Source: Aureibaculum luteum (GTDB taxonomy: Bacteria > Bacteroidota > Bacteroidia > Flavobacteriales > Flavobacteriaceae). From it: 64,000 nt of DNA. This document shows, piece by piece, positions 1 through 64,000 of the stretch (position 1 is the first letter of the stretch; each line of letters begins with the position of its first letter). Location of the stretch: contig NZ_QRGD01000003.1 of the NCBI RefSeq assembly GCF_003449015.1, forward strand, positions 434,001 to 498,000. Direction: 5' to 3'. The translations under genes and the position numbers were made by a program. The notes beneath the pieces are model-generated. The model saw only the letters and a program-made list of their open reading frames with translations. It ran no database searches and was not told the origin of the DNA.

Positions 1-603
1 GCTTGTTGTAAACGGAGGTAACGCACCGGCATCTTGTACATACCATAATCCATTACTTTTAGTGTGTGCAACTCTTTCATTAGCAGCAGACTTTGTAACA
101 AAATCTTCTAAAGCTACTTGATGACCAGAAGCATCTACAAATTGAACCACTTTACCATCTTGTAAAATTAAAGATCCATAAGTACCACCAATAAAGTTTT
201 TCCACTCCCAGGCCTGTGAGCCTAAGAAAATTAAACCACCAATTATTGTTAGCAACATATATAATGTTACTTTGGCTTTCTTCATCTGATGACCAGCGTC
301 AACAGCTAACACCATTGTTACTGAAGAAAATATCAAAATAAAGGTCATAAAAGCCACATAGTACATAGGAAAATGACCATGTAAAAAAGGTACGTGCGTA
401 AAAACTTCGTCGGCAATTGGCCAACTGTCTATAAATTTAAAACGCATAAGCCCGTAAGCTCCTAAAAATGCAGAAAAGGTTAAGGCATCTGACATGATAA
501 AGAACCACATCATCATTTTACCGTAACTGGACCCTAACGGTTTCTTACCTCCGCCAGACCAAGTTTCGCCTTCTTTGTTTTCTGTAGCAATTGTTGCTTC
601 CAT
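1..603 (-). CDS. ctaE: Cytochrome c oxidase subunit III (partial, C-terminus outside window)
   Basis: Reading the minus strand from an ATG at 601-603 gives MEATIATENKEGETWSGG and then several hydrophobic segments with motifs such as MWFFIMSDALTF and HGHFPMYYVAFMTF. These are typical of subunit III of aa3-type haem-copper oxidases of Bacteroidota, which sits in the inner membrane and stabilises the proton-pumping core. The frame is open to the window edge, so the C-terminus is missing. It lies downstream of a second subunit III-like gene and ctaB in the same direction, which fits a cytochrome oxidase operon. The family call is firm; the exact subunit numbering is inferred. Confidence 0.85.
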   Translation of the reverse strand, partial: MEATIATENKEGETWSGGGKKPLGSSYGKMMMWFFIMSDALTFSAFLGAYGLMRFKFIDSWPIADEVFTHVPFLHGHFPMYYVAFMTFILIFSSVTMVLAVDAGHQMKKAKVTLYMLLTIIGGLIFLGSQAWEWKNFIGGTYGSLILQDGKVVQFVDASGHQVALEDFVTKSAANERVAHTKSNGLWYVQDAGALPPFTTS

Positions 604-685
604 AAAAAGTTTATCAGTTAATTTTGGTTATATAATATTGGTTGATACGCAAAAATATAAAATTATATGACATCACCAATTTTTA

Positions 686-1252
686 TTATGTAATGAAATA
701 GAAAAATAAAAATAGGAAAATCCATAAAAAATCAACAAAATGCCAAAAAATTCCACCCACCTCTAAGCCTAACGCATTATCGGCACTGTATTTATTATTT
801 AAATGTCTAAAAAGAACAACTAGCAAAACTACTAGACCTGCCGCAACATGCAGCAAGTGAGCAAATGATATTACGACCAGCAATGATGAAGATACAACAC
901 TGCCTTCTCCGGTAAAATATAAGCCTACTTCTCTTAATTGATTAAATCCTTCGAATTGAAAAAATACAAATCCAACAGCCAACACTAACGTAATTACTAA
1001 AAAAATTGTTGTTTGTGATCTCTTATTTTTTAGAATACTTTTTTTTGCTAAAAAATAACTAATACTGCTTAAAATAATTAATAGCGTGCTAATATATAGG
1101 GCTTGAGGCAAATCAAAAGAAACCCAATCTTCACGATTACTACTTATAACATATGCACTAGTTAAACCAGCAAACATCATTATCATACTAATGATGGCAA
1201 CGTACATCATTTGTTTCGAAGTTCTACTTCTTATTTGAGCGTCCATGATCAT
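686..1252 (-). CDS. Haem-copper oxidase subunit III family protein
   Basis: The 188-residue protein has about five hydrophobic segments and the subunit III signature near the C-terminus (FAHLLHVAAG and FWHFVDFLWIFLF). Flavobacteria usually encode two subunit III-like proteins in tandem, a short one like this and a longer one like its downstream neighbour. It belongs to the cytochrome c oxidase complex in the inner membrane. The start at 1252 lies 2 bases after the ctaB stop; a second in-frame ATG two codons later (MDAQIRSR) is equally plausible. Co-transcription with ctaB is inferred from the spacing. Confidence 0.85.
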   Translation of the reverse strand: MIMDAQIRSRTSKQMMYVAIISMIMMFAGLTSAYVISSNREDWVSFDLPQALYISTLLIILSSISYFLAKKSILKNKRSQTTIFLVITLVLAVGFVFFQFEGFNQLREVGLYFTGEGSVVSSSLLVVISFAHLLHVAAGLVVLLVVLFRHLNNKYSADNALGLEVGGIFWHFVDFLWIFLFLFFYFIT

Positions 1253-1253
1253 T

Positions 1254-2159
1254 TTAATGTAAAAATTTATCGATTACGTAAATTACTTGTATTAGTGTTA
1301 TATAAAAAACACTTGACAACATTAATTTTCTCGCTAATTTATCCGTTTGTTCTTTGTGTAATTTAATACCGTAATATAACATTACGATACCTGCTATAAA
1401 AATTAAAACTGCTGCCACTGGTGATAAATATAAACTACCCGTTAACTTAAAGACCGGAAATACAGAAACAACAATCATCCAAATAGTATACAATATAATT
1501 TGTGTTGTTGCTTTTCTATTCTTCTCTCCAGTGGGTAACATATTAAACCCAGCTTTTTTATATTCATCGTATTGTAACCAACCTATGGCCCAAAAATGTG
1601 GGAACTGCCAAAAAAACTGAATCATAAATAACATTCCTGCTTCAATACCAAAATGATTGGTCGCGGCTACCCAACCTAACATAAAGGGAATAGCACCTGG
1701 CAATGCACCTACAAAAACCACCAATGGTGTTTTAGGTTTTAAGGGTGTATAAATACTTGTATATAAAAATATAGAAATGGCCCCAAACATAGCTGTTTTA
1801 GGGTTTATCATATATAAAATTGCAATACCTAAAACGGTACTGGTTCCTGCAATAATTAAAGCTGTATTCACAGACATTCTGCCCGTAGGCAATGGTCTGT
1901 TCATAGTACGCTTCATTAATTTGTCTGAATCTTTTTCTATAATCTGATTAAAAGCATTTGATGCTCCAACCATAAAATAGCCACCAATTGCCAATAAAAA
2001 GAGTGTTGATATTTGTACAGATTCTGCAGCTAATAAATATCCAGCCAAAGCAGAAAAGACTACACTAATTGATAATCCAAACTTTGTTAATTGCTTTAAA
2101 TTATCTAAAGTCGATGCGAATGATTGCTTTTTTGCGATAGTACCCAATGAAGTATTCAT
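1254..2159 (-). CDS. ctaB: Protoheme IX farnesyltransferase (haem O synthase)
   Basis: The 301-residue polytopic membrane protein belongs to the UbiA prenyltransferase family. It shows the family motif around NAFNQIIEKDSDKLMKRT (two aspartates that bind Mg-diphosphate) and a second region, GAIPFMLGW followed by QFFWQFPHFWAIGWLQYDEYK, that is typical of haem O synthases. It farnesylates haem B to haem O for assembly of haem-copper oxidases. It is the first gene of the minus-strand oxidase run in this window. Length is normal for the family and the start codon is the only sensible one. Confidence 0.93.
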   Translation of the reverse strand: MNTSLGTIAKKQSFASTLDNLKQLTKFGLSISVVFSALAGYLLAAESVQISTLFLLAIGGYFMVGASNAFNQIIEKDSDKLMKRTMNRPLPTGRMSVNTALIIAGTSTVLGIAILYMINPKTAMFGAISIFLYTSIYTPLKPKTPLVVFVGALPGAIPFMLGWVAATNHFGIEAGMLFMIQFFWQFPHFWAIGWLQYDEYKKAGFNMLPTGEKNRKATTQIILYTIWMIVVSVFPVFKLTGSLYLSPVAAVLIFIAGIVMLYYGIKLHKEQTDKLARKLMLSSVFYITLIQVIYVIDKFLH

Positions 2160-2260
2160 AAATTATTACTAAAGTGGTGCAAATATATTTATTAATTTGA
2201 TACAACCGACAGTAAAATAGAGACTTTACAGATCATTTTTAAAAAAAACCAAAAAAGGCT

Positions 2261-2289
2261 TTGCAATTTATATAATTATATTAAATTTG
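2261..2289 (+). promoter_or_regulatory. Predicted promoter of the tRNA-Gly/tRNA-Leu unit
   Basis: TTG at 2261-2263 and TAAATTTG at 2282-2289 are separated by 18 bases, close to the Bacteroidota consensus TTG-N19-TAnnTTTG. They lie about 42 bases upstream of tRNA-Gly. This is a pattern match only. Confidence 0.5.
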
Positions 2290-2330
2290 CCCTCGCGTTT
2301 GAGATGATAACGCCATGTTCTTTAAAAAAC

Positions 2331-2402
2331 GCGAAAGTAGCTCAGGGGTAGAGCATCACCTTGCCAAGGTGGAGGTCGCGGGTTCGAATCCCGTTTTTCG
2401 CT
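2331..2402 (+). tRNA. tRNA-Gly (GCC anticodon)
   Basis: The 72-base sequence folds as a cloverleaf: acceptor GCGAAAG pairs with TTTTCGC, the D stem is GCTC/GAGC, the anticodon loop TTGCCAA gives GCC, and the T arm contains GGTTCGAATCC. No CCA is encoded. Confidence 0.95.
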
Positions 2403-2447
2403 CATTCATAATATATACCAATTTGTTGTCGTGCAAACGATAAACAG

Positions 2448-2533
2448 GCTCGAGTGGTGGAATTGGTAGACACGCTGGACTTAAAATCCAGTGGACAGTA
2501 ATGTCCGTATGGGTTCAAGTCCCATCTCGAGTA
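2448..2533 (+). tRNA. tRNA-Leu (TAA anticodon); target site of the integrative element
   Basis: The 86-base sequence has acceptor GCTCGAG paired with CTCGAGT, a long variable arm expected of leucine tRNAs, and an anticodon loop CTTAAAA giving TAA. Its 3' end from 2520 is part of a 15-bp direct repeat that recurs at 13390-13404, so the tRNA stays intact after integration because the element restores the 3' end. Confidence 0.95.
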
Positions 2534-2534
2534 C
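2520..2534 (+). repeat. attL core (tRNA-Leu 3' end)
   Basis: The 15-bp sequence TCCCATCTCGAGTAC is identical to 13390-13404. The flanking bases diverge on both sides, which defines the repeat exactly. It covers the 3' part of the T arm and acceptor stem of tRNA-Leu, the usual target of tyrosine integrases. Confidence 0.88.
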
Positions 2535-2541
2535 TTTTTAA

Positions 2542-2582
2542 AACCTCAACTATCTGTTTATTAGAAAGTTGAGGTTTTTTTA
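2542..2582 (+). terminator. Rho-independent terminator supplied by the element
   Basis: AACCTCAAC at 2542-2550 pairs with GTTGAGGTT at 2568-2576 across a 17-base loop and is followed by a T run. It sits just inside the element and would end the tRNA transcript in the integrated state. Confidence 0.75.
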
Positions 2583-2591
2583 TTTACGTTT

Positions 2592-2612
2592 TGCTAAACA
2601 TATGCTAAACAT
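2592..2612 (+). repeat. Left pair of putative integrase arm-binding sites
   Basis: TGCTAAACAT occurs at 2592-2601 and again at 2603-2612, an 11-bp period. The same pair, with the same period and orientation, lies near the right end at 13231-13251. Paired short direct repeats flanking the core sites are typical arm-type sites of tyrosine integrases; that role is inferred. Confidence 0.6.
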
Positions 2613-2781
2613 TTTAAAATAATTGGATTTAATAAGAAATTTTACTATTTTAAGAAACTTGGTTTTTCTTTTGTGATTTATTATTTAAAATATAACAATT
2701 ATTCTAGGAATTATTTTCTAGTTCATACGTACCTTGATGCTGTGAATCCATTATAAAATGGTTTTTTTCGTTAAACAAAAG

Positions 2782-2812
2782 TTAATATATGTTTAAAATA
2801 TAATTATATTTG
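2782..2812 (+). promoter_or_regulatory. Predicted promoter of the XRE operon
   Basis: TATATTTG at 2805-2812 matches the -7 element TAnnTTTG, and TTA at 2782-2784 stands 20 bases upstream in place of TTG. The first gene starts 57 bases downstream. Pattern match only. Confidence 0.4.
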
Positions 2813-2868
2813 AAAAATAATGTTGTCAAGTAACAAAATAAATATACATTTACAAAGTTAACTTATAA

Positions 2869-3390
2869 GTGAAGTTTCAAATAGAAATCATAAAAGATGA
2901 AAATTTAGATTTTACGAAAGTGAGATACTATACATTAAAATTTATTGATGAAGAGAAAACAGAATATCAAAAATTTATAGATGAATATAAAGAAGAATAT
3001 CTGTACTGTATTAATTTTCTAAAGCTTTGGATAGCCCAGATTGGTGAAAAATTTGGAGCTGATGATCAATATTTTAGGCCTGAAGACAATGCTTCTGCTC
3101 TACCACCACCGACAAAAACAATAAGAAAACTTGATTATTCACTAGACAAAAAAAATTTAAGCCTCAGGTTATATTGTATTGTCCTAAGTATGGATGTTGT
3201 AATATTAGTAAGTGGTGGAATTAAAGAAAGTGATGCTGCAAGAGATAGTCCGACTTGTTTTGAAAAATTAATGTTCGCTCAATCTATTTCATCACAATTT
3301 CATTTTTCAAAAAAACGTGGGGAATGGAATTTAAAAGGAAAAGATATTAAAACTGAAAAAAATTTTAGACTAACTTATCAAAAAAAATAA
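2869..3390 (+). CDS. Uncharacterised protein, possible toxin partner of the downstream XRE protein
   Basis: The 173-residue product is soluble and has no signal peptide. The start is a GTG. Residues around 95-125 read LRLYCIVLSMDVVILVSGGIK, followed by DSPTCFEKLMFAQ; the beta-strand pattern and the GGIK turn resemble toxin-like proteins that pair with XRE antitoxins in Bacteroidota. The XRE gene starts one base after its stop, so the two are almost certainly co-transcribed. No catalytic residues can be named and the toxin role is an inference. It is cargo of the tRNA-Leu element. Confidence 0.6.
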   Translation: MKFQIEIIKDENLDFTKVRYYTLKFIDEEKTEYQKFIDEYKEEYLYCINFLKLWIAQIGEKFGADDQYFRPEDNASALPPPTKTIRKLDYSLDKKNLSLRLYCIVLSMDVVILVSGGIKESDAARDSPTCFEKLMFAQSISSQFHFSKKRGEWNLKGKDIKTEKNFRLTYQKK

Positions 3391-3391
3391 T

Positions 3392-3940
3392 ATGGCTTCA
3401 AAAGCTTATTTGAAAATGTTGGAAGAAATTCCTAAGGAAATTCAGAATGATGTTTTTGGATCGATTGATATTGCTAATGAGATTTATACCGTTTTAAAAC
3501 AAGAGGGTATGACTCCTGCAGATTTAGCAAGATTAATGGACAAGTCAGAATCTGAAATAAGTAAATGGCTGACAGGATTACACAACTTCACATTCAAAAC
3601 TGTACGGAAAATAGGTGCTACTTTAGGAACTGATTTAATAGTTTCTAAATCAAGTAAAATCAAGTTTTACGAGGAGCTACTCCATGAGAAAGAAGAATTG
3701 ATATCGAGATTAAAAGGGCAATTGCTAAAATTGAATGAGATTAAAGTTAAAATTAATTACACCTATACAAAGTCAAAATATAGAAATATAAAAATTGGGG
3801 CTTGTGAAAGTAACCCCTCTGATTGTTGGAGTTTTAAAATTTATGATGAAGAGAGTAAATTAGAAAGAGATAATATCAAAATTGAACCTGTAATGTCTAG
3901 TAAATTACATACAAAAAGGCTAGAATTTATAGAATTATAG
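3392..3940 (+). CDS. XRE-family helix-turn-helix protein (antitoxin-like)
   Basis: The 182-residue protein has a helix-turn-helix domain at about residues 28-82 (IYTVLKQEGMTPADLARLM, then KSESEISKWLTGLHNFT), the usual lambda-repressor-like layout. A helical segment rich in Glu and Lys follows (about 90-115), and then a C-terminal region of unknown fold. HTH proteins of this kind serve as antitoxins and autorepressors. Its upstream neighbour ends one base before its ATG and its downstream neighbour begins directly after its stop, so it is the middle gene of a tight three-gene operon. Confidence 0.72.
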   Translation: MASKAYLKMLEEIPKEIQNDVFGSIDIANEIYTVLKQEGMTPADLARLMDKSESEISKWLTGLHNFTFKTVRKIGATLGTDLIVSKSSKIKFYEELLHEKEELISRLKGQLLKLNEIKVKINYTYTKSKYRNIKIGACESNPSDCWSFKIYDEESKLERDNIKIEPVMSSKLHTKRLEFIEL

Positions 3941-4396
3941 ATGATGTCAAAAACTAAAAGTAAAATTAAGAAACTCGAAGAAATCAGGGTAGAAATTATA
4001 AGTGTCCGCCCATATGGTTTTTACATGCATGATTTTGAAAGTAAGGACAATTTAACAAAGGATGGTGTTGAGTTTGGACTTGTTATGAAAATAGGACATA
4101 ACATTGAAAAACAGTTGGTGACAATTGATATAGAAAATGATTGTTATTATAAGGCTCAAAATTCAAAAAAGAAAGAAAATATTTTTGGTATTAAAAGCTC
4201 TACTTTATTTAGAGTGATTGATTTTGATAAACTTTTGAATGAAAAAGGAGAATTTTCGCCCCCAGAGGATTTTATTAGAAAACTATTAAATATTTGTATA
4301 GGTGGAATAAGAGGTATGATTTCTATAAAACTAATGAATACTCAAATGAATGATATAACATTTCCCTTAGTTGATTTAAGTAAATTTGAGAATTAA
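3941..4396 (+). CDS. Uncharacterised protein, third gene of the XRE operon
   Basis: The 151-residue soluble protein is of unknown function. The reading begins MMSKTKSKIKKLEEIRVEI directly after the stop of the XRE gene, with no gap, which argues for translational coupling. It is rich in beta-strand-like alternation (FGLVMKIGHNIEKQLVTIDIE). The KLEEIRVEI segment resembles KLNEIKVKI in the preceding protein, so part of the two proteins may share an origin; this is only an eye-level similarity. SecB-like chaperones accompany some toxin-antitoxin pairs, and this could be one, but I cannot show it. Confidence 0.55.
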   Translation: MMSKTKSKIKKLEEIRVEIISVRPYGFYMHDFESKDNLTKDGVEFGLVMKIGHNIEKQLVTIDIENDCYYKAQNSKKKENIFGIKSSTLFRVIDFDKLLNEKGEFSPPEDFIRKLLNICIGGIRGMISIKLMNTQMNDITFPLVDLSKFEN

Positions 4397-4528
4397 CAAC
4401 TAGTATATATTTATTTTAGATAATATTCCATTTCATAACATTTATAAGACACATTTGCAGTTGTCAAAAAACTGGTATTAAGGAAAAATCTTAATATAAT
4501 TTACTTTTAATAGTAAATATTCCTACGT

Positions 4529-5941
4529 TTATTTGTCATAATTAAACCTTCTTTTTCTAACACCATCATAATTTATTAAATTTAAAATACAATCTCTTAA
4601 AATATGATCAAGTTTGTAATAATTCTTTAGCCGTTCATTGTCATTTTCACCAAAATCTCCCTCATGCACTGCTATATTCCGTTCAATATTCACTAAACTT
4701 TTTACTTCTTCATTAAGTGGAATTTTTGCATAATTTAAAAAACTATAAAGTTTGTTTGTAGTTTCTCCCTTATGAAGTTTATTCAAGTTTCCTATTTTAG
4801 ATAAAAAAATACTCCATGCTGTTTTATTTTCTTTATCTATTTCATCTTTGAATTTTTTTATAGTCTCAATTATTTTTGCTTGTATCGTATTTTTAAAAAG
4901 TTCAGTAGAAATTAATTCACTTGGTGTATCGGTTGAATTATGTAAGTGATTTTTGCTAACTTTCTCCAATGCCGTAATTAATATAAAATATCGCTCTTCT
5001 ATGTTTATTTCATTGGTAGAATTTAATGATAATATTAATGACTTAAAATCAAGCTCCTGTCCTAAGTGATAAAATTTATCAAAGCCTTGAAAAAACATTT
5101 TTGAAAACACTTCATTTGTATCCCCTCGATAATCATTTATTGGTAAATAATCAGATGAACTTATCTTTGTAATTTCTTTTCTAGAGTATAAATTTACTAA
5201 CTGAGCATCTAGTGTTTTTTCCCCTAACCCTTTTTCAGAAATATACCATCCAGTATACTCTTTCTTTAAAATAACAATTGAGCCATTTATAAAAGATAAA
5301 AAACTTAAAAGCTCGTCCCTAAATTTTAAGTAATTCTTATATAATAGCCGGCAAGAACTTGACGGATCTCTGAAATCGATGAGTATATTTTTATTTCTTG
5401 TATTTCTAGTTAAGACCATATTGAAAAAGTTGCAAATAAAATCCTTATGATTTATGAAAAACCCTATAGATGTATGGTCAAATTTAAAATTACCGAATTT
5501 ATTTATTTGAGAACCATTTCTATATTCATTAATTGTTGTTGAGTCGCTGAATTCGATTTTCAAACCATCAATTTCAATTGCGTAAATAAAATTGTCTTCA
5601 ACATCTTCATAACTCTCTTGTTTTGGTCGCTCCTTTTTATTATCTTCTAATTTAATATTTCCATAGCATTTAAACTTCGCTTTTTGGTTATTTTCAGTAT
5701 AAGTTGAACAAAACAAACCTGAAATTTCAATATCATATCCCTTTTCAGTAATACCGACTAATGAATAATAATATGAGTTATCTGTTCTTTCGAAAAAAGT
5801 GGGATCTGACAAAAATGTTTCAACACTATAAACTCCTTTTTTTTCTGAGACTAAAGCAAATTGAATTACACATTCTTCACTATCATGCTTAATATGTCCG
5901 CTTAAGACGGTGTATTTAATCCTCATAAATAGTATTTTCAA
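4529..5941 (-). CDS. ApeA-like HEPN-domain protein, probable anti-phage effector
   Basis: The protein has 470 residues. The N-terminal half is beta-rich (about 1-200), like the N-terminal domain of ApeA proteins, and the C-terminal half is alpha-helical. Near the C-terminus it carries RNIAVHEG at residues 421-428, which matches the HEPN RNase motif R-x4-H (R421, H426). Known ApeA-type HEPN proteins act in abortive phage infection. It stands alone on the minus strand, convergent with the XRE operon, inside the integrative element, which is a typical place for defence cargo. The HEPN motif is visible; the ApeA relationship and the defence role are inferred. Confidence 0.6.
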   Translation of the reverse strand: MKILFMRIKYTVLSGHIKHDSEECVIQFALVSEKKGVYSVETFLSDPTFFERTDNSYYYSLVGITEKGYDIEISGLFCSTYTENNQKAKFKCYGNIKLEDNKKERPKQESYEDVEDNFIYAIEIDGLKIEFSDSTTINEYRNGSQINKFGNFKFDHTSIGFFINHKDFICNFFNMVLTRNTRNKNILIDFRDPSSSCRLLYKNYLKFRDELLSFLSFINGSIVILKKEYTGWYISEKGLGEKTLDAQLVNLYSRKEITKISSSDYLPINDYRGDTNEVFSKMFFQGFDKFYHLGQELDFKSLILSLNSTNEINIEERYFILITALEKVSKNHLHNSTDTPSELISTELFKNTIQAKIIETIKKFKDEIDKENKTAWSIFLSKIGNLNKLHKGETTNKLYSFLNYAKIPLNEEVKSLVNIERNIAVHEGDFGENDNERLKNYYKLDHILRDCILNLINYDGVRKRRFNYDK

Positions 5942-5978
5942 CCAATTACTAATTTAAAGTTAGACAAATCTGACCACT

Positions 5979-6224
5979 TCACATCACTTCACTCTCACTT
6001 CTGCCTTTACTTTTTCCAAATAAAATTAAAACAATAATCAATAATAGTAGTGTAATTCTTTACAATAGTTTTCTTTTACTAACAGTTGAAACTAAAATTG
6101 AAATTATATAGAGAATTATTCCAGCATTAATTATAGCCACCTAAATACTTAGAATAATTAATATATCTGTTAAAGTTACAATTGTAGTGAGATTTTTATT
6201 GCTAAAGTTTTTTAAACTGGATTT
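5979..6224 (-). pseudogene. Possible decayed small membrane protein gene with in-frame stops
   Basis: One minus-strand frame encodes hydrophobic stretches separated by charged turns, with two internal stops (TAG and TAA): LTDILIILSI, stop, VAIINAGIILYIISILVSTV then SKRKLL, stop, ITLLLLIIVLILFGKSKGR. No ATG start is visible. The pattern looks like a broken multi-spanning small membrane protein, but AT-rich DNA yields hydrophobic translations by chance, so this is weak. Otherwise the 374-base gap from 5942 to 6315 holds nothing I recognise. Confidence 0.3.
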
Positions 6225-6315
6225 TCAAAATTATAAAATTAAAACAAATCGATCAAACTACAACAATAATTATAATCAAGAGGAAAAACACCCATTGATA
6301 AAGGGGAATACCTTT

Positions 6316-6561
6316 TTATTTCATGAAGTAATTGTTAAGATTTTTTGAATATTTATTTAACCTATACCCCTCTTTAAAAGGTCTATTTTCAATTATCTTA
6401 TTTGATTGAGCATCATAAACCACCTCAACAAAAAACATATCTATTGCGTAAACATTAATTTTAAAACTGCCCTCGATAACAGTATCTAAAAAAGTGCCTA
6501 AATTCCAAATTGAATTAAACTGTTCTTGCTTATTCAATAATAAAAACTCGTAAAGGGTCAT
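6316..6561 (-). CDS. Small uncharacterised protein (81 aa)
   Basis: The 81-residue soluble protein begins MTLYEFLLLNKQEQF and contains a short beta-like segment (KINVYAIDMFFVEVVYD). I do not recognise a family. Its start codon lies 3 bases after the stop of the small membrane protein gene upstream, so the two are probably co-transcribed on the minus strand. Small proteins of this kind are common in flavobacterial integrative elements. Confidence 0.5.
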   Translation of the reverse strand: MTLYEFLLLNKQEQFNSIWNLGTFLDTVIEGSFKINVYAIDMFFVEVVYDAQSNKIIENRPFKEGYRLNKYSKNLNNYFMK

Positions 6562-6563
6562 TT

Positions 6564-6707
6564 TTAAATAATATTGAAGTATTGTAAAATATAGGCAATC
6601 ACTACAAAGGCAATACCATAAATCAAAGTATATTTACCAAAATCATCAAAACTGTTTGTGTTTTGGGGTTCTTTACAACTTGCTTTTGGTGCTGATGTAC
6701 CCTCCAT
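6564..6707 (-). CDS. Small single-span membrane protein (47 aa)
   Basis: An ATG at 6705-6707 opens a 47-codon frame that ends 3 bases before the next gene. The product starts MEGTSAPKASCKEP, has a hydrophilic N-terminal half and one hydrophobic segment near the C-terminus (YTLIYGIAFVVIAYILQYF). The codon pattern and tight spacing to the 81-residue gene support a real gene. Function is unknown. Confidence 0.55.
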   Translation of the reverse strand: MEGTSAPKASCKEPQNTNSFDDFGKYTLIYGIAFVVIAYILQYFNII

Positions 6708-6748
6708 AGTTTAATATTAGACTACTAATTTAATAATTTTATCCTTAT

Positions 6749-7000
6749 TCAAACTTTTGATAATTTTATCATTTCATTAAGTAGTTCAATTGGCACCAAT
6801 CTTTTTGTAAGATTTGACAATTTAGTTTTCTTTAATTCAATAATTTTATAAATAACAGGACTGTTAAAATTTAGGCTTTCAAGTTCCAAAATTTTACTTT
6901 CAATACTTACAATGTTCATAAACCTACGAAATTGGTCTTTACTCAAATTTGGTACTCCATTTCGCTTGACAATGTTACTAAAGTATTCTGTATAATTCAT
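6749..7000 (-). CDS. Small uncharacterised helical protein (83 aa)
   Basis: The 83-residue protein begins MNYTEYFSNIVKRNG and is predicted by eye to be mostly helical (IESKILELESLNF, then IIELKKTKLSNLTKRL). It has no signal peptide or membrane segment. It lies 41 bases upstream of the small membrane protein gene in the same direction. Family and function are unknown. Confidence 0.45.
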   Translation of the reverse strand: MNYTEYFSNIVKRNGVPNLSKDQFRRFMNIVSIESKILELESLNFNSPVIYKIIELKKTKLSNLTKRLVPIELLNEMIKLSKV

Positions 7001-7122
7001 TTAACAAAACTACTTACAGAATGAATAAGTGATTGATTCAATTTGTAGCAAAACTGTAATTTAAAATTATTCTAAATTATTGTTGTAAATAATAAGATAT
7101 TTTTAGACTTATTCAATTAATA

Positions 7123-7644
7123 CTACCAATCTTCATTATCTTCTTTTACAGTAAATAAATCCTCAAAAAAATTATTATACATTGATAATGCTTTTTTGGT
7201 GGACTTATTTATCTTAATATTATCACTTCTAATCACAAACCTTGATAAATCATCATAATCATATTTATCTGTTAATTGTAAACCTACCATTCGATTTGTC
7301 TTAACTCTAATTAGGTTAATTGTAACTCTATACTTACTTTCCTTAAATTCAATTTTACCTTTTAAATCTCCTCCCAACGATGTATACATTGGAAATGTAC
7401 CTACTCTATGTCCGTAATGTTTTAAATCTTCACGATTGAAATCTTTATTAAAATCAAGGTAATCACTACCTACATTTTCAAAAGTTAACTTAAGGCTTCT
7501 TTTTAAATCTTGTAATTGTATAGAATCTTCAAAAATTCTTTGCCAAACAATACGCCCCTTATCTACTTTAAAGTTGCTAAATGAATTGACTTGAGATTGT
7601 ATAACAAAAGGAATTAATAACAATAGTAGTGTGACGTTTCTCAT
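7123..7644 (-). CDS. Uncharacterised exported protein
   Basis: The 173-residue protein starts with a clear signal peptide (MRNVTLLLLLIPFVIQSQ), which places it in the periplasm or on the surface. The mature part is beta-rich with conserved-looking segments (GRIVWQRIFED and GGDLKGKIEFKESKYRVTI). The layout recalls small exported DUF4468-type proteins of Bacteroidota, but this is a loose resemblance. It is part of the element's minus-strand run of small envelope proteins. Confidence 0.55.
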   Translation of the reverse strand: MRNVTLLLLLIPFVIQSQVNSFSNFKVDKGRIVWQRIFEDSIQLQDLKRSLKLTFENVGSDYLDFNKDFNREDLKHYGHRVGTFPMYTSLGGDLKGKIEFKESKYRVTINLIRVKTNRMVGLQLTDKYDYDDLSRFVIRSDNIKINKSTKKALSMYNNFFEDLFTVKEDNEDW

Positions 7645-7684
7645 TGTATAAAAAATTATCCAGTTTTTATTTATTTAAAATCTA

Positions 7685-7894
7685 CTACCTACCTCGCAAT
7701 AACACGCCAATAATTGATAAGATTAAAATAATAGCGATAACCCATACAATAGTAGATAGGTTGTTTCTTATTTTTTCTAATTTATCAATCTTAATTTGTT
7801 GCGAATACAATAATTCCAGTTTAAATTGCTCATCTGTTATACCTGTACGCTCTGCATTAAAAGTGGATTCTTTTTTTGATATTTTTCTTGGCAT
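7685..7894 (-). CDS. Small C-terminally anchored membrane protein (69 aa)
   Basis: The 69-residue protein has a charged N-terminal part with a short coiled-coil-like segment (QQIKIDKLEKIRNNL) and a C-terminal membrane span (TIVWVIAIILILSIIGVLL). It reads MPRKISKKESTFNAERTG at the start. The opposite-strand frame over the same bases looks like its shadow. It could be a tail-anchored accessory protein; the function is unknown. Confidence 0.5.
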   Translation of the reverse strand: MPRKISKKESTFNAERTGITDEQFKLELLYSQQIKIDKLEKIRNNLSTIVWVIAIILILSIIGVLLRGR

Positions 7895-8049
7895 GATTAA
7901 TATTTAAACCACTAAATTAATAATTAGTTGAAGTATTAAGTATAATATTATTATATTTTTATCTAATTTTTAAAATCTCAAGAGAACTAAATGAAACATA
8001 GCAAGCCTTCTTCAATAAATATAAACAGTATTAATATAAAATATAAATT

Positions 8050-8565
8050 ATGATAGATTTTATTTTGATTTCAAAAGTATTGATATTAATGGGTCTTTAT
8101 TTCATATTAAGTAAAATTTATAAAAACTTTGATTTTAATTCTTCTGCACCAATTGATTTTTTAAATTTTAAAAAACCAATTCAAATATTAGTATTAATAG
8201 TTGCTTGTATATCCGCTTTTTCTATATTTATGTCATTTGTAGTTTCAGTCTTTTTAGTTATTGCTCCAGGATTTTATAATTATTTAGAAACAAGACCATA
8301 TTGGGATCAAATAATAATACTATTTGGATTTATTGCTTTTTATTTCGTTTCTAAAATGAGAATGGATGAAATAAGTGAAAAGAAGCAGAAACAAAAAGAA
8401 CTAATTACAAGTCAAAAATCAAGAATAAATCAACTTGAAAATGACCTCAGAACAACAATAAACACCTTAGAGGAAAAAACACTCCCGAAACTAACGGAAA
8501 ATGAACGTGCAAGAATAATAGCCTTTAGAAATACAATGGAACGAAGGAAGGATAACAAGGAATAA
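8050..8565 (+). CDS. Membrane protein with C-terminal coiled coil
   Basis: The 171-residue protein has three hydrophobic segments (about residues 4-24, 45-75 and 85-103). A cytoplasmic-looking coiled coil follows (about 105-145, SQKSRINQLENDLRTTINTL) and then a basic tail. It is the only plus-strand gene in the middle of the element. No family is recognised; a role tied to the cell envelope is all that can be inferred. Confidence 0.55.
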   Translation: MIDFILISKVLILMGLYFILSKIYKNFDFNSSAPIDFLNFKKPIQILVLIVACISAFSIFMSFVVSVFLVIAPGFYNYLETRPYWDQIIILFGFIAFYFVSKMRMDEISEKKQKQKELITSQKSRINQLENDLRTTINTLEEKTLPKLTENERARIIAFRNTMERRKDNKE

Positions 8566-9069
8566 AGCTTTAAACCACAATCCTTAAAGAGATTTATTAA
8601 ATACAAAGTTTAATTATTTACTAGTGCCTAGTATGGTTAATCCTCATACATTTTTAAAAGGGGTATAAGGAATAAATAAACCCATACCCCTATTAACTTT
8701 AGTTAAACTTTTAAATTTTTTTGACTTTTTTATCAATGTGACCTTAGTACCCTACAATCTAATTTAATAGACAAATTATGAATCAATTTCATCCATAATA
8801 ACATTTTTACTATAATATTTGATATGCAACATAAATACCACAAATCCTTTTATTTAATTGGCTCTATCTGAATTTATTGACTTTTTTCATCATGTAATAT
8901 GTTCTCTGAATTGTTACTATTTATAACCTTCAGGCTATAAAAATAAATGAGATAATTTCATTTAACCTTAACAATATCTGCTTTTACAGGTGTTGACAGC
9001 GTAATAAAAAAATATTTTATTCAAGATTAATATTAAACAGTTACTTTTGATGTGCGATTCTAAGCCTAT
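8566..9069. other. Long intergenic gap in the element
   Basis: This 504-base stretch between a plus-strand gene and the convergent Rep-like gene has no convincing ORF. It contains one imperfect hairpin, GGGGTAT at 8660-8666 with ATACCCC at 8684-8690, followed by a weak T/A tract. That could terminate the upstream gene or be a replication-related structure. I see nothing else in it. Confidence 0.4.
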
Positions 9070-10023
9070 TTAACCATCTAACAATGCTTCTTGCATTTCT
9101 TTGATGTTCTGCATAGTATCTTGGTTTTTAGAGTTGTTAATTAATGCTAAATTGTACTTTACGACTTTTCTTTGGTGGGTTGCTTTCGTATTCTTACTTA
9201 ACTTACTTTTTATATGTCTCATGATGCTTTCAAAGTCGCCATTATATATATCGTTTAAATAAAAAATATGTGCAAAGTTTTTTTCTTGTGGGTTTGTCAT
9301 ATTAGTAGTGTTTAAGATTGACTGTATTTTGGTTTGATTATCTATGATTTTAGTAAGTGTATTGTAATTTAAGTTTTTAAAATTAAGGACATCAACAAGG
9401 TTTGTACTTTTTAAATATTTTCTAATTGTTGCCATTTTTGATAATCTAGTTTCTATTCTTAATACATCATCAAATACACCTAAAAGGGTAGGGTAATGTT
9501 TATAGAAACTCTTATGCTTTAGCATTTCATACCCCTTAAGATAGCCAGTTAACCTTAATGGCGTTCGTTGTATGTTTTCATTAAATGTAATACCACTAGG
9601 GTACTTTGCTTTTGTAAAGTTAGGTGCTATTAAATTATTTAACGATTGGATATAGTTTTTAGGTGAACTTAATTTTAAATCATTTTTTACATCAACCGAC
9701 TTTAAAGTACTATATTTAATAAAATCAGGCAACAAAACAATACCACTTTTATTAATATTCGTGACTACTTGTTCAATTGTATCAATGCAAATTCCTTTTG
9801 GATAATCTAAACCTAAAATTTTACTACTTAAATTAATTCTTACCGTATCACTATCGTAATTCACTATTATTTTATTAATGCCAGTTATGCTACTTTCTAA
9901 AATATAATTATTTTTTATTACACCCTTTGAGGTTTTAACTTTAGAATGAGTAAATTTTTTAAAATTAATATCCTGTATTAAGTCAGTCGGTGTTGTTAAT
10001 GATATGGAATCTAATCTTGTCAA
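9070..10023 (-). CDS. Replication initiation-like protein (rolling-circle, filamentous-phage type)
   Basis: The protein has 317 residues. The middle part holds LTGYLKGYEMLKHKSFY and, about 15 residues later, DDVLRIETRLSK. This resembles the Y-x-K-x-x-E and L-R-I-E-x-R-L blocks of Phage_CRI-type Rep proteins, which nick DNA and start rolling-circle replication in filamentous phages and related elements. A gene of this size beside an HTH gene and integrase is common in small flavobacterial integrative elements. No Zot-type packaging ATPase is present, so it is not evidence for a complete filamentous phage. The Rep call rests on motif resemblance. Confidence 0.5.
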   Translation of the reverse strand: MTRLDSISLTTPTDLIQDINFKKFTHSKVKTSKGVIKNNYILESSITGINKIIVNYDSDTVRINLSSKILGLDYPKGICIDTIEQVVTNINKSGIVLLPDFIKYSTLKSVDVKNDLKLSSPKNYIQSLNNLIAPNFTKAKYPSGITFNENIQRTPLRLTGYLKGYEMLKHKSFYKHYPTLLGVFDDVLRIETRLSKMATIRKYLKSTNLVDVLNFKNLNYNTLTKIIDNQTKIQSILNTTNMTNPQEKNFAHIFYLNDIYNGDFESIMRHIKSKLSKNTKATHQRKVVKYNLALINNSKNQDTMQNIKEMQEALLDG

Positions 10024-10100
10024 TCTACTTATGAGGGTATTAATTTTTAATACTTATTGCAGTATAATTATATAAAGGCATTTTTGTATATTTGCGATAA

Positions 10101-10122
10101 GGGTATGCGTTGCCGTATTCCC
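10101..10122. other. Hairpin upstream of rep (candidate replication origin or control element)
   Basis: GGGTATGCG (10101-10109), loop TTGC, then CGTATTCCC (10114-10122) forms a 9-bp stem with one mismatch and one wobble. It lies about 80 bases upstream of the Rep-like start. Rolling-circle origins are often hairpins near rep; the role here is speculative. Confidence 0.3.
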
Positions 10123-10140
10123 TAACATTTGAACAAATTA

Positions 10141-10168
10141 AAAGGGGCTTTGAACACCCCTTTTTTTT
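10141..10168. terminator. Bidirectional terminator hairpin
   Basis: AAAGGGG (10141-10147) pairs with CCCCTTT (10157-10163), followed by eight T's in the plus direction and a weaker T tract on the minus strand. It would terminate the minus-strand gene ending at 10176. Confidence 0.6.
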
Positions 10169-10175
10169 ATTTGGA

Positions 10176-10562
10176 CTAATTGTTAATGAATGGCAAAACC
10201 TTGCTTAAATCGGTTGTATAGTTGTTCTGAAAGTAATAAACCAATAGTGTACTAGTATCATCTGAAAACTTAAATACTACTAAATCTCTTTTACGATTAA
10301 TATCGCCTTTGTAGAGGTTCGTTTTAGATGTTATAAATAATCCTGTTAGGCATTTACTCCATTTTTTGCCCTGTCTTATCTTTATCCAGTATTCAGGCAT
10401 TGATAAGGCACAATTTTGGTTTTTACTAATGTTAAGGAAATTTGAAAGTAAAGTTCTGCCGTTAAGCATCTCCAATAACTCGTAATGTTTCGTGGTTTTA
10501 TATTTACCCTCGTTTATTTCTTTGAACAAGTGGGTAATTGGTTGAGGTATTTGCGTTGCCAT
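10176..10562 (-). CDS. Uncharacterised element protein (128 aa)
   Basis: The start chosen is the ATG at 10560-10562 (MATQIPQPITHLFKEINEGK) rather than an upstream in-frame start that would overlap the HTH gene; from 10562 the two genes are separated by 4 bases. The protein is soluble, with aromatic and basic segments (WIKIRQGKKWSKCLTGLF). Its position between the excisionase-like gene and rep suggests a role in replication or DNA binding, but no family is recognised. Confidence 0.5.
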   Translation of the reverse strand: MATQIPQPITHLFKEINEGKYKTTKHYELLEMLNGRTLLSNFLNISKNQNCALSMPEYWIKIRQGKKWSKCLTGLFITSKTNLYKGDINRKRDLVVFKFSDDTSTLLVYYFQNNYTTDLSKVLPFINN

Positions 10563-10566
10563 TGTC

Positions 10567-10848
10567 TTATTTTTTAAGTTGAACAATAGCATTTTCCACC
10601 TCATCACGGATATACAGAACACGTCCGCCAATAGCGTATTTAATTAATATGCCTTTGACGGTTAAATTGTGTACCGTGGATAGGTCGCAATGTAACATTT
10701 CATCCGCTACATATTGACGGGTAACGTACTTTGTAGGTTCTTTGGGTTGAAATTCTTTTTTAAGGTTGTCTAATTGACATTTAACGGCTTCATTGATTAG
10801 ATTAACTAATGCCGAAGGCGATGTTGAAATAAACTGTACTGTTTCCAT
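10567..10848 (-). CDS. Excisionase-like helix-turn-helix protein
   Basis: The 93-residue protein has a C-terminal winged-helix segment of the excisionase/MerR type: YVTRQYVADEMLHCDLSTVH, then NLTVKGILIKYAIGGRVLYI and a final helix. Proteins of this type bend att DNA and steer integrases toward excision, or regulate element genes. It is encoded in the integrase region of the element. A cluster of CTGCAC/GTGCAG half-sites lies 50 bases upstream of its start, which may be its operator. The fold assignment is good; the exact role is inferred. Confidence 0.65.
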   Translation of the reverse strand: METVQFISTSPSALVNLINEAVKCQLDNLKKEFQPKEPTKYVTRQYVADEMLHCDLSTVHNLTVKGILIKYAIGGRVLYIRDEVENAIVQLKK

Positions 10849-10897
10849 TTTCGAAATATTTTTGATTAATACTTCGACAAGATTAATGCAAGTTGCC

Positions 10898-10935
10898 CTG
10901 CACCAAACTACTGCACTGGTGCAGATTTAGTGCAG
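10898..10935. repeat. Cluster of inverted CTGCAC/GTGCAG half-sites
   Basis: CTGCAC occurs at 10898 and 10911, and its complement GTGCAG at 10919 and 10930. The inner pair forms CTGCAC-TG-GTGCAG. The cluster overlaps the stop of the 297-residue gene and lies upstream of the HTH gene. It could be an operator, an excisionase site or an iteron-like array. Confidence 0.5.
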
Positions 10936-11820
10936 ATTATTTAATTTAGTATAAATGTTCTGAAAATCAGTAGTTGTTTCAATATTCCGTTCATTGCAGT
11001 AGACGGCAATTTTATTCATCATAGTTTTTGAATTGTAGAAATTTTTTTGCCCAGCATCTTGCAATGTATCGTTTACGTATTGTCGTACCGCTTTTTCAGT
11101 TTTTAAAATTTCTTTTTTGATGTGTATAGATAATTTTGAAATATCCGAAAAACTTTCGCCTTTAAATTTATAGTCGTTATTAAATCCTTTTTTTTCTATG
11201 GTAATAAACCCCTGTGCAAACAATGCTCCTATTTCGCAGTAAAATGGATAAACTATAGTTTCTTTTTCTTTAAGATTATTATAATTAAAATTTTCTCCAT
11301 CATTTTCAGGCGATAGTCGGTCAAACATTTCATCTAACCTTTTATCTGCTTCCTTTCTTTTTGTTTTATTAATTTTTATTAATTCTTTTCTTTTTTCCTT
11401 TGCCCAATCTTTAATAATCTTTTTTTGCTCAAAATAGTAATCAATGATAAATTCTTCTTCTATAACTTGATGTTTTTTATTACTTATTTTATTAAAAATT
11501 TCAAAATCATTATGATTATTTATATCTAATATTGGATGTTCTTTTTCTAATTTTTTTATAGATTTATTTAGTGCCTTGATGCTTTTTTTTAAATGTGTGG
11601 TTTCATTTCTTGCATATACTAAATGATCTTTAATAAATTTAATTAATTCATCCTTTAACCAATCCTCCAATTTTATAAAACAAGAGTTGAGTTTTTCTTC
11701 CAAATCTGAAATAGATACATTATCAATCCCTCCTCCATCTCTATATTGTTTAGGTTTTAATATTTCATCAAGTTCGTAAGGGGTTCTTACATGTCTAGTG
11801 AAATAATCTAAATTTTCCAT
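10927..11820 (-). CDS. Uncharacterised helical protein next to the integrase
   Basis: The 297-residue protein is rich in Lys and Glu and long helices (KKSIKALNKSIKKLEKEH; DWAKEKRKELIKINKTKR), consistent with coiled coil. No signal peptide or membrane segment is seen. It lies between the integrase and the HTH gene in the same direction. Several Bacteroidota elements carry a regulatory or accessory gene here, but the sequence does not let me assign one. Confidence 0.5.
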   Translation of the reverse strand: MENLDYFTRHVRTPYELDEILKPKQYRDGGGIDNVSISDLEEKLNSCFIKLEDWLKDELIKFIKDHLVYARNETTHLKKSIKALNKSIKKLEKEHPILDINNHNDFEIFNKISNKKHQVIEEEFIIDYYFEQKKIIKDWAKEKRKELIKINKTKRKEADKRLDEMFDRLSPENDGENFNYNNLKEKETIVYPFYCEIGALFAQGFITIEKKGFNNDYKFKGESFSDISKLSIHIKKEILKTEKAVRQYVNDTLQDAGQKNFYNSKTMMNKIAVYCNERNIETTTDFQNIYTKLNNLH

Positions 11821-11856
11821 TTGAACATTTATTTACACGTTGCTTATAGATTGTTA

Positions 11857-13185
11857 TTATTGATTTGATACTTTTAATACCTTTAAATTTGTTTTTTCAC
11901 TTAATGAAACTTTACTCTTTTTCTTTTGCTCCATTAATTCTGCATATTCTAACATTAACTTAGCGTTTTCATCTTTATCCTCTTTTACTCCGATATAAGA
12001 TAAAAACAATGCTTCTTTAGAATGAGCCGTGCAATACATCAAAATTGGTGTTGGGATATGTAAATAATAATTGGTTGCAAAGGATCTTCTACAAACGTGT
12101 GAAGTTATTAATTTATACTTTGGGTAAGTGCCTTTGATTTTTCTTTTTGTGTCAGAATCTAACAAACTGCCTTTAGTTAGTTTATTTAATCCTATATCTT
12201 TGCAAAGCATTTTTAAATAATTGTTAAACTTTTGGATAGATATTTTATACGGTAAACCACTTTCTTTTATTGCTTTGACTTCTGACCTCACTGCGATTGA
12301 AATTTCTTTACCTGTTTTTTGTTGCGTTAAGTCGATATATTCAATACCATTTCTAACATTAAAATTATCTTCTGTAATATTAAGTAGGTCGCCCCCCCTT
12401 TGCCCAATCTCACAGCCAAACAATAACCACTTTCTAACATTAATTAATGATTCATTTTTTAATTCAAAATTTTCAATTAACCTCAACTCCTCAAATGATA
12501 AAGTTACTATTACCCTTTCGGCTTTCGGTTCTGTAAAAATAGGAATATCAAATGCATAGGAATGCATCTCAACGCCTTTAGGTTTAGCATCTTTACAAAT
12601 TGCCTTTAGGTTATCAATAATTTTACCTGCGTAACCTTTACTATAATCATTTTCTTTTAATAACCAATTTCTAAAAGCATCTGAAAAATTTGCATCTAGA
12701 TTTTTAAACTTTAATTTCTTACCGGTAAAGGCTTCATATTTTTCAATCGTACCCTTAAAAGTTTTATAACCCTTAACCCTGTTTTGAGATAATCCGATTT
12801 TACCGTTTGATAGTACTTTAGTATCTGCAGTATCAATAACATTCTGAATATAATCAGTAACCAAATTACTTATTTCAGTCGTTTTAACGCGTTTGAAATA
12901 AATATTTATACTTAACTCTAACCATTCCGACAAATCCTCTTTGGTAGTTTCTTTTGAATTGTCAAGGTTATTAATGACATAAGTCTTTAAGGCTCTTAAC
13001 TCTTTGGTTAAATTTTTTAAGTGTGGTGTATTTTGTTTTGGTAGTCCGTTTTTAGTATTCCAATCCTTGAAACTAATTTCTTTACCAATTTTCTTAAATA
13101 TTACTTTACCCCTACCCGCTGATAGTACTAAATAAATCGGTGTGTTTTCTGACTTACTACGAAGTTTATAATTGATTGTTGCCAT
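11857..13185 (-). CDS. Tyrosine recombinase (integrase) of the element
   Basis: The integrase is of the Bacteroidota type: an N-terminal arm-binding domain (MATINYKLRSKSENTPIYLV), a SAM-like core-binding domain, and a C-terminal catalytic domain. Counting from the ATG at 13185, the catalytic residues visible are R263 (GQRGGDLLNI), K290 (QQKTGKEIS), H363 and R366 (SHVCRRSF), H388 (TAHSKEA) and Y397 (LSYIGV). The ATG at 13209 would lie upstream of the likely promoter element at 13207-13214, so 13185 was chosen. It is adjacent to attR and should catalyse insertion into tRNA-Leu. Confidence 0.93.
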   Translation of the reverse strand: MATINYKLRSKSENTPIYLVLSAGRGKVIFKKIGKEISFKDWNTKNGLPKQNTPHLKNLTKELRALKTYVINNLDNSKETTKEDLSEWLELSINIYFKRVKTTEISNLVTDYIQNVIDTADTKVLSNGKIGLSQNRVKGYKTFKGTIEKYEAFTGKKLKFKNLDANFSDAFRNWLLKENDYSKGYAGKIIDNLKAICKDAKPKGVEMHSYAFDIPIFTEPKAERVIVTLSFEELRLIENFELKNESLINVRKWLLFGCEIGQRGGDLLNITEDNFNVRNGIEYIDLTQQKTGKEISIAVRSEVKAIKESGLPYKISIQKFNNYLKMLCKDIGLNKLTKGSLLDSDTKRKIKGTYPKYKLITSHVCRRSFATNYYLHIPTPILMYCTAHSKEALFLSYIGVKEDKDENAKLMLEYAELMEQKKKSKVSLSEKTNLKVLKVSNQ

Positions 13186-13230
13186 ATTTTGAACGTTTGA
13201 ACATACCAAAGATAATGAATATTATTAATT

Positions 13231-13251
13231 TGCTAAACATTTGCTAAACAT
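13231..13251 (+). repeat. Right pair of putative integrase arm-binding sites
   Basis: TGCTAAACAT at 13231-13240 and 13242-13251, with the same 11-bp period and orientation as the left pair at 2592-2612. It lies just upstream of the integrase start, so integrase binding here could also repress its own gene. Confidence 0.6.
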
Positions 13252-13389
13252 ATTTTACTCTTCATTCAATTTATATCAATTTGATTAAATTTTGCTTATA
13301 GACTATAAACTATCGTAAACATTGATTTAACAAAGCCTTATACCAATTTTGTTGAGGTTTTCAAATAGCATCAATTGAGTATATCCTAC

Positions 13390-13404
13390 TCCCATCTCGA
13401 GTAC
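13390..13404 (+). repeat. attR core
   Basis: TCCCATCTCGAGTAC repeats exactly the 3' end of tRNA-Leu at 2520-2534 and marks the right end of the element. The sequence immediately to the right is the old downstream flank of the tRNA. Confidence 0.88.
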
Positions 13405-13408
13405 AAAA

Positions 13409-13437
13409 AAACCTAGACTTTCGTCTAGGTTTTTTTA
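13409..13437 (+). terminator. Ancestral tRNA-Leu terminator, now displaced
   Basis: AACCTAGAC (13410-13418), loop TTTC, GTCTAGGTT (13423-13431), then a T run. Because it directly follows attR, it is most likely the original terminator of the tRNA unit before integration. Its 18-base core is the exact reverse complement of the core of the hairpin at 28851-28872. Confidence 0.75.
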
Positions 13438-13579
13438 TTTAGATTATCCTCACGTACTATATAGGTACAATCATAACTCTTCAAGTCCCATTCTCTTTAA
13501 TTTTAAATCATCTGAATCAAAATTATTTTCACAAATTAAAACGGCTCTAAAGTGCAACGTTACCATAGCATTTGAAAAT

Positions 13580-13595
13580 CAACAAACGTTTGCAT
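13580..13595. promoter_or_regulatory. LacI-type operator, distal copy upstream of susC
   Basis: The 16-mer matches ATGCAAACGTTTGCAT at 13 of 16 positions around the central CG (13587-13588). It lies 122 bp upstream of a better copy at 13702, so looping between the two is possible. Confidence 0.55.
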
Positions 13596-13701
13596 CAAGA
13601 CTAGGTTATTATCACTTCAAGCAAATAACAATTTAAATCACTAAATAAAAAAAACACACTGTATCAATGGATTACATTAAAATGAATTGCATGACAATTT
13701 T

Positions 13702-13741
13702 ATGCAAACGTTTGCGTAATTAAAATATTTAATTATATTTG
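13702..13741 (+). promoter_or_regulatory. susC promoter with overlapping LacI-type operator
   Basis: The operator ATGCAAACGTTTGCGT (13702-13717) matches the perfect site at 24240 in 15 of 16 positions. The promoter elements are TTG at 13712-13714, inside the operator, and TATATTTG at 13734-13741, 19 bases apart. A bound LacI protein would therefore cover the -33 element. The susC ATG follows 31 bases after the -7 element. Confidence 0.7.
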
Positions 13742-13772
13742 TGTCATAATAGACACCCATAAATTTTAATTC

Positions 13773-16700
13773 ATGAAAAAACTAATTGAAAATCCCCCTA
13801 TTAATTTTTACAAAGCGACATTTGTAAAAAAGTCAATTTTTTTCTTCTTTTTACTCCTTTTTTCCATTACAACAGGTTTTTCTCAAAACCAATCTGTTTC
13901 AGGAAAAATAACAGATGGAGTTACTGGAGAACCATTAATTGGAGTTAGCATTATTCTCAAAGGCTCTATCAGAGGTGTATCTTCTGACTTAGACGGAAAG
14001 TATAATTTTGACAACATTTCCACAAATGACATTTTAGTCTTTTCCTATGTTGGCTATGGAGAGAAAGAAGTAAAAATTGGTAATGAAAAAATTGTAAACA
14101 TTACTTTAAATGCTCTAACAGACCAACTAGACGAAGTAATTATTGTAGGTTATGGTGTTAAAAAGAAAATAAACGTAACAGGATCAGTGATTTCTGTAAA
14201 AAGCGAAGACATTGACAAGTCAAGCTTACAGGATCCAATATCTGTTCTACAAGGAAGAGCTGCAGGGGTTCAAGTAATCTCAAATTCAGGAGCTCCAGGT
14301 GGTGGAATGTCAATTAAAATAAGAGGTAATTCCTCATTAAATTCTGGTAACTCCCCATTATATGTAGTTGATGGTGTTCCCATTGAATCGAACATGCTTT
14401 CTTCATTAAATGGTACAGAAAACTTCGGACTTAACCCTTTAGCAGATATAAACCCTGGTGATATTGAGTCTATTGAAATATTAAAAGACGCAGCGTCTAC
14501 CGCTATATACGGCTCACGTGCTGCAAATGGAGTAATCTTAATTACTACCAAAAGAGGTTCTTCAGGTAAAGCACAAATAGATGTTAATATCAACACTGGA
14601 GTTAGTGAAATATCTAGAACTCTAAGTGTATTGAATGCAACACAATATAGACAGGTGATTCTTGATGCATACAATAATATGGAAAACCCTACTACACCCA
14701 ACGGAATTATTTTGGATTCTTTAAATCCGAAAAACAATGGTGATGTTGATTGGCAGAAAGAATTATTAAGAACAGCACCTCAGTACAAAGTTAATCTTGC
14801 AGTACGAGGTGGATCTGATGATATTAAATATGCTTGGAGTACTTCTTTTCTAAATCAAGATGGTGTTATTTTAAATTCGAATTACAAAAGAGTAACTTCT
14901 AGATTAAATGTTGATTATAAAGTTTCTGAAAAATTAACTTTTGGACAAAGCATTTCATATACACATGGTTTAAACAATAGAATAAATGCGGGCGGTACTA
15001 ATAACCTAAGTGTAATTCGCGAATTATTAGTAAGACCACCAATTTTTGCTATGTATTTACCTGACGGTTCTTATAACGGTTATCAATTTGGTAGGAGAAA
15101 CCCTGTAGGATTGGCAGAATTAGCTACACATACGAACCAGAGTAATAGAATTATTGGAAGTCAATATTTTGAATACGAAATAGTAGATGGTTTAAAATTG
15201 AGGAGTAACCTTAATTTAGATAACATCTCAATGAAAGAAGATGAGTTTATCCCTTCTACACTAGATTATAGAGCTGGCTACAATAGTGGTTCTGTTCGTG
15301 CTATCAATAATTTAACTTGGGGTAATGAAACATATTTGAGTTTCAATAAAACGGTAAAGGAAGACCATAATATATCTGCACTTGCAGGTATGAGTTTTCA
15401 GAAATGGAAATACGAAAGAGTTGGTTTAGACGGTATGTTCTTTGCCAGTGATAACATCACCACGTTGAATGGTGCGGGTACAATTTCTAATCAAGACGTA
15501 AATATTGTAACTGAACACTCCATGTTATCTTATTTTGGAAGACTTTCTTATGACTACAAAGGCAAATACTTATTTGAAGCTAATTTAAGAACTGATGGAT
15601 CTTCACGATTTGGTAAGGATAAGCGTTTCGGCTATTTTCCTTCTGCTTCTTTTGGATGGCGTTTCTCGGATGAGCCATTGTTCGAAAATTTAGATATTGT
15701 AAATGATGCTAAATTAAGATTCAGCGTTGGTCAGACAGGTAATGAGGCTATTGGTAATTACACTTCTCAAGGTGAATTTATAGTAGGTTCAAATTATTTA
15801 GATAATTCAGGTGCTTCACCATCAGTAATGCCGAATTCAGGATTATCATGGGAAACAACAACACAATACAATGCAGGTTTAGACATTGCCCTTTTGCAAA
15901 ATAGAATCACGCTTAACGCTGATGTTTACTTGAAGATTACTGATGATTTACTTTATAATGTGCCTATACCAAGAACAACTGGTTTTGCCTATGTAACTCA
16001 AAACATTGGTAGTATTGAAAATAAAGGAATTGAATTGTCTATAACTTCTAGAAACCTTGTTGGTGATTTTAAATGGGACACCAACTTCAACATCAGTTCT
16101 AATAAAAATCAAATAACAGATTTACCAGATGACCTATTAACTAATGGTTTTATACAAAATGGTAATTTTCACATCTTAAAAGAAGGTTTACCAATTGGAA
16201 CATTTTATGGTTATAAGTTTAACGGTGTTTATTCTAGAGATGAAGACAACGTTAATGGTGTTACCAATGGAGCACTTGGTCAAATCTACAAAGGAGGTGA
16301 CCCTATCTGGGATGACGTTAATGGTGACAATATAATAAATGAAGATGACCAACAAATTATTGGAGATGCTACACCAGATTTCTTTGGTGGGATAACGAAT
16401 AACTTTTCTTACAAAGGTTTAAGCTTAGGAGTCTTTTTCCAATTTTCTTACGGTAATGACATTTACAGTGAAATTAATCACCAAAGAAATTCAGTTGTTA
16501 GATACAACAACTTATCAACTGACGCTTTAGACCGTTGGAGAAACCAAGGAGATGTTACTGATTTCCCTAAACCTGTATTAGACGACCCTTTACGATCAGA
16601 CAGTAGAGTTCAAAGTCGTTGGGTTGAAGATGGTTCTTATATAAAACTTAAAAATGTTAATCTAAGTTATAACATACCTAATAATGTAGTAACAAAATTA

Positions 16701-16871
16701 GGCTTAAGAAAACTGGAAGTATATGCTTCAGCTCTTAACTTAATTACTTGGACACGTTATACGGGATTTGACCCTGATGTTAATTCGTATAGCGGATTAA
16801 GAGAAGGTATTGATGAAGGATCATATCCTCAGAGTCGTACTATAATGTTAGGTTTGAATATTGGATTTTAA
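13773..16871 (+). CDS. SusC-type TonB-dependent outer-membrane transporter
   Basis: The 1,032-residue protein has a signal peptide (KSIFFFFLLLFSITTGFSQ), a carboxypeptidase-regulatory-like domain (about 40-120, GKITDGVTGEPLIGVSI), and a plug domain (VIVGYGVKKKINVTGSV, then SVLQGRAAGVQV and GNSSLNSGNSPLYVVDG). A long beta-barrel ends in the expected aromatic residue (LGLNIGF). It imports oligosaccharides across the outer membrane together with the SusD protein encoded 12 bases downstream. The promoter carries a LacI-type operator. Neighbouring hexosaminidases and NagA/NagB genes point to an N-acetylhexosamine-containing glycan as cargo. Confidence 0.93.
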   Translation: MKKLIENPPINFYKATFVKKSIFFFFLLLFSITTGFSQNQSVSGKITDGVTGEPLIGVSIILKGSIRGVSSDLDGKYNFDNISTNDILVFSYVGYGEKEVKIGNEKIVNITLNALTDQLDEVIIVGYGVKKKINVTGSVISVKSEDIDKSSLQDPISVLQGRAAGVQVISNSGAPGGGMSIKIRGNSSLNSGNSPLYVVDGVPIESNMLSSLNGTENFGLNPLADINPGDIESIEILKDAASTAIYGSRAANGVILITTKRGSSGKAQIDVNINTGVSEISRTLSVLNATQYRQVILDAYNNMENPTTPNGIILDSLNPKNNGDVDWQKELLRTAPQYKVNLAVRGGSDDIKYAWSTSFLNQDGVILNSNYKRVTSRLNVDYKVSEKLTFGQSISYTHGLNNRINAGGTNNLSVIRELLVRPPIFAMYLPDGSYNGYQFGRRNPVGLAELATHTNQSNRIIGSQYFEYEIVDGLKLRSNLNLDNISMKEDEFIPSTLDYRAGYNSGSVRAINNLTWGNETYLSFNKTVKEDHNISALAGMSFQKWKYERVGLDGMFFASDNITTLNGAGTISNQDVNIVTEHSMLSYFGRLSYDYKGKYLFEANLRTDGSSRFGKDKRFGYFPSASFGWRFSDEPLFENLDIVNDAKLRFSVGQTGNEAIGNYTSQGEFIVGSNYLDNSGASPSVMPNSGLSWETTTQYNAGLDIALLQNRITLNADVYLKITDDLLYNVPIPRTTGFAYVTQNIGSIENKGIELSITSRNLVGDFKWDTNFNISSNKNQITDLPDDLLTNGFIQNGNFHILKEGLPIGTFYGYKFNGVYSRDEDNVNGVTNGALGQIYKGGDPIWDDVNGDNIINEDDQQIIGDATPDFFGGITNNFSYKGLSLGVFFQFSYGNDIYSEINHQRNSVVRYNNLSTDALDRWRNQGDVTDFPKPVLDDPLRSDSRVQSRWVEDGSYIKLKNVNLSYNIPNNVVTKLGLRKLEVYASALNLITWTRYTGFDPDVNSYSGLREGIDEGSYPQSRTIMLGLNIGF

Positions 16872-16883
16872 AAATAAAAAAAC

Positions 16884-18251
16884 ATGAAAAATTTTAAGAA
16901 AATAATTACAGGATTAATTGTGTTACTTACACTATCTTGTTCAGATGATATTTTAGATAACGACCCCATTAGTAGTTTTTCTGCTCAAGGTTTCTATCAG
17001 ACATCAGCCGATGCTCAAGCGGGAGTATATGGTATTTACGATGCCCTTCAGTCTACATTTCGTACTAACTTTTCTCATTGGGGAGAAGGAAGAGCTGATG
17101 CGGTTAATACAAATCATTCAGGTGACCCATTAGCGTTGCAACAAAACACTTTGAGCAAAGCAATAACATCGGCCAGATGGAATAATATTTATGAAACCAT
17201 AAGTCGTGCCAATTATGCTATAAAATACATTCCAGAAGTTTTTGAAACAGAAAGTGAATTTAGCCTTCAATTAATCGCTCAAGCAAGAGCATTAAGAGCA
17301 TTGTCTTATTTTTATGCTGTTAAAATTTGGGGAGATGTTCCGTTAGTTACTGAACCTTATGAAAGTGTTGATCAGGAATTTTTTATTGACAAAACAAATA
17401 AGGAAGAAATATTAGATCAAGTAATAACTGATTTAATTTTTGCTTCTGAATATTGTAGAGAAACTTTCTCTGGAGATAATACAAGAATTCTATTTACTCA
17501 AGGTGCAGCAAACGCATTATTAACACATGTTTATATGTGGAGAAAGGATTATGAAAATGCAATTGTAAGTGCGGAAAAAGTATTAGACAATAACTTATAT
17601 TCATTAGTTTCAATGAGTGACTGGTCTAAAATTTTTACATCAGGCTATTCTAACGAAAGTATTTTTGAAATCGGTTATGACGATACGCAAACAAGTGGCC
17701 TTAGAACACTTTATGCTGTAGGTTCTGATAGTGATTATTTTCCAAGTGAATCATTTAGAAACTCATTTGAAGATGGTGACCAAAGAAAAAATTTAATCTA
17801 CGATACATCAAATTCTGACCCTAGAAAAATATGGAAATTTTTTGGCGAAGGATTTAATGATGAAAGTGCTGAACCTTCTTCAAACAATATAGTATTATTA
17901 CGATTAGCTGATATCATATTGTTAAAGGCAGAAGCTCATAATCAACTTAATCAAGTAGATGAAGCATTGAGTTTACTAAACTTAATTCGCAATAGAGCTG
18001 GAATACCTCAATTGAATGAAACCGAAGCTGTAAATCTTTATGGAGATGTAGCCGCTACAATTCTGCATGAAAGATCAATTGAATTGTCTTTTGAAGGACA
18101 TCGTTGGTTTGACTTAGTTAGAACTGGAAACGCAATAAACGTTATGAACCCAATAAATGGGTTAAGTGATGAAGCTAATTTGGTATGGCCTCTACATGAA
18201 GACGCTTTGAATAAAAATCCTAAACTTGAACAAAATCAATTTTATAATTAA
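16884..18251 (+). CDS. SusD-type surface glycan-binding lipoprotein (RagB/SusD family)
   Basis: The 455-residue protein has a lipoprotein signal peptide (ITGLIVLLTLSCSDD), the SusD-like N-terminal region with tetratricopeptide-like helices (AQARALRALSYFYAVKIWGDVPLV), and the C-terminal RagB/SusD domain ending with the typical ERSIELSFEGHRWFDLVRTG block. It caps the SusC barrel on the cell surface and captures glycan. It follows susC by 12 bases, the canonical arrangement. Confidence 0.93.
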   Translation: MKNFKKIITGLIVLLTLSCSDDILDNDPISSFSAQGFYQTSADAQAGVYGIYDALQSTFRTNFSHWGEGRADAVNTNHSGDPLALQQNTLSKAITSARWNNIYETISRANYAIKYIPEVFETESEFSLQLIAQARALRALSYFYAVKIWGDVPLVTEPYESVDQEFFIDKTNKEEILDQVITDLIFASEYCRETFSGDNTRILFTQGAANALLTHVYMWRKDYENAIVSAEKVLDNNLYSLVSMSDWSKIFTSGYSNESIFEIGYDDTQTSGLRTLYAVGSDSDYFPSESFRNSFEDGDQRKNLIYDTSNSDPRKIWKFFGEGFNDESAEPSSNNIVLLRLADIILLKAEAHNQLNQVDEALSLLNLIRNRAGIPQLNETEAVNLYGDVAATILHERSIELSFEGHRWFDLVRTGNAINVMNPINGLSDEANLVWPLHEDALNKNPKLEQNQFYN

Positions 18252-18280
18252 AATTATTTTAAAATTTTAAATCCAAAAAA

Positions 18281-19729
18281 ATGAAAAACAATAAAATAAT
18301 TGGACGGCCTTACATCGGAGTTTTTGTTATAATGATTGTAACTCTTTTTTACAATTGTGAAATACAAGATAACTTTTCATATGATCATTCAAACTCTAAT
18401 GCTGAACTCGGCATTACAGCATGGGAGTATATACAAAACAATGACTCCTTAAATTTGTTAGAAGAAGCTATTACGTTAACAAATACACAAAGTTTCTATG
18501 AAAGCGGTTCAGATAAGACTTTTATAGCACCAACTAATGAAGCATTTACAAATTATTTGCAAGACAACTCGTACCTAAGTTTATCTGAAGTACCTGTACC
18601 TATTTTACGTAATGCTCTTAAATACCATATCGTAAATTCTTTTGTTTCTTTTGATGATCCTGATTTAATGGAGCGAAATAACCCGTTACCATACACCACT
18701 GAAAATGGTCAAATAATTTACTTATCACATAATAGTGGTTTTACAGGAATTGTAAATGAAGGAACTAGTAAACAATGGAATATCATAACTTCCAATTTAA
18801 AATCAACAACTGGGGTGATACACGTATTACCTTCGATTGTTTATTTTTCTGCTCTTACAACAGGTAACGACGACCCTGACCCATCTATTACGATGGATAC
18901 CATTTATCCAATACACGATACGTATATTAATGGCGGTAGCCAATCTGGAAGAAATTTTGGTACCGATGTTCTTATCAAAGTTAAGAATGTTTCAGACAAC
19001 GGACTTTATGACAGAAAAGGATATTTAATGTTCGACTTAAAAGAGTTAAGCAAAGAAGGTGTAATAATTGACTTTAAGCTAGAGTTACCGATTAAATTTA
19101 CCCATGGAAAGGAAGTTGACTTTAATGTTTACGAAGTACAAGACACTTTATGGAGTGAAGTAGGCTTAACTTTTGACAATGCTACGTTACCTACTACAGC
19201 CCCTATTGCTAGCATAACAACCTCAAAATTGAGTGCTTTCGAATTTGATCTTATAGATTATTATAAAAACTTGACGCACAACGGAAGAGTTTCTTTTGTA
19301 TTAGATGGAGAATTGGGAAGTAATGAAACTGATGAGATTTATTCTAAAGAAAATGTATTAGGCTTTAATCCTCCAATGCTAATTGCCAGACTTTCATCTA
19401 AAACTAGTGTTCTTACTATAGAAACCAATACTGGTTTTTCAGTAGACAGTGGAGAAACTTTTGCTTTTGACAACAACGTTTTAGAGGTAATTGGTGCTGC
19501 TCCTGAAGACTTAACCTTTACCATTGAAGAGGCTCCAGAATATGGATGGCTAGTAAGAGGTGCCAGTATATTAAAAACAGGTGATACTTTTACACAAGAA
19601 GATATAGATGTAATGAATCTTATTTTTATAAGTAATGGCTCAGGATCTTCAGATAAAATTGTTGTATCAGCTGCGGATAAAGTAGGGGCTACTGTAGATA
19701 ATTTTAATATTGATATAACTATCCAATAG
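18281..19729 (+). CDS. Surface protein with fasciclin (FAS1) and CBM96-like domains
   Basis: The 482-residue protein has an N-terminal membrane or lipoprotein signal (FVIMIVTLFYNCEIQ). A fasciclin domain follows at about 45-185 (TFIAPTNEAFTNYL, NALKYHIVNSFV, GVIHVLPSIVYF), then a DNRLRE/CBM96-like beta-sandwich at about 205-370 (HDTYINGGSQSGRNFGTD, KGYLMFDLKEL). The C-terminal domain looks like a cadherin-like repeat. FAS1-containing proteins behind SusCD pairs are common surface glycan-binding proteins. It probably supplies extra substrate binding for this locus. Domain calls are by motif; no enzymatic residues are seen. Confidence 0.75.
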   Translation: MKNNKIIGRPYIGVFVIMIVTLFYNCEIQDNFSYDHSNSNAELGITAWEYIQNNDSLNLLEEAITLTNTQSFYESGSDKTFIAPTNEAFTNYLQDNSYLSLSEVPVPILRNALKYHIVNSFVSFDDPDLMERNNPLPYTTENGQIIYLSHNSGFTGIVNEGTSKQWNIITSNLKSTTGVIHVLPSIVYFSALTTGNDDPDPSITMDTIYPIHDTYINGGSQSGRNFGTDVLIKVKNVSDNGLYDRKGYLMFDLKELSKEGVIIDFKLELPIKFTHGKEVDFNVYEVQDTLWSEVGLTFDNATLPTTAPIASITTSKLSAFEFDLIDYYKNLTHNGRVSFVLDGELGSNETDEIYSKENVLGFNPPMLIARLSSKTSVLTIETNTGFSVDSGETFAFDNNVLEVIGAAPEDLTFTIEEAPEYGWLVRGASILKTGDTFTQEDIDVMNLIFISNGSGSSDKIVVSAADKVGATVDNFNIDITIQ

Positions 19730-19740
19730 GGAAATATAAT

Positions 19741-20508
19741 ATGAGCATACCCATGAAATCAACCCTTACTTATCTTAGTTTTTTATTACTATTTCCATTG
19801 TTTATGATGAACTCTTGCAGTGCGTCTAATGGTGATAAAGATGAAGAAATACCTGTTGTAACAACGAGAATCATAACATTTTCAGGTTATGAATGGGTAG
19901 TAAGAACTACCAAGGATGATAAACAAGGTCCTGGACCTAATTTTTTTTCAGACTCTGAAGAAAATGTATGGGTAGATAATGATGGAAAACTCCACCTCAA
20001 AGTTGTACAAAGAGATGGTATATGGTATTGTGCGGGTATAACATTACGCCAAACGCAAGGACATAAAAAATATGTTTTCTATCTATCAAGTAGAGTTGAT
20101 CAATTGGATGAAAATGTTGTTGCCGGATTGTTCACTTATAAGAATGACGAAGAAGAAATTGATATCGAATTTTCTAGATGGTCAGATACTGAGAATCAGA
20201 ACTCACAATTTGCAATTCAACCGTCTTATGTAGCAGGAAATAAAACACGCTATGATATGAATTTAGATAGTAATTTAACTACACATTTCTTTGATTGGCA
20301 AGCTGATAAAATTGACTTTGGTAGTTATGAAGGGCATACGTTAGAACCGGAAACCAATGCTATTATTAACACATGGACGTATACTGGCGAAGCTATACCT
20401 CCACTTAATGACGAGCGTTTAAAAATAAACCTATGGTTGTTTAGAGGTAATGGACCAACGGATAACAAAGCCGCTGAAATGATTATTGACCGTATTGAAA
20501 TATTATAA
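19741..20508 (+). CDS. GH16-like lipoprotein
   Basis: The 255-residue protein has a lipoprotein signal peptide (LLLFPLFMMNSCSAS) and a concanavalin-like jelly-roll domain. It contains EIDIEF within DEEEIDIEFSRW, which matches the GH16 catalytic motif E-x-D-x-E. Family members cleave beta-1,3/1,4 glucans or galactans, and some are non-catalytic binders. It is encoded directly after the FAS1 protein and before a NagB-like gene, so it is likely on the surface and part of the glycan machinery. The exact substrate cannot be read from sequence. Confidence 0.68.
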   Translation: MSIPMKSTLTYLSFLLLFPLFMMNSCSASNGDKDEEIPVVTTRIITFSGYEWVVRTTKDDKQGPGPNFFSDSEENVWVDNDGKLHLKVVQRDGIWYCAGITLRQTQGHKKYVFYLSSRVDQLDENVVAGLFTYKNDEEEIDIEFSRWSDTENQNSQFAIQPSYVAGNKTRYDMNLDSNLTTHFFDWQADKIDFGSYEGHTLEPETNAIINTWTYTGEAIPPLNDERLKINLWLFRGNGPTDNKAAEMIIDRIEIL

Positions 20509-20542
20509 AGTATAAAAATAGTTGAGTTAGTAAATAAGGATT

Positions 20543-20588
20543 GAAACTCTTGTTAATTATATATTTTTTAATTAACAGAGTTTCTTTT
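20543..20588 (+). terminator. Hairpin between GH16 and nagB-like genes (terminator or attenuator)
   Basis: GAAACTCTTGTTAATTA (20543-20559) pairs with TAATTAACAGAGTTTC (20569-20584) apart from one bulged T, and is followed by TTTT (20585-20588). It sits inside the gene run and could set lower expression of the downstream cytosolic genes or end the surface operon. Confidence 0.55.
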
Positions 20589-20609
20589 AACCGAAACACT
20601 TAAAAGTAA

Positions 20610-21386
20610 ATGAATAAGATAATGTCTGACCACAACCAAGATATTCATGTTTTTCCTAATAAAACAGCAACAGGTGTTGCTGCAGGTAAAGCCATAGAAA
20701 CATGTATTGTAAAATTGCAAAGTACACAAACCAGTGTACGTATAATATTTGCTGCAGCTCCTTCACAAGATTCAATGCTAGCATATATAACCAATTCAAA
20801 ATTAATTGATTGGAATAAAGTAACAGCGTTTAATATGGATGAGTATATTGGCTTAGAACCTGACTCACCAGAGTTATTTTCTTCATATCTCAACAAGAAT
20901 TTGTTTTCAAAAATAAGTGTCAAAAACAAAAATACAATCAATGTTCATAATGGCATTTCTAATGAACTAAAGAGATATACAGATTTACTTTTAGATGCTT
21001 CTATAGATATTGTATGTTTAGGAATTGGAGAGAATGGTCATATTGCTTTTAATGATCCACCGGTAGCTGATTTTAATGATTCAGAAACAATTAAAGTGGT
21101 TAAATTAGACCGTGCATGTCGTGTACAACAGGTAAATGATGGCTGTTTTGATTCTATACAAAGTGTGCCTGAAAAAGCTATTACCTTAACAATTCCAACA
21201 CTTTTAAAAGGTAAGCATTTGTTTTGTGTTGTTAATGGTTTAAACAAAAGTAACGCTGTAAAAGATACGTTGACTGGACCAATTACAACTTCATGTCCTG
21301 CCTCTATTCTTACAACACATGCTAATTGTAAATTTTATTTTGATAAAGACGCGTATCAAGAAACTTTAAAGCTTCAAAATATCTAG
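20610..21386 (+). CDS. Glucosamine-6-phosphate deaminase-like protein
   Basis: The 258-residue protein belongs to the glucosamine-6-phosphate isomerase/6-phosphogluconolactonase superfamily. It shows FNMDEYIGL and CLGIGENGHIAFNDPP, the active-site loop of NagB-type deaminases that turn glucosamine-6-phosphate into fructose-6-phosphate and ammonia. A second, longer NagB is encoded at 34129. Its place beside hexosaminidases and nagA supports amino-sugar catabolism, though activity on galactosamine-6-phosphate is also possible. Start may be the first ATG or the fifth codon (MSDHNQD). Confidence 0.75.
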   Translation: MNKIMSDHNQDIHVFPNKTATGVAAGKAIETCIVKLQSTQTSVRIIFAAAPSQDSMLAYITNSKLIDWNKVTAFNMDEYIGLEPDSPELFSSYLNKNLFSKISVKNKNTINVHNGISNELKRYTDLLLDASIDIVCLGIGENGHIAFNDPPVADFNDSETIKVVKLDRACRVQQVNDGCFDSIQSVPEKAITLTIPTLLKGKHLFCVVNGLNKSNAVKDTLTGPITTSCPASILTTHANCKFYFDKDAYQETLKLQNI

Positions 21387-21443
21387 TTAAAATTACTATC
21401 TCAAAGAGATGTTTTAAAATAAATCAGTAAATTAAAACCCGTT

Positions 21444-23039
21444 ATGAATTTTTCTATTTTTCAAAAAACGAACAAGATGAATTGTAAATATTTTTATAAG
21501 TTTTTATTACTGATATGCTTTGTTGCATTTGGATCTTCTCAGCTACTTGCACAAAAACAGGTACAAAAAGAAGCTGATAATTTCAAGGTTAAAGGGTTTC
21601 ATTTAGATTTACGTATACAAGTAATGACTCCTACGGCTTTAATGGAATTTGCCGATGAGCTTTCTGAGTTAGGTATGAATACATTGGTATTAGAATGGGA
21701 AGGTACTTACCCGTTTGAAAAACATGCAACTATTTCTAATAAATACTCATATACAAGAGCTGAAGTAAAAAGTTTTATTTCACATTGTGAAGGCTTAGGA
21801 ATTAAGGTTATTCCATTACAACAAACATTGGGGCATGTAGAATATATTTTACGTAATCCTAGATATAGTATTTTGAAGGAAGACCGCAAAGATATTTCTC
21901 AGTTATGCCCAATGGAAATTTCTGATAATAAAGCCTTGTTTACCGACTTATTTACTGATTTAGCAAACATGCATAATTCAGATTATATACATATTGGTGG
22001 TGATGAAACCTATTTATTGGGACATTGTGAAAAATGTAAAAAGAAAGTCGCAAAAGAAGGTAAATCAAAATTGTTTGTTGATCATATGAAAATGATAGCA
22101 GACATTGTGATCTCATTAGGTAAGAAACCGGTGATGTGGGCAGATATTATTTTAAAATATCCTGAAGCGGCTGCAGATTTACCGAAAGAAACCATTTTTG
22201 TGGATTGGAATTATGGTTGGAAAATTAATCATTTTGGAGATATTCCAAACCTTCAAAAATTAGGTTTTACTTTTTGGGGATCACCTGCAATACGATCTCA
22301 TCCAGACAATTGGTTTATTACCGATTGGGCTACCCATTTTAAAAATCAAAAGGAATTTATTCCCTATGCTAGAAAAGCGAACTATGAAGGTATCATTATG
22401 ACTTCTTGGTCTACATCTGGAGTATACGGTTTTACTTGGGATGTTAACTATGATGTTGTTGACATGGTTCAAATTAGAAACACCTATCCCCTCTCTGGAT
22501 TCAATATTTTAATTCAAAGTTATACCGAAGCACTTGAATCAAAAGATGCTATTGATCCACAAACCTTTGTTTTAAAATATGCAAAAAAACAGTTTGGTTT
22601 AAAAAAACAAGATGCTCAAAAATTATCTGAATTTATATTTTTTCCTAAAGAGTTAATCACAAATGGAAAACCTGATAAAAGTTCAAGTATTGCCGTTATG
22701 AAAAATGATTACGGTAAAGTTAGGGACCAATTAATCCTAATAAATCCTAAGAAAAACAAAGAGGAATTTGACCATTATAAATTAATGGCAGATTTAAGAA
22801 TGCATTACTTAAATTTTAAGGAAGTAGAATCTTCATATAACTCTGTTAATTTTGTCAGATCGCAAACCCCCAAACTACTTGAAGACTTAAATAAAATACT
22901 AGAAAATGCAAAAGGATTAGACAAAAGATTCCTTGCTCTCAACAAAGGTTTTCTTTATGATGCTGAAATAAATGAGCAAAACTTTTTACGAACTCAACAA
23001 ATGCACGCCTTACATGATCGATTAGCAAAATTAAAATAG
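21444..23039 (+). CDS. GH20-like beta-N-acetylhexosaminidase
   Basis: The protein has up to 531 residues, with a signal peptide best read from the second ATG at 21477 (FYKFLLLICFVAFGSSQLLA). The TIM-barrel part starts FHLDLRIQ and carries HIGGDETYLLG, in which the Asp-Glu pair fits the GH20 catalytic dyad. WSTSGVYGFTWD further on resembles the hexosaminidase D branch of the family. It would release terminal N-acetylhexosamine in the periplasm. A classical GH20 is encoded at 27093, so the locus has two distinct hexosaminidases. Confidence 0.78.
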   Translation: MNFSIFQKTNKMNCKYFYKFLLLICFVAFGSSQLLAQKQVQKEADNFKVKGFHLDLRIQVMTPTALMEFADELSELGMNTLVLEWEGTYPFEKHATISNKYSYTRAEVKSFISHCEGLGIKVIPLQQTLGHVEYILRNPRYSILKEDRKDISQLCPMEISDNKALFTDLFTDLANMHNSDYIHIGGDETYLLGHCEKCKKKVAKEGKSKLFVDHMKMIADIVISLGKKPVMWADIILKYPEAAADLPKETIFVDWNYGWKINHFGDIPNLQKLGFTFWGSPAIRSHPDNWFITDWATHFKNQKEFIPYARKANYEGIIMTSWSTSGVYGFTWDVNYDVVDMVQIRNTYPLSGFNILIQSYTEALESKDAIDPQTFVLKYAKKQFGLKKQDAQKLSEFIFFPKELITNGKPDKSSSIAVMKNDYGKVRDQLILINPKKNKEEFDHYKLMADLRMHYLNFKEVESSYNSVNFVRSQTPKLLEDLNKILENAKGLDKRFLALNKGFLYDAEINEQNFLRTQQMHALHDRLAKLK

Positions 23040-23052
23040 AAGCTATGCGTCA

Positions 23053-24084
23053 CTAAGCATCTGACAATTGGGTAGATTCCCTAACAATTAAATCTGTTCT
23101 TAACGTAATAGACTCTGAATTTATAAATTCATCCTTATCTTCAATATGACGAATTAATAATTTTGCAGAAGACTCACCCATTTGAAAAGCACAATCGTTA
23201 ATGGTTGTTAAATTAGGTTCAATAATTTTAGAAATAGGATAGTTACTAAACCCAACAATGGCAACATCTTGAGGGATTCTTATACCATGCTTTCTAAAAA
23301 CTTGAATAACACTAACTGCGGTGTAGTCATTTGCACAAAAAACACCATCTGGTAATTCTGAAAATTCTAAATACTTTTTAGCACAAATAACACCCTCTTC
23401 ATAACCCAATTGTTTTGTATACAATATTAAATCTTCGTTTACGGGTAGTTTATATTTTTGAAGTGCTGCTTTGAACCCTTCTAAACGTGCTTTAAATATA
23501 TCAGTTTTTTGACTTCCAGCAATATGACCTATTCTTTTACATCCTTTTTTAATAAGATGTTCTGTTGCCGTAAAAGCGGATTCAAAATCGTTGATTACTA
23601 TTTTGTTTGCATCAAAATCTGTAGGTACTCTATCGTAAAAAACCATAGGCACTCCTAGTTTATCAAATTTTTTAAAATGATCACACTTTTCAGTTTCAAT
23701 ACTTAAGCAGATAATAATACCATCTACCATTCTATTCTGTAATATCTTGGCGATTTCCTTTTCCCGCTTAAGAGAATCTTTTGATTGAAAAATAGTAACG
23801 TTATAACCATTTTTATATGCAAAATCTTCAATTCCACTTATAACTAATGAATGAAAATGAATATCTATTCTAGGTACTATTATACCGATAGATTTGGTTT
23901 TTTTTGTTCTAAAACTTGAAGCAATTGAATTGGGAATAAAACCCAGCTCTTCCGCCTTTCGTTGCACCTTTTTTTTAGTTGCATCACTAATAGCTGGATG
24001 GTTATCTAATGCTCGTGAAATTGTCGATGCAGATAAATTTAAATCTTTAGCTAAGTCTTTTAATGTAATTCTCTTATTCTTCAT
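23053..24084 (-). CDS. LacI-family transcriptional regulator of the amino-sugar locus
   Basis: The HTH is in the first 55 residues (RITLKDLAKDLNLSASTISR, then ALDNHPAISDATKKKV), followed by the hinge and the periplasmic-binding-protein-like effector domain (KSIGIIVPRIDIHFHSLV). I chose MKNKRITL (24082-24084) rather than the ATG at 24144, because family members begin just before the HTH and because a LacI-type operator at 24091-24106 lies in the extra segment. Four similar operators in this window suggest it controls susC, the symporter operon and itself. Confidence 0.9.
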   Translation of the reverse strand: MKNKRITLKDLAKDLNLSASTISRALDNHPAISDATKKKVQRKAEELGFIPNSIASSFRTKKTKSIGIIVPRIDIHFHSLVISGIEDFAYKNGYNVTIFQSKDSLKREKEIAKILQNRMVDGIIICLSIETEKCDHFKKFDKLGVPMVFYDRVPTDFDANKIVINDFESAFTATEHLIKKGCKRIGHIAGSQKTDIFKARLEGFKAALQKYKLPVNEDLILYTKQLGYEEGVICAKKYLEFSELPDGVFCANDYTAVSVIQVFRKHGIRIPQDVAIVGFSNYPISKIIEPNLTTINDCAFQMGESSAKLLIRHIEDKDEFINSESITLRTDLIVRESTQLSDA

Positions 24085-24090
24085 AATAAA

Positions 24091-24106
24091 ACACAAACGT
24101 TTGCAT
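24091..24106. promoter_or_regulatory. LacI-type operator at the regulator's own start
   Basis: The 16-mer matches ATGCAAACGTTTGCAT at 14 of 16 positions. It lies 7 bases upstream of the chosen lacI start, where a bound repressor would block its own gene. Confidence 0.6.
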
Positions 24107-24239
24107 TTAACAGATTCATATCTCGTGAAAATTATAATACTCAAAAGATTTAAATCCGTATTGAAAAGCTCAATAAAATGTTCACTTATGCAAGCTAATA
24201 AAAAATATAAACAAAAACTTCATTAAAAGAAAATTAGTT

Positions 24240-24280
24240 ATGCAAACGTTTGCATAAAAATTAAAATTGTTTTATGTTTG
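24240..24280 (+). promoter_or_regulatory. Symporter-nagA-GH20 promoter with perfect LacI-type operator
   Basis: ATGCAAACGTTTGCAT at 24240-24255 is a perfect 16-bp palindrome. TTG at 24250-24252 lies within it, and TATGTTTG at 24273-24280 follows after 20 bases, so the operator covers the -33 element exactly as at susC. The leader to the symporter ATG is about 145 bases and shows no other feature I recognise. Confidence 0.72.
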
Positions 24281-24431
24281 TTGAAAACGAAGATAAAGTT
24301 AGTTTTATAATTCAAAATAATTTTACTCAAAAAAAAGTAATTCTCTATCAAAACAATAGTTAAGCGTATAGATTTACAACATATTATATAATGACATCTT
24401 TTTAATTAATTTACATAAAAAATAGACTTAA

Positions 24432-25913
24432 ATGCAACTACTAGATTGGTTAGTTTTATCATGTTATTTTATAATGCTTATCTCCATTGGCTTGTGGGCA
24501 TATTCACGAGTAAAAAGCTCTGCTGATTTTTATACTGCCGGCGGTAAACTACCTTGGTGGTTGTCTGGTATTTCTCATCACGTTTCAGGTTATAGTGGAG
24601 CCGTTTTTGTTGCCTATGCAGGTATTGCATATACCCACGGATTCACGCTATATGTTTGGTGGGCTTTTACAGTTTCCATTGCTACATTGTTGGCCGCCTT
24701 TTATATTGCACCCAAATGGGCAAGACTAAGAAAATATGCAAACATACAATCGCCTACCGAATATCTCTTAGTGAGATACAATGTACAAACGCAACAACTT
24801 ATTGCTTGGGTTGGGTCTATTATAAAAGTTTTTGATACCGGTGGTAAGCTAGCAGCTATAGCCGTATTACTAAATGTATTTAGTGGAACTTCCATTTCTT
24901 TCGGAATCGTACTGGTTGGTATAGTTTCACTTGTTTATATTACAATTGGAGGCTTATGGGCAGATGTTTGGAACGATTTTGCTCAATTTATTGTGCAACT
25001 TCTGGCTGGAATAACCATGTTCGTAATCATTTTAATGAATTTAGACGATGGTGCTTCTAGTATATTTACCATGTGGGATAAACTGCCTGAAGGAAATGCA
25101 GATTTCTTTAATGATCCATACACAATAGCATTTGCTTTTACCATGTTACTCATTAATTTTTTCAGTTATAGTGGTGGTACCTGGAATTTAGCTACCAGAT
25201 TTATATCTTCATCTTCTGCAACTGTAGCTAAAAAAGCAGGTATTTTATCTGCCATCTTATACCTTATTTGGCCTTTAATTCTTCTATTCCCTATGTTTGC
25301 GGCTCCTCTATTTTTTGACAATCTAGAAGATCCAACTTTATCATACGGATTAATGGCTCTAAAATTTTTACCTGCCGGTTTATTAGGTCTTGTACTTGCT
25401 TCAATGTTTGCAAATACACTCTCAATGACCTCGTCAGATTCTAATACCATATCTTCTGTTATTTGTAGAGATATTTTACCTAAATTGTTTCCAAAATTCC
25501 GAAACCTCTCTAAAAGCAGGGAGTTAAGATTAGCAAGAATAACTACCTTTTGTTTTACATTAATTACAATTATTGTAGGATTAAATGCAAGTAAATTTGG
25601 AGGCGTTTTCGGATTAATAGTTACTTGGTTTGCGGCTTTATTAGGACCAATGTCTGTTCCAATGATTCTTGGACTTCTACCTATGTTTCAAAAAAGCGGA
25701 AGCAAAGCGGCTATTGGTTCCATAATTGGTGGTTTAGCCGTTTTTGCTTTATTAAAAGTTGTTGAACAAAAATCACTCGCTCTTGAGTTGGGTGCTCCTA
25801 TTTTGGCTTCCTTAATACTTTTTATTGTAATTGGTCTTTTTAATAAAGAAGCTGTGCCGCAAAAAGTAAAAGATTTACATTCCAACTTAATTAAAGGTTC
25901 AAAAAACGGATAA
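24432..25913 (+). CDS. Sodium:solute symporter (SSS family), probable amino-sugar transporter
   Basis: The 493-residue protein has about 13 membrane spans and the SSS pattern in the first 150 residues (SSADFYTAGGKLPWWLSG; SPTEYLLVRYN). It would import a sugar across the inner membrane using the sodium gradient. nagA starts 3 bases after its stop, and its promoter carries the perfect LacI-type operator, so N-acetylglucosamine or a related sugar is the likely substrate. Substrate is inferred from context only. Confidence 0.88.
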   Translation: MQLLDWLVLSCYFIMLISIGLWAYSRVKSSADFYTAGGKLPWWLSGISHHVSGYSGAVFVAYAGIAYTHGFTLYVWWAFTVSIATLLAAFYIAPKWARLRKYANIQSPTEYLLVRYNVQTQQLIAWVGSIIKVFDTGGKLAAIAVLLNVFSGTSISFGIVLVGIVSLVYITIGGLWADVWNDFAQFIVQLLAGITMFVIILMNLDDGASSIFTMWDKLPEGNADFFNDPYTIAFAFTMLLINFFSYSGGTWNLATRFISSSSATVAKKAGILSAILYLIWPLILLFPMFAAPLFFDNLEDPTLSYGLMALKFLPAGLLGLVLASMFANTLSMTSSDSNTISSVICRDILPKLFPKFRNLSKSRELRLARITTFCFTLITIIVGLNASKFGGVFGLIVTWFAALLGPMSVPMILGLLPMFQKSGSKAAIGSIIGGLAVFALLKVVEQKSLALELGAPILASLILFIVIGLFNKEAVPQKVKDLHSNLIKGSKNG

Positions 25914-25916
25914 ATT

Positions 25917-27074
25917 ATGACGATTGAAGCATTAGATTATAGAACGAACAAACCTATTAGTGTCCATATAAAAAATGGATATATAGATAATATAGCAGCA
26001 TATAATGAGCAATTAGTCACACCATATTACATTGCCCCTGGCTTAGTTGATCTACAAATTAATGGCTTCAAAGGGATCGACTTAAATACAATAGGATTAA
26101 CTATTGCTGATCTTAAAACATTAACGCAAATTCTCCTTGAAAAAGGAATTACCACCTACTACCCTACTGTAATTAGTAATAGTGATATCGCTACGGAATC
26201 ACTACTAAAAGTTATAGCAAAGGCTTGTGACAGTTTTACTAATGTAAATGCATGTGTTGGTGGTATCCATCTAGAAGGTCCATTTTTATCTATTGAAGAT
26301 GGTCCTAGAGGTGCACATTCAAAGGAGTTTATAAAAGCTCCAGACTGGGACTTATTTTCTAAATGGCAAAAAACTTCAGGTAATAGAATTAAAATTATCA
26401 CATTATCACCTGAATGGCCAGAATCCATTACTTTTATTAAAAAATGTGTAGAAGCTGGAATTATTGTTTCTATTGGACATACTGCTGCTACTACTCAACA
26501 AATAAATGATGCTATTGAAGCAGGTGCAAGCATGTCTACACATTTAGGCAATGCTTCACACGCTATGTTGCCTCGTCATTCAAATTATGTCATGGAACAA
26601 TTGGCCTCAGACAAACTCTGGTCGTCACTAATTGCCGATGGTTTTCATTTGCCAGATTCACTTTTAAAAATCTTTATAAAAACCAAACCTAATAAAAGTA
26701 TATTGGTAAGTGACGCTACATCTTATGCAGGCCTTTTACCGGGAACGTATAAGGCTCATATTGGTGGTGACGTTGAACTAGACTCTAACGGTAGATTGTT
26801 TATGAAAAACAGTCCAAAAATGCTTGCAGGTTCAGCCCAATCTTTACTTTGGTGTGTTAACCAATTAATAAAGAAAAATATCTTATCCTTACATGAAGCT
26901 TGGAATATGGCCTCAATAAAACCAACCGAGTGTTTGTTTGGTAATTCTACAAATTACTTACAAATAGAACACCCAGCAGATCTTGTTATTTTTAAAAAAG
27001 AAGGTGACTCTTTAAAGATTATAAAAACCATTAAATCTGGAAAACTGGTTTTTTCTAATTCTGATTTTAACTAA
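25917..27074 (+). CDS. nagA: N-acetylglucosamine-6-phosphate deacetylase
   Basis: The 385-residue amidohydrolase shows GLVDLQINGFKGIDLN, GGIHLEGPFLS (metal-binding Glu), SIGHTAAT and SDATSYAGL (catalytic Asp), the conserved NagA landmarks. It removes acetate from GlcNAc-6-phosphate to feed the NagB reaction. The usual THLFNAM block is THLGNASHAMLPRH here, a variant that may mark a distinct substrate branch. It is translated 3 bases downstream of the symporter and just before a GH20 gene. Confidence 0.85.
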   Translation: MTIEALDYRTNKPISVHIKNGYIDNIAAYNEQLVTPYYIAPGLVDLQINGFKGIDLNTIGLTIADLKTLTQILLEKGITTYYPTVISNSDIATESLLKVIAKACDSFTNVNACVGGIHLEGPFLSIEDGPRGAHSKEFIKAPDWDLFSKWQKTSGNRIKIITLSPEWPESITFIKKCVEAGIIVSIGHTAATTQQINDAIEAGASMSTHLGNASHAMLPRHSNYVMEQLASDKLWSSLIADGFHLPDSLLKIFIKTKPNKSILVSDATSYAGLLPGTYKAHIGGDVELDSNGRLFMKNSPKMLAGSAQSLLWCVNQLIKKNILSLHEAWNMASIKPTECLFGNSTNYLQIEHPADLVIFKKEGDSLKIIKTIKSGKLVFSNSDFN

Positions 27075-27092
27075 ATATCCTACCTGAAAAAT

Positions 27093-28706
27093 ATGAATAC
27101 TTTTAAAAAAATAAAATTTATCACTGCATTATTGCTTCTTTTTATTGGTACATTAAATGCTCAAATAAATATTATTCCTCGTCCGATGGAAATATCAATT
27201 GGAGAAGGGTCTTTCATTTTAACAAGTAAAACTAAAATTGTATTTGATAAAGACAGTAAAAGCTCAGCATTATTACTATCCTCCATTCTTGAAAAAGGTT
27301 TTCATAAAAAACCTAAGCTTAAAGAAAAAGGTAATGGTATTCAATTAATAATAAACCCAAAACTTGAAAAAGAATTAGGTAAGGAAGGGTATCACTTAAA
27401 ATCAACAACTAAAAACATTCAGATTGAAAGTGCTACAAATACTGGGTTGTTTTACGGAATTCAATCTTTTAGACAATTATTACCCAGTAACTTTGAAACC
27501 GTTAAATTTCAAAATAAAGCTGTTGCAATACCTGTTGCAGAAATAAAAGATAAGCCCCGTTTTCCTTGGAGAGCTTTTATGTTAGACGAGTCACGTCATT
27601 TTAAAGGCTCTGACCCTGTTAAAAAATTACTCGATCAAATGGCCCTTATAAAAATGAATGTTTTTCATTGGCATTTAACAGATGATCAGGGCTGGAGAAT
27701 TGAAATAAAAAAATATCCAAATTTAACCAAAATCGGGAGTCATAGAAATGACACTCAATTAAGCCGAAAAAGCCCAGAAAGAGTTGGTAAACCGCATGAT
27801 GGTTTTTATACTCAAGAACAAATTAAAGACATCATTAAATATGCTGAACAAAGACATATTAAAATTATCCCTGAAATTGAAATGCCGGGACATGCTACCG
27901 CAGCTATTGCAGCATATCCTTGGCTTGGAATTTTAGGAACAACAATGGAAGTTTCTGAAGAATTTGGTAAAATGGATGATTCTTTCAATTTAGCAGACCC
28001 TAAAGTAAATGAATTCTTGAAAGATGTATTAACAGAAGTCTTTGACCTTTTTCCAAGTAATATCGTCCATATTGGCGGTGATGAAGTGAGATTTGAAACT
28101 TGGAAGAAATCAAAAGACATCCAAGATAAAATTAAAAAAGAAGGATTAATATCTCCTGCCGATCTTCAAATATTTTTTACAAACCAAATTTCGAAATTCA
28201 TCGAAAAAAATGACCATCGAATGATGGGATGGAATGAAATACTCGGTGATAATGTACATGAATGGGATAAAGATAATAACATGGAAGTTAAAGAAAAACT
28301 GTCTAAAACGGCTATTATTCATTTTTGGAAAGGAAGCCTAGAGTTGGTCAATAAAGCAGTTACCAATGGACATGAAGTGGTAAACTCTTTGCATTCGATG
28401 ACTTATCTTGATTATAATTATAAATCTATACCACTCTCAAAAGCATATTCATTTGACCCTATCCCTGAAGGCTTAGATGCTAAATACAATAACAACATAT
28501 TAGGTTTAGGCTGTCAAATGTGGAGTGAATGGATACCTACTGAAAAACAAATGGAATATCAAATATACCCTAGAATAGCAGCATATGCTGAAGTGGGTTG
28601 GACACAAAAAGCCAATAAAAATTATAAAAATTTTACGCAAGCTTTAATTCAACTTAAAGAAAGATGGCATCAATCGGGTATAAATTATAATGAAGGATTA
28701 GATTAG
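27093..28706 (+). CDS. GH20 beta-N-acetylhexosaminidase
   Basis: The 537-residue protein has a signal peptide (FITALLLLFIGTLNAQ), an N-terminal GH20b domain and the GH20 catalytic barrel. Visible landmarks are FHWHLTDDQGWRIEIKKYP, EIEMPGHATAAIAAYP, VHIGGDEVRFETW (catalytic Asp-Glu) and WSEWI near the end. It trims beta-linked GlcNAc or GalNAc from oligosaccharides in the periplasm. It is the last gene of the symporter-nagA-GH20 operon and is followed by a strong bidirectional terminator. Confidence 0.92.
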   Translation: MNTFKKIKFITALLLLFIGTLNAQINIIPRPMEISIGEGSFILTSKTKIVFDKDSKSSALLLSSILEKGFHKKPKLKEKGNGIQLIINPKLEKELGKEGYHLKSTTKNIQIESATNTGLFYGIQSFRQLLPSNFETVKFQNKAVAIPVAEIKDKPRFPWRAFMLDESRHFKGSDPVKKLLDQMALIKMNVFHWHLTDDQGWRIEIKKYPNLTKIGSHRNDTQLSRKSPERVGKPHDGFYTQEQIKDIIKYAEQRHIKIIPEIEMPGHATAAIAAYPWLGILGTTMEVSEEFGKMDDSFNLADPKVNEFLKDVLTEVFDLFPSNIVHIGGDEVRFETWKKSKDIQDKIKKEGLISPADLQIFFTNQISKFIEKNDHRMMGWNEILGDNVHEWDKDNNMEVKEKLSKTAIIHFWKGSLELVNKAVTNGHEVVNSLHSMTYLDYNYKSIPLSKAYSFDPIPEGLDAKYNNNILGLGCQMWSEWIPTEKQMEYQIYPRIAAYAEVGWTQKANKNYKNFTQALIQLKERWHQSGINYNEGLD

Positions 28707-28850
28707 TAATTTTCACTAATTAAGAAATAGTAATTTTATTAAAAAAGATTGACTAACATAAAAGAAGAACTCTCATACGCTTAACAATTATATATAAACA
28801 AGTTCTTGAAATCTAAATAATAGATGATACTGTTCAATTTAAGAATAAAA

Positions 28851-28876
28851 AACCTAGACGAAAGTCTAGGTTTTTT
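28851..28876. terminator. Bidirectional terminator between convergent operons
   Basis: AACCTAGAC (28851-28859), loop GAAA, GTCTAGGTT (28864-28872), with an A run before and a T run after. It serves the GH20 gene on the plus strand and the DUF4861-kduD-kduI operon on the minus strand. The remaining 220-base gap holds nothing else recognisable. Confidence 0.8.
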
Positions 28877-28927
28877 ATTTTAATAATTCTTGAAATGATC
28901 TCTAAAGATAATTTCTTTATTCAATGT

Positions 28928-30109
28928 TTATTTGGCTAACTGAACCTCAACTTCTAAAGGGTTATTTATTTGCTTAGCAAAAGTGTCTAAATAACTCTCC
29001 CACTCTTGTTTCGTTTTAAATTGACCACTTTTTTTCCAACCAAAACCTGAATAATAAACCACTTCATTATTAGTTACTTTAAGTTCTGCATAAGCATTAC
29101 TTTCATCAATTAAATCTGTGTCATATTTTTCGTAACCAAGAAAGGTGCTTTTAGGAGCAACAATTGCAGTACCTATTTCAGAATCACCATGAGGTTCCCA
29201 ATAACTTACCCAGCCATTATCAGTATTACCTGCAACAACACCATCTTTTTCATGAAGTGTTAAACCTACTGAAACCGTATCAATACCTTCTAAAGAAATA
29301 GTGAATTTTGAAAAATTATTACCCAAATCTAAACTAATAACTTTAGATTCTTTTATCGATTTTCCTGCAGCATTCCAGGTAGCAACCTCCAAATAAAAAC
29401 TCGTTCTAATTGGACCTGTAGTAATAGTACGCCATTTTGTATAATTCTTAGAGTAATAATAGGTGCTATCAATTTTAGCAGCAATACCACCAACACCACG
29501 ACTGACACCTACATGAAAATTATCTAAACCTTCACCAGTATCTACATGATAAGACCCTTCCGTCTCAAGATCTTTCTTATACCATTTGTTAATAATTGGA
29601 TATTCTACTCTTTTTAACCATGCGTCTACACCACTAGAAAGTGTACCTCCAGGCACATTATCTTCAATCATTTTTTGTGCCGTAGGACCGTAAACTCGAA
29701 AGGCAACTCTGTCGTTTTCCCAAGCATAATCATCTGTTCTTTCTGGTACAAAGCGAGAGTAACAAAGTTCTTCTGCTGTTGGTTTTTCAGCTTCAGTCAC
29801 TTTTACAATTTCATATGTATTTTCAGTATTAGCCATTACTTTTGGCTGAAACAACACATCATCCATTGTTCCGTCCCCATCATTATCTACCAATTGCGTA
29901 ACTTGAAGCTCTCCTGTTTTTACATCTTTAATACCAACAGTATTAAGATCTTCAACACCCAATTCAGATTTATTTAATGCAATAGTTTCAATAGACCTAT
30001 CAATTTCTAACGTATTTTTTACTACAACACTGGTTACCTTCTCCTTTTCCGAGCAAGATGCAAGCACTACTAAAGACAATGAAAAAATAAATAATCGGAT
30101 AGTTTTCAT
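28928..30109 (-). CDS. DUF4861 family lipoprotein
   Basis: The 393-residue protein has a lipoprotein signal (FIFSLSLVVLASCSEK) and matches the DUF4861 pattern (QLVDNDGDGTMDDVLFQPKV; NDRVAFRVYGP; VGVSRGVGG-like block). DUF4861 proteins of unknown function recur in uronate, pectin and related polysaccharide loci of Bacteroidota. It is the last gene of a minus-strand operon with kduD and kduI, controlled by a palindrome beyond kduI. Extracytoplasmic location is clear; the enzymatic role is unknown. Confidence 0.8.
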   Translation of the reverse strand: MKTIRLFIFSLSLVVLASCSEKEKVTSVVVKNTLEIDRSIETIALNKSELGVEDLNTVGIKDVKTGELQVTQLVDNDGDGTMDDVLFQPKVMANTENTYEIVKVTEAEKPTAEELCYSRFVPERTDDYAWENDRVAFRVYGPTAQKMIEDNVPGGTLSSGVDAWLKRVEYPIINKWYKKDLETEGSYHVDTGEGLDNFHVGVSRGVGGIAAKIDSTYYYSKNYTKWRTITTGPIRTSFYLEVATWNAAGKSIKESKVISLDLGNNFSKFTISLEGIDTVSVGLTLHEKDGVVAGNTDNGWVSYWEPHGDSEIGTAIVAPKSTFLGYEKYDTDLIDESNAYAELKVTNNEVVYYSGFGWKKSGQFKTKQEWESYLDTFAKQINNPLEVEVQLAK

Positions 30110-30133
30110 AATTGATTGTGATTTTAAATGATA

Positions 30134-30922
30134 TTATTCGTTAGCAGGTTTACCAATAGTAGCTAAAATACCACCATCAACATAAACCACATGCCCATTG
30201 ACAAAGTCACTTGCTTTTGAACTTAAAAAGATAGCCGTTCCTTGTAAATCTTCAGGATCTCCCCATCTTGCCGCTGGTGTTCTTTTTATGATAAACTCGT
30301 TAAACGGATGTCCATCAACTCTAATTGGAGCTGTTTGGCTTGTTGCAAAATATCCCGGACCAATACCATTTGTCTGAATATTAAACTTTGCCCATTCCGT
30401 AGCCATACTCTTAGTCAGCATTTTCAATCCACCTTTGGCAGCTGCATATGCACTAACAGTATCTCTACCTAGCTCACTCATCATAGAACAAATATTTATA
30501 ATTTTTCCACCACCTCTTTTTATCATTCCTTTAGCTACATGCTTAGAAACAATAAACGGACCTATTAAATCTACATTAATTACGGCCTCAAAATCTACAA
30601 CTTCCATATCAACTATGGGTGTTCTTTTAATAATACCGGCATTGTTCACCAAAATATCTATAGGACCAACTTCAGCTTCTATCTTTGAAACAGCTTCCAT
30701 AACGGCCTTTTCATTAGTGACATCAAATACATAACCATAGGCATTTAAACCACATGATTTATATTCAGCAACGGCCTCTTCTAATGAATCTTTTGAATGA
30801 TTGTTTACTACAATTGTAGCTCCTGCTTGTCCTAATCCCTTAGCCATTGCCATCCCTAAACCGTGAACGGCACCTGTGACTAAAGCTACTTTTCCTGTTA
30901 AATCAAATAAGTTAATTGACAT
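30134..30922 (-). CDS. kduD: SDR-family 2-keto-3-deoxy-gluconate dehydrogenase (KduD-like)
   Basis: The 262-residue short-chain dehydrogenase has the cofactor motif TGAVHGLGMAMAKGLG, the NNAGII segment and the catalytic Ser with Y-x3-K (SAYAAAKGG). In the uronate pathway KduD interconverts 2,5-diketo-3-deoxygluconate and 2-keto-3-deoxygluconate. Pairing with kduI directly upstream (16 bases) supports this role over a general gluconate dehydrogenase. Confidence 0.85.
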   Translation of the reverse strand: MSINLFDLTGKVALVTGAVHGLGMAMAKGLGQAGATIVVNNHSKDSLEEAVAEYKSCGLNAYGYVFDVTNEKAVMEAVSKIEAEVGPIDILVNNAGIIKRTPIVDMEVVDFEAVINVDLIGPFIVSKHVAKGMIKRGGGKIINICSMMSELGRDTVSAYAAAKGGLKMLTKSMATEWAKFNIQTNGIGPGYFATSQTAPIRVDGHPFNEFIIKRTPAARWGDPEDLQGTAIFLSSKASDFVNGHVVYVDGGILATIGKPANE

Positions 30923-30937
30923 AATGTATTTTTATGA

Positions 30938-31780
30938 TTATTTTAATTCGTTTATTTTACAATGATCCATGTCGCCATAATCTAGATTTTCACCAGCCAT
31001 TCCCCAAATAAAAGTATAGCTACTTGTACCTGATCCTGAATGAATAGACCATGGTGGAGAAATTACAGCTTCATTATTCCCAATCCAAATATGTCTTGTT
31101 TCTTGAGGTTGCCCCATAAAATGACATACCGCTTGATCTTCTGGAACTTCAAAATAAAAATAAACTTCCATTCTTCTGTCATGTACATGAGCTGGCATCG
31201 TATTCCAAGAACTTCCTGATTTTAAAGTAGTCATTCCCATTTGTAACTGACAAACATCTACAACACTATTTACAATATATTTTCTTAAAGTTCGTGCATT
31301 TGCAGTTTCAGGAGCACCTAATTCTACTACTTCAACATCCTTAATGCCTATTTTTTTATTTGGAAATGCTTTGTGTGCAGGTGTTGAATTTAAATAAAAC
31401 TTAGCTGGATTTTCAACTGATTTACTTGAAAAGATAACCTCTTTATTTCCTTGACCAACATACAGAGCTTCTTTGTTATCTAACTCATATACTATTCCGT
31501 CAACAGTTACTGTTCCTGCTGCACCAATATTTATAATTCCTAATTCTCTTCTTGCTAGAAAATAATCAGCTTTTAACGCATCAATAACTTCTAATTTTAA
31601 AGGAGCTACAGTTGGAACTGCACTTCCTGTAATAAATCTATCATAATGAGAATATACTAACTCTATCTTATCCGCCTGCATTAAATTGTCAATTAAAAAC
31701 TCTTCTCTTAATCTAGTAGTGTCATAAGATTTAACATCTTGCGGTGATGCTGCATACCTCGTTGTGTATTGTGTTTTCAT
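30938..31780 (-). CDS. kduI: 5-dehydro-4-deoxy-D-glucuronate isomerase (KduI)
   Basis: The 280-residue cupin-fold isomerase shows the metal-binding region MPAHVHDRRMEVYFYFEVP and a second His in PPWSIHSGSG, typical of KduI. It converts 4-deoxy-5-keto-uronate, the product released from unsaturated uronic acids after polysaccharide lyase action, to 2,5-diketo-3-deoxygluconate. It is first in the operon. Its predicted minus-strand promoter overlaps a 24-bp palindrome. Confidence 0.93.
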   Translation of the reverse strand: MKTQYTTRYAASPQDVKSYDTTRLREEFLIDNLMQADKIELVYSHYDRFITGSAVPTVAPLKLEVIDALKADYFLARRELGIINIGAAGTVTVDGIVYELDNKEALYVGQGNKEVIFSSKSVENPAKFYLNSTPAHKAFPNKKIGIKDVEVVELGAPETANARTLRKYIVNSVVDVCQLQMGMTTLKSGSSWNTMPAHVHDRRMEVYFYFEVPEDQAVCHFMGQPQETRHIWIGNNEAVISPPWSIHSGSGTSSYTFIWGMAGENLDYGDMDHCKINELK

Positions 31781-31803
31781 TTTTATATAATTTGATTGTT
31801 ATG

Positions 31804-31848
31804 CAAACATACAAAAAATCAATCAAAAATACAATCGATTGTATTTTT
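31804..31848 (-). promoter_or_regulatory. kduI promoter overlapping a 24-bp perfect palindrome (LacI operator)
   Basis: A perfect palindrome spans 31825-31848, with core ACAATCGATTGT. On the minus strand, TATGTTTG (31804-31811) is the -7 element and TTG (31832-31834), inside the palindrome, is the -33 element, 20 bases apart. Repressor binding would occlude the promoter. The divergent lacI gene starts 49 bases to the right. Confidence 0.68.
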
Positions 31849-31897
31849 AATTATTGTTACATTTGTTATATCTTTAACCGAGAAAGATTAATTCTAG

Positions 31898-32917
31898 ATG
31901 AATATAAATAAAGTCACAATACATGATATCGCAAAAGCTTTGGACATTAATAGTTCTACTGTTTCAAGAGCCTTAAATGACAGCCCTAGGGTGACCAAAA
32001 AAACAAAAGATAAAATTCTAAAAGTAGCCCAAGAAATGGGCTATCAACGTAATCTCTTAGCCTCAAATTTACGTAAAAACGTAACTAACACCATTGGTGT
32101 TGTTGTACCTAGAATATCACGTCATTTTTTTTCTTCTGTAATTCAAGGTGTCGAAGAAACGGCATACCAAGCCGGATTCAGTGTTATCATATGTCAATCA
32201 TTAGAACAATTAGAAAGAGAAAAAAACATCTTAGAAACCTTAGCTGCTAATAGAGTAGATGGCGTATTGATTTCAATTTCAATGGAAACAATGGACTATG
32301 AGCATTTAGAAGGTTTAAAAAATAGAGGAATTCCTTTGGTTTTTTTTGATAGACATTGTAATATTCCAGGTACTAACAATGTACTTATTGATGATTTTAA
32401 GGGCGGGTATGATGCCACTCAGCATTTAATTACAAAAGGGTGTAAAAATATTGTACATTTTTCGGGGCCTCAAGAACTCGAAATTTACAAGAACCGTTTT
32501 AGAGGCTACAAAGAAGCTCTTAAGAAAAATGGAATTGCGTTTAGAGATGAATATTTAATAAGCTCAAGATTAATGGAGCAAGATGGCATTGATAATATTA
32601 AAAAATTGTTAGATAAAGGTATCGTTTTTGATGCCATATTTTCTGCAAATGATGTTGCTGCTATAGGGGCAATAAAATGTTTAATTGAGAATAAAATGAA
32701 AATACCAGAGGACGTAGCCATTGTAGGGTTTAGCAATGAACCTATTTCAACTGTTATCAATCCCACCTTAACAACTATTAACCAACCCGGATTTGAAATG
32801 GGAAAAGCGGCAACAGATTTATTAATAAAAAATATAAAAGATGAAAATAGTCTTTTACAGGAGGAAACGATAATAATGGAATCTAATTTAATAGAACGAC
32901 AATCATCACAAAAATAA
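31898..32917 (+). CDS. LacI-family regulator of the kdu operon
   Basis: The 339-residue protein has the LacI HTH (VTIHDIAKALDINSSTVSRA) and a ligand-binding domain (NTIGVVVPRISRHFFSSV). It is divergent from kduI and shares an intergenic region that holds a 24-bp palindrome unlike the ATGCAAACG sites, so it very likely controls the kdu operon in response to a uronate-derived sugar. It is a clear paralog of the regulator at 23053. Control of the kinase and nagB genes downstream is also possible. Confidence 0.9.
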   Translation: MNINKVTIHDIAKALDINSSTVSRALNDSPRVTKKTKDKILKVAQEMGYQRNLLASNLRKNVTNTIGVVVPRISRHFFSSVIQGVEETAYQAGFSVIICQSLEQLEREKNILETLAANRVDGVLISISMETMDYEHLEGLKNRGIPLVFFDRHCNIPGTNNVLIDDFKGGYDATQHLITKGCKNIVHFSGPQELEIYKNRFRGYKEALKKNGIAFRDEYLISSRLMEQDGIDNIKKLLDKGIVFDAIFSANDVAAIGAIKCLIENKMKIPEDVAIVGFSNEPISTVINPTLTTINQPGFEMGKAATDLLIKNIKDENSLLQEETIIMESNLIERQSSQK

Positions 32918-32997
32918 ATTATAAATTTGAACAGGGTAATTTCTAGTCTAATATAATACTGATTAAACAAAGGTATTTTTAATAAAAAAAAAAACGG

Positions 32998-34092
32998 ATG
33001 GTTATCCAAACAAATTATAATTATATGATAGTAGAAAAAATAAAAAACACCTTCGAACAATTTCAACATAATGGCGAATTTCAATCTTTTAAAGAATTAG
33101 CATCTGGTCACATCAATGATACTTATTTAGTGATAACTAAAGATAAGCCATATTTTGTTTTACAACGTATTAATCATGGTGTTTTTAAAGATGTTCCAGG
33201 TCTTATTGAAAACAAAGTTGCCGTTAGTAATCATATTCAAGAAAAATTAAAAGACCTTTCTTCAAAAAAACGTAAACGTCGTGTTCTTACTTTTGCAAAA
33301 ACTAAAACAGGAAGCTCTTACCTAAAAGATGACGGAGGAAATTTCTGGAACTTGATGTATTTTATCGACAACAGCGTAACTCATGAAATAGTTACTAATA
33401 AAGAAATAGCCTATGAAGGCGGGCGTTTACTGGGAAAATTTCTGACACTCACTAGTGACTTTGATCCTTCAAAATTAGTGGAAGTCATTCCGAAATTTCA
33501 TGACATGTCCTTTCGCTATGAACAATTTAACGACGCTCTTAAAATAGCTTCATCAGAAAGATTAGAAAAGGCCAAAAAATATATAAAACTTGTTGAAGAT
33601 TTAAAAGAAGAAATGCATGTTATTCAGAAGCTGAAAGAATCTGGAGAAATTAAGCTAAGAGTTACTCATAATGATACAAAAATATCAAATGCTTTGTTTA
33701 ATAAAAAAAATAAAGGGTTATGCCTTATAGATACAGATACAGTAATGTCAGGTATTGTACATTATGACTTTGGAGATGCAATCAGAACCATTTGTAATAC
33801 GGCTGCTGAAGATGAAACTAACTTAGAACTTGTTACGTTTAATATGGACTATTATAATGCTTATAAAAAAGGCTTTTTAAAACAAATGAAAGCTTCTTTA
33901 TCTGCCATAGAATTACGATATTTGCCTTTAAGTGCCAAGACTATGATGTTTATAATGGGCTTACGTTTTTTAACAGATTATCTAAATAATGATATCTATT
34001 ATAAAACAAAATATCCCGAGCATAATTTAGATCGTGCTAAAAATCAATTTAAACTCATTCAAAGTTTCACTGAAAAAACAGAACAGTTATAA
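32998..34092 (+). CDS. Aminoglycoside-phosphotransferase-fold sugar kinase (N-acetylhexosamine kinase-like)
   Basis: The 364-residue kinase has the choline/aminoglycoside kinase signatures HNDTKISN (catalytic Asp and Asn) and CLIDTDTVMSG (metal-binding Asp). The N-terminal FKELASGHINDTYLV segment resembles N-acetylhexosamine 1-kinase-type proteins of Bacteroidota. It probably phosphorylates GlcNAc or a related sugar next to NagB. Whether at C1 or C6 is unclear: only the C6 product would feed NagA. A second in-frame ATG (residue 10) is an alternative start. Confidence 0.72.
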   Translation: MVIQTNYNYMIVEKIKNTFEQFQHNGEFQSFKELASGHINDTYLVITKDKPYFVLQRINHGVFKDVPGLIENKVAVSNHIQEKLKDLSSKKRKRRVLTFAKTKTGSSYLKDDGGNFWNLMYFIDNSVTHEIVTNKEIAYEGGRLLGKFLTLTSDFDPSKLVEVIPKFHDMSFRYEQFNDALKIASSERLEKAKKYIKLVEDLKEEMHVIQKLKESGEIKLRVTHNDTKISNALFNKKNKGLCLIDTDTVMSGIVHYDFGDAIRTICNTAAEDETNLELVTFNMDYYNAYKKGFLKQMKASLSAIELRYLPLSAKTMMFIMGLRFLTDYLNNDIYYKTKYPEHNLDRAKNQFKLIQSFTEKTEQL

Positions 34093-34128
34093 AACTAAAA
34101 TTAATCTCTAAAAACAACCCACATTATT

Positions 34129-36057
34129 ATGTTAAAAAGTAGTATTGACAAAGCAACAGGATTCGAAAAAAGATTTGAAAACATAGGCACCGTTGTTTAC
34201 GAGAATTCTACTACTGCCTCTAAGGCAGTTGCTCAAGAAATAGCAGATCTTATTCGTGTTAAACAAGCTCAAAAGCAACCTTGTATTTTAGGACTAGCAA
34301 CAGGATCTTCACCAAAAAGTTTATATGCAGAATTGGTACGTTTACATAAAGAAGAGGGCTTAAGTTTTAAAAATGTCGTTTCATTTAATTTAGATGAATA
34401 CTACCCAATGGAGCCTGATGCTGTAAATAGCTATGTTCGTTTTATGAAAGAGCAGTTATTTAACCATGTAGATATTTTACCAGAAAATCATCATGTTCCA
34501 GATGGTACCTTGTCTAAAGCTGAAATTGCTAATTATTGTGATCAATATGAAAATAAAATTGAAGCATTAGGTGGTCTTGATTTACAAATTTTAGGTATTG
34601 GTGGTAATGGGCACATCGGTTTTAACGAATCTGGATCGCTACAGAATTCTAAAACACGTTTGGTTGCCTTAGACCATATTACAAGAGTTGCTGCTAGTGG
34701 TGATTTTTCAGGATTAGAAAACACACCTAGAACTGCAATTACACTAGGTGTTAAAAAAATAATGGAGGCCAAAAGAGTGATTCTTTTAGCTTGGGGTGAG
34801 AGAAAATCTAACATTATAAAAGCTTCTACCGAAAGTGAAGTAACCAGCAGTGTACCTGCATCATTTTTGCAAGAACATGATAACGCTACTTTTGTTTTAG
34901 ATAAAGAAGCGGCTTCAAAATTAACAAGAATTAATACGCCTTGGTTAGTTGAAAAAATTGTTTGGACAGATAGACTGATCAGAAAAGCAGTATTGAGTCT
35001 AGCTCTTTACTTAAAGAAACCAATTTTAATGTTAACTGATGCCGATTATATAGAGAATGGTATGAGTGATTTATTAGCAGATTCTGGTCCGGCATACGAT
35101 ATCAACATTAAAATATTTAATAAATTACAAAACACCATTACAGGATGGCCAGGTGGTAAACCCAATGCAGATGATAGTAAAAGACCTGAACGTGCTGAAC
35201 CAGCAAAAAAACGTGTGCTAATTTTTAGTCCACACCCTGATGATGATATTATTAGTATGGGTGGCACATTTAAAAGATTACATGAGCAAGGACACGAAGT
35301 TCATGTAGGTTATCAAACCTCAGGTAATATTGCTGTTGCAGATGATGAGGCATTGCGTTTTGCTCGCTTTGTATGCGATTATAACGACAAATTTAAAATT
35401 GAAAATAAAGAGGCAGAAAATATTTATAAAAAAGCAGCTGAATTTTTAAAAAACAAGAAATCAAGTGAAATAGACACGCCAGAAGTAAGATATATAAAAG
35501 GGATCATTAGAAAAGGTGAGGCAAGAGCGACTTGTCATTTCATTGGTATTCCAGATGAGCAAATTCATTTTATGGAATTGCCTTTTTACGAAACAGGTAC
35601 TATAGAAAAAAACCCATTAGGCAAAGCTGACATCAAGATTACTCATGATTTAATTGAAAAAATTAAACCTCATCAAATATATGCAGCTGGTGATTTAGCA
35701 GATCCACACGGTACTCATAAAGTATGTTTAGATTCTGTTTTTGCTGCCTTAAAAGAATTAAAACCTAAAAAATTCATGGAAGATTGCTGGGTTTGGTTAT
35801 ATAGAGGAGCATGGCAAGAATGGGGTATTGACGAGATAGAAATGGCAGTACCAATGGGACCAGACCAAGTATTAGAAAAACGTAAAGGTATCTTTAAACA
35901 TCAATCTCAAAAAGATGGTGTCGTTTTTCAAGGGGCAGACAGTAGAGAATTTTGGCAACGTGCAGAAGATAGGAATAAAGAGACCGCTAGTTTATATGAT
36001 GTTCTTGGATTGTCACATTACGCTGCTATGGAAGCATTTGTTAGATATCATTTTTAA
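34129..36057 (+). CDS. nagB: Glucosamine-6-phosphate deaminase fused to a PIG-L-type deacetylase domain
   Basis: The 642-residue protein has an N-terminal NagB domain (about 1-270; SFNLDEYYPM and LGIGGNGHIGFNESG). The C-terminal LmbE/PIG-L domain (about 355-640) has the zinc motif FSPHPDDDIISMGG and a later GDLADPHGTHKVC. This fusion is characteristic of Bacteroidota NagB. It converts glucosamine-6-phosphate to fructose-6-phosphate; the C-terminal domain may deacetylate a related sugar. It follows the kinase by 36 bases and ends the amino-sugar region. Confidence 0.92.
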   Translation: MLKSSIDKATGFEKRFENIGTVVYENSTTASKAVAQEIADLIRVKQAQKQPCILGLATGSSPKSLYAELVRLHKEEGLSFKNVVSFNLDEYYPMEPDAVNSYVRFMKEQLFNHVDILPENHHVPDGTLSKAEIANYCDQYENKIEALGGLDLQILGIGGNGHIGFNESGSLQNSKTRLVALDHITRVAASGDFSGLENTPRTAITLGVKKIMEAKRVILLAWGERKSNIIKASTESEVTSSVPASFLQEHDNATFVLDKEAASKLTRINTPWLVEKIVWTDRLIRKAVLSLALYLKKPILMLTDADYIENGMSDLLADSGPAYDINIKIFNKLQNTITGWPGGKPNADDSKRPERAEPAKKRVLIFSPHPDDDIISMGGTFKRLHEQGHEVHVGYQTSGNIAVADDEALRFARFVCDYNDKFKIENKEAENIYKKAAEFLKNKKSSEIDTPEVRYIKGIIRKGEARATCHFIGIPDEQIHFMELPFYETGTIEKNPLGKADIKITHDLIEKIKPHQIYAAGDLADPHGTHKVCLDSVFAALKELKPKKFMEDCWVWLYRGAWQEWGIDEIEMAVPMGPDQVLEKRKGIFKHQSQKDGVVFQGADSREFWQRAEDRNKETASLYDVLGLSHYAAMEAFVRYHF

Positions 36058-36115
36058 CATGATTATGACAAGTAATTTATAGCTAATTATTAAAATACAA
36101 ATAACAAAAAGTATT

Positions 36116-36157
36116 GTAGAGTTATATATTTAGAAATATATAACTCTACTTTCTTTT
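36116..36157. terminator. Terminator hairpin after nagB
   Basis: GTAGAGTTATATAT (36116-36129) pairs with ATATATAACTCTAC (36136-36149), followed by TTTCTTTT. It lies between convergent genes and overlaps the stop codon of the minus-strand gene. Confidence 0.7.
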
Positions 36158-36649
36158 ATAAATATTCTTTACATAAGGCCTCCAGGTTTTACCATTATTC
36201 TTTGTGTAACCCACAATCAATTCGTTTTCAGTTTCTGAAAGGGGCTTATAAATCAATTTGAAAGAAACTTCTTCTCCCACTTTATCTTTGACTTTAGTCT
36301 CTGATTCTAAGTTCGTAAATATTAAGCTTTCATTATCAAATTCGCCTTTATATATTTCTATACTACCCACAGGAATATCCAACGATAATAAACGAAATGC
36401 TTTGTCACATTCATCACTACCAATGGTATTGGTTAAATTAATAACGTAATTTTCTTTATTTAACTTTACTTTTTCAGTAATAAAGGTATCCTCGATTACA
36501 AATTCAGAATTTCCTTCCCCTGACTTCACCCAACCTTTTGTAGGTATGTAACTAAAAACATCAATGCTATAACTACCTACTAAAAAATTAATAGTACTAA
36601 ATCTATTAGATATTGCCTCTTCAGTAATAGTTGGCATGTATGATAGCAT
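36146..36649 (-). CDS. Uncharacterised protein, possibly DUF1579-like
   Basis: The 167-residue soluble protein is beta-rich (FLVGSYSIDVFSYIPTKGW; GSIEIYKGEFDNESLIFTN) and ends in a strand-like segment with NGKTWRPYVKNIY. The layout recalls lipocalin-like DUF1579 proteins, but this is a loose match. The start may be the first or fifth codon. It stands alone in a region flanked by a 267-base gap without features. Function unknown. Confidence 0.55.
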   Translation of the reverse strand: MLSYMPTITEEAISNRFSTINFLVGSYSIDVFSYIPTKGWVKSGEGNSEFVIEDTFITEKVKLNKENYVINLTNTIGSDECDKAFRLLSLDIPVGSIEIYKGEFDNESLIFTNLESETKVKDKVGEEVSFKLIYKPLSETENELIVGYTKNNGKTWRPYVKNIYKRK

Positions 36650-36916
36650 AATTGGATTTTTGATTAATAAACTCTTCTATGTATTATAGACGATGAAAAT
36701 TGTAATGTGTTACAAACTTTAACATTTGATTCTATAATATTCTATGTAAGAACAAAATAAACTATGTGTAATAAAAAAGACTTAAATTGCTATTATTCTC
36801 ATATTTACGAGGTGTTATTCATTATTCTAATCAATAAAAGCAATTATTAATATGAATTTTATTTATAATATAAAACTCAACAAACACTAATAAAACACTT
36901 GAAGACCAAAACTATT

Positions 36917-38371
36917 TTAATCCATTACAAATTTAAAACCTGCTGAAATTATACCAGATTGTAAACCCGTATTTCTTTCGTAATAACTATATCTCAAATC
37001 AATAGTTTTTAATCCAAATTTTTGAATTTTTAGTTTCGTGAAAATATCTGTGTATTTAATTCCGAAACTATACTGATTCGCATTAAACTCGGACAAATCA
37101 TAATCAGAAGTATAATAAGCTTGTGTAGAAAAATGCTCTTCATACGGAGCAAAATAATCTGCTGCTGTTTGATTATAAAATCTATATGCAGGGTATAACG
37201 TAAACTTATCTCCAATTTTTATAGGCAACTCAATACTAGCCGTGTGAGATGAAACACCCCAATCATCAGAATAATACCGGTAATAGGTTCGTACTGTTAA
37301 AAATTCGTTTAAGTAATAATTAAAACGCATTCCTATTGGGGTTTTAAATCGTGAATTGGGCAATCTTTCAATATCATCTGCCAACTGAAAAACATCTTTA
37401 TTTGATTTAGATGTATAATTATCTATACTATTAGCATTTCCAATATAATAATTGGCTCTATCACCAAAATAAACACGTTGCATTGGATTTGAAAGCCATC
37501 CTTCTTGCTTAACCACATCTACAAACAATGATAATTGAGCATTTTTACTTAAAATTTGAGAAAAGCTTAATGACAGTGAGTAGGTATTTCGTTTATCATC
37601 ATCAACTAAAGTAGTGTTAAAAGCACTCCAACTATTCGTACTATTTTTATCAATAATATCACCAGATTGATCTAAAATATCAATATTTGAGAAAAAACCA
37701 CTATTTAAATTTTGATTTGCCTCATTATAAGAATCTATTTCAGTTGGATATACAGGTTTCCATTTATCGAAAAATGCATTTGCTTTAATACTAATCTCCG
37801 TATTTTTTTCATTAAAAAGTAGTGCATAACTGCCCCCAAACCCAATAGAAGTGTAATCATATTCTTTAGCTAAGCTAACATTAGCTCCCCAAATTTTATT
37901 TCTATCATCAGAGCTGTGACTATAACTTGCATTTACATTAATCCATGTGTCTTTTTGAGAAGCCCCTGACGAAGCTACCCACGGGCTACCATTCGCCTCT
38001 GTTGGAAAATCATCATCATCATCATCGTCGTCGTCATCTCCTCCTTGGGAGGCTCCAGAACTATCAAAAGGATCTAAGTTACTCGATGAAGCCGACGTAT
38101 AAGCTGAGATTCCAGCATCGATAATCAACACATCGTCATCATTTAAGGGTATTGAAATTGTAATAGTTGGTGTAAAATCAGTCAATTCCTCAGTACCAAT
38201 ACCACCAGTAACTGCAGCATTATCACCATCTTGACTATAATAACTAGATAAAATATCTACTTCTACATTTTCTAACACTCTCTTTTTATAGGAAGTTTCT
38301 GGAGTTTTTTCTTGAGCAAAAACCAAAAAGGATGCAAAGCAACTGACAACTACTAAAACTAATTTTTTCAT
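36917..38371 (-). CDS. DUF3570 family outer-membrane beta-barrel protein
   Basis: The 484-residue protein has a signal peptide (VVVSCFASFLVFAQE) and alternating beta-strands that end in a barrel-like C-terminus (SGIISAGFKFVMD), as in DUF3570 proteins. A run of ten Asp residues lies near residue 115, encoded by a trinucleotide tract at 38009-38038. It is the last gene of a minus-strand unit with thioredoxin, ApbE and DUF4266, so it probably forms the outer-membrane part of that system. Function unknown. Confidence 0.82.
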   Translation of the reverse strand: MKKLVLVVVSCFASFLVFAQEKTPETSYKKRVLENVEVDILSSYYSQDGDNAAVTGGIGTEELTDFTPTITISIPLNDDDVLIIDAGISAYTSASSSNLDPFDSSGASQGGDDDDDDDDDDFPTEANGSPWVASSGASQKDTWINVNASYSHSSDDRNKIWGANVSLAKEYDYTSIGFGGSYALLFNEKNTEISIKANAFFDKWKPVYPTEIDSYNEANQNLNSGFFSNIDILDQSGDIIDKNSTNSWSAFNTTLVDDDKRNTYSLSLSFSQILSKNAQLSLFVDVVKQEGWLSNPMQRVYFGDRANYYIGNANSIDNYTSKSNKDVFQLADDIERLPNSRFKTPIGMRFNYYLNEFLTVRTYYRYYSDDWGVSSHTASIELPIKIGDKFTLYPAYRFYNQTAADYFAPYEEHFSTQAYYTSDYDLSEFNANQYSFGIKYTDIFTKLKIQKFGLKTIDLRYSYYERNTGLQSGIISAGFKFVMD

Positions 38372-38380
38372 AAACTCAAT

Positions 38381-38593
38381 TTAATTACAACCACAACCTC
38401 CACCTGTTTTTCCACCGTTAGCACCAGATGCCGACTCTCTATACAATTGGAAATTGGTTTCAAAACGGTCAATTTTATTAGCTGACAATACCATGTCAGG
38501 ATCATTTAGGTTGATTTTTTCATATTCTTTTACAGCAACACATGAACTAAAAACCATCATTACCAAGACTAAAAGTGCAATTTTTTTTAACAT
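38381..38593 (-). CDS. DUF4266 small lipoprotein with Gly/Cys-rich tail
   Basis: The 70-residue lipoprotein has the lipobox VFSSC, a conserved middle (NLNDPDMVLSANKIDRFE) and the tail SASGANGGKTGGGCGCN. Two cysteines in the tail and its pairing with ApbE and thioredoxin genes suggest a redox role. The segment ESASGAN loosely resembles the site that ApbE flavinylates (D-x-x-S-G-A-T), but the terminal Thr is replaced by Asn. Its start codon overlaps the apbE stop, so the genes are coupled. Confidence 0.82.
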   Translation of the reverse strand: MLKKIALLVLVMMVFSSCVAVKEYEKINLNDPDMVLSANKIDRFETNFQLYRESASGANGGKTGGGCGCN

Positions 38594-39573
38594 TATTTAT
38601 TGATGTTTATATTGTTTGATTTATGAATAATTCCTTTATCATCAATGATAATACATTCTACATTTGGCAATTGATTTATCCTATTTAACCCCACTTCAAT
38701 ACCCATTACAAAAACAGAAGTTGCCAATGCATCGGCTAATTCAGCTTTGGGTGCAAAAACAGTAACGCTAATTATGCCACTTGATGGATAACCAGTACGC
38801 GGATCAATAATATGCGAATATCTTTTACCATTTATAGCCACAAACTTTTCATAATTACCTGAAGTAACCACAGCTCCGTTTTTTATAGGTAATAAACCGA
38901 ACGCATTTTTTTTATTTAACGGGTTTGTTATTGCAACCTTCCAATAATCACCATTAGGTTGTCTACCCCATGTGTTCATATCTCCAGATGCATTGATAAT
39001 ACCACCTTTAACACCTTTGTTTATAAGTAATTGCTTGGCTTTATCAGCAGCATAACCTTTACCGATAGCACCAAAACCAATTTTCATTCCTTTTAATTTT
39101 AAATATACTGTTTGCTTATTTTTATCGAGTACAATATTCTGATACCCAACTTTCGCAACTGAAGCTTTGATACTCTCTTCGGAAGGCATTTTAGTCATGA
39201 GACCATCAAATTTCCATATATGATCCATAGACGCATAACTAATATCAAAAGCTCCATCAGTTAGTTTAGAAATTGCCAAAGCCCTTTCAATTAAATCAAA
39301 TAATTCTTTATCAACTTTAACAGGATTAATTCCTGCATTTCTATTTATTTCAGAAGTTTGTGAATTAGCATCCCAAGAGGAAATTAATTGCTCAATACGT
39401 TTAATCTCTTTTATAGCGGTGGTAATGTAACTATTCCCTTCAAGGGAATCATTCGCGATGACAGAAATATCAAACCTACTACCCATTAATTTTAAGGTTT
39501 GTCGGTAAGCAGTCTGTGCCTCAAGTGTTGAAAACACCAGAAGAAAAATACCTATACAGATATACTTGGGCAT
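38593..39573 (-). CDS. apbE: FAD:protein FMN transferase (ApbE family)
   Basis: The 326-residue protein has a signal peptide (GIFLLVFSTLEAQ) and ApbE landmarks: MGSRFDISV, GFGAIGKGYAADKA, SGDMNTWG and HIIDPRTGYPS. ApbE attaches FMN covalently to Thr or Ser of exported proteins. It is translated between the thioredoxin gene and DUF4266, which suggests that a product of the same operon is its acceptor. The acceptor cannot be proven from sequence. Confidence 0.92.
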   Translation of the reverse strand: MPKYICIGIFLLVFSTLEAQTAYRQTLKLMGSRFDISVIANDSLEGNSYITTAIKEIKRIEQLISSWDANSQTSEINRNAGINPVKVDKELFDLIERALAISKLTDGAFDISYASMDHIWKFDGLMTKMPSEESIKASVAKVGYQNIVLDKNKQTVYLKLKGMKIGFGAIGKGYAADKAKQLLINKGVKGGIINASGDMNTWGRQPNGDYWKVAITNPLNKKNAFGLLPIKNGAVVTSGNYEKFVAINGKRYSHIIDPRTGYPSSGIISVTVFAPKAELADALATSVFVMGIEVGLNRINQLPNVECIIIDDKGIIHKSNNININK

Positions 39574-39581
39574 GTATTATT

Positions 39582-40022
39582 TTATATTGAATTAAGGATC
39601 TCGATATACTCGGTCACACTCACTTTTTTATAACCAGTTGAACCTAATAATTCACCGTTCTTATCTAAAACAGCTACAAAAGGAAAAAAACCTTGTTTGT
39701 TATATTCTTCGGCTAATTTGTTGTTTTTTTCTTGTTGAGATTTACTTAATTTATTCTTCTTTTTTCTAGGAAAATCAGCAAGTAACATTACGTAATGCTC
39801 TTTTGCATAGCCTTTGAATTCATCTGAACTCCAAATCTCATTATCTAATTTTATGCATGGGGCACACCAATCTGATCCTTGAAATACTAAAATTATTTTT
39901 TGATTTTCAATAGTGGCTATTTTTTTTGCTTCTTGCAAATCTGATTGCCACTCTTGAGCTGTAACCTTGAAAGAAAGGCTAATTACCAGACAAACGAGTA
40001 GAATTTTTTTGGTCATAATCAA
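39582..40022 (-). CDS. Exported thioredoxin-family protein
   Basis: The 146-residue protein has a signal peptide (LLVCLVISLSFKVTAQE) and a thioredoxin fold with the active site WCAPC (GSDWCAPCIKLD). It would act in the periplasm as a disulfide oxidoreductase. It is the first gene of the unit thioredoxin - apbE - DUF4266 - DUF3570, and the cysteines in the DUF4266 tail are a plausible target. A basic KKKKNKLSKSQQEKN insert is unusual for a simple thioredoxin. Confidence 0.85.
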   Translation of the reverse strand: MIMTKKILLVCLVISLSFKVTAQEWQSDLQEAKKIATIENQKIILVFQGSDWCAPCIKLDNEIWSSDEFKGYAKEHYVMLLADFPRKKKNKLSKSQQEKNNKLAEEYNKQGFFPFVAVLDKNGELLGSTGYKKVSVTEYIEILNSI

Positions 40023-40115
40023 AGGAATACTATTTTAACGAAATATATTTAAGCAAATTGCTCGTAATTAACCAAATTGCCCTTATTTAACTTTACTTTA
40101 ACTTTGTATCCATTC

Positions 40116-41333
40116 TTATTGGATACAGCTTTCAAAATCTTCCCAAAAGCTAACATAAGATTTAGTAACCACATCTGCATCTTCAACCGTAAAAGGAACT
40201 TTTAGTGCCAATGGAGCAAATGCCATTGCCATTCTGTGATCATTATATGTTTTTAACGTAACATCTCTATTAAAGGGATTTGCTGAAGGGGTTAGTCGTA
40301 AACTTTTATCTGTAATTACAACGGCAGCACCAAACTTACCTAGTTCATTTTGCAGAGCAACTAAACGGTCCGTTTCCTTAATTTTCAGGGTGTGCAATCC
40401 TGATAAATCACAACCCATCCCTAAACCAAAACACGTTACTGCAATGGTTTGAGCAATATCTGGAGCTTCCTGCAAGTTTAGCGTTAAAATTTCAGAAGTA
40501 GGTGTATTTACCTTGGTTAGTGTTATTGAATTATTTTCAAATTCCGTTAGTACACCCAATTTTTGGTATATAGCAGACAAACAACTATCGCCTTGAAGAC
40601 TTTCTTTATTGTATGAAGATAACGTCAGGGATTTACCAACTTCACTCAACGCAACTAAACTATAAAAGTAAGATGCAGAACTCCAGTCAGATTCTACTGT
40701 AATTGTTTTATCCTTTATGGTTTTTTGTGGTTTTATTACAATGGTATTATCTTCCCAAATCGTAGAAACGCCCAATTGATTCAATAAATCTAACGTCATT
40801 TCTAAATAAGGTCTAGAAGTAATTTCTTCTAACAATTCTATTTCGAGTCCGTTTTCTAAACTAGGAGCAATCAATACCAAAGCAGAAATATATTGGCTAC
40901 TTACATTCCCGTTAATAGCTACTTTTTGCTCTGAAATTTTTTTGCCTTTAATGGCTATTGGCGGATAGCCCTCTTTATCGACATACGCAATATCTGCACC
41001 CAACATTTGCAATGCATCAACCAAAATTTTAATAGGCCTATTTTTCATACGTTCAGAACCCGTTAAAACCACTTCTCTACCCTCTTTTACAGCAAAATAT
41101 GCTGTTAAAAAACGCATGGCAGTTCCAGCATGCCCAATATCTACTAACTTCTTTGTAGCATGCAAGGCATGTGTTAAATGGACAGAATCATCAGAGTCAG
41201 ATACATTTTCTAATTCTAAATTAGGAAAAAATTGTTGTAAAATCAACAACCTGTTCGATTCACTTTTAGAACCTGAAATTTTAATTGAACAAGTAACTAT
41301 TTGTTTATCAGTATAATCTAAAAATAAATCCAT
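40116..41333 (-). CDS. aroA: 3-phosphoshikimate 1-carboxyvinyltransferase (EPSP synthase)
   Basis: The 405-residue protein contains the EPSP synthase landmarks SKSESNRLLIL, GTAMRFLTAYFA, ESDWSSASYFYSLVAL and YNDHRMAMAFAPLAL. It joins shikimate-3-phosphate to phosphoenolpyruvate in aromatic amino acid synthesis. It is slightly shorter than the E. coli enzyme, which is usual in Bacteroidota. It is transcribed away from the divergent gene at 41396. Confidence 0.93.
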   Translation of the reverse strand: MDLFLDYTDKQIVTCSIKISGSKSESNRLLILQQFFPNLELENVSDSDDSVHLTHALHATKKLVDIGHAGTAMRFLTAYFAVKEGREVVLTGSERMKNRPIKILVDALQMLGADIAYVDKEGYPPIAIKGKKISEQKVAINGNVSSQYISALVLIAPSLENGLEIELLEEITSRPYLEMTLDLLNQLGVSTIWEDNTIVIKPQKTIKDKTITVESDWSSASYFYSLVALSEVGKSLTLSSYNKESLQGDSCLSAIYQKLGVLTEFENNSITLTKVNTPTSEILTLNLQEAPDIAQTIAVTCFGLGMGCDLSGLHTLKIKETDRLVALQNELGKFGAAVVITDKSLRLTPSANPFNRDVTLKTYNDHRMAMAFAPLALKVPFTVEDADVVTKSYVSFWEDFESCIQ

Positions 41334-41395
41334 CTAACTCGTTTCTAATTTAATTTATTATCCTTAATTTTAGCTACTATCAACAAACCTAAACC

Positions 41396-44300
41396 ATGAA
41401 AAAAATATTCTTCCTTGCCCTTTGCTTATTATTTGTAACTGCTGACAAAGTTAACGCACAAAAAAGACAAAAAAAACAAAAAACGCAAGAACCTCTCTTT
41501 ACTGAAAAATATTATGATGCTATGCAATGGCGAAATATAGGTCCATTTCGTGGCGGTAGAAGTGCTGCGGTAACTGGCGTTCCAGGTAAGGCCAACCTTT
41601 ATTATTTTGGAGCTACAGGTGGCGGTGTTTGGCGTACTACCGATGCCGGTAATACTTGGGAGAACATTTCAGATGGTTTTTTTGGAGGTTCTGTTGGTGC
41701 TGTAGCTGTTTCTGAGTGGGATAATAATGTAATCTATGTGGGTATGGGCGAAAAAACTATTCGTGGTAATGTCTCCTCTGGTGATGGCATTTATAAATCT
41801 GTCGATGCTGGAAAAACATGGAAACATATGGGGTTAAAAAATTCGAGACACATACCTAGAGTAAGAATTCATCCAAAAAACCCTGATATTGTATATGCTG
41901 CTGTTTTGGGAGATTTATATAAGTCTTCCGAAGAACGTGGTGTTTATAAATCTACCGATGGTGGTGAAAATTGGAAAAAAGTTCTTTTTGCCAATGCCGA
42001 CGCTGGAGCAATAGATTTAATACTTGACCCTAACAATCCCCGTATCATTTATGCTTCTACTTGGAATGCCAGACGAACACCTTACAGCTTGTCTAGTGGA
42101 GGTGAAGGTTCTGCGTTGTATAAAAGTACAGACGAAGGAGAAACGTGGATCAACATCAGTGCAAATGAAGGATTACCAAAAGGGATATGGGGTATTAGTG
42201 GTGTAACAGTTTCTCCTGTAAATTCTGATATTGTTTGGGCGTTAATAGAAAACAAAGATGGAGGTGTTTATAAATCTACAGATGCTGGTAAAACATGGAA
42301 ACTTATAAATAAAGAGCGAAAATTACGTCAACGTGCGTGGTATTATACGCGGATATATGCTGACACTCAAGATGAAAACGGATTATATGTCTTAAATGTA
42401 AGCTATCATCAATCTAAAGATGGTGGTAAAACGTATAAAACCTATGGAGCTCCACACGGAGATCATCATGACTTATGGATGGATCCGAATGACAATCAAC
42501 GTATGATTATTGGTGATGACGGTGGGGCACAAATTAGTTTTGATGCTGGCGAAAATTGGTCTACATATCACAATCAGCCTACGTCACAATTTTATAGAGT
42601 GGTTACAGATAATCACTTTCCGTATAGAATTTATGGTGCTCAACAAGATAATTCGACTGTACGTATTTCGCACAGAACCGACGGCAGATATATTACAGAA
42701 AGTGATTGGGAAAGTACAGCAGGTGGTGAAAGTGCTCATATCGCTGTTGATCCAACTAATGACGACATTGTTTATGGTGGAAGTTATGGTGCTTTTTTAA
42801 CGAGAATTAACCATAAAACGAACGAACGAAGAGCTGTAAATGTTTGGCCAGACGACCCTATGGGACATGGTGCCGAAGATTTTAAATATCGTTTCCAATG
42901 GAATTTCCCAGTGTTGTTTTCTCCTAATAATCCTAAAAAATTATATGCAGCCTCAAATCACTTACATGCCACCACAAACGAAGGTCAATCATGGGAAATT
43001 ATAAGTCCTGATTTAACCAGAAATGATCCTAAAACATTAGGCCCATCAGGTGGACCCATCACCAAAGACAATACAAGTGTAGAATATTATGCAACTATAT
43101 TTGCCGTTGCAGAATCTCCAATAGAAAATGGATTGATTTGGACGGGGTCTGATGACGGATTGGTACATGTTACCAAAGACGGTGGAGTAACTTGGAACAA
43201 TGTTACGCCTAAGATTATGCCCGAATGGATGATGATAAACTGTATAGAAATTGACCCATTTAATAAGGGTGGTGCTTACATCGTAGGTACAAAATATAAA
43301 ACTGGAGATTACAGCCCTTATATCTATAAAACTACTGATTATGGGGTGACTTGGACAAAATTAACCAACGGAATTGGAAATGAATCTTTTACTAGAGCTT
43401 TACGTGCCGATCCTAAAAGAAAAGGATTGTTATATGCTGGTACCGAACGCGGAATGTATATCAGTTTTGATGATGGTAATAATTGGACTCAATTTCAATT
43501 GAATTTACCTATTGTTCCGATAACAGATTTAACCATTAAAAATGACAATTTAATTGCTGCTACACAAGGTCGTTCTTTTTGGATTATTGATGATTTAACA
43601 CCGCTGCATCAATTAGATAAAAATATAATATCAAAAGATTTCTATCTATACAAACCAATGGACAGCTATAAAATGGGCGGCGGTAGAGGATCCAAATCTA
43701 AAACCAATGGGCAAAACCATTATGGAGGTGTCGCTATCAATTTTTATGTAAAAGATACAGCGAAAGCAGATACCATTTCCTTATCATTCTTGGACAACAA
43801 CAAACAATTGATAAAAAAATACAGTACACACCCAGACAAAGAGAAAAAGGAAGAAACCTTAAAAGTTAACCCTGGTAACAACATCTTCAATTGGAATATG
43901 ATGTATGCTGGTGCTGAAAAAGTAGACGGTATGATTTTATGGTGGGCATCTCTAAATGGACCACAAGCAATACCAGGAAATTACAATGTAGTATTGTCAA
44001 AAAATAATAAGACTGAAACCAAAGATTTTACAATTTTAAAAGATCCTAGAAGCGAATCTACTCAAGAAGATTTACAAGCTCAATTCGATTTTATTATTGA
44101 AGTCCGCGATAAATTGACTGAAATACATAAAGCCTTAAAAAATGTTAAGAAGGTAAAAGATCAGATTACTGTATTAAAAAAGTCAATTACTGATAAGGAT
44201 AAGCATAAAGTACTTCTAGATTTTGCAAACAAAATTTCGAAAGAAGTAACAGTTATTGAAAATAATCTTTATCAAACAAAAAGCAAAAGCAATCAAGACC

Positions 44301-44554
44301 CTTTAAATTTTCCAATAAAGCTTAATAATAAGTTAGGACACTTAAACGCATTAACTTCTATGGGAAGTTACCGACCAACAGACCAAGAAGTTCAATTTAA
44401 AAAGGAAATTACAATAGCCATTGATAAGGAGTTAAACGCATTATATCAAATCTTTAAAAACGATGTATCTGAACTCAACAAAAAGGTGAAAACGAGCGAA
44501 ATTGATTTAATTCAGCTTGCCTCACCTCAACCATCCACAGAAACAAGAGAATAA
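41396..44554 (+). CDS. Sortilin/VPS10-type beta-propeller exported protein
   Basis: The 1,052-residue protein has a signal peptide (FFLALCLLFVTADKVNA) and many repeats of the GDGIYKSVDAGKTWKHM and GVYKSTDGGENWKKV type, which form an Asp-box/BNR-like propeller (about 40-700). A beta-sandwich region and a helical C-terminal part (about 890-1040) follow. Such proteins are widespread in Flavobacteria and are often annotated as glycosyl hydrolases or sortilins. No catalytic residues can be named, so the function is unknown. It is likely periplasmic or surface-located. Confidence 0.82.
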   Translation: MKKIFFLALCLLFVTADKVNAQKRQKKQKTQEPLFTEKYYDAMQWRNIGPFRGGRSAAVTGVPGKANLYYFGATGGGVWRTTDAGNTWENISDGFFGGSVGAVAVSEWDNNVIYVGMGEKTIRGNVSSGDGIYKSVDAGKTWKHMGLKNSRHIPRVRIHPKNPDIVYAAVLGDLYKSSEERGVYKSTDGGENWKKVLFANADAGAIDLILDPNNPRIIYASTWNARRTPYSLSSGGEGSALYKSTDEGETWINISANEGLPKGIWGISGVTVSPVNSDIVWALIENKDGGVYKSTDAGKTWKLINKERKLRQRAWYYTRIYADTQDENGLYVLNVSYHQSKDGGKTYKTYGAPHGDHHDLWMDPNDNQRMIIGDDGGAQISFDAGENWSTYHNQPTSQFYRVVTDNHFPYRIYGAQQDNSTVRISHRTDGRYITESDWESTAGGESAHIAVDPTNDDIVYGGSYGAFLTRINHKTNERRAVNVWPDDPMGHGAEDFKYRFQWNFPVLFSPNNPKKLYAASNHLHATTNEGQSWEIISPDLTRNDPKTLGPSGGPITKDNTSVEYYATIFAVAESPIENGLIWTGSDDGLVHVTKDGGVTWNNVTPKIMPEWMMINCIEIDPFNKGGAYIVGTKYKTGDYSPYIYKTTDYGVTWTKLTNGIGNESFTRALRADPKRKGLLYAGTERGMYISFDDGNNWTQFQLNLPIVPITDLTIKNDNLIAATQGRSFWIIDDLTPLHQLDKNIISKDFYLYKPMDSYKMGGGRGSKSKTNGQNHYGGVAINFYVKDTAKADTISLSFLDNNKQLIKKYSTHPDKEKKEETLKVNPGNNIFNWNMMYAGAEKVDGMILWWASLNGPQAIPGNYNVVLSKNNKTETKDFTILKDPRSESTQEDLQAQFDFIIEVRDKLTEIHKALKNVKKVKDQITVLKKSITDKDKHKVLLDFANKISKEVTVIENNLYQTKSKSNQDPLNFPIKLNNKLGHLNALTSMGSYRPTDQEVQFKKEITIAIDKELNALYQIFKNDVSELNKKVKTSEIDLIQLASPQPSTETRE

Positions 44555-44593
44555 AACTTAACAAATACATATATCAATTAAACTAGTACAAAA

Positions 44594-45301
44594 ATGATTA
44601 GCGTAACAAAATTAGAAATTGCCAAAATGATTGATCACTCTCTTTTACACCCCTCCATGGATGATAAAATACTAATGGAGGGATGTGAAATTGCAAAAAA
44701 ATATAATGTAGCTTCAGTTTGTATAAAGCCCTATGCTGTAAAAATGGCAACTGAAATTTTAAAAGGAACAGACGTAATGGTGGGAACCGTAATTGGTTTT
44801 CCTCATGGTAGTAATACTGTAAATGTAAAAGTATTTGAAACTGCAGAAGCAATCAAAGATGGAGCTGTAGAAATTGATATGGTTGTTAATATTGGCAAAG
44901 TATTGAGCGAAGACTGGACATATATAGAGAATGAAATAAAACAAATTCACACTACTTGCAAAAAAGGAAATGCTGCTTTAAAAGTAATTTTTGAAAATGA
45001 CTTTTTACCAGAAGACCTTCATAAAATAAAGCTTTGTGAACTATGTAGTAAACTTAAAGTTGATTTTGTAAAAACTTCAACAGGTTATGGTATGGTAAAA
45101 CAACCTGATGGTAGTTATAATTACAAAGGAGCAACAGAGCATGATTTAAAATTAATGCGTAGACATACAGATACTTCAATTGAAGTAAAAGCAGCAGGAG
45201 GTGTGCGTACTTTAGAAGACACTATAAAGGTTAAATCATGGGGCGTTACAAGAATAGGTGCTACAGCAACAGAAGCTATTATTTCTGCAGTAAACGAATA
45301 A
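44594..45301 (+). CDS. deoC: Deoxyribose-phosphate aldolase
   Basis: The 235-residue protein is a class I aldolase with the DeoC landmarks IDHSLLHP, VGTVIGFPHGSNT, VDFVKTSTGYG (Schiff-base Lys) and EVKAAGGVRTLED. It cleaves 2-deoxyribose-5-phosphate to glyceraldehyde-3-phosphate and acetaldehyde. It lies 40 bases after the sortilin-like gene and may share its transcript. Confidence 0.95.
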   Translation: MISVTKLEIAKMIDHSLLHPSMDDKILMEGCEIAKKYNVASVCIKPYAVKMATEILKGTDVMVGTVIGFPHGSNTVNVKVFETAEAIKDGAVEIDMVVNIGKVLSEDWTYIENEIKQIHTTCKKGNAALKVIFENDFLPEDLHKIKLCELCSKLKVDFVKTSTGYGMVKQPDGSYNYKGATEHDLKLMRRHTDTSIEVKAAGGVRTLEDTIKVKSWGVTRIGATATEAIISAVNE

Positions 45302-45365
45302 AAAATCAGCATTACTGATTCTCAGCGTATTTATTAATAGTCGGCTGTTAAAATATTATATCTAA

Positions 45366-45614
45366 CTATTTAATATTTCTACTGGTAATCCACACGCCAT
45401 ATAAAACACTTACAAAAGATTTTGTTAAAAAGAAATCCTTCCATTTGCCTTGGTTAAAATTTTGTTCCATAACCGTAGCTATGTCAGCATTAATGATTGC
45501 TGAAAAGCTATTAAACAACAATGATATAATTACCAAAACAATAAAGAAAGGAATTATTATCATTAACGCCCTTTTCCAAAAAAAAGCGGTTTTTATTTTT
45601 TCTAAGAATGTCAT
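45366..45614 (-). CDS. Small membrane protein (82 aa)
   Basis: The 82-residue protein has one strong hydrophobic segment (ALMIIIPFFIVLVIISLLF) and a soluble C-terminal part ending VSVLYGVWITSRNIK. It starts directly at the stop of the MazG-like gene on the minus strand, so the two are co-transcribed. Family and function are unknown; similar small proteins occur beside mazG in Flavobacteria. Confidence 0.6.
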   Translation of the reverse strand: MTFLEKIKTAFFWKRALMIIIPFFIVLVIISLLFNSFSAIINADIATVMEQNFNQGKWKDFFLTKSFVSVLYGVWITSRNIK

Positions 45615-45940
45615 TATTTTAATTTTTTATTATTGTGGTGACGGTCATGGTCACGTTTTGTTTTAAAATCTAATTTTTTATCAAAAGAGGCTTGTAAATC
45701 AATACCTGTTTGGTTGGCCAAACATAATACCACAAACAAAACATCTGCCAGTTCTTCACCTAAATCCTTATTCTTATCTGATTCTTTTTCACTTTGCTCT
45801 CCATAACGCCTAGCAATAATACGAGCAACTTCACCAACCTCTTCAGTTAATTGGGCCATATTGGTAAGCTCATTAAAATAACGAACCCCATGTTCTTTTA
45901 TCCAATTATCAACTTCTAGTTGTGCGTTTTGTATATCCAT
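45614..45940 (-). CDS. MazG-like nucleotide pyrophosphohydrolase
   Basis: The 108-residue helical protein shows the MazG/all-alpha NTP pyrophosphohydrolase motif: LTEEVGEVARII with the metal-binding Glu residues, and GEELADVLFVVLCLAN with E and D further on. Such enzymes hydrolyse non-canonical or damaged nucleotides. The C-terminus is basic and His-rich (KRDHDRHHNNKK). It is upstream of a small membrane protein gene on the same strand. Confidence 0.82.
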   Translation of the reverse strand: MDIQNAQLEVDNWIKEHGVRYFNELTNMAQLTEEVGEVARIIARRYGEQSEKESDKNKDLGEELADVLFVVLCLANQTGIDLQASFDKKLDFKTKRDHDRHHNNKKLK

Positions 45941-46031
45941 GACTTTTAATTCGAGATTGAAGATTCAAAATTAAACAATTTCTAGATGAATCTTCATTAT
46001 TCTTAGAGCTTCTATACATATGCAATAAACA

Positions 46032-46661
46032 TTATAAATACTTTAAAAATTCGTGTCTTGGTATTTCTCTCGCTCCTAAACTAGCTAAATGATCGTTATA
46101 GACTTGACAATCTATTAATTTATAATTTTCTCTTTTTAGCTTTTGAACCAAACGTATAAATGCAACTTTAGATGCGTTAGAAACAGTACTAAACATACTT
46201 TCACCACAAAAAACGTTAACCAAGTCTATACCGTAAAGTCCACCAACTAATTCGTCATCTAACCAAACTTCAACCGATTTTGCGTGCCCTAATTCATGAA
46301 GTTTATTATAAGCCTGTTCCATTTCATCTGTTATCCATGTTCCACCCTGCCCTTCTCTATAAATGGTTTTACAAGAACGAATTACTTCCTTAAAATTTTG
46401 ATTAAAAGTAACTTTGAAACGATCCTTTTTTAGAATTTGTTTCATACTTTTTGATATTTTCAATTCATTAGGAAATAAGACCATTCTTTCAACTGGACTA
46501 TACCAAACCACTGGTTCTCCTTTATTGAACCAAGGAAAAATCCCACTATTATAAGCAAGCAATAATCGTTTTGGAGACAAATCGCCACCAAAAGCTAACA
46601 CACCTTCACTTGAAGCGGTTTCAACGGGCGGAAACCATAATTTATCTGATAATAAAATCAT
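46032..46661 (-). CDS. aat: Leucyl/phenylalanyl-tRNA-protein transferase
   Basis: The 209-residue protein matches Aat: WFPPVETASSEGVLAFGGD, NSGIFPWFNKGEPVVWYSP, HAKSVEVWLDDELVGGLYGI and FCGESMFS. It transfers Leu or Phe from tRNA to N-terminal Arg or Lys of proteins, marking them for ClpAP degradation. Length is normal. Confidence 0.93.
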   Translation of the reverse strand: MILLSDKLWFPPVETASSEGVLAFGGDLSPKRLLLAYNSGIFPWFNKGEPVVWYSPVERMVLFPNELKISKSMKQILKKDRFKVTFNQNFKEVIRSCKTIYREGQGGTWITDEMEQAYNKLHELGHAKSVEVWLDDELVGGLYGIDLVNVFCGESMFSTVSNASKVAFIRLVQKLKRENYKLIDCQVYNDHLASLGAREIPRHEFLKYL

Positions 46662-46815
46662 TAATGAGTTTTATATTTTTTTTTAAAAATATAACAAAAT
46701 CTAGATTAAAAATAAATATAGTTAAGAATATAAATTATAATACTTCAAGTATACCTATTGGCTAAATTTTAAGTTATCTTAGCTAGAGAAAAGTATATTT
46801 AAAAATGGTAACATA

Positions 46816-47259
46816 ATGGCAAAAATACAATCTGTAGAATTATTATCAATACCCGAAGTTATTAATGCTGGAGACGACATTAGCGACTTAACTGTTATTT
46901 TAGATATTGAATTTCATGATTTAGATATTAAACTACAAATGGAATACTGTTTACATATTTTCATTTATGATATTCATGGCAAAGTAGATTCACCATTGGT
47001 TATTCCCAACTGGGATGAAAGTACTGTAATTTCGATCTCATCAGATAGAAAAGACGATTTTTTAGGTTCAGCCTCTAAAGTTATAGTTGCTGAAAACAAA
47101 AATGAAACTATGGAAATACCCTTGACCTTAAAATTGGGGAGATTTGAGCAAAGAAACACCTATAATTCAAGAAAGCTAGAAGTATTTGCCACCATTGCAC
47201 CTGCAATTGGAAGAGCTTCAAAATGGTCAGCTCCTTTTGAGTCACGCATTGTTTTTTAA
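46816..47259 (+). CDS. Uncharacterised protein (147 aa)
   Basis: The 147-residue soluble protein is mostly beta (VILDIEFHDLDIKLQMEYC; IEIPLTLKLGRFE-like segment). I do not recognise a family. It is a single gene convergent with the DUF3127 gene and separated from it by a strong bidirectional terminator. Confidence 0.6.
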   Translation: MAKIQSVELLSIPEVINAGDDISDLTVILDIEFHDLDIKLQMEYCLHIFIYDIHGKVDSPLVIPNWDESTVISISSDRKDDFLGSASKVIVAENKNETMEIPLTLKLGRFEQRNTYNSRKLEVFATIAPAIGRASKWSAPFESRIVF

Positions 47260-47263
47260 AATA

Positions 47264-47303
47264 AGAAAAGCCTTTTAGTAAAATACTAAAAGGCTTTTCT
47301 TTA
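47264..47303. terminator. Long bidirectional terminator hairpin
   Basis: A 17-bp perfect stem (47264-47280 with 47284-47300, centred on GCCTTTTAGTA) with a 3-base loop, flanked by A- and T-rich tracts. It separates two convergent genes. Confidence 0.8.
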
Positions 47304-47345
47304 ATAAAGTTGTAATGTCTTTACTATTAAAGAATCAATAACTCC

Positions 47346-47720
47346 TTAAAACGGTAAATCATCTGGCTCATCACTAGACACATTATCTGCGGGTTGAAAA
47401 GAATCAACAGCTTCAACTGGAGGAACTGCATTTGGAGCTCCTGCTTGTGCTTTTTCTATTCTCCATCCTACAATAGAGTTAAAATATTTCGCTTCTCCTT
47501 CTGGGTTAATCCACTCTCTACCTCGTAAATTGATATTTACTTTTACATCATCACCTTCATTATAAGCATCTAATAAACTGGTCTTATCTTGAACGAATTC
47601 AATCATTATCATCTGAGGATATTGCTCATCTGTTGTAACAACCATTTCACGTTTTCTGAAACCGCTAGATCCGAAAGTTTTTGTTTCGTCAATTTTTTTA
47701 ATTTTTCCTGTAACCTCCAT
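47346..47720 (-). CDS. DUF3127 family protein
   Basis: The 124-residue protein has an OB-fold-like domain (MEVTGKIKKIDETKTFGSSG; RKREMVVTTDEQYPQ) and an acidic C-terminal tail ending SSDEPDDLPF, a layout similar to single-stranded DNA-binding proteins, in which the acidic tip docks partners. DUF3127 is common in Bacteroidota. A role in DNA metabolism is suggested by the tail but unproven. Confidence 0.8.
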   Translation of the reverse strand: MEVTGKIKKIDETKTFGSSGFRKREMVVTTDEQYPQMIMIEFVQDKTSLLDAYNEGDDVKVNINLRGREWINPEGEAKYFNSIVGWRIEKAQAGAPNAVPPVEAVDSFQPADNVSSDEPDDLPF

Positions 47721-47731
47721 TTTTTTCGTAA

Positions 47732-48595
47732 TTATTTAATTAAAAGTACTTTCCAAGCACTAAACACATCGTTTTTTTCTAAAAATTCTTGTGCAAATTT
47801 ATGTTTTTCTTCTGTTTCTAAACCTATATAATTTGGATTATCGGCGACAAAGTTATCAACATCGTGTTGATTAGGTATGGATTCTACATTACCCAACATT
47901 CCCAAATTATTCCCTGTCAGGATGTTACTTTTTTTAATCTCATCAGGAATTTGATCTACCCCAATTCCTAAATTCTGTAACGGTTTGGGTATTTCAAAAA
48001 AACCATCTTTGGCTCTAGAATAATAACTCCCTCCTGCCCGAGCGATTAAATCAAGTTTTTCTTGATCAATCGCACCATCTTCATCCAAAACATTTTTGTC
48101 AATGTGTATTTTTAAAACTTCACAAATTATTAAGTTACCAGCTCCACCTTCAGAACCAAGCTCCACTATTTCATTCACCTTACATTCAAATTGCACCGGT
48201 GACTCTGCAACTCTAAATGGCTTAATTTCTTCGGATGGTAGCATTGTAAATCCCGCCTTTTCAAATTCATTTACTCCTTTTGCATATTCCGTACTTGACA
48301 AAGACATTTGCTGAGCAATAGCATAATTTACCACATTAATAACCACTTCTTTTACCTCTTTTAAATTCTCATACGTATGTTTGGTTGTATTGTCTCTTCC
48401 CCGTCGTGCAGGTGAAAAAATAAGTATTGGCGGATTAGCACTAAATACATTAAAAAAACTAAAAGGAGCCAAATTCGGATGGCCATCAGCATCAATGGTA
48501 CTCGCAAAAGCTATGGGTCTAGGTGCAACCGCACTTAACAAGTATGCATGCAATTTAGCTGTTGGTATATTATTTACGTTTATAGTTATCATCAT
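47732..48595 (-). CDS. Flavin reductase family protein
   Basis: The start at 48595 (MMITINVNNIPTAKLHAYL) is preferred over the longer frame, whose extra residues look non-coding. The protein has the FMN-binding split-barrel pattern (LSAVAPRPIAFASTIDADG; APFSFFNVFSANPPILIF). Such proteins bind FMN and reduce flavins or act as oxidoreductases. It lies 12 bases upstream of the DUF3127 gene, in the same direction. Confidence 0.82.
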   Translation of the reverse strand: MMITINVNNIPTAKLHAYLLSAVAPRPIAFASTIDADGHPNLAPFSFFNVFSANPPILIFSPARRGRDNTTKHTYENLKEVKEVVINVVNYAIAQQMSLSSTEYAKGVNEFEKAGFTMLPSEEIKPFRVAESPVQFECKVNEIVELGSEGGAGNLIICEVLKIHIDKNVLDEDGAIDQEKLDLIARAGGSYYSRAKDGFFEIPKPLQNLGIGVDQIPDEIKKSNILTGNNLGMLGNVESIPNQHDVDNFVADNPNYIGLETEEKHKFAQEFLEKNDVFSAWKVLLIK

Positions 48596-48688
48596 ATTGT
48601 TAATAAAAAAACAAAAATACTCAATTAACAAACATAATAACAGTTAAATTTTTGAGTTATATCGACAGATAATTTTATCTTTGTTATA

Positions 48689-49888
48689 ATGAATCTCCCC
48701 TTCAGTAAGAATATCATTCGATGGATATTAATAATAGCAGCCTTTTTATTGGTTGCTCTTATTTTATGGAACACTAATACTTTCTTCAAAAACTTTAAGC
48801 AAGAAGAGCGTAACAAGATGGAAATTTTGGCAATGGCTCTTGAGAAATTGAATGCAATGGATCTAGAGGATTTGGATGCAGATTTCTCTTTGGAAAATGA
48901 AATTATCCAAAGCAATAAGAACATTCCAATGATCTTTACCACAGAAGATAATCTGATAAAAGGTTGGGCAAATTTAAAGGTAGAAGATAAAAATACTTCA
49001 TATAACGACTTACCAGATAAAGACAGAATGTACCTTGCCGATCAGCTGGCAACAATGAAACAAGAGAACAATCAATTGATTGTACCTAGAATTTCTAATG
49101 AAGGTCCAGCAATTGATTATATTTATTATAGAAACTCTGACCTTTTATACAAATTAAGATATTACCCATTAGCTTTATTACTTATTTTATGTCTTTTTGG
49201 CATTGTTATTTATTTAGTATTTAAGTCATCCAAAGTAGCTGAACAAAATAAACTTTGGGCGGGTATGGCTAAAGAAACAGCACATCAAATAGGCACGCCA
49301 CTTTCTTCCTTATTAGGATGGGTAGAAATTCTAAGAATGGACAACACCGATGAAACAACGGTAACGGAAATTGAAAAGGATATTGAACGCCTAAACACTA
49401 TTGCCAACAGATTTTCTAAAATTGGATCTATCCCTAAATTAACACGACACAACATCGTTTTAGAAACAAAAAAATCTTTTGACTACTATTCTTCAAGAAG
49501 CTCAAAACTGATTGATTATCATTTTGATACTGATGAAGATGAGAAAATTTATGCTATGATTAATCAGCAATTATTTTCATGGGTAATAGAAAATTTAGTG
49601 AAAAACGCTATTGATGCCATGCAAGGGAAAGGCACCTTGAGAATTAGAGTATTTTCGAAAGATGGTAAATATGTTCATGTTCAAGTAAGTGATACTGGTA
49701 AAGGAATACCAAAGAATATTTACCGTAAAATATTTGAACCGGGCTTCACTACAAAAAGACGTGGTTGGGGCTTAGGATTATCGCTCACCAAAAGAATTAT
49801 GGAAGATTACCACGATGGTAGAATAATTGTGGAAAGGTCAGAAATTGGTGTGGGAACTACTATGACTGTGATGCTAAAAGAATTATAA
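48689..49888 (+). CDS. Two-span membrane sensor histidine kinase
   Basis: The 399-residue kinase has two membrane spans (about 12-30 and 158-178) enclosing a sensor region of about 125 residues. The cytoplasmic part has the H-box KETAHQIGTPLSSLLGW, the N-box (NLVKNAIDAMQG) and the G-boxes (DTGKGIPKN; GWGLGLSLTKRI). No response regulator is adjacent, so it is an orphan kinase or works with a distant partner. The signal is unknown. Confidence 0.88.
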   Translation: MNLPFSKNIIRWILIIAAFLLVALILWNTNTFFKNFKQEERNKMEILAMALEKLNAMDLEDLDADFSLENEIIQSNKNIPMIFTTEDNLIKGWANLKVEDKNTSYNDLPDKDRMYLADQLATMKQENNQLIVPRISNEGPAIDYIYYRNSDLLYKLRYYPLALLLILCLFGIVIYLVFKSSKVAEQNKLWAGMAKETAHQIGTPLSSLLGWVEILRMDNTDETTVTEIEKDIERLNTIANRFSKIGSIPKLTRHNIVLETKKSFDYYSSRSSKLIDYHFDTDEDEKIYAMINQQLFSWVIENLVKNAIDAMQGKGTLRIRVFSKDGKYVHVQVSDTGKGIPKNIYRKIFEPGFTTKRRGWGLGLSLTKRIMEDYHDGRIIVERSEIGVGTTMTVMLKEL

Positions 49889-49927
49889 ACAATCCATTGT
49901 TTACTACAAGTGACAGGACTAAAAAAA

Positions 49928-50317
49928 TTAGTATAATTCTTGTCTTATTTTAGCGGCCACTTCTTCAAATTCTTCTTTACTTAATCTCACTTTATGCTGA
50001 AAAGTAGCATCTTTCATCTCATTCAAAGGAATCAAATGAACATGTGCGTGCGGCACTTCCAATCCAACTACAGTCATACCCACCCTTTTACAAGGAATTG
50101 CTTTTTCAATGGCAATAGCAATCTTTCTAGAAAATTGCATTAGTTTTCCATAAGTATCTTCATCTAAATCGAAGATTTTATCCACTACCTTTTTAGGCAC
50201 AACTAATGTATGCCCTTTCGTATTCGGGTTAATGTCCAAAAACGCAAAATACTCTTCATTTTCAGCTACCTTATAACTTGGTATTTCACCGGCTATTATT
50301 TTCGAAAATATTGACAT
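49928..50317 (-). CDS. HIT family nucleotide hydrolase/transferase
   Basis: The 129-residue protein has the histidine triad motif HAHVHLIPL and the N-terminal SIFSKIIAGEIPSYKV that is typical of bacterial HIT proteins. It probably hydrolyses adenosine-type nucleotide conjugates. It lies 2 bases downstream of greA on the minus strand. Confidence 0.92.
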   Translation of the reverse strand: MSIFSKIIAGEIPSYKVAENEEYFAFLDINPNTKGHTLVVPKKVVDKIFDLDEDTYGKLMQFSRKIAIAIEKAIPCKRVGMTVVGLEVPHAHVHLIPLNEMKDATFQHKVRLSKEEFEEVAAKIRQELY

Positions 50318-50319
50318 TT

Positions 50320-50796
50320 TTAAGACCTTGTAATTTCTAAAATTTCAAATTTCATAATACCATTAGGCACATTTACCTCAGCTATTTCACCAACCTTTTT
50401 ACCTAACAATCCCTTACCTATAGGTGAATCTACAGATATTTTTCCTGATTTAAAATCAGCTTCAGAATTAGCAACCAATGTATAGCTAACTACCGTATTA
50501 TTGGCAGTATTTTTTATTTTTACAGTAGACAATGCAAGCACCTTTGATGTATCTAATTGTGATTCATCAATCAATCGTGCAGACGCAACTACATTTTTTA
50601 ATTGGGCAATTTTAAATTCTAACAACGACTGTTCTTCTTTTGCGGCATGATACTCCGCATTCTCACTTAAATCGCCTTTATCTCTAGCATCAGAAATATC
50701 ATTAGTAACTCTTGGTCTTTCAACGCTTTCTAATTGATCTAGCTCTTCTCTTAATTTTTTTAATCCTTCTGCGGTGTAATAAGAAACTTTACTCAT
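50320..50796 (-). CDS. greA: Transcription elongation factor GreA
   Basis: The start MSKVSYYTAEGLKKL at 50796 is preferred because it matches GreA N-termini; a longer frame to 50823 adds nine atypical residues. The product has the coiled coil (LREELDQLESVERPRV; ISDARDKGDLSENAEYHAAK) with the conserved acidic tip (GDLSENAEY) and a C-terminal FKBP-like domain (GLLGKKVGEIAEV). It rescues backtracked RNA polymerase. Confidence 0.95.
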   Translation of the reverse strand: MSKVSYYTAEGLKKLREELDQLESVERPRVTNDISDARDKGDLSENAEYHAAKEEQSLLEFKIAQLKNVVASARLIDESQLDTSKVLALSTVKIKNTANNTVVSYTLVANSEADFKSGKISVDSPIGKGLLGKKVGEIAEVNVPNGIMKFEILEITRS

Positions 50797-50929
50797 AACT
50801 TTATCATTTTTAATAAAATACAAAAATCCCAGCCCTATATAACGGAGTTGAGATTCAACTACAAAGATACAAAATATTTATTATTTCAACATAGGATGCC
50901 TTATATTTGTATCCAATTATGTAAATCAT

Positions 50930-51352
50930 ATGAAAAATATAGTTGTTGCTTTTTTTTTAATATTCACATTAACAAACTGCACAGACTCTGGAGTTGAGAA
51001 TAATCCTTATTTAGGAGACATAGCTGTTTACCATACCGTTTATTTAAATAATTCTACTAGTATTAACCTTCAATTTGTAGGTGGATATATAGTTGAGCCC
51101 GGTGGATATAAAGGCATTGTGGTTTATCGTGGCACAAGTGATTTATATTATGCTTTCGATTTGGCCTGTCCAAATTCACCTCTGGGTGATTGTTCAAAAA
51201 TGACGGTGGATGGATTAAATATGATCTGCTCTTGTGATGATTCTAAATATGCTTTGGCTTTGGGAGGTGCTCCGCAAAGTGGTACTAGATACGGAGCCAA
51301 GGAGTACAGAGTTGTGAATAATGGTCAAACTTTATTAATTACAAATTTCTAA
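50930..51352 (+). CDS. Lipoprotein with a degenerate Rieske-like domain
   Basis: The 140-residue lipoprotein has signal FFLIFTLTNCTDSG. Residues 76-105 carry DLACPNSPLGDC and ICSCDDSKYAL, which resemble the two Rieske cluster-binding loops (C-x-H and C-x-C-H-G). The His ligands are replaced by Asn and Asp, so a 2Fe-2S cluster is unlikely. A TATATTTG -7 element lies at 50902-50909. It ends one base before purK starts; function is unknown. Confidence 0.65.
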   Translation: MKNIVVAFFLIFTLTNCTDSGVENNPYLGDIAVYHTVYLNNSTSINLQFVGGYIVEPGGYKGIVVYRGTSDLYYAFDLACPNSPLGDCSKMTVDGLNMICSCDDSKYALALGGAPQSGTRYGAKEYRVVNNGQTLLITNF

Positions 51353-52528
51353 ATGGTAAATTATTTTTCTTCAGATTTTAAATTAGGCATACTCGGTGGT
51401 GGACAGTTGGGTAAAATGCTATTAACCGAAACACAAAAATTTGATATTTACACCTGTGTTTTAGATGCTGCTAAAGATGCACCATGTGCAAATATTTGCG
51501 ATGAATTTCATATTGGTAGTCTGCTTGACTTTGACACTGTTTATAATTTCGGAAAACAAGTAAACACCTTAACTATTGAAATTGAAAATGTAAATGTTGA
51601 TGCTTTAGAAAAACTAGAACACGAGGGCATTAATGTTTACCCGAGTTCTAAAACAATTAGAATTATACAGAACAAAGCAAAACAAAAATTATTTTATGTA
51701 GATCATGACATTCCAACTGCTGAATTTTCACGTTTTGCTTATTCGGATGAAATAAAGACCGCTATAAATCATGAATCTATTCATTTTCCTTTTGTTTGGA
51801 AAAGTGCTCAATTTGGTTATGATGGCACAGGTGTAAAAATTGTAAGAACACAAGCCGATTTAGATACGCTTCCAAATGTGGAATGCATTACAGAAAAACT
51901 GATTCCTTTTAAAAATGAATTGGCGGTTATTGTGTCTAGAAATGTTAATGGCGACTTAAAAACATATCCTGTTGTAGAAATGGAATTTCACCCAGAAGCT
52001 AATCAAGTGGAATATGTAATTTGTCCAGCTCGTATTACTGAAGAAGTTGCAATTAAAGCAGAACGCATTGCTTTACAAGTTGCAGAAGCTTTTAAACATG
52101 TTGGCTTATTAGCCGTTGAATTATTTTTGACTGAAAATGATGCAATTCTTGTAAACGAAGTTGCTCCTAGACCTCACAACAGCGGACATTATAGTATCGA
52201 AGCTTCATACACCAGTCAATTTGAACAACACATTAGAGCCATTTTAAACTTGCCGTTAGGTGATACTTCAAGCAAGGTTGGAGGTGTAATGGTCAATTTA
52301 GTTGGTGATGAAAATTATACAGGAAATGTGGTGTACGAAAACATGGAATCCATTTTAAAAATGGATGGTGTAACTCCTCATATTTATGGTAAAAAAGTAA
52401 CAAAGCCCTTCAGAAAAATGGGACACGTCACTATAGTGCATAAAGACATCAATGAAGCCAGAAAAGTTGCGGAAACAGTTAAAAATACCATTCGAGTAAT
52501 TAGCTCTAAAGAAACAAATAACAGCTAA
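51353..52528 (+). CDS. purK: N5-carboxyaminoimidazole ribonucleotide synthase
   Basis: The 391-residue ATP-grasp enzyme shows the PurK landmarks KLGILGGGQLGKM, EIENVNVDALEKLE, PFVWKSAQFGYDGTGVKI and NEVAPRPHNSGHYSIEAS. It makes N5-CAIR in purine synthesis. It starts directly after the lipoprotein stop, and a purE partner is not in this window. The catalytic segments are complete. Confidence 0.94.
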   Translation: MVNYFSSDFKLGILGGGQLGKMLLTETQKFDIYTCVLDAAKDAPCANICDEFHIGSLLDFDTVYNFGKQVNTLTIEIENVNVDALEKLEHEGINVYPSSKTIRIIQNKAKQKLFYVDHDIPTAEFSRFAYSDEIKTAINHESIHFPFVWKSAQFGYDGTGVKIVRTQADLDTLPNVECITEKLIPFKNELAVIVSRNVNGDLKTYPVVEMEFHPEANQVEYVICPARITEEVAIKAERIALQVAEAFKHVGLLAVELFLTENDAILVNEVAPRPHNSGHYSIEASYTSQFEQHIRAILNLPLGDTSSKVGGVMVNLVGDENYTGNVVYENMESILKMDGVTPHIYGKKVTKPFRKMGHVTIVHKDINEARKVAETVKNTIRVISSKETNNS

Positions 52529-52561
52529 ATCTTAAATCTTTAAAGTAAATAAATTGAACTT

Positions 52562-53359
52562 ATGGAATACCAAGGTGTTTTACGAAAAATGATGACTGAA
52601 TTAGGATCACCTGTTCAATACTATTTGCAATTAGAAAATGATTTTTTAAATGTCAATCAACTACTTAATAAAACATTAGAAATTTCTTTTGTTAAGTACG
52701 AATGTTTGAATTGTCATTTAGATAAACCTATCTTCAGACAGGGCTTTTGTAAAAGTTGCTTTTTTGAAGTGCCACAAGCTGCAGATTGGATTATGAGGCC
52801 AGAATTAAGCACGGCACATTTAGGCAAAGAAGATCGCGATTTAGAATATGAAAAAAAGGCACAACTACAACCTCATATTGTTTATTTAGCAAATTCAAGT
52901 AACGTAAAGGTTGGTGTTACCAGAAAAAGTCAAATACCCACACGATGGATTGACCAAGGTGCTCATGAGGCCATAGAAATTGTAGAAGTACCAAATAGAT
53001 ATTTGGCAGGAATTACAGAAATAGCTTTGAAAGAATATGTTTCTGACAAAACCAATTGGCGTAAAATGTTAACTAATGACATAACAGATGTAGACTTGCT
53101 TAAAGAAAAAGAAAAACTAGCAGTTTACATTCCTGATGAAGCCAAGCCTTATTATTTAGAAAACCATAGTACAGAAACAAATATTGAATTTCCGGTATTA
53201 CAATATCCAACAAAAGTAAAAAGTCTTAACCTTAGTAAAACTCCCAATTTTTCAGGTGTTTTAAAAGGAATAAAAGGGCAATATGTTATTTTTGAAGACA
53301 ATACCGTCTTTAATATTAGAAGTAGTGAAGGATATTATATACGTCTAAATTTAGGCTAA
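52562..53359 (+). CDS. DUF2797 family protein with zinc-ribbon-like cysteines
   Basis: The 265-residue protein has two CxxC-type pairs near residue 47 (YECLNCHLDKPIF and GFCKSCFFEVP), consistent with zinc binding, and the DUF2797 core (VYLANSSNVKVGVTRKSQIP; TRWIDQGAHEAIEI). It lies downstream of purK in the same direction. The family has no known function. Confidence 0.78.
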   Translation: MEYQGVLRKMMTELGSPVQYYLQLENDFLNVNQLLNKTLEISFVKYECLNCHLDKPIFRQGFCKSCFFEVPQAADWIMRPELSTAHLGKEDRDLEYEKKAQLQPHIVYLANSSNVKVGVTRKSQIPTRWIDQGAHEAIEIVEVPNRYLAGITEIALKEYVSDKTNWRKMLTNDITDVDLLKEKEKLAVYIPDEAKPYYLENHSTETNIEFPVLQYPTKVKSLNLSKTPNFSGVLKGIKGQYVIFEDNTVFNIRSSEGYYIRLNLG

Positions 53360-53373
53360 AACTCACAGAGACA

Positions 53374-54201
53374 TTGCCTATGAAATATTTGAATCAGAAT
53401 GGAGCATTTATTGAACTACATGAAATTACTTCAGACAACTGCAATGTATTAAAAAGCTCGAAGAATAGTGAATTATCACTATTGTGGTTTAATTCTGACA
53501 ACAATATTCTTATTATAGATGCTGTTACATATTCGTTTAATAAAAATGATATAATTAGTCTCACAGAATTTCATAAAATTGAAGTTGTTAAGATTAACAC
53601 ATTAAAACTTATACGCTGGAATAGATCTTTTTATTGTATTGTAGATCACGATAGCGAAGTAGGCTGCAAAGGGATTTTGTATTACGGAGCCTCTAACCTA
53701 CCCATAATAAAACCTAATAATGAAAATATTGAAATATTACAAACGGTTTTAAAAATGTTACAACTAGAGTTTAACTCTAAAGACAATTTGCAACTCGAAA
53801 TGTTGCAAATGATGGTTAAACGAATGCTTATATTATGTACAAGAATATATAAGTTACAAAGTAATTATTTTCAAAAAGAAACGAGTAGCATTGATATTAT
53901 AAGAGAATATAATTACTTAGTTGAAACTCATTTTAAGAAAAAGCACTCCGTTTCCATGTATGCAGAAATGTTAAATAAGTCTCCAAAAACATTAGCAAAC
54001 CTATTTAAGCAAGCAGGTAACAAAACGCCATTATATTATATAAAGCATAGAATAATGCTAGAAGCAAGACGCCTCTTAAACTACACAGATAAAACCATTT
54101 CAGAAATAGGTTATGAACTGGGCTTTACAGATGTTCAGGTTTTTAGTCGCTTTTTTAAAAATATTGAACACCTTTCACCTTCTGAATTTAGAAATAAATA
54201 G
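53374..54201 (+). CDS. AraC-family transcriptional regulator
   Basis: The 275-residue protein has the AraC double HTH at about 185-270 (VSMYAEMLNKSPKTLANLFKQ; KTISEIGYELGFTDVQVFSR) and an N-terminal cupin-like sensor region. The downstream AhpD-like and DoxX genes begin after a 108-base gap that contains a TACATTTG -7-like element, so they are a likely target. The effector is unknown. Confidence 0.88.
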   Translation: MPMKYLNQNGAFIELHEITSDNCNVLKSSKNSELSLLWFNSDNNILIIDAVTYSFNKNDIISLTEFHKIEVVKINTLKLIRWNRSFYCIVDHDSEVGCKGILYYGASNLPIIKPNNENIEILQTVLKMLQLEFNSKDNLQLEMLQMMVKRMLILCTRIYKLQSNYFQKETSSIDIIREYNYLVETHFKKKHSVSMYAEMLNKSPKTLANLFKQAGNKTPLYYIKHRIMLEARRLLNYTDKTISEIGYELGFTDVQVFSRFFKNIEHLSPSEFRNK

Positions 54202-54309
54202 CAAATAGGAATAATTGCCAACACACTAGGAATTATAGATAACTAAATGCCCTAAGCCTTGCCATACATTTGTACTGTTAAAATAATATAAATATTAAAA
54301 CAGTATAAA

Positions 54310-54852
54310 ATGGAAACAACAACAAAATTTACAGTACCAACAAGAGAAGAAGTATCTTCAAACAACCAAGCAATTTTTGATACCCTTAAAAGCACTTTAG
54401 GTTTTGTCCCTAATTTATACGCTTATTATGCAAAAAATGAAACCGCATTACCTGATTATCTTGCTTTTCAAAATAGAAAATCTACTCTAAAAGCAAAAGA
54501 ACGTGAAGTTATTAATTTAGTTGTGAGTCAATATAACGGATGTCGTTATTGTCAATCTGCTCACACAGCACTGGGTAAAATGAATGGTTTTAATGATACT
54601 CAAATTTTAGAGCTACGAAAAGGAACTGCGTCTTTCGATGAAAAATTAAATGCATTGGCGGAATTCACCTTAGCCGCAGCATCAAATAAAGGTAATGTAT
54701 CTGAAGAAGTTAAAAACAATTTCTTTAATGCGGGTTATACAGAGGCTAACATGATTGATGCCGTTATTATTATTGGAGATAAAACAATTAGTAACTATAT
54801 ACATAACTTGGCGGGATTCGAAATTGACTTCCCAATAGCCGCAGAACTATAA
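54310..54852 (+). CDS. AhpD-like carboxymuconolactone decarboxylase family protein
   Basis: The 180-residue helical protein has the CxxC motif in NGCRYCQSAHTALG, which is characteristic of AhpD-like peroxidase-related proteins and gives a redox-active dithiol. It is encoded just before a DoxX family gene, a common pair in response to oxidative or electrophile stress. The AraC gene upstream is the probable regulator. Confidence 0.88.
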   Translation: METTTKFTVPTREEVSSNNQAIFDTLKSTLGFVPNLYAYYAKNETALPDYLAFQNRKSTLKAKEREVINLVVSQYNGCRYCQSAHTALGKMNGFNDTQILELRKGTASFDEKLNALAEFTLAAASNKGNVSEEVKNNFFNAGYTEANMIDAVIIIGDKTISNYIHNLAGFEIDFPIAAEL

Positions 54853-54868
54853 CTAATTAAAAAAGAAC

Positions 54869-55252
54869 ATGAACATAGGTAATTTAGTAATTAGAATAGG
54901 TATTGCCCTTTTATTTATTTGGGGTGGATTAGAAAAATTTTTTGAAGGTGTTCTTGGAGGTGTTGGCTTACAAAATATGGCTAACTTTCTAAAAGGAAGT
55001 GGTCTTGCTTTTTTAGGAGATACAGGAACCTATGCGTTAGGAACATTATTAGCAGCTCTCGAACTAATTGCAGGTATTTTAGTATTATTAAATAAACAGC
55101 TATTGTATGCTTATGCTTTCTTGGCTTTTATAATGCTAATGGCCTTAGTTTTGGTGCATATACCTTCAGGAAACTGGATGAATATAATGATTCATATGAT
55201 GCTTATTACTACGTTAGCTGGCTTAGCTATAAATGAAAAAGAGAATTCTTAA
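54869..55252 (+). CDS. DoxX family membrane protein
   Basis: The 127-residue membrane protein has four hydrophobic segments and the DoxX pattern (RIGIALLFIWGGLEKFFEG; LGTLLAALELIAGILVLL). It is 16 bases downstream of the AhpD-like gene and probably works with it in the inner membrane. It is followed by a terminator. Confidence 0.85.
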   Translation: MNIGNLVIRIGIALLFIWGGLEKFFEGVLGGVGLQNMANFLKGSGLAFLGDTGTYALGTLLAALELIAGILVLLNKQLLYAYAFLAFIMLMALVLVHIPSGNWMNIMIHMMLITTLAGLAINEKENS

Positions 55253-55274
55253 ATTGGATTATATTTATAAAAAG

Positions 55275-55319
55275 AAAACTTGTACCACTCTTTATGTAAG
55301 AGTTGTGCAAGTTTTTTTT
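55275..55319 (+). terminator. Terminator after the doxX gene
   Basis: AAAACTTGTACCACTC (55275-55290) pairs with GAGTTGTGCAAGTTTT (55300-55315) with one mismatch and one wobble, followed by a T run. Confidence 0.75.
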
Positions 55320-55650
55320 ATGTTTTGACAATTACAAAAAGATGTAATTAATAATTTCTTTTTAATAAAAATTCTCAGACTGTAAACAACTTTCCAATAA
55401 AGTAAAAAACTTCTAACCTATTAACCTTAGTCAAATTTTAAAGTTCGTTAACTAAATTCATCCTAAAATTGGCTTTTCATAGCAATTTTCCCGTTTTAAC
55501 TTTAAATAGTCCCTATCTTCACAGCAACTACTTTCATAGCAAATAGAAAGTTTTGTTTACATTGTCTAAGAATTTTCCTTTCAACTATTTTTCTGTTACA
55601 AATTTGAGCTTTTAGTAAAAAGCAAGCAAGAGGCAAAACCCTAAAATTAT

Positions 55651-55694
55651 AGGGGATTTTCCCCTAAACTAAAAAGGGGAAAAATCCCCTTTTT
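55651..55694. repeat. G/C-block inverted repeat upstream of the sensor locus
   Basis: AGGGGATTTTCCCCT (55651-55665) and AGGGGAAAAATCCCCT (55675-55690) form a long hairpin in which each arm is itself nearly palindromic, followed by TTTT. It lies 65 bases upstream of the lipoprotein start. It could be a terminator or a binding site for the response regulator; the rest of the 505-base gap shows nothing else I recognise. Confidence 0.5.
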
Positions 55695-55758
55695 AAGCAA
55701 ACGTATTTATTTGTAATTTGCCGTTACATAAAACTGAATTAAACTTAAAACACTAACT

Positions 55759-56397
55759 ATGAAGTATTTTAAATTATTGAAGCAGAAATTAAAGGTTATT
55801 ATTACTCTTTTATTAGCTGTAAGCATGTTGTTAATTTCATGTGATGAAAAAAAACCACATCAAGCGGATGTAGTACCCAGTAAAGATATGTTAGCTCATA
55901 TTATAAAACCTGAAAAGGCCGTAACAATCTACCAAAATTATGAAAAGGAAAGAATTGATATTCTAAAAGACACACTCCGATCTATATATAATGATGATAA
56001 TTTTAACGACACACGTAGAGTATGGTTCGACTTAAAAATGTTGAAAAACTATATCGCTTACGTTGAAAAAAAATCTGCTGAAAATAAAATTTCTCCGGAG
56101 GGACTTCAATTTTACTTTAGCGTTTATGGCAGTGATGAGGGTAAACAAAAAAACCATCAAACGTTTTTTATTGCACCTACTACAAAAAACGAAGGTGTAC
56201 AATCTGGTTATACACTTGAAACGGTAAATGATAAAACACGGCCATTATTTTTAAAAACAATCTTAAGTAATAGAAAATACAAAGCAACTCAAAGTCAACA
56301 AGTGGAAAAAGCAGGGTTCTTTTCAATTACTGTAGCTGATGAAGATGGTTTATTATTAAATGATGGAGAAACTTCTCCTCCAATGGAAAATAACTAA
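55759..56397 (+). CDS. Uncharacterised lipoprotein of the sensor locus
   Basis: The 212-residue lipoprotein has signal LLLAVSMLLISCDEKK. The middle part is helical with charged pairs (YQNYEKERIDILKDTL; KMLKNYIAYVEKKS) and the later part is beta-like. It is encoded directly upstream of the duplicated membrane protein genes, in the same direction. It could be the extracytoplasmic signal receptor of the system; no family is recognised. Confidence 0.6.
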   Translation: MKYFKLLKQKLKVIITLLLAVSMLLISCDEKKPHQADVVPSKDMLAHIIKPEKAVTIYQNYEKERIDILKDTLRSIYNDDNFNDTRRVWFDLKMLKNYIAYVEKKSAENKISPEGLQFYFSVYGSDEGKQKNHQTFFIAPTTKNEGVQSGYTLETVNDKTRPLFLKTILSNRKYKATQSQQVEKAGFFSITVADEDGLLLNDGETSPPMENN

Positions 56398-56430
56398 ATC
56401 AACAAAAAGTCTATAAACAAATAAGTACTT

Positions 56431-57108
56431 ATGTCTGAAACCGCAATATCATTAATTAAAAACTCGGTAAAATACTCCGAGTTACTTTCAGCTATTGTAG
56501 GTACAGTATATTTTTATAAGTATAAGCATACAACGCTGAAATATTTTCTCTATTTGTTGTGGTATATAACAATAACTGAATTTTTGGGTTGGTATATTAG
56601 GGTTACAGGGAACATGGCCTATATTGACGAAAATGGGTGGATATATAATAAATGGCTTTATAATATTCTTAACATCGTTACATTTAGCACTGTTTATATT
56701 ATATATTATAGATATCTAAAAACGCAACTATTTAAGAAATGGATAAAGGTATTTTTAATAGTGTTTTTATTGGTTAATATTTTGAACTGGGCTTTTATTC
56801 AAAATTTTATAAAGGAGGGTGCTGTATTTCCAAAAATTATTGGTTCAGTTTTCTTAATAATATCTATTATATTCTATTTCATTGAATTGCTCCGGTCTGA
56901 AAAAATAGTCATATTTCACAGACTTCTATTATTTTGGATTAGCGTAGGATTGCTTTTATTTTATACAGGAACAATTCCTTTTGTCTTAAAATGGAATGGC
57001 TTTATGGTAATTAAAGGAGTTCATGAGTTATTTTTAATCTTGTACATTTTAGCAATAATTATGTATTTAACATTTACATTTGGTTTTATATGGAGCAAGA
57101 AGGAGTAA
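56431..57108 (+). CDS. Polytopic membrane protein, first paralog (putative sensor subunit)
   Basis: The 225-residue protein has six or seven hydrophobic segments. The N-terminal YKHTTLKYFLYLLWYITITE and the C-terminal LLLFWISVGLLLFYTGTIPF are closely shared with the paralog at 57285. The gene overlaps the start of the kinase remnant by 19 bases. It is likely a membrane sensor subunit for a partner kinase; the family is uncharacterised. Confidence 0.72.
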   Translation: MSETAISLIKNSVKYSELLSAIVGTVYFYKYKHTTLKYFLYLLWYITITEFLGWYIRVTGNMAYIDENGWIYNKWLYNILNIVTFSTVYIIYYRYLKTQLFKKWIKVFLIVFLLVNILNWAFIQNFIKEGAVFPKIIGSVFLIISIIFYFIELLRSEKIVIFHRLLLFWISVGLLLFYTGTIPFVLKWNGFMVIKGVHELFLILYILAIIMYLTFTFGFIWSKKE

Positions 57109-57266
57109 CGTTAATCATTTTAGTAACCTCTATTATAGTATTGATTTTTTCCATTGCTATGATAGTATTGTTTATTGTTTTTCAAAACAGAAAAAATAAG
57201 TTATTGATTGATAATAAAACCTTAAATAATCTAATTAAAGATAATATTTCTTCTTTTGATATTTAA
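57090..57266 (+). pseudogene. Truncated histidine kinase remnant (58 codons)
   Basis: An ATG at 57090 starts MEQEGVTLIILVTSIIV and continues through VFQNRKNKLL before a stop at 57264-57266. The intact kinase at 57981 starts MEQGDITIIILIATLTI and continues through IFQNRKVKFLF, so the start, membrane segment and FQNRK join are shared. The H-box and ATPase domains are missing. This is the stub left from a duplicated kinase gene. Confidence 0.8.
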
Positions 57267-57284
57267 CACCAAAAAATAAATAAG

Positions 57285-57965
57285 ATGTCAATAGATTCTT
57301 TTAGAAATTTTATCGTATTCTCAGAATTATTGTCAGCAACTATTGGTACAATTTATTTTTACAAGTATAAGCACACTCCCTTAAAATATTTTCTATTTTT
57401 ACTTTGGTATATTACCATAACCGAATGTATTGGATGGTATGCAAGAAATAACAGTGTTTTGGTTTTTTTTGACAAAGATGGGGTAGGCTACAATCTATGG
57501 TTATTCAACCTATTATATTTTATACTTTTTGTTGTAATTTTTATGATTTATTTAAAAATCATTAATAATTCCAAACAAAAAAAAATCATTAAAGTATTTA
57601 TACTCTCTTATATACTTATTTCGATAATAAATTGGACTTTTATACAGAGTTTTGCTTTTGAAATGTCTGAACTACCCTATGTAGCGGGATCAATTTTCCT
57701 GATTATTACCATCATGTTTTATTTTACACAATTACTAAAGTCAGACAGAATAATAATTTTTCATAAAACATTATTATTCTGGATAAGTGTAGGTCTTCTA
57801 TTATTTCATACTGGAACTATACCTTTTTCATTAAAATACAACGATTACACCGTTTTTCCAGGTATACACAAATTATATTTAATTATTTATATATTGGCTA
57901 TAACAATGTACCTGATCTTTACATTTGGCTTTATATGGAGCAAAAGAGTAGAAAAGATTGATTAA
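57285..57965 (+). CDS. Polytopic membrane protein, second paralog (putative sensor subunit)
   Basis: The 226-residue protein is a clear paralog of the one at 56431: the segments YFYKYKHTPLKYFLFLLWYI and LLFWISVGLLLFHTGTIPF are almost identical in both. Six or seven membrane segments are expected. It precedes the intact kinase by 15 bases and is probably its partner in the membrane. Confidence 0.75.
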   Translation: MSIDSFRNFIVFSELLSATIGTIYFYKYKHTPLKYFLFLLWYITITECIGWYARNNSVLVFFDKDGVGYNLWLFNLLYFILFVVIFMIYLKIINNSKQKKIIKVFILSYILISIINWTFIQSFAFEMSELPYVAGSIFLIITIMFYFTQLLKSDRIIIFHKTLLFWISVGLLLFHTGTIPFSLKYNDYTVFPGIHKLYLIIYILAITMYLIFTFGFIWSKRVEKID

Positions 57966-57980
57966 ATTAGTTATACCATT

Positions 57981-58766
57981 ATGGAGCAAGGAGACATAAC
58001 TATCATAATTTTAATTGCAACGCTTACTATTGTTTTATTGATTGTTATTATCATTATAATTTTTAGTATTTTTCAAAATAGAAAGGTTAAATTTTTATTT
58101 GACAAAGAAGTAGCAAAGCAGCGTTTTGATGAAGAAATTATCAAATCAAAATTAGAAACGCAAGAACAAACCTTGCAAAATATAAGTTGGGAGTTGCATG
58201 ATAATGTTGGGCAATTACTTTCGGTTGCAAGAATGCAACTGAATATGGTGCAACCTAGTTTAACTGAAGAGCAAAAAACTTTAGTACAAGACACGGGCGA
58301 TATTATTTCAAAAAGTTTACAAGAAATAAGATCATTATCAAAATTGTTAAATCCTGAAGTGGTTAAAAATATTGGTTTACATGAGGCTATACAACTTGAA
58401 ATTGACCGATTTAACCGACTAAATTATATAAATGCTACCTTTGATGTTAAAGGTAATATTACACCTATTAATCAAAAAGATGAAATTATTTTATTTAGAA
58501 TTGTTCAGGAATTTCTTTCTAATTCCATTAAACATTCTAAATCTAAGAAAATTGAAATCACGGCAAACTGTACCCATGAATTTTTAAAAATTAAAATTCA
58601 AGATTACGGGGTCGGTTTTGACGAAAATATAGTTAAAAAGGGCTCAGGATTGCTAAATATGAAGAGCCGTGCAAAACTAATTAACGCCGAGTTTGATTTA
58701 AAATCTGAAAAAGACAAAGGGGTTTCACTAACTTTAACATATCCAAAACAAAAAAAAGATGTCTAA
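57981..58766 (+). CDS. Short sensor histidine kinase (HisKA_3 type)
   Basis: The 261-residue kinase has one membrane segment (about 8-30), a coiled linker, the HisKA_3 phospho-acceptor region with H73 in SWELHDNVGQLLSVARMQL, and an HATPase domain (EFLSNSIKHSKSKKIEI; GSGLLNMKSRAKL). It has no sensor domain of its own, so sensing probably comes from the upstream polytopic protein. Its end overlaps the response regulator start by 8 bases, which indicates translational coupling. Confidence 0.9.
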   Translation: MEQGDITIIILIATLTIVLLIVIIIIIFSIFQNRKVKFLFDKEVAKQRFDEEIIKSKLETQEQTLQNISWELHDNVGQLLSVARMQLNMVQPSLTEEQKTLVQDTGDIISKSLQEIRSLSKLLNPEVVKNIGLHEAIQLEIDRFNRLNYINATFDVKGNITPINQKDEIILFRIVQEFLSNSIKHSKSKKIEITANCTHEFLKIKIQDYGVGFDENIVKKGSGLLNMKSRAKLINAEFDLKSEKDKGVSLTLTYPKQKKDV

Positions 58767-59394
58767 ACATACTGTTGCCATAATAGATGACCACCTACTT
58801 TTTGCTCAATCATTAAAAGGATTAATCAATACTTTTAATGAATTTGAAGTAACACAGCACGCTTTAAATGGAAAGATTTTTATCGACAACTTAAAGAACG
58901 AATCTAAACTTCCTGAAATAGCCTTAATGGATTTAAATATGCCCATTATGGATGGCTTAGAAACGACTAAATTTTTAAATGAAAATTATCCAAGTATTAA
59001 AGTGTTAGCTTTATCAATGGACGACAATGAAAGTTCTATTTTAAAAATGATTAAGAATGGAGCCAAAGGGTATTTACTCAAAGACATCCATCCTGATATT
59101 TTAAAAGAAGCATTATTAGCCTTAATTAATGAAGGTTATTACCATTCAAAAAGAGTTTCTGACACCTTAGTTCATTCACTACATCCTACTGAAGAACCTA
59201 AAATAAAGCTATTAGGCAGAGAATTGGAATTTTTAAAATTGGCAAGTACAGAAATGACTTATAAAGAGATTGCAGATGTTATGCATTTAAGTCCAAAAAC
59301 TATTGATGGTTACCGTGAGCAACTTTTTAAAAAATTACAAGTAAAAAACAGAATTGGTATGGTCGTTTATGCCCTTAAAAATGATTTAGCTTAA
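58759..59394 (+). CDS. LuxR/NarL-type response regulator
   Basis: The 211-residue protein has a receiver domain (D58 in ALMDLNMPIMDG; KGYLLKDIHPD) and a C-terminal LuxR HTH (TYKEIADVMHLSPKTIDGY; LQVKNRIGMV). It is coupled to the upstream HisKA_3 kinase and would be phosphorylated by it. Likely targets are its own locus; the inverted repeat at 55651 is a candidate. Confidence 0.93.
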   Translation: MSKHTVAIIDDHLLFAQSLKGLINTFNEFEVTQHALNGKIFIDNLKNESKLPEIALMDLNMPIMDGLETTKFLNENYPSIKVLALSMDDNESSILKMIKNGAKGYLLKDIHPDILKEALLALINEGYYHSKRVSDTLVHSLHPTEEPKIKLLGRELEFLKLASTEMTYKEIADVMHLSPKTIDGYREQLFKKLQVKNRIGMVVYALKNDLA

Positions 59395-59422
59395 CACTTT
59401 GTTCTACACAAACGACCTCTTA

Positions 59423-60139
59423 CTACTTGTTATTTATCGGCAGAACCTCTGCGTCTAATATTAATTCATCTCCAACTTCTAGATTAAATAACTGTCTAAA
59501 ATAGTGTACCGCAATATATAAAATTGGTGTATCTAAAAATGCAATCATTACCTTAAACAGAAACCCATTTAATAATAATTTTCCAAATAATTCCCATTCT
59601 ATAATTCCAAAAGAACACAGTAAAAATAGCACTGAAAAGGTATCTAAAAACTGAGAGGTAACTGTAGAGAAATTATTTCTCAACCATAAATGCCTCCCCT
59701 TGGTTAACTTTTTCCAATAATGGTAAATGCGTATATCTACAAACTGAGCTAACAAATAGGCAATCATAGAAGAAAACACTGCTAATACTGACAAGCCAAA
59801 AACATTATTAAATACGGTATCATTAACAGGCGACCATGAAGTGGCCGGTACTGCCTCGGCAACAAATATAATAAGCAACGAAAAAAATGATGCAAAAATT
59901 CCAGCAATTACTACCTGGTTTGCCTTTTTCTTACCATAGATTTCAGAAATAAGATCAGTAACTAAAAAGGTTAATGGATAGGGCAAAATACCAACAGAAA
60001 TTTCAAAAGTGTAAACACCAAAAAAATCCCAGGTGAAAAACTTTTGAAATATTAAATTAGATACTACCAATGAGGTAATAAAAAGTGCTGCTAAAACTAA
60101 GTAAATCTTGTAGCCTAGTAATTTTTTTTCGTGATCCAT
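59423..60139 (-). CDS. Queuosine precursor transporter
   Basis: The 238-residue membrane protein has about six spans and the VUT/YhhQ family pattern (TFLVTDLISEIYGKKKANQV; LAQFVDIRIYHYWKKLTKG; LRNNFSTVTSQFLDT). It imports queuine or preQ precursors for tRNA modification. It is a single minus-strand gene with no partner in the window. Confidence 0.9.
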   Translation of the reverse strand: MDHEKKLLGYKIYLVLAALFITSLVVSNLIFQKFFTWDFFGVYTFEISVGILPYPLTFLVTDLISEIYGKKKANQVVIAGIFASFFSLLIIFVAEAVPATSWSPVNDTVFNNVFGLSVLAVFSSMIAYLLAQFVDIRIYHYWKKLTKGRHLWLRNNFSTVTSQFLDTFSVLFLLCSFGIIEWELFGKLLLNGFLFKVMIAFLDTPILYIAVHYFRQLFNLEVGDELILDAEVLPINNK

Positions 60140-60256
60140 AGTAGAATTACGAAAGTATAAAATATTTGTGAAAGTAGTAAGAAAACTAACTTAACAATCA
60201 CAACACTTGTTAGGTTCAAATTTTCTATTTTTGTAAAACAACTTTAAAACCAACTT

Positions 60257-61150
60257 ATGCACGCATATATTTTCCCTGGTCAAGGAGCTCAATTTTCAGG
60301 AATGGGTTTAGACATCTACGAAAAATCTAATATTGCTCAAGATCTTTTTGAACAAGCCAATTCAATATTAGGGTTTTCAATAACTGATATTATGTTCGAA
60401 GGCACCCCTGAACAACTGAAAGAAACCAAAGTTACGCAACCTGCAATATTTTTACACTCTGTAGCCTTAGCAAAAACTTTAGGTGATAGTTTTAAACCAG
60501 AAATGGTTGCTGGCCATTCTTTAGGAGAATTTTCTGCCTTAGTCGCCAACGGCACTTTATCATTTGAAGACGGATTAAAATTAGTGTCGCAACGAGCTTT
60601 AGCCATGCAAAAAGCATGTGAAATACAACCATCTACAATGGCGGCCGTTTTAGGCTTAGAAGATGAGATTGTCGAAAATATTTGTGAAAAAACGCCAGGA
60701 ATTGTAGTTGCCGCAAATTATAACTGCCCTGGTCAATTGGTTATTTCAGGTGAAGTTTCTGCCATAAACCTAGCCTGCGAAGCCTTAACAGCTGCAGGAG
60801 CTAGAAGAGCTTTAGTATTGCCTGTTGGTGGTGCTTTTCACTCTCCATTAATGGAACCTGCACGTGAAGAATTAGCCGCGGCGATCGAAAACACATTGTT
60901 TAGCGAACCCAATTGCCCAATATATCAAAACGTAGCGGCTAAGGCCGTAAGTAATGCCTCTGATATTAAAAAGAACTTGGTAGCTCAATTAACAGCTCCT
61001 GTACGTTGGACACAATCGATTCAGCAAATGATTAAAGATGGTGCTACTGAATTTACTGAAGTTGGACCTGGTAAAGTTTTACAAGGTTTAATGCGAAAAA
61101 TTGACAGATCTGTTACCGCTAATGGAGCAACTTTTGAAGAAAACAACTAA
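60257..61150 (+). CDS. fabD: Malonyl-CoA:ACP transacylase
   Basis: The 297-residue protein has the FabD landmarks IFPGQGAQFSGMG, AGHSLGEFSALVA (catalytic Ser), GGAFHSPLM (catalytic His) and EVGPGKVLQGLM. It loads malonyl groups onto acyl carrier protein in fatty acid synthesis. Its stop overlaps the next start by one base (TAATG). Confidence 0.95.
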   Translation: MHAYIFPGQGAQFSGMGLDIYEKSNIAQDLFEQANSILGFSITDIMFEGTPEQLKETKVTQPAIFLHSVALAKTLGDSFKPEMVAGHSLGEFSALVANGTLSFEDGLKLVSQRALAMQKACEIQPSTMAAVLGLEDEIVENICEKTPGIVVAANYNCPGQLVISGEVSAINLACEALTAAGARRALVLPVGGAFHSPLMEPAREELAAAIENTLFSEPNCPIYQNVAAKAVSNASDIKKNLVAQLTAPVRWTQSIQQMIKDGATEFTEVGPGKVLQGLMRKIDRSVTANGATFEENN

Positions 61151-61902
61151 TGAAAGGCACCGTACTTACTAGTATTAAAGAAAATATAGCAACACTTACT
61201 TTTGGACATCCGGCAAGTAATTCTTTTCCTACTGAACTTTTAGATAGACTGATAGAAAATATTAATCGTTTAAGTGAAGACTCTTCTATTCAAGTCATTA
61301 TTTTACAAAGTGAGGGTGATAAAACATTCTGTGCAGGTGCTTCTTTTGACGAATTAATTGCCATTAATAATTTAGAAGAAGGCAAACAATTCTTTTCTGG
61401 ATTTGCCAACTTAATCAATGCTATGCGGACTTGCTCTAAACCAATTATTGGTAGAGTTCAAGGAAAAGCAGTTGGTGGTGGCGTTGGTATTATTGCCGCA
61501 ACTGACTATTGTTTTGCCACCGAAAAAGCTGATATTAAATTGTCAGAACTTACCATTGGTATTGGTCCTTTTGTAATTGAACCTGCGGTTACTCGTAAAA
61601 TTGGAATTGCTGCATTTAGCAAACTTTCTTTAGATGCTACCGAATGGCATTCTGCCTATTGGGCAAAAGAGAATAATTTATATGCTAGAGTTTTTGAAAA
61701 CACTAGAGATATGGATGCATATGTAGAAAGTCTTTCAAAAAAATTAGCGAGCTACAACCCCGATTCCTTAAAAGCAATGAAAAAAGTGTTTTGGGAAGGT
61801 ACAGAAAATTGGAAAACCTTATTAATAGAAAGAGCAGAAATTAGTGGACAATTGGTATTGTCTGATTTTACTAAAGAAGCTCTTCAAAAATTTAAAAAAT
61901 AA
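61150..61902 (+). CDS. Enoyl-CoA hydratase/isomerase family protein
   Basis: The 250-residue crotonase-fold protein has GDKTFCAGASFDEL and GKAVGGGVGIIAATDY, the oxyanion-hole segments of the family. The second glutamate is not clear, so the reaction (hydratase, isomerase or other) cannot be fixed. It overlaps fabD by one base, which indicates co-translation. Confidence 0.85.
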   Translation: MKGTVLTSIKENIATLTFGHPASNSFPTELLDRLIENINRLSEDSSIQVIILQSEGDKTFCAGASFDELIAINNLEEGKQFFSGFANLINAMRTCSKPIIGRVQGKAVGGGVGIIAATDYCFATEKADIKLSELTIGIGPFVIEPAVTRKIGIAAFSKLSLDATEWHSAYWAKENNLYARVFENTRDMDAYVESLSKKLASYNPDSLKAMKKVFWEGTENWKTLLIERAEISGQLVLSDFTKEALQKFKK

Positions 61903-61924
61903 CCACTAATAGATATTTAAAAGT

Positions 61925-62068
61925 ATGATGACAATAACCTTATTTTCGAAAATCGCATTAATCAGTCAAGCAGAAGCTGCTGGTGAAAATGTTGGCCAAT
62001 ATCTTTGGTATGTAATTTTAGTAGTGGCAATTTATTTTATTGTCCGTAGAATTAGAAAGAAAAAATAA
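61925..62068 (+). CDS. Small single-span membrane protein (47 aa)
   Basis: The short frame starts MMTITLFSKIAL at 61925 and contains NVGQYLWYVILVVAIYFIV as a likely membrane span, then a basic tail (RRIRKKK). It ends 1 base before the ATG of the next small gene. Coding is supported by tight spacing; function unknown. Confidence 0.5.
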   Translation: MMTITLFSKIALISQAEAAGENVGQYLWYVILVVAIYFIVRRIRKKK

Positions 62069-62069
62069 T

Positions 62070-62240
62070 ATGAATTTGTTAACCATAGTACAACAACTTG
62101 ATATTGAAAAAAAGCTCAAGGACGCTCCTGATGGCGGCTATGAAATAGGTATTTTAATTGGCACTTATTTACCGTTTGCTGTACTAGTTGTCATTGCCTA
62201 TATCATGTATCATAGGGCAAAAAAGAAAAAAAGGTTTTAA
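62070..62240 (+). CDS. Small single-span membrane protein (56 aa)
   Basis: The start is the ATG at 62070 (MNLLTIVQQLDIEKKL) rather than an upstream TTG that overlaps the preceding gene. The protein has one membrane segment (IGTYLPFAVLVVIAYIMY) and a basic tail (HRAKKKKRF). It is just upstream of lgt and likely co-transcribed. Function unknown. Confidence 0.55.
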   Translation: MNLLTIVQQLDIEKKLKDAPDGGYEIGILIGTYLPFAVLVVIAYIMYHRAKKKKRF

Positions 62241-62287
62241 TATTTTATAATTACTGTACTTAAAATTGAATAGACTCAGCACAACTT

Positions 62288-63121
62288 ATGAATGAAAGAA
62301 TTGTAACTTGGAATCTTGATCCAGTTATTTATTGGATAACTGATTCTTTTCCATTAAAATATTATGGCTTATTTTTCATAACAGGTCTTCTTTTGGCTAA
62401 TTATGTGGCCAAACGTATTTACATTAAAGAAAATATCCCAGTTAAAAATTTAGAGAAGTTGTTTTTCTATATTATTATTGGAATCGTCTTAGGAGCAAGA
62501 CTCGGACATTGTTTCTTTTATGAGCCTTCATATTACTTTCAAAACCCTATCGAAATTTTATTGCCAATTCAAAAGATAGAAGGTTCTTATCAATTTACAG
62601 GTTTCCAAGGATTAGCAAGTCATGGAGGTGCTATTGGTGCTTTAATTGCAATTGGCATTTACTGCAAAAAATATAAAACAAACTTTTTATGGGTCTTAGA
62701 CAGAATCGCAATTGCCACACCAATAGTAGCTGTCTTCATTAGATTAGGGAATTTTATGAACTCTGAAATTTATGGAAAACCAACAGATGGGAATTGGGGT
62801 GTTATTTTTCAAAGAGATGATTTAATACCACGACATCCAACCCAACTTTACGAAGCATTTTCATACCTTTTAATATTCGGAATTTTACTATTTACCTATA
62901 AGAAAATGGCTAATAAATTACCTAACGGACAAATTTTTGGACTACTTTTAGTCTTAGTGTTTTCTGCTAGATTTATGATTGAATTTTTTAAAGAAAACCA
63001 AGTAGGGTTTGAAGACGCAATGAGTATCAATATGGGACAAATTTTAAGCATTCCTTTTATTATTGTTGGACTTATATTGATTTTTATAAAAAGAAGGTCA
63101 ACACAATCTGTAAAGCACTAA
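62288..63121 (+). CDS. lgt: Prolipoprotein diacylglyceryl transferase
   Basis: The 277-residue membrane protein has the Lgt landmarks YYGLFFITGLLLANYVA, GARLGHCFFYEPSYYF, RLGNFMNSEIYGKPTDG and HPTQLYEAFSYLL. It attaches diacylglycerol to the lipobox cysteine of prolipoproteins, and the many lipoproteins in this window would depend on it. Confidence 0.94.
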   Translation: MNERIVTWNLDPVIYWITDSFPLKYYGLFFITGLLLANYVAKRIYIKENIPVKNLEKLFFYIIIGIVLGARLGHCFFYEPSYYFQNPIEILLPIQKIEGSYQFTGFQGLASHGGAIGALIAIGIYCKKYKTNFLWVLDRIAIATPIVAVFIRLGNFMNSEIYGKPTDGNWGVIFQRDDLIPRHPTQLYEAFSYLLIFGILLFTYKKMANKLPNGQIFGLLLVLVFSARFMIEFFKENQVGFEDAMSINMGQILSIPFIIVGLILIFIKRRSTQSVKH

Positions 63122-63144
63122 ATTAAGGAAACACCCAACTTACC

Positions 63145-63804
63145 CTAAGACAACTTCATATCCATTAAAATAGAAAAAGTCTGTTTAATATCGGTTTCTT
63201 TAACTACTATAGTAATTTCATTTGTAGTTGAAATTATCTCTTGCACTGAAATATTTGCCCAAGCCAATTGTTTTAAAATAAAATAATAAATACCAGACTG
63301 TTCCACATTAGTCTTCGGTAATTTTATGGTTAATGAAGCTAAATTTGAAGCCGCCCAAAGCACCTCTTCACCATCAAATATTTCTTCAACTTTTAGTTTT
63401 AGTTTTTTACTTATTACAATACTCGTTTCAAAGACACCTTGTGATATGGTAAAGAAATTATCACTATCATTACCAATATCATTTAGTAATTTGGTTATTT
63501 TCGAAACTAAGGTTGCCGTATTTTTAAATGTATAATCACATAAGTCTGATCGCATAATAAAGTCGCCAGAAGACAAGGCTATTCGTTTAATATTTTTTCT
63601 AACTTTTAACACACTGGATGGCGACAACCTATTCACAGCCATCATTATAGCACCCTCTTTTATTTCTTTCTTTAATATTTTTTCAACTTCTGGTTTTATA
63701 ACTCTAGCTAATGACGATACGTTAATTAATTTATCATAAAGGGCCTCTTCAATAAATGGCGTTTTATTTATAATTGCAGTAACAGCTTCTTGAATGGTTT
63801 TCAT
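63145..63804 (-). CDS. Uncharacterised protein divergent from aspartate kinase
   Basis: The 219-residue soluble protein has an N-terminal helical part (AVTAIINKTPFIEEALYDKL) and a C-terminal beta-alpha pattern that resembles ACT-like domains (LASLTIKLPKTNVEQSGIYYF; WANISVQEIISTTNEITIVV). It is divergent from an aspartate kinase gene. A regulatory amino-acid-binding role is a guess. Confidence 0.65.
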   Translation of the reverse strand: MKTIQEAVTAIINKTPFIEEALYDKLINVSSLARVIKPEVEKILKKEIKEGAIMMAVNRLSPSSVLKVRKNIKRIALSSGDFIMRSDLCDYTFKNTATLVSKITKLLNDIGNDSDNFFTISQGVFETSIVISKKLKLKVEEIFDGEEVLWAASNLASLTIKLPKTNVEQSGIYYFILKQLAWANISVQEIISTTNEITIVVKETDIKQTFSILMDMKLS

Positions 63805-63901
63805 TTGTTTAAATTTAAACTATTTGTTATAATTTGTAAAAATAAATTAAAAAGTTGTATAACAATGCGAACTAAGCAACTTTTGTGTAAAATTTTAGAT
63901 T

Positions 63902-64000
63902 ATGATAGTTTTTAAATTTGGTGGAACGTCAGTTGGTAGTGCCGAAAACATAAAAAAAGTAGCAGCCATTATAAATGATTGTGACCGTGAAAAAATAATA
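63902..64000 (+). CDS. Aspartate kinase (partial, 3' end outside window)
   Basis: An ATG at 63902 opens MIVFKFGGTSVGSAENIKKV, the conserved aspartokinase N-terminus (K-F-G-G-T-S). The rest lies outside the window, so I cannot tell a monofunctional LysC from a ThrA fusion. The enzyme phosphorylates aspartate at the start of lysine, threonine and methionine synthesis. Confidence 0.85.
   Translation, partial: MIVFKFGGTSVGSAENIKKVAAIINDCDREKII

Follow-up and report, generated by a model that had tools for sequence, protein, structure and literature searches.

The 64-kb window, that is, the whole stretch of Aureibaculum luteum DNA analyzed here, carries a genuine site-specific integrative element, with an exact core repeat at its ends and empty sites in related genomes. 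We regard it as an RCR-type integrative element, a known kind of element in a new variant form, and it is likely that the intact element combines excision by an integrase, rolling-circle replication through a 317-aa protein, and a candidate defense cargo. The insertion, both of its ends, the empty sites, and a layout common to elements of other genomes were established through comparison of the genome sequences.

The 15-bp core, TCCCATCTCGAGTAC, is present in two exact copies at positions 2520 to 2534 and 13390 to 13404 (forward strand), and no third copy was found elsewhere in the 64-kb window with up to two mismatches allowed (shuffled sequences gave a mean of 0.02 matches). The left copy is precisely the last 15 bp of the integration target, a tRNA-Leu(TAA) gene that ARAGORN places at 2448 to 2534 on the forward strand, and the right copy is directly followed by the host tRNA's own terminator (13405 to 13436). 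Just inside the left end, an inverted repeat with a T-run (2540 to 2578, forward strand) was recognized by eye and may be a substitute terminator for the tRNA; a terminator scan with a loop limit of 8 did not report it. The G+C content is 26.9% in the element compared with 32.1% for the remainder of the window, and the minimum among 159 equal-sized windows to the right of the element is 30.2%.

The query for empty sites consisted of the two flanks joined with the insert removed (2200 to 2534 plus 13405 to 13560), which was compared with 14 loci in 12 related genomes (G208 and G212 are represented twice each). In three of these genomes, all of the same genus, the joined flanks align without a break across the junction (373 bp, 97.1% in G205; 402 bp, 94.8% in G207; and 401 bp, 90.5% in G213); hence, empty sites exist. 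The match in the remaining nine stops at the core or no more than 10 bp past it, meaning that the right flank is different there, and these genomes would speak neither for nor against an empty site. Agreement on the right side reaches only 38 to 66 bp past the junction in G205, G207, and G213, the chromosome farther to the right not being conserved.

The tyrosine integrase gene (450 aa; 11857 to 13209, reverse strand) is located inward of the right core copy, at a distance of 180 bp. Its product scores above the cutoff for the Pfam family Phage_int_SAM_5 (33.6 bits against 22.3) and just below it for Phage_integrase (24.8 bits against 27.1), and it also matches a PHROG integrase (1e-15). The first-pass annotation had proposed an integrative element with both ends set by an exact repeat of the tRNA-Leu(TAA) 3' end next to a tyrosine integrase; all of this was confirmed, and the comparison with relatives lacking the element that it had suggested yielded the three empty sites. 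Inside both ends there is a pair of TGCTAAACA direct repeats with an 11-bp spacing (2592 to 2611 and 13231 to 13250, both on the forward strand), which are presumed to be the arm sites of the integrase. A 93-aa protein (10567 to 10848, reverse strand) that resembles Pfam HTH_17 below the cutoff is kept in all four of the related elements described below (39 to 86%) and is presumably the excisionase or recombination directionality factor. The variable slot of the element is occupied by a coiled-coil-like protein of 297 aa (10927 to 11820, reverse strand). In G202, an RteC-family protein takes this place; a relationship of the 297-aa protein to RteC was considered and rejected (hhalign probability of only 0.07%).

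The 317-aa protein (9070 to 10023, reverse strand) is most likely a rolling-circle initiator or relaxase of the Rep_trans/MOBT fold. Foldseek searches with its structural model gave as top PDB matches the plasmid initiators RepDE of S. aureus and RepSTK1 of Geobacillus (probability 1.00, E values from 4e-4 to 3e-3), which belong to one family and whose fold the protein is predicted to share, although identity over the Foldseek alignments is 10 to 12% and the gene found here sits on an integrating element. The model is of medium confidence (pLDDT of 62.8), TM-scores against the PDB matches are only 0.31 to 0.41, and one unrelated protein (0.75) is among these matches. Within an alignment of five homologues with identities down to 22%, which has only 18 invariant columns, D5, D115, Y161-x-K163-xx-E166, and E191 are all invariant (G287, with two internal stops, and G676, with an E value of 9.8e-4, were left out of this comparison). 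These residues correspond in type and order to the catalytic set of the relaxase RelSt3, D72, D177, Y252, K254, E257, and E280 (PMC6499999), the correspondence being assigned through order and spacing with no superposition. When those residues were placed at random 500,000 times, the pattern Y-x-K-xx-E arose in 87 cases. The features of Rep_trans/MOBT chemistry were found together, namely, three acidic candidate metal ligands and a candidate catalytic Tyr with K at +2 and E at +5, this Tyr being located on a predicted beta strand. Model and motif support the predicted Rep fold and active site. None of the sequence models searched gave the protein a name: PF02486 (Rep_trans, Pfam) matched neither it at an E value of ≤1 nor its G317 homologue nor anything else in its own genome, and a PDB sequence search returned no match.

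Upstream of the Rep gene, there is an intergenic block of conserved sequence (10087 to 10165, reverse strand) made up of a terminator-like hairpin followed by TTGTTCAAATGT and GGCAACGCATACCC, which we consider a candidate origin. A hairpin origin in this block was rejected: despite the conserved sequence, the second hairpin showed no significant single-strand folding in the window, G317, or G208 (z from -0.5 to -0.7) and only modest folding in G203 (z of -2.2), and RNAalifold predicted pairing only in the first, terminator-like hairpin. ATTTGAACA was also discarded as a recurrent regulator site, with no enrichment, and promoter-like matches were no more frequent than expected from shuffled sequences.

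Elements of 7 to 12 kb with one layout were found in four additional genomes from the same family (G317, G202, G050, and G203). They run from the 3' end of an RNA gene through the cargo, a gene in the Rep slot, the HTH_17 gene, a variable gene, and the integrase to a repeat of the RNA gene end. Their target genes are tRNA-Leu, tRNA-Asp, tRNA-Arg, and tmRNA, and the repeats measure 21 bp in G317, 16 bp in G202, 24 bp in G050, and 17 bp in G203, so that integrase homologues do stand beside similar repeats, a linkage on which the first-pass annotation had made its reading depend. The G317 cargo matches two of the three PDC-M64 genes described below. G202 carries SIR2, PDC-S11, and type IIG genes, and its Rep-slot protein has no detectable relationship to the 317-aa protein and a single weak phage match (7e-3). 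A Rep fragment and an 81-aa gene adjoin tRNA-Leu in G037, where no repeat was found, and the same tRNA is followed by a related left end in G208 and G209, where the contig stops inside that end. In G877, from another family of the same phylum, an integrase, an HTH gene, type I restriction genes, and a homologue of the Rep protein lie near tRNA-Ser; since about 56 kb of downstream sequence contained no recognizable repeat of the tRNA end, it was taken as a Rep homologue only.

The cargo includes three adjacent genes (2869 to 4396, forward strand) coding for proteins of 173, 182 (HTH), and 151 aa, all of which match the PADLOC system PDC-M64 (best E values of 4.3e-35, 2e-25, and 6.1e-10), the first scoring slightly better to M64B than to M64A. 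They form a candidate antiphage module; PDC-M64 itself has candidate status in PADLOC, and no paper was found under that name. The next protein (470 aa; 4529 to 5941, reverse strand) has an RNIAVH motif (Rx4-6H, HEPN type) near the C terminus and a match to Pfam NCH2 below the cutoff (5e-4), which point weakly to a possible HEPN nuclease. Its single-sequence fold has a pLDDT of 32.8, and no relatives were found in PDB, plasmids, IMG/VR, or 298 other genomes. The 81-aa gene (6316 to 6561, reverse strand) is conserved in the elements of G317 and G050 and in the G037 remnant, an 83-aa gene (6749 to 7000, reverse strand) in G317 (49%) and on contig 126 of G208 (39%), and a 151-aa ORF (128 aa from an inner ATG; 10176 to 10631, reverse strand) in G317 (58%) and G050 (36%). 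Three small genes at 7123 to 8565 code for proteins of 173 aa (reverse strand), 69 aa (reverse strand), and 171 aa (forward strand); two of them have hydrophobic stretches covering most of a membrane span, a signal-like N terminus is seen in the 173-aa protein, and profile searches including Pfam and PHROGs assigned them to no convincing family. Pfam and PHROG searches of 14 ORFs of the element found no capsid, assembly, packaging, or other phage structural gene and no canonical relaxase (MobP, Q, V, C) or T4SS gene (an NCBIfam scan took in 10 of the 14), in agreement with the earlier view that the gene content is unlike that of a known complete phage or conjugative element. The Rep_trans-like protein, the candidate defense cargo, and the related elements go beyond what that annotation had recognized.

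From these data we infer excision, replication, a transfer route, and a defense function. The integrase, probably with the aid of the HTH_17 protein, would recombine the core in the tRNA 3' end while bound to the paired TGCTAAACA arm sites, releasing a circle of 10,870 bp. The 317-aa protein would then nick an origin on this circle, possibly within the conserved sequence at 10087 to 10165, after which the circle would replicate as small plasmids do; the same nick could pass single strands to the conjugation pore of a helper. The host would be repaid with the candidate defense cargo, PDC-M64 and perhaps the 470-aa protein. A broader proposal, tentative and less likely than not, is that these elements form an undescribed Bacteroidota family of defense-carrying hitchers, whose mobility would depend only on an integrase with its small HTH partner and on a divergent nickase of the Rep_trans fold. 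This nickase would both copy the excised circle and pass single strands to a filamentous phage or to the conjugation pore of another element.

The alternative that survives best, although rather unlikely, is a true IME, in which the 317-aa protein is mainly a MOBT-type relaxase and a conjugative element resident in the host mobilizes the integrative element. Proteins of the MOBT group resemble Rep_trans, and IMEs encoding them are common in streptococci (PMC5704250); the element is without a T4SS of its own. However, ICE relaxases such as RelSt3 are distinguished by an HTH domain at the N terminus (PMC6499999), which the 317-aa protein lacks, as plasmid initiators do, and no origin of transfer was identified in the element. 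The only VirD4-family match in its own genome is a modest one above the cutoff (28.5 bits), and such matches are absent from G317, G203, G202, and G050. An ordinary genomic island, capable of excision and integration only and with a 317-aa protein that is not a nicking enzyme, would explain the silence of the sequence models and the modest structural model, but the invariance of all six RelSt3-type residues in five divergent homologues and the single family of top structural matches make it improbable.

It is very unlikely that the element is a satellite of a filamentous (inovirus-like) phage or a decayed provirus of one, its Rep-made single-stranded circles being packaged and exported by a helper inovirus. 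The BFVD matches of the Rep model, led by three unnamed viral proteins (best 1.4e-10), include an Inoviridae protein (2.7e-6), and the element sizes and the small hydrophobic proteins at 7685 to 8565 would fit as well. Nevertheless, PHROGs detected no capsid or assembly gene in the 14 ORFs, and no Rep relatives were found in two scans of IMG/VR or among 50,697 phage records. Zot matches lie elsewhere (in 7 of 8 genomes, that on contig 48 of G000 just above the cutoff), with none on the contig of the window, and the Zot model also matches in archaeal controls. A filamentous prophage as the main reading, prompted by the Inoviridae match, was dropped, as the searches yielded no structural gene. 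Least credible of all is a fixed remnant that has lost its mobility, as its rarity at this site might suggest (the Rep family was found in 2 of 17 genomes of the genus, its own and G203, and at tRNA-Leu in its own alone), given the exact core and arm repeats, the open integrase and Rep frames, and the empty sites of near relatives.

The RCR-type integrative element that we favor resembles the streptococcal Rep_trans/MobT IMEs, such as IME_SsuBM407_tRNAleu, which likewise have a tyrosine integrase, a site at an RNA gene or gene end, and one RCR-type protein with no T4SS (PMC5704250); however, those encode a recognizable MobT/PF02486 protein and belong to Firmicutes, whereas the present protein is not placed in PF02486 by its sequence and is encoded in a flavobacterium. 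The Bacteroides IMEs NBU1, NBU2, Tn4555, and Tn4399 are likewise non-conjugative Bacteroidetes elements with the same broad kind of integrase, but they encode MobP relaxases (PMC5704250), and none was found in the element. The 10K genomic island of Riemerella anatipestifer, a related bacterium, also has 10 kb, a tyrosine integrase, and a location downstream of a tRNA (Arg in that case), and PCR demonstrated its excised circle; it has a 53-bp repeat and 12 ORFs, mostly annotated as hypothetical (PMC6764341), the likeness drawn here being one of published description.

Small islands with no recognizable relaxase or capsid gene are usually filed as "transfer unknown." This family of elements offers exact ends, empty sites, several RNA-gene targets, and one candidate nicking enzyme, so that the movement of defense cargo among flavobacteria becomes directly testable. 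If our reading is true, Rep_trans/MOBT chemistry would reach the integrative elements of Bacteroidota, in a form that escapes today's sequence models.

The insertion that the first-pass annotation had proposed at tRNA-Leu(TAA) (2448-2534) is bounded as described there by an exact repeat of the 3' end of this gene: its last 15 bp, TCCCATCTCGAGTAC, form the left core at 2520-2534, and an identical copy lies at 13390-13404. No further copies with up to two mismatches were found in the window (mean in shuffles, 0.02). From the spacing of the two cores, the excised circle would measure 10,870 bp. The G+C content is 26.9% inside the element versus 32.1% in the rest of the window. Just within both ends we found pairs of TGCTAAACA with an 11-bp spacing (2592/2603 and 13231/13242), which we infer to be arm sites of the tyrosine integrase (11857-13209, minus strand), since their position is as expected; a related element in another genus (G317) has the matching paired geometry with a different motif, AGTCA (read by eye). 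An inverted repeat followed by a T-run, likewise read by eye, is found just after the left core and may act as a substitute tRNA terminator, the host's own now being located at 13405-13436.

We searched 60 related genomes, including that of A. luteum itself, for the tRNA region and obtained a match in 59. The two flanks of the element were joined and aligned to 14 loci from 12 genomes, and a single alignment spans the junction in three: G205 (373 bp, 97.1%), G207 (402 bp, 94.8%), and G213 (401 bp, 90.5%). In all three, the unjoined left flank ends within 20 bp of the junction and the unjoined right flank matches from the core onward only, so the suggested comparison with relatives lacking the element at this tRNA did reveal empty sites. 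In G213, the stem CCTAGACTTTCGTCTAGG, which in the window lies 3' of the right core, comes after the tRNA gene itself, where it shows a single difference. The right-hand chromosome is conserved for only 38 to 66 bp past the junction; hence, this evidence concerns the junction and not long synteny. In the remaining nine genomes, the alignment stops at the core or within 10 bp past it, and they were counted neither for nor against.

Between the right end of the element and position 28950 there is a susC/susD and amino-sugar utilization cluster (13773-28706). This stretch is itself variable, since in one genome (G119, locus L050) tRNA-Leu almost directly adjoins the homolog of the window from 28950 onward. 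Further copies of this tRNA-Leu end, some only partial, were also seen beyond attachment sites (12 bp at 13480-13491 of the window; two of 11 bp in G317, L071 9222-9346, at distances of 124 and 238 bp from the end repeat of its element; the full 15 bp in G209, L052 near 10152, 162 bp past the tRNA), possibly scars of earlier insertions. G002 (contig 12, L055 and L056) carries a second full tRNA-Leu about 34 kb from the first, 97% identical to that of the window over 91 bp.

Relatives of the integrase are present in 10 of 17 genomes of the genus, A. luteum included, and its homologs are linked to similar RNA-gene-end repeats, as anticipated, in four other elements: G317 (tRNA-Leu, 21 bp, 9.60 kb), G202 (tRNA-Asp, 16 bp, extended by another 25 beyond a single mismatch, 10.8 kb), G050 (tRNA-Arg, 24 bp, 6.95 kb), and G203 (tmRNA, 17 bp, 12.2 kb). 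The four share a layout of RNA-gene 3' end, cargo, a gene in the position of the putative replication gene (Rep slot), an HTH_17 gene, a variable gene, integrase, and RNA-gene-end repeat, with a gene of 128 to 151 aa or another small gene between the Rep-slot and HTH_17 genes in some of them. The G317 element belongs to a different genus, yet it shares the tRNA target and the backbone (integrase, 46%; HTH gene, 65%; 151-aa gene, 58%; Rep, 52%). The Rep-slot protein of G202 (302 aa) showed no link to the 317-aa Rep family (hhalign probability, 0.6%); Y-x-K and R-x-E are visible in it by eye. In G877 (L087 3633-19438), which belongs to another family of the phylum, a distant Rep homolog near tRNA-Ser is accompanied by type I restriction genes, an HTH gene, and an integrase, but no repeat of the tRNA-Ser end was found in about 56 kb downstream.

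Part of the cargo (2869-4396) matches the PADLOC candidate defense module PDC-M64 (best E values, 4.3e-35, 2e-25, and 6.1e-10), a name that we did not find in the open-access literature. The cargo of G317 is PDC-M64-like in its first two of three genes, the third having no match at an E value of ≤0.01. In G202 the cargo includes SIR2, PDC-S11, and type IIG-like genes; a G050 gene matches DrmA in part, and the single cargo gene scanned in G203 gave no match. The 470-aa gene (4529-5941, minus strand) contains an RNIAVH motif and has no informative homolog or model.

For the 317-aa product of 9070-10023 (minus strand), Pfam, PHROG, NCBIfam, and PADLOC gave nothing convincing, and no sequence match was found among phages, plasmids, or PDB entries; by sequence, the protein lies outside PF02486. 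Its relatives are rare: 2/199 and 5/397 genomes of the family (in two of these five the gene is partial or broken), 3/395 of the order (one weak), 2/17 of the genus, and 2/395 of the phylum, in overlapping samples that each count A. luteum. The best PDB matches of a four-sequence AlphaFold2 model (pLDDT, 62.8) are RepDE and RepSTK1 (Foldseek probability, 1.00; TM-scores low, 0.31 to 0.41). An alignment of five homologs, of which the most distant shows 22% identity and comes from a different family within the phylum, has 18 invariant columns, including D5, D115, Y161, K163, E166, and E191. Nicking by the relaxase RelSt3 is described as needing, or relying importantly on, D72, D177, Y252, K254, E257, and E280, with the tyrosine on a beta strand (PMC6499999). 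By residue type, order, and spacing, these six invariant residues appear to correspond to the RelSt3 set, and Y161 falls within a strand predicted at 157-162. When the 18 invariant residues were placed at random, Y-x-K-xx-E arose in 87 of 500,000 trials. We read the protein as a putative, divergent nicking enzyme of the Rep_trans/MOBT fold.

The few IMEs known from Bacteroidetes as of 2017 are described as encoding canonical relaxases (PMC5704250), and we recognized no account of such an element in Bacteroidetes in the open-access literature, judged mostly from titles and abstracts. Among described islands, the closest that we came across, judged by size, tyrosine integrase, and position beside a tRNA gene, is the Riemerella 10K island (PMC6764341). 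The MOBT proteins of Tn916 and ICEBs1 are reported to double as relaxases and replication initiators (PMC5704250, PMC6499999), which by analogy makes mobilization by a helper plausible; one modest VirD4-family match, above the cutoff, is found in the A. luteum genome on a contig other than that of the element. The simplest account of the element's life cycle is that the integrase would drive excision, the circle would undergo rolling-circle replication starting at an origin close to the Rep gene and reintegrate in an RNA gene, and the candidate defense cargo would favor retention of the element in its host.
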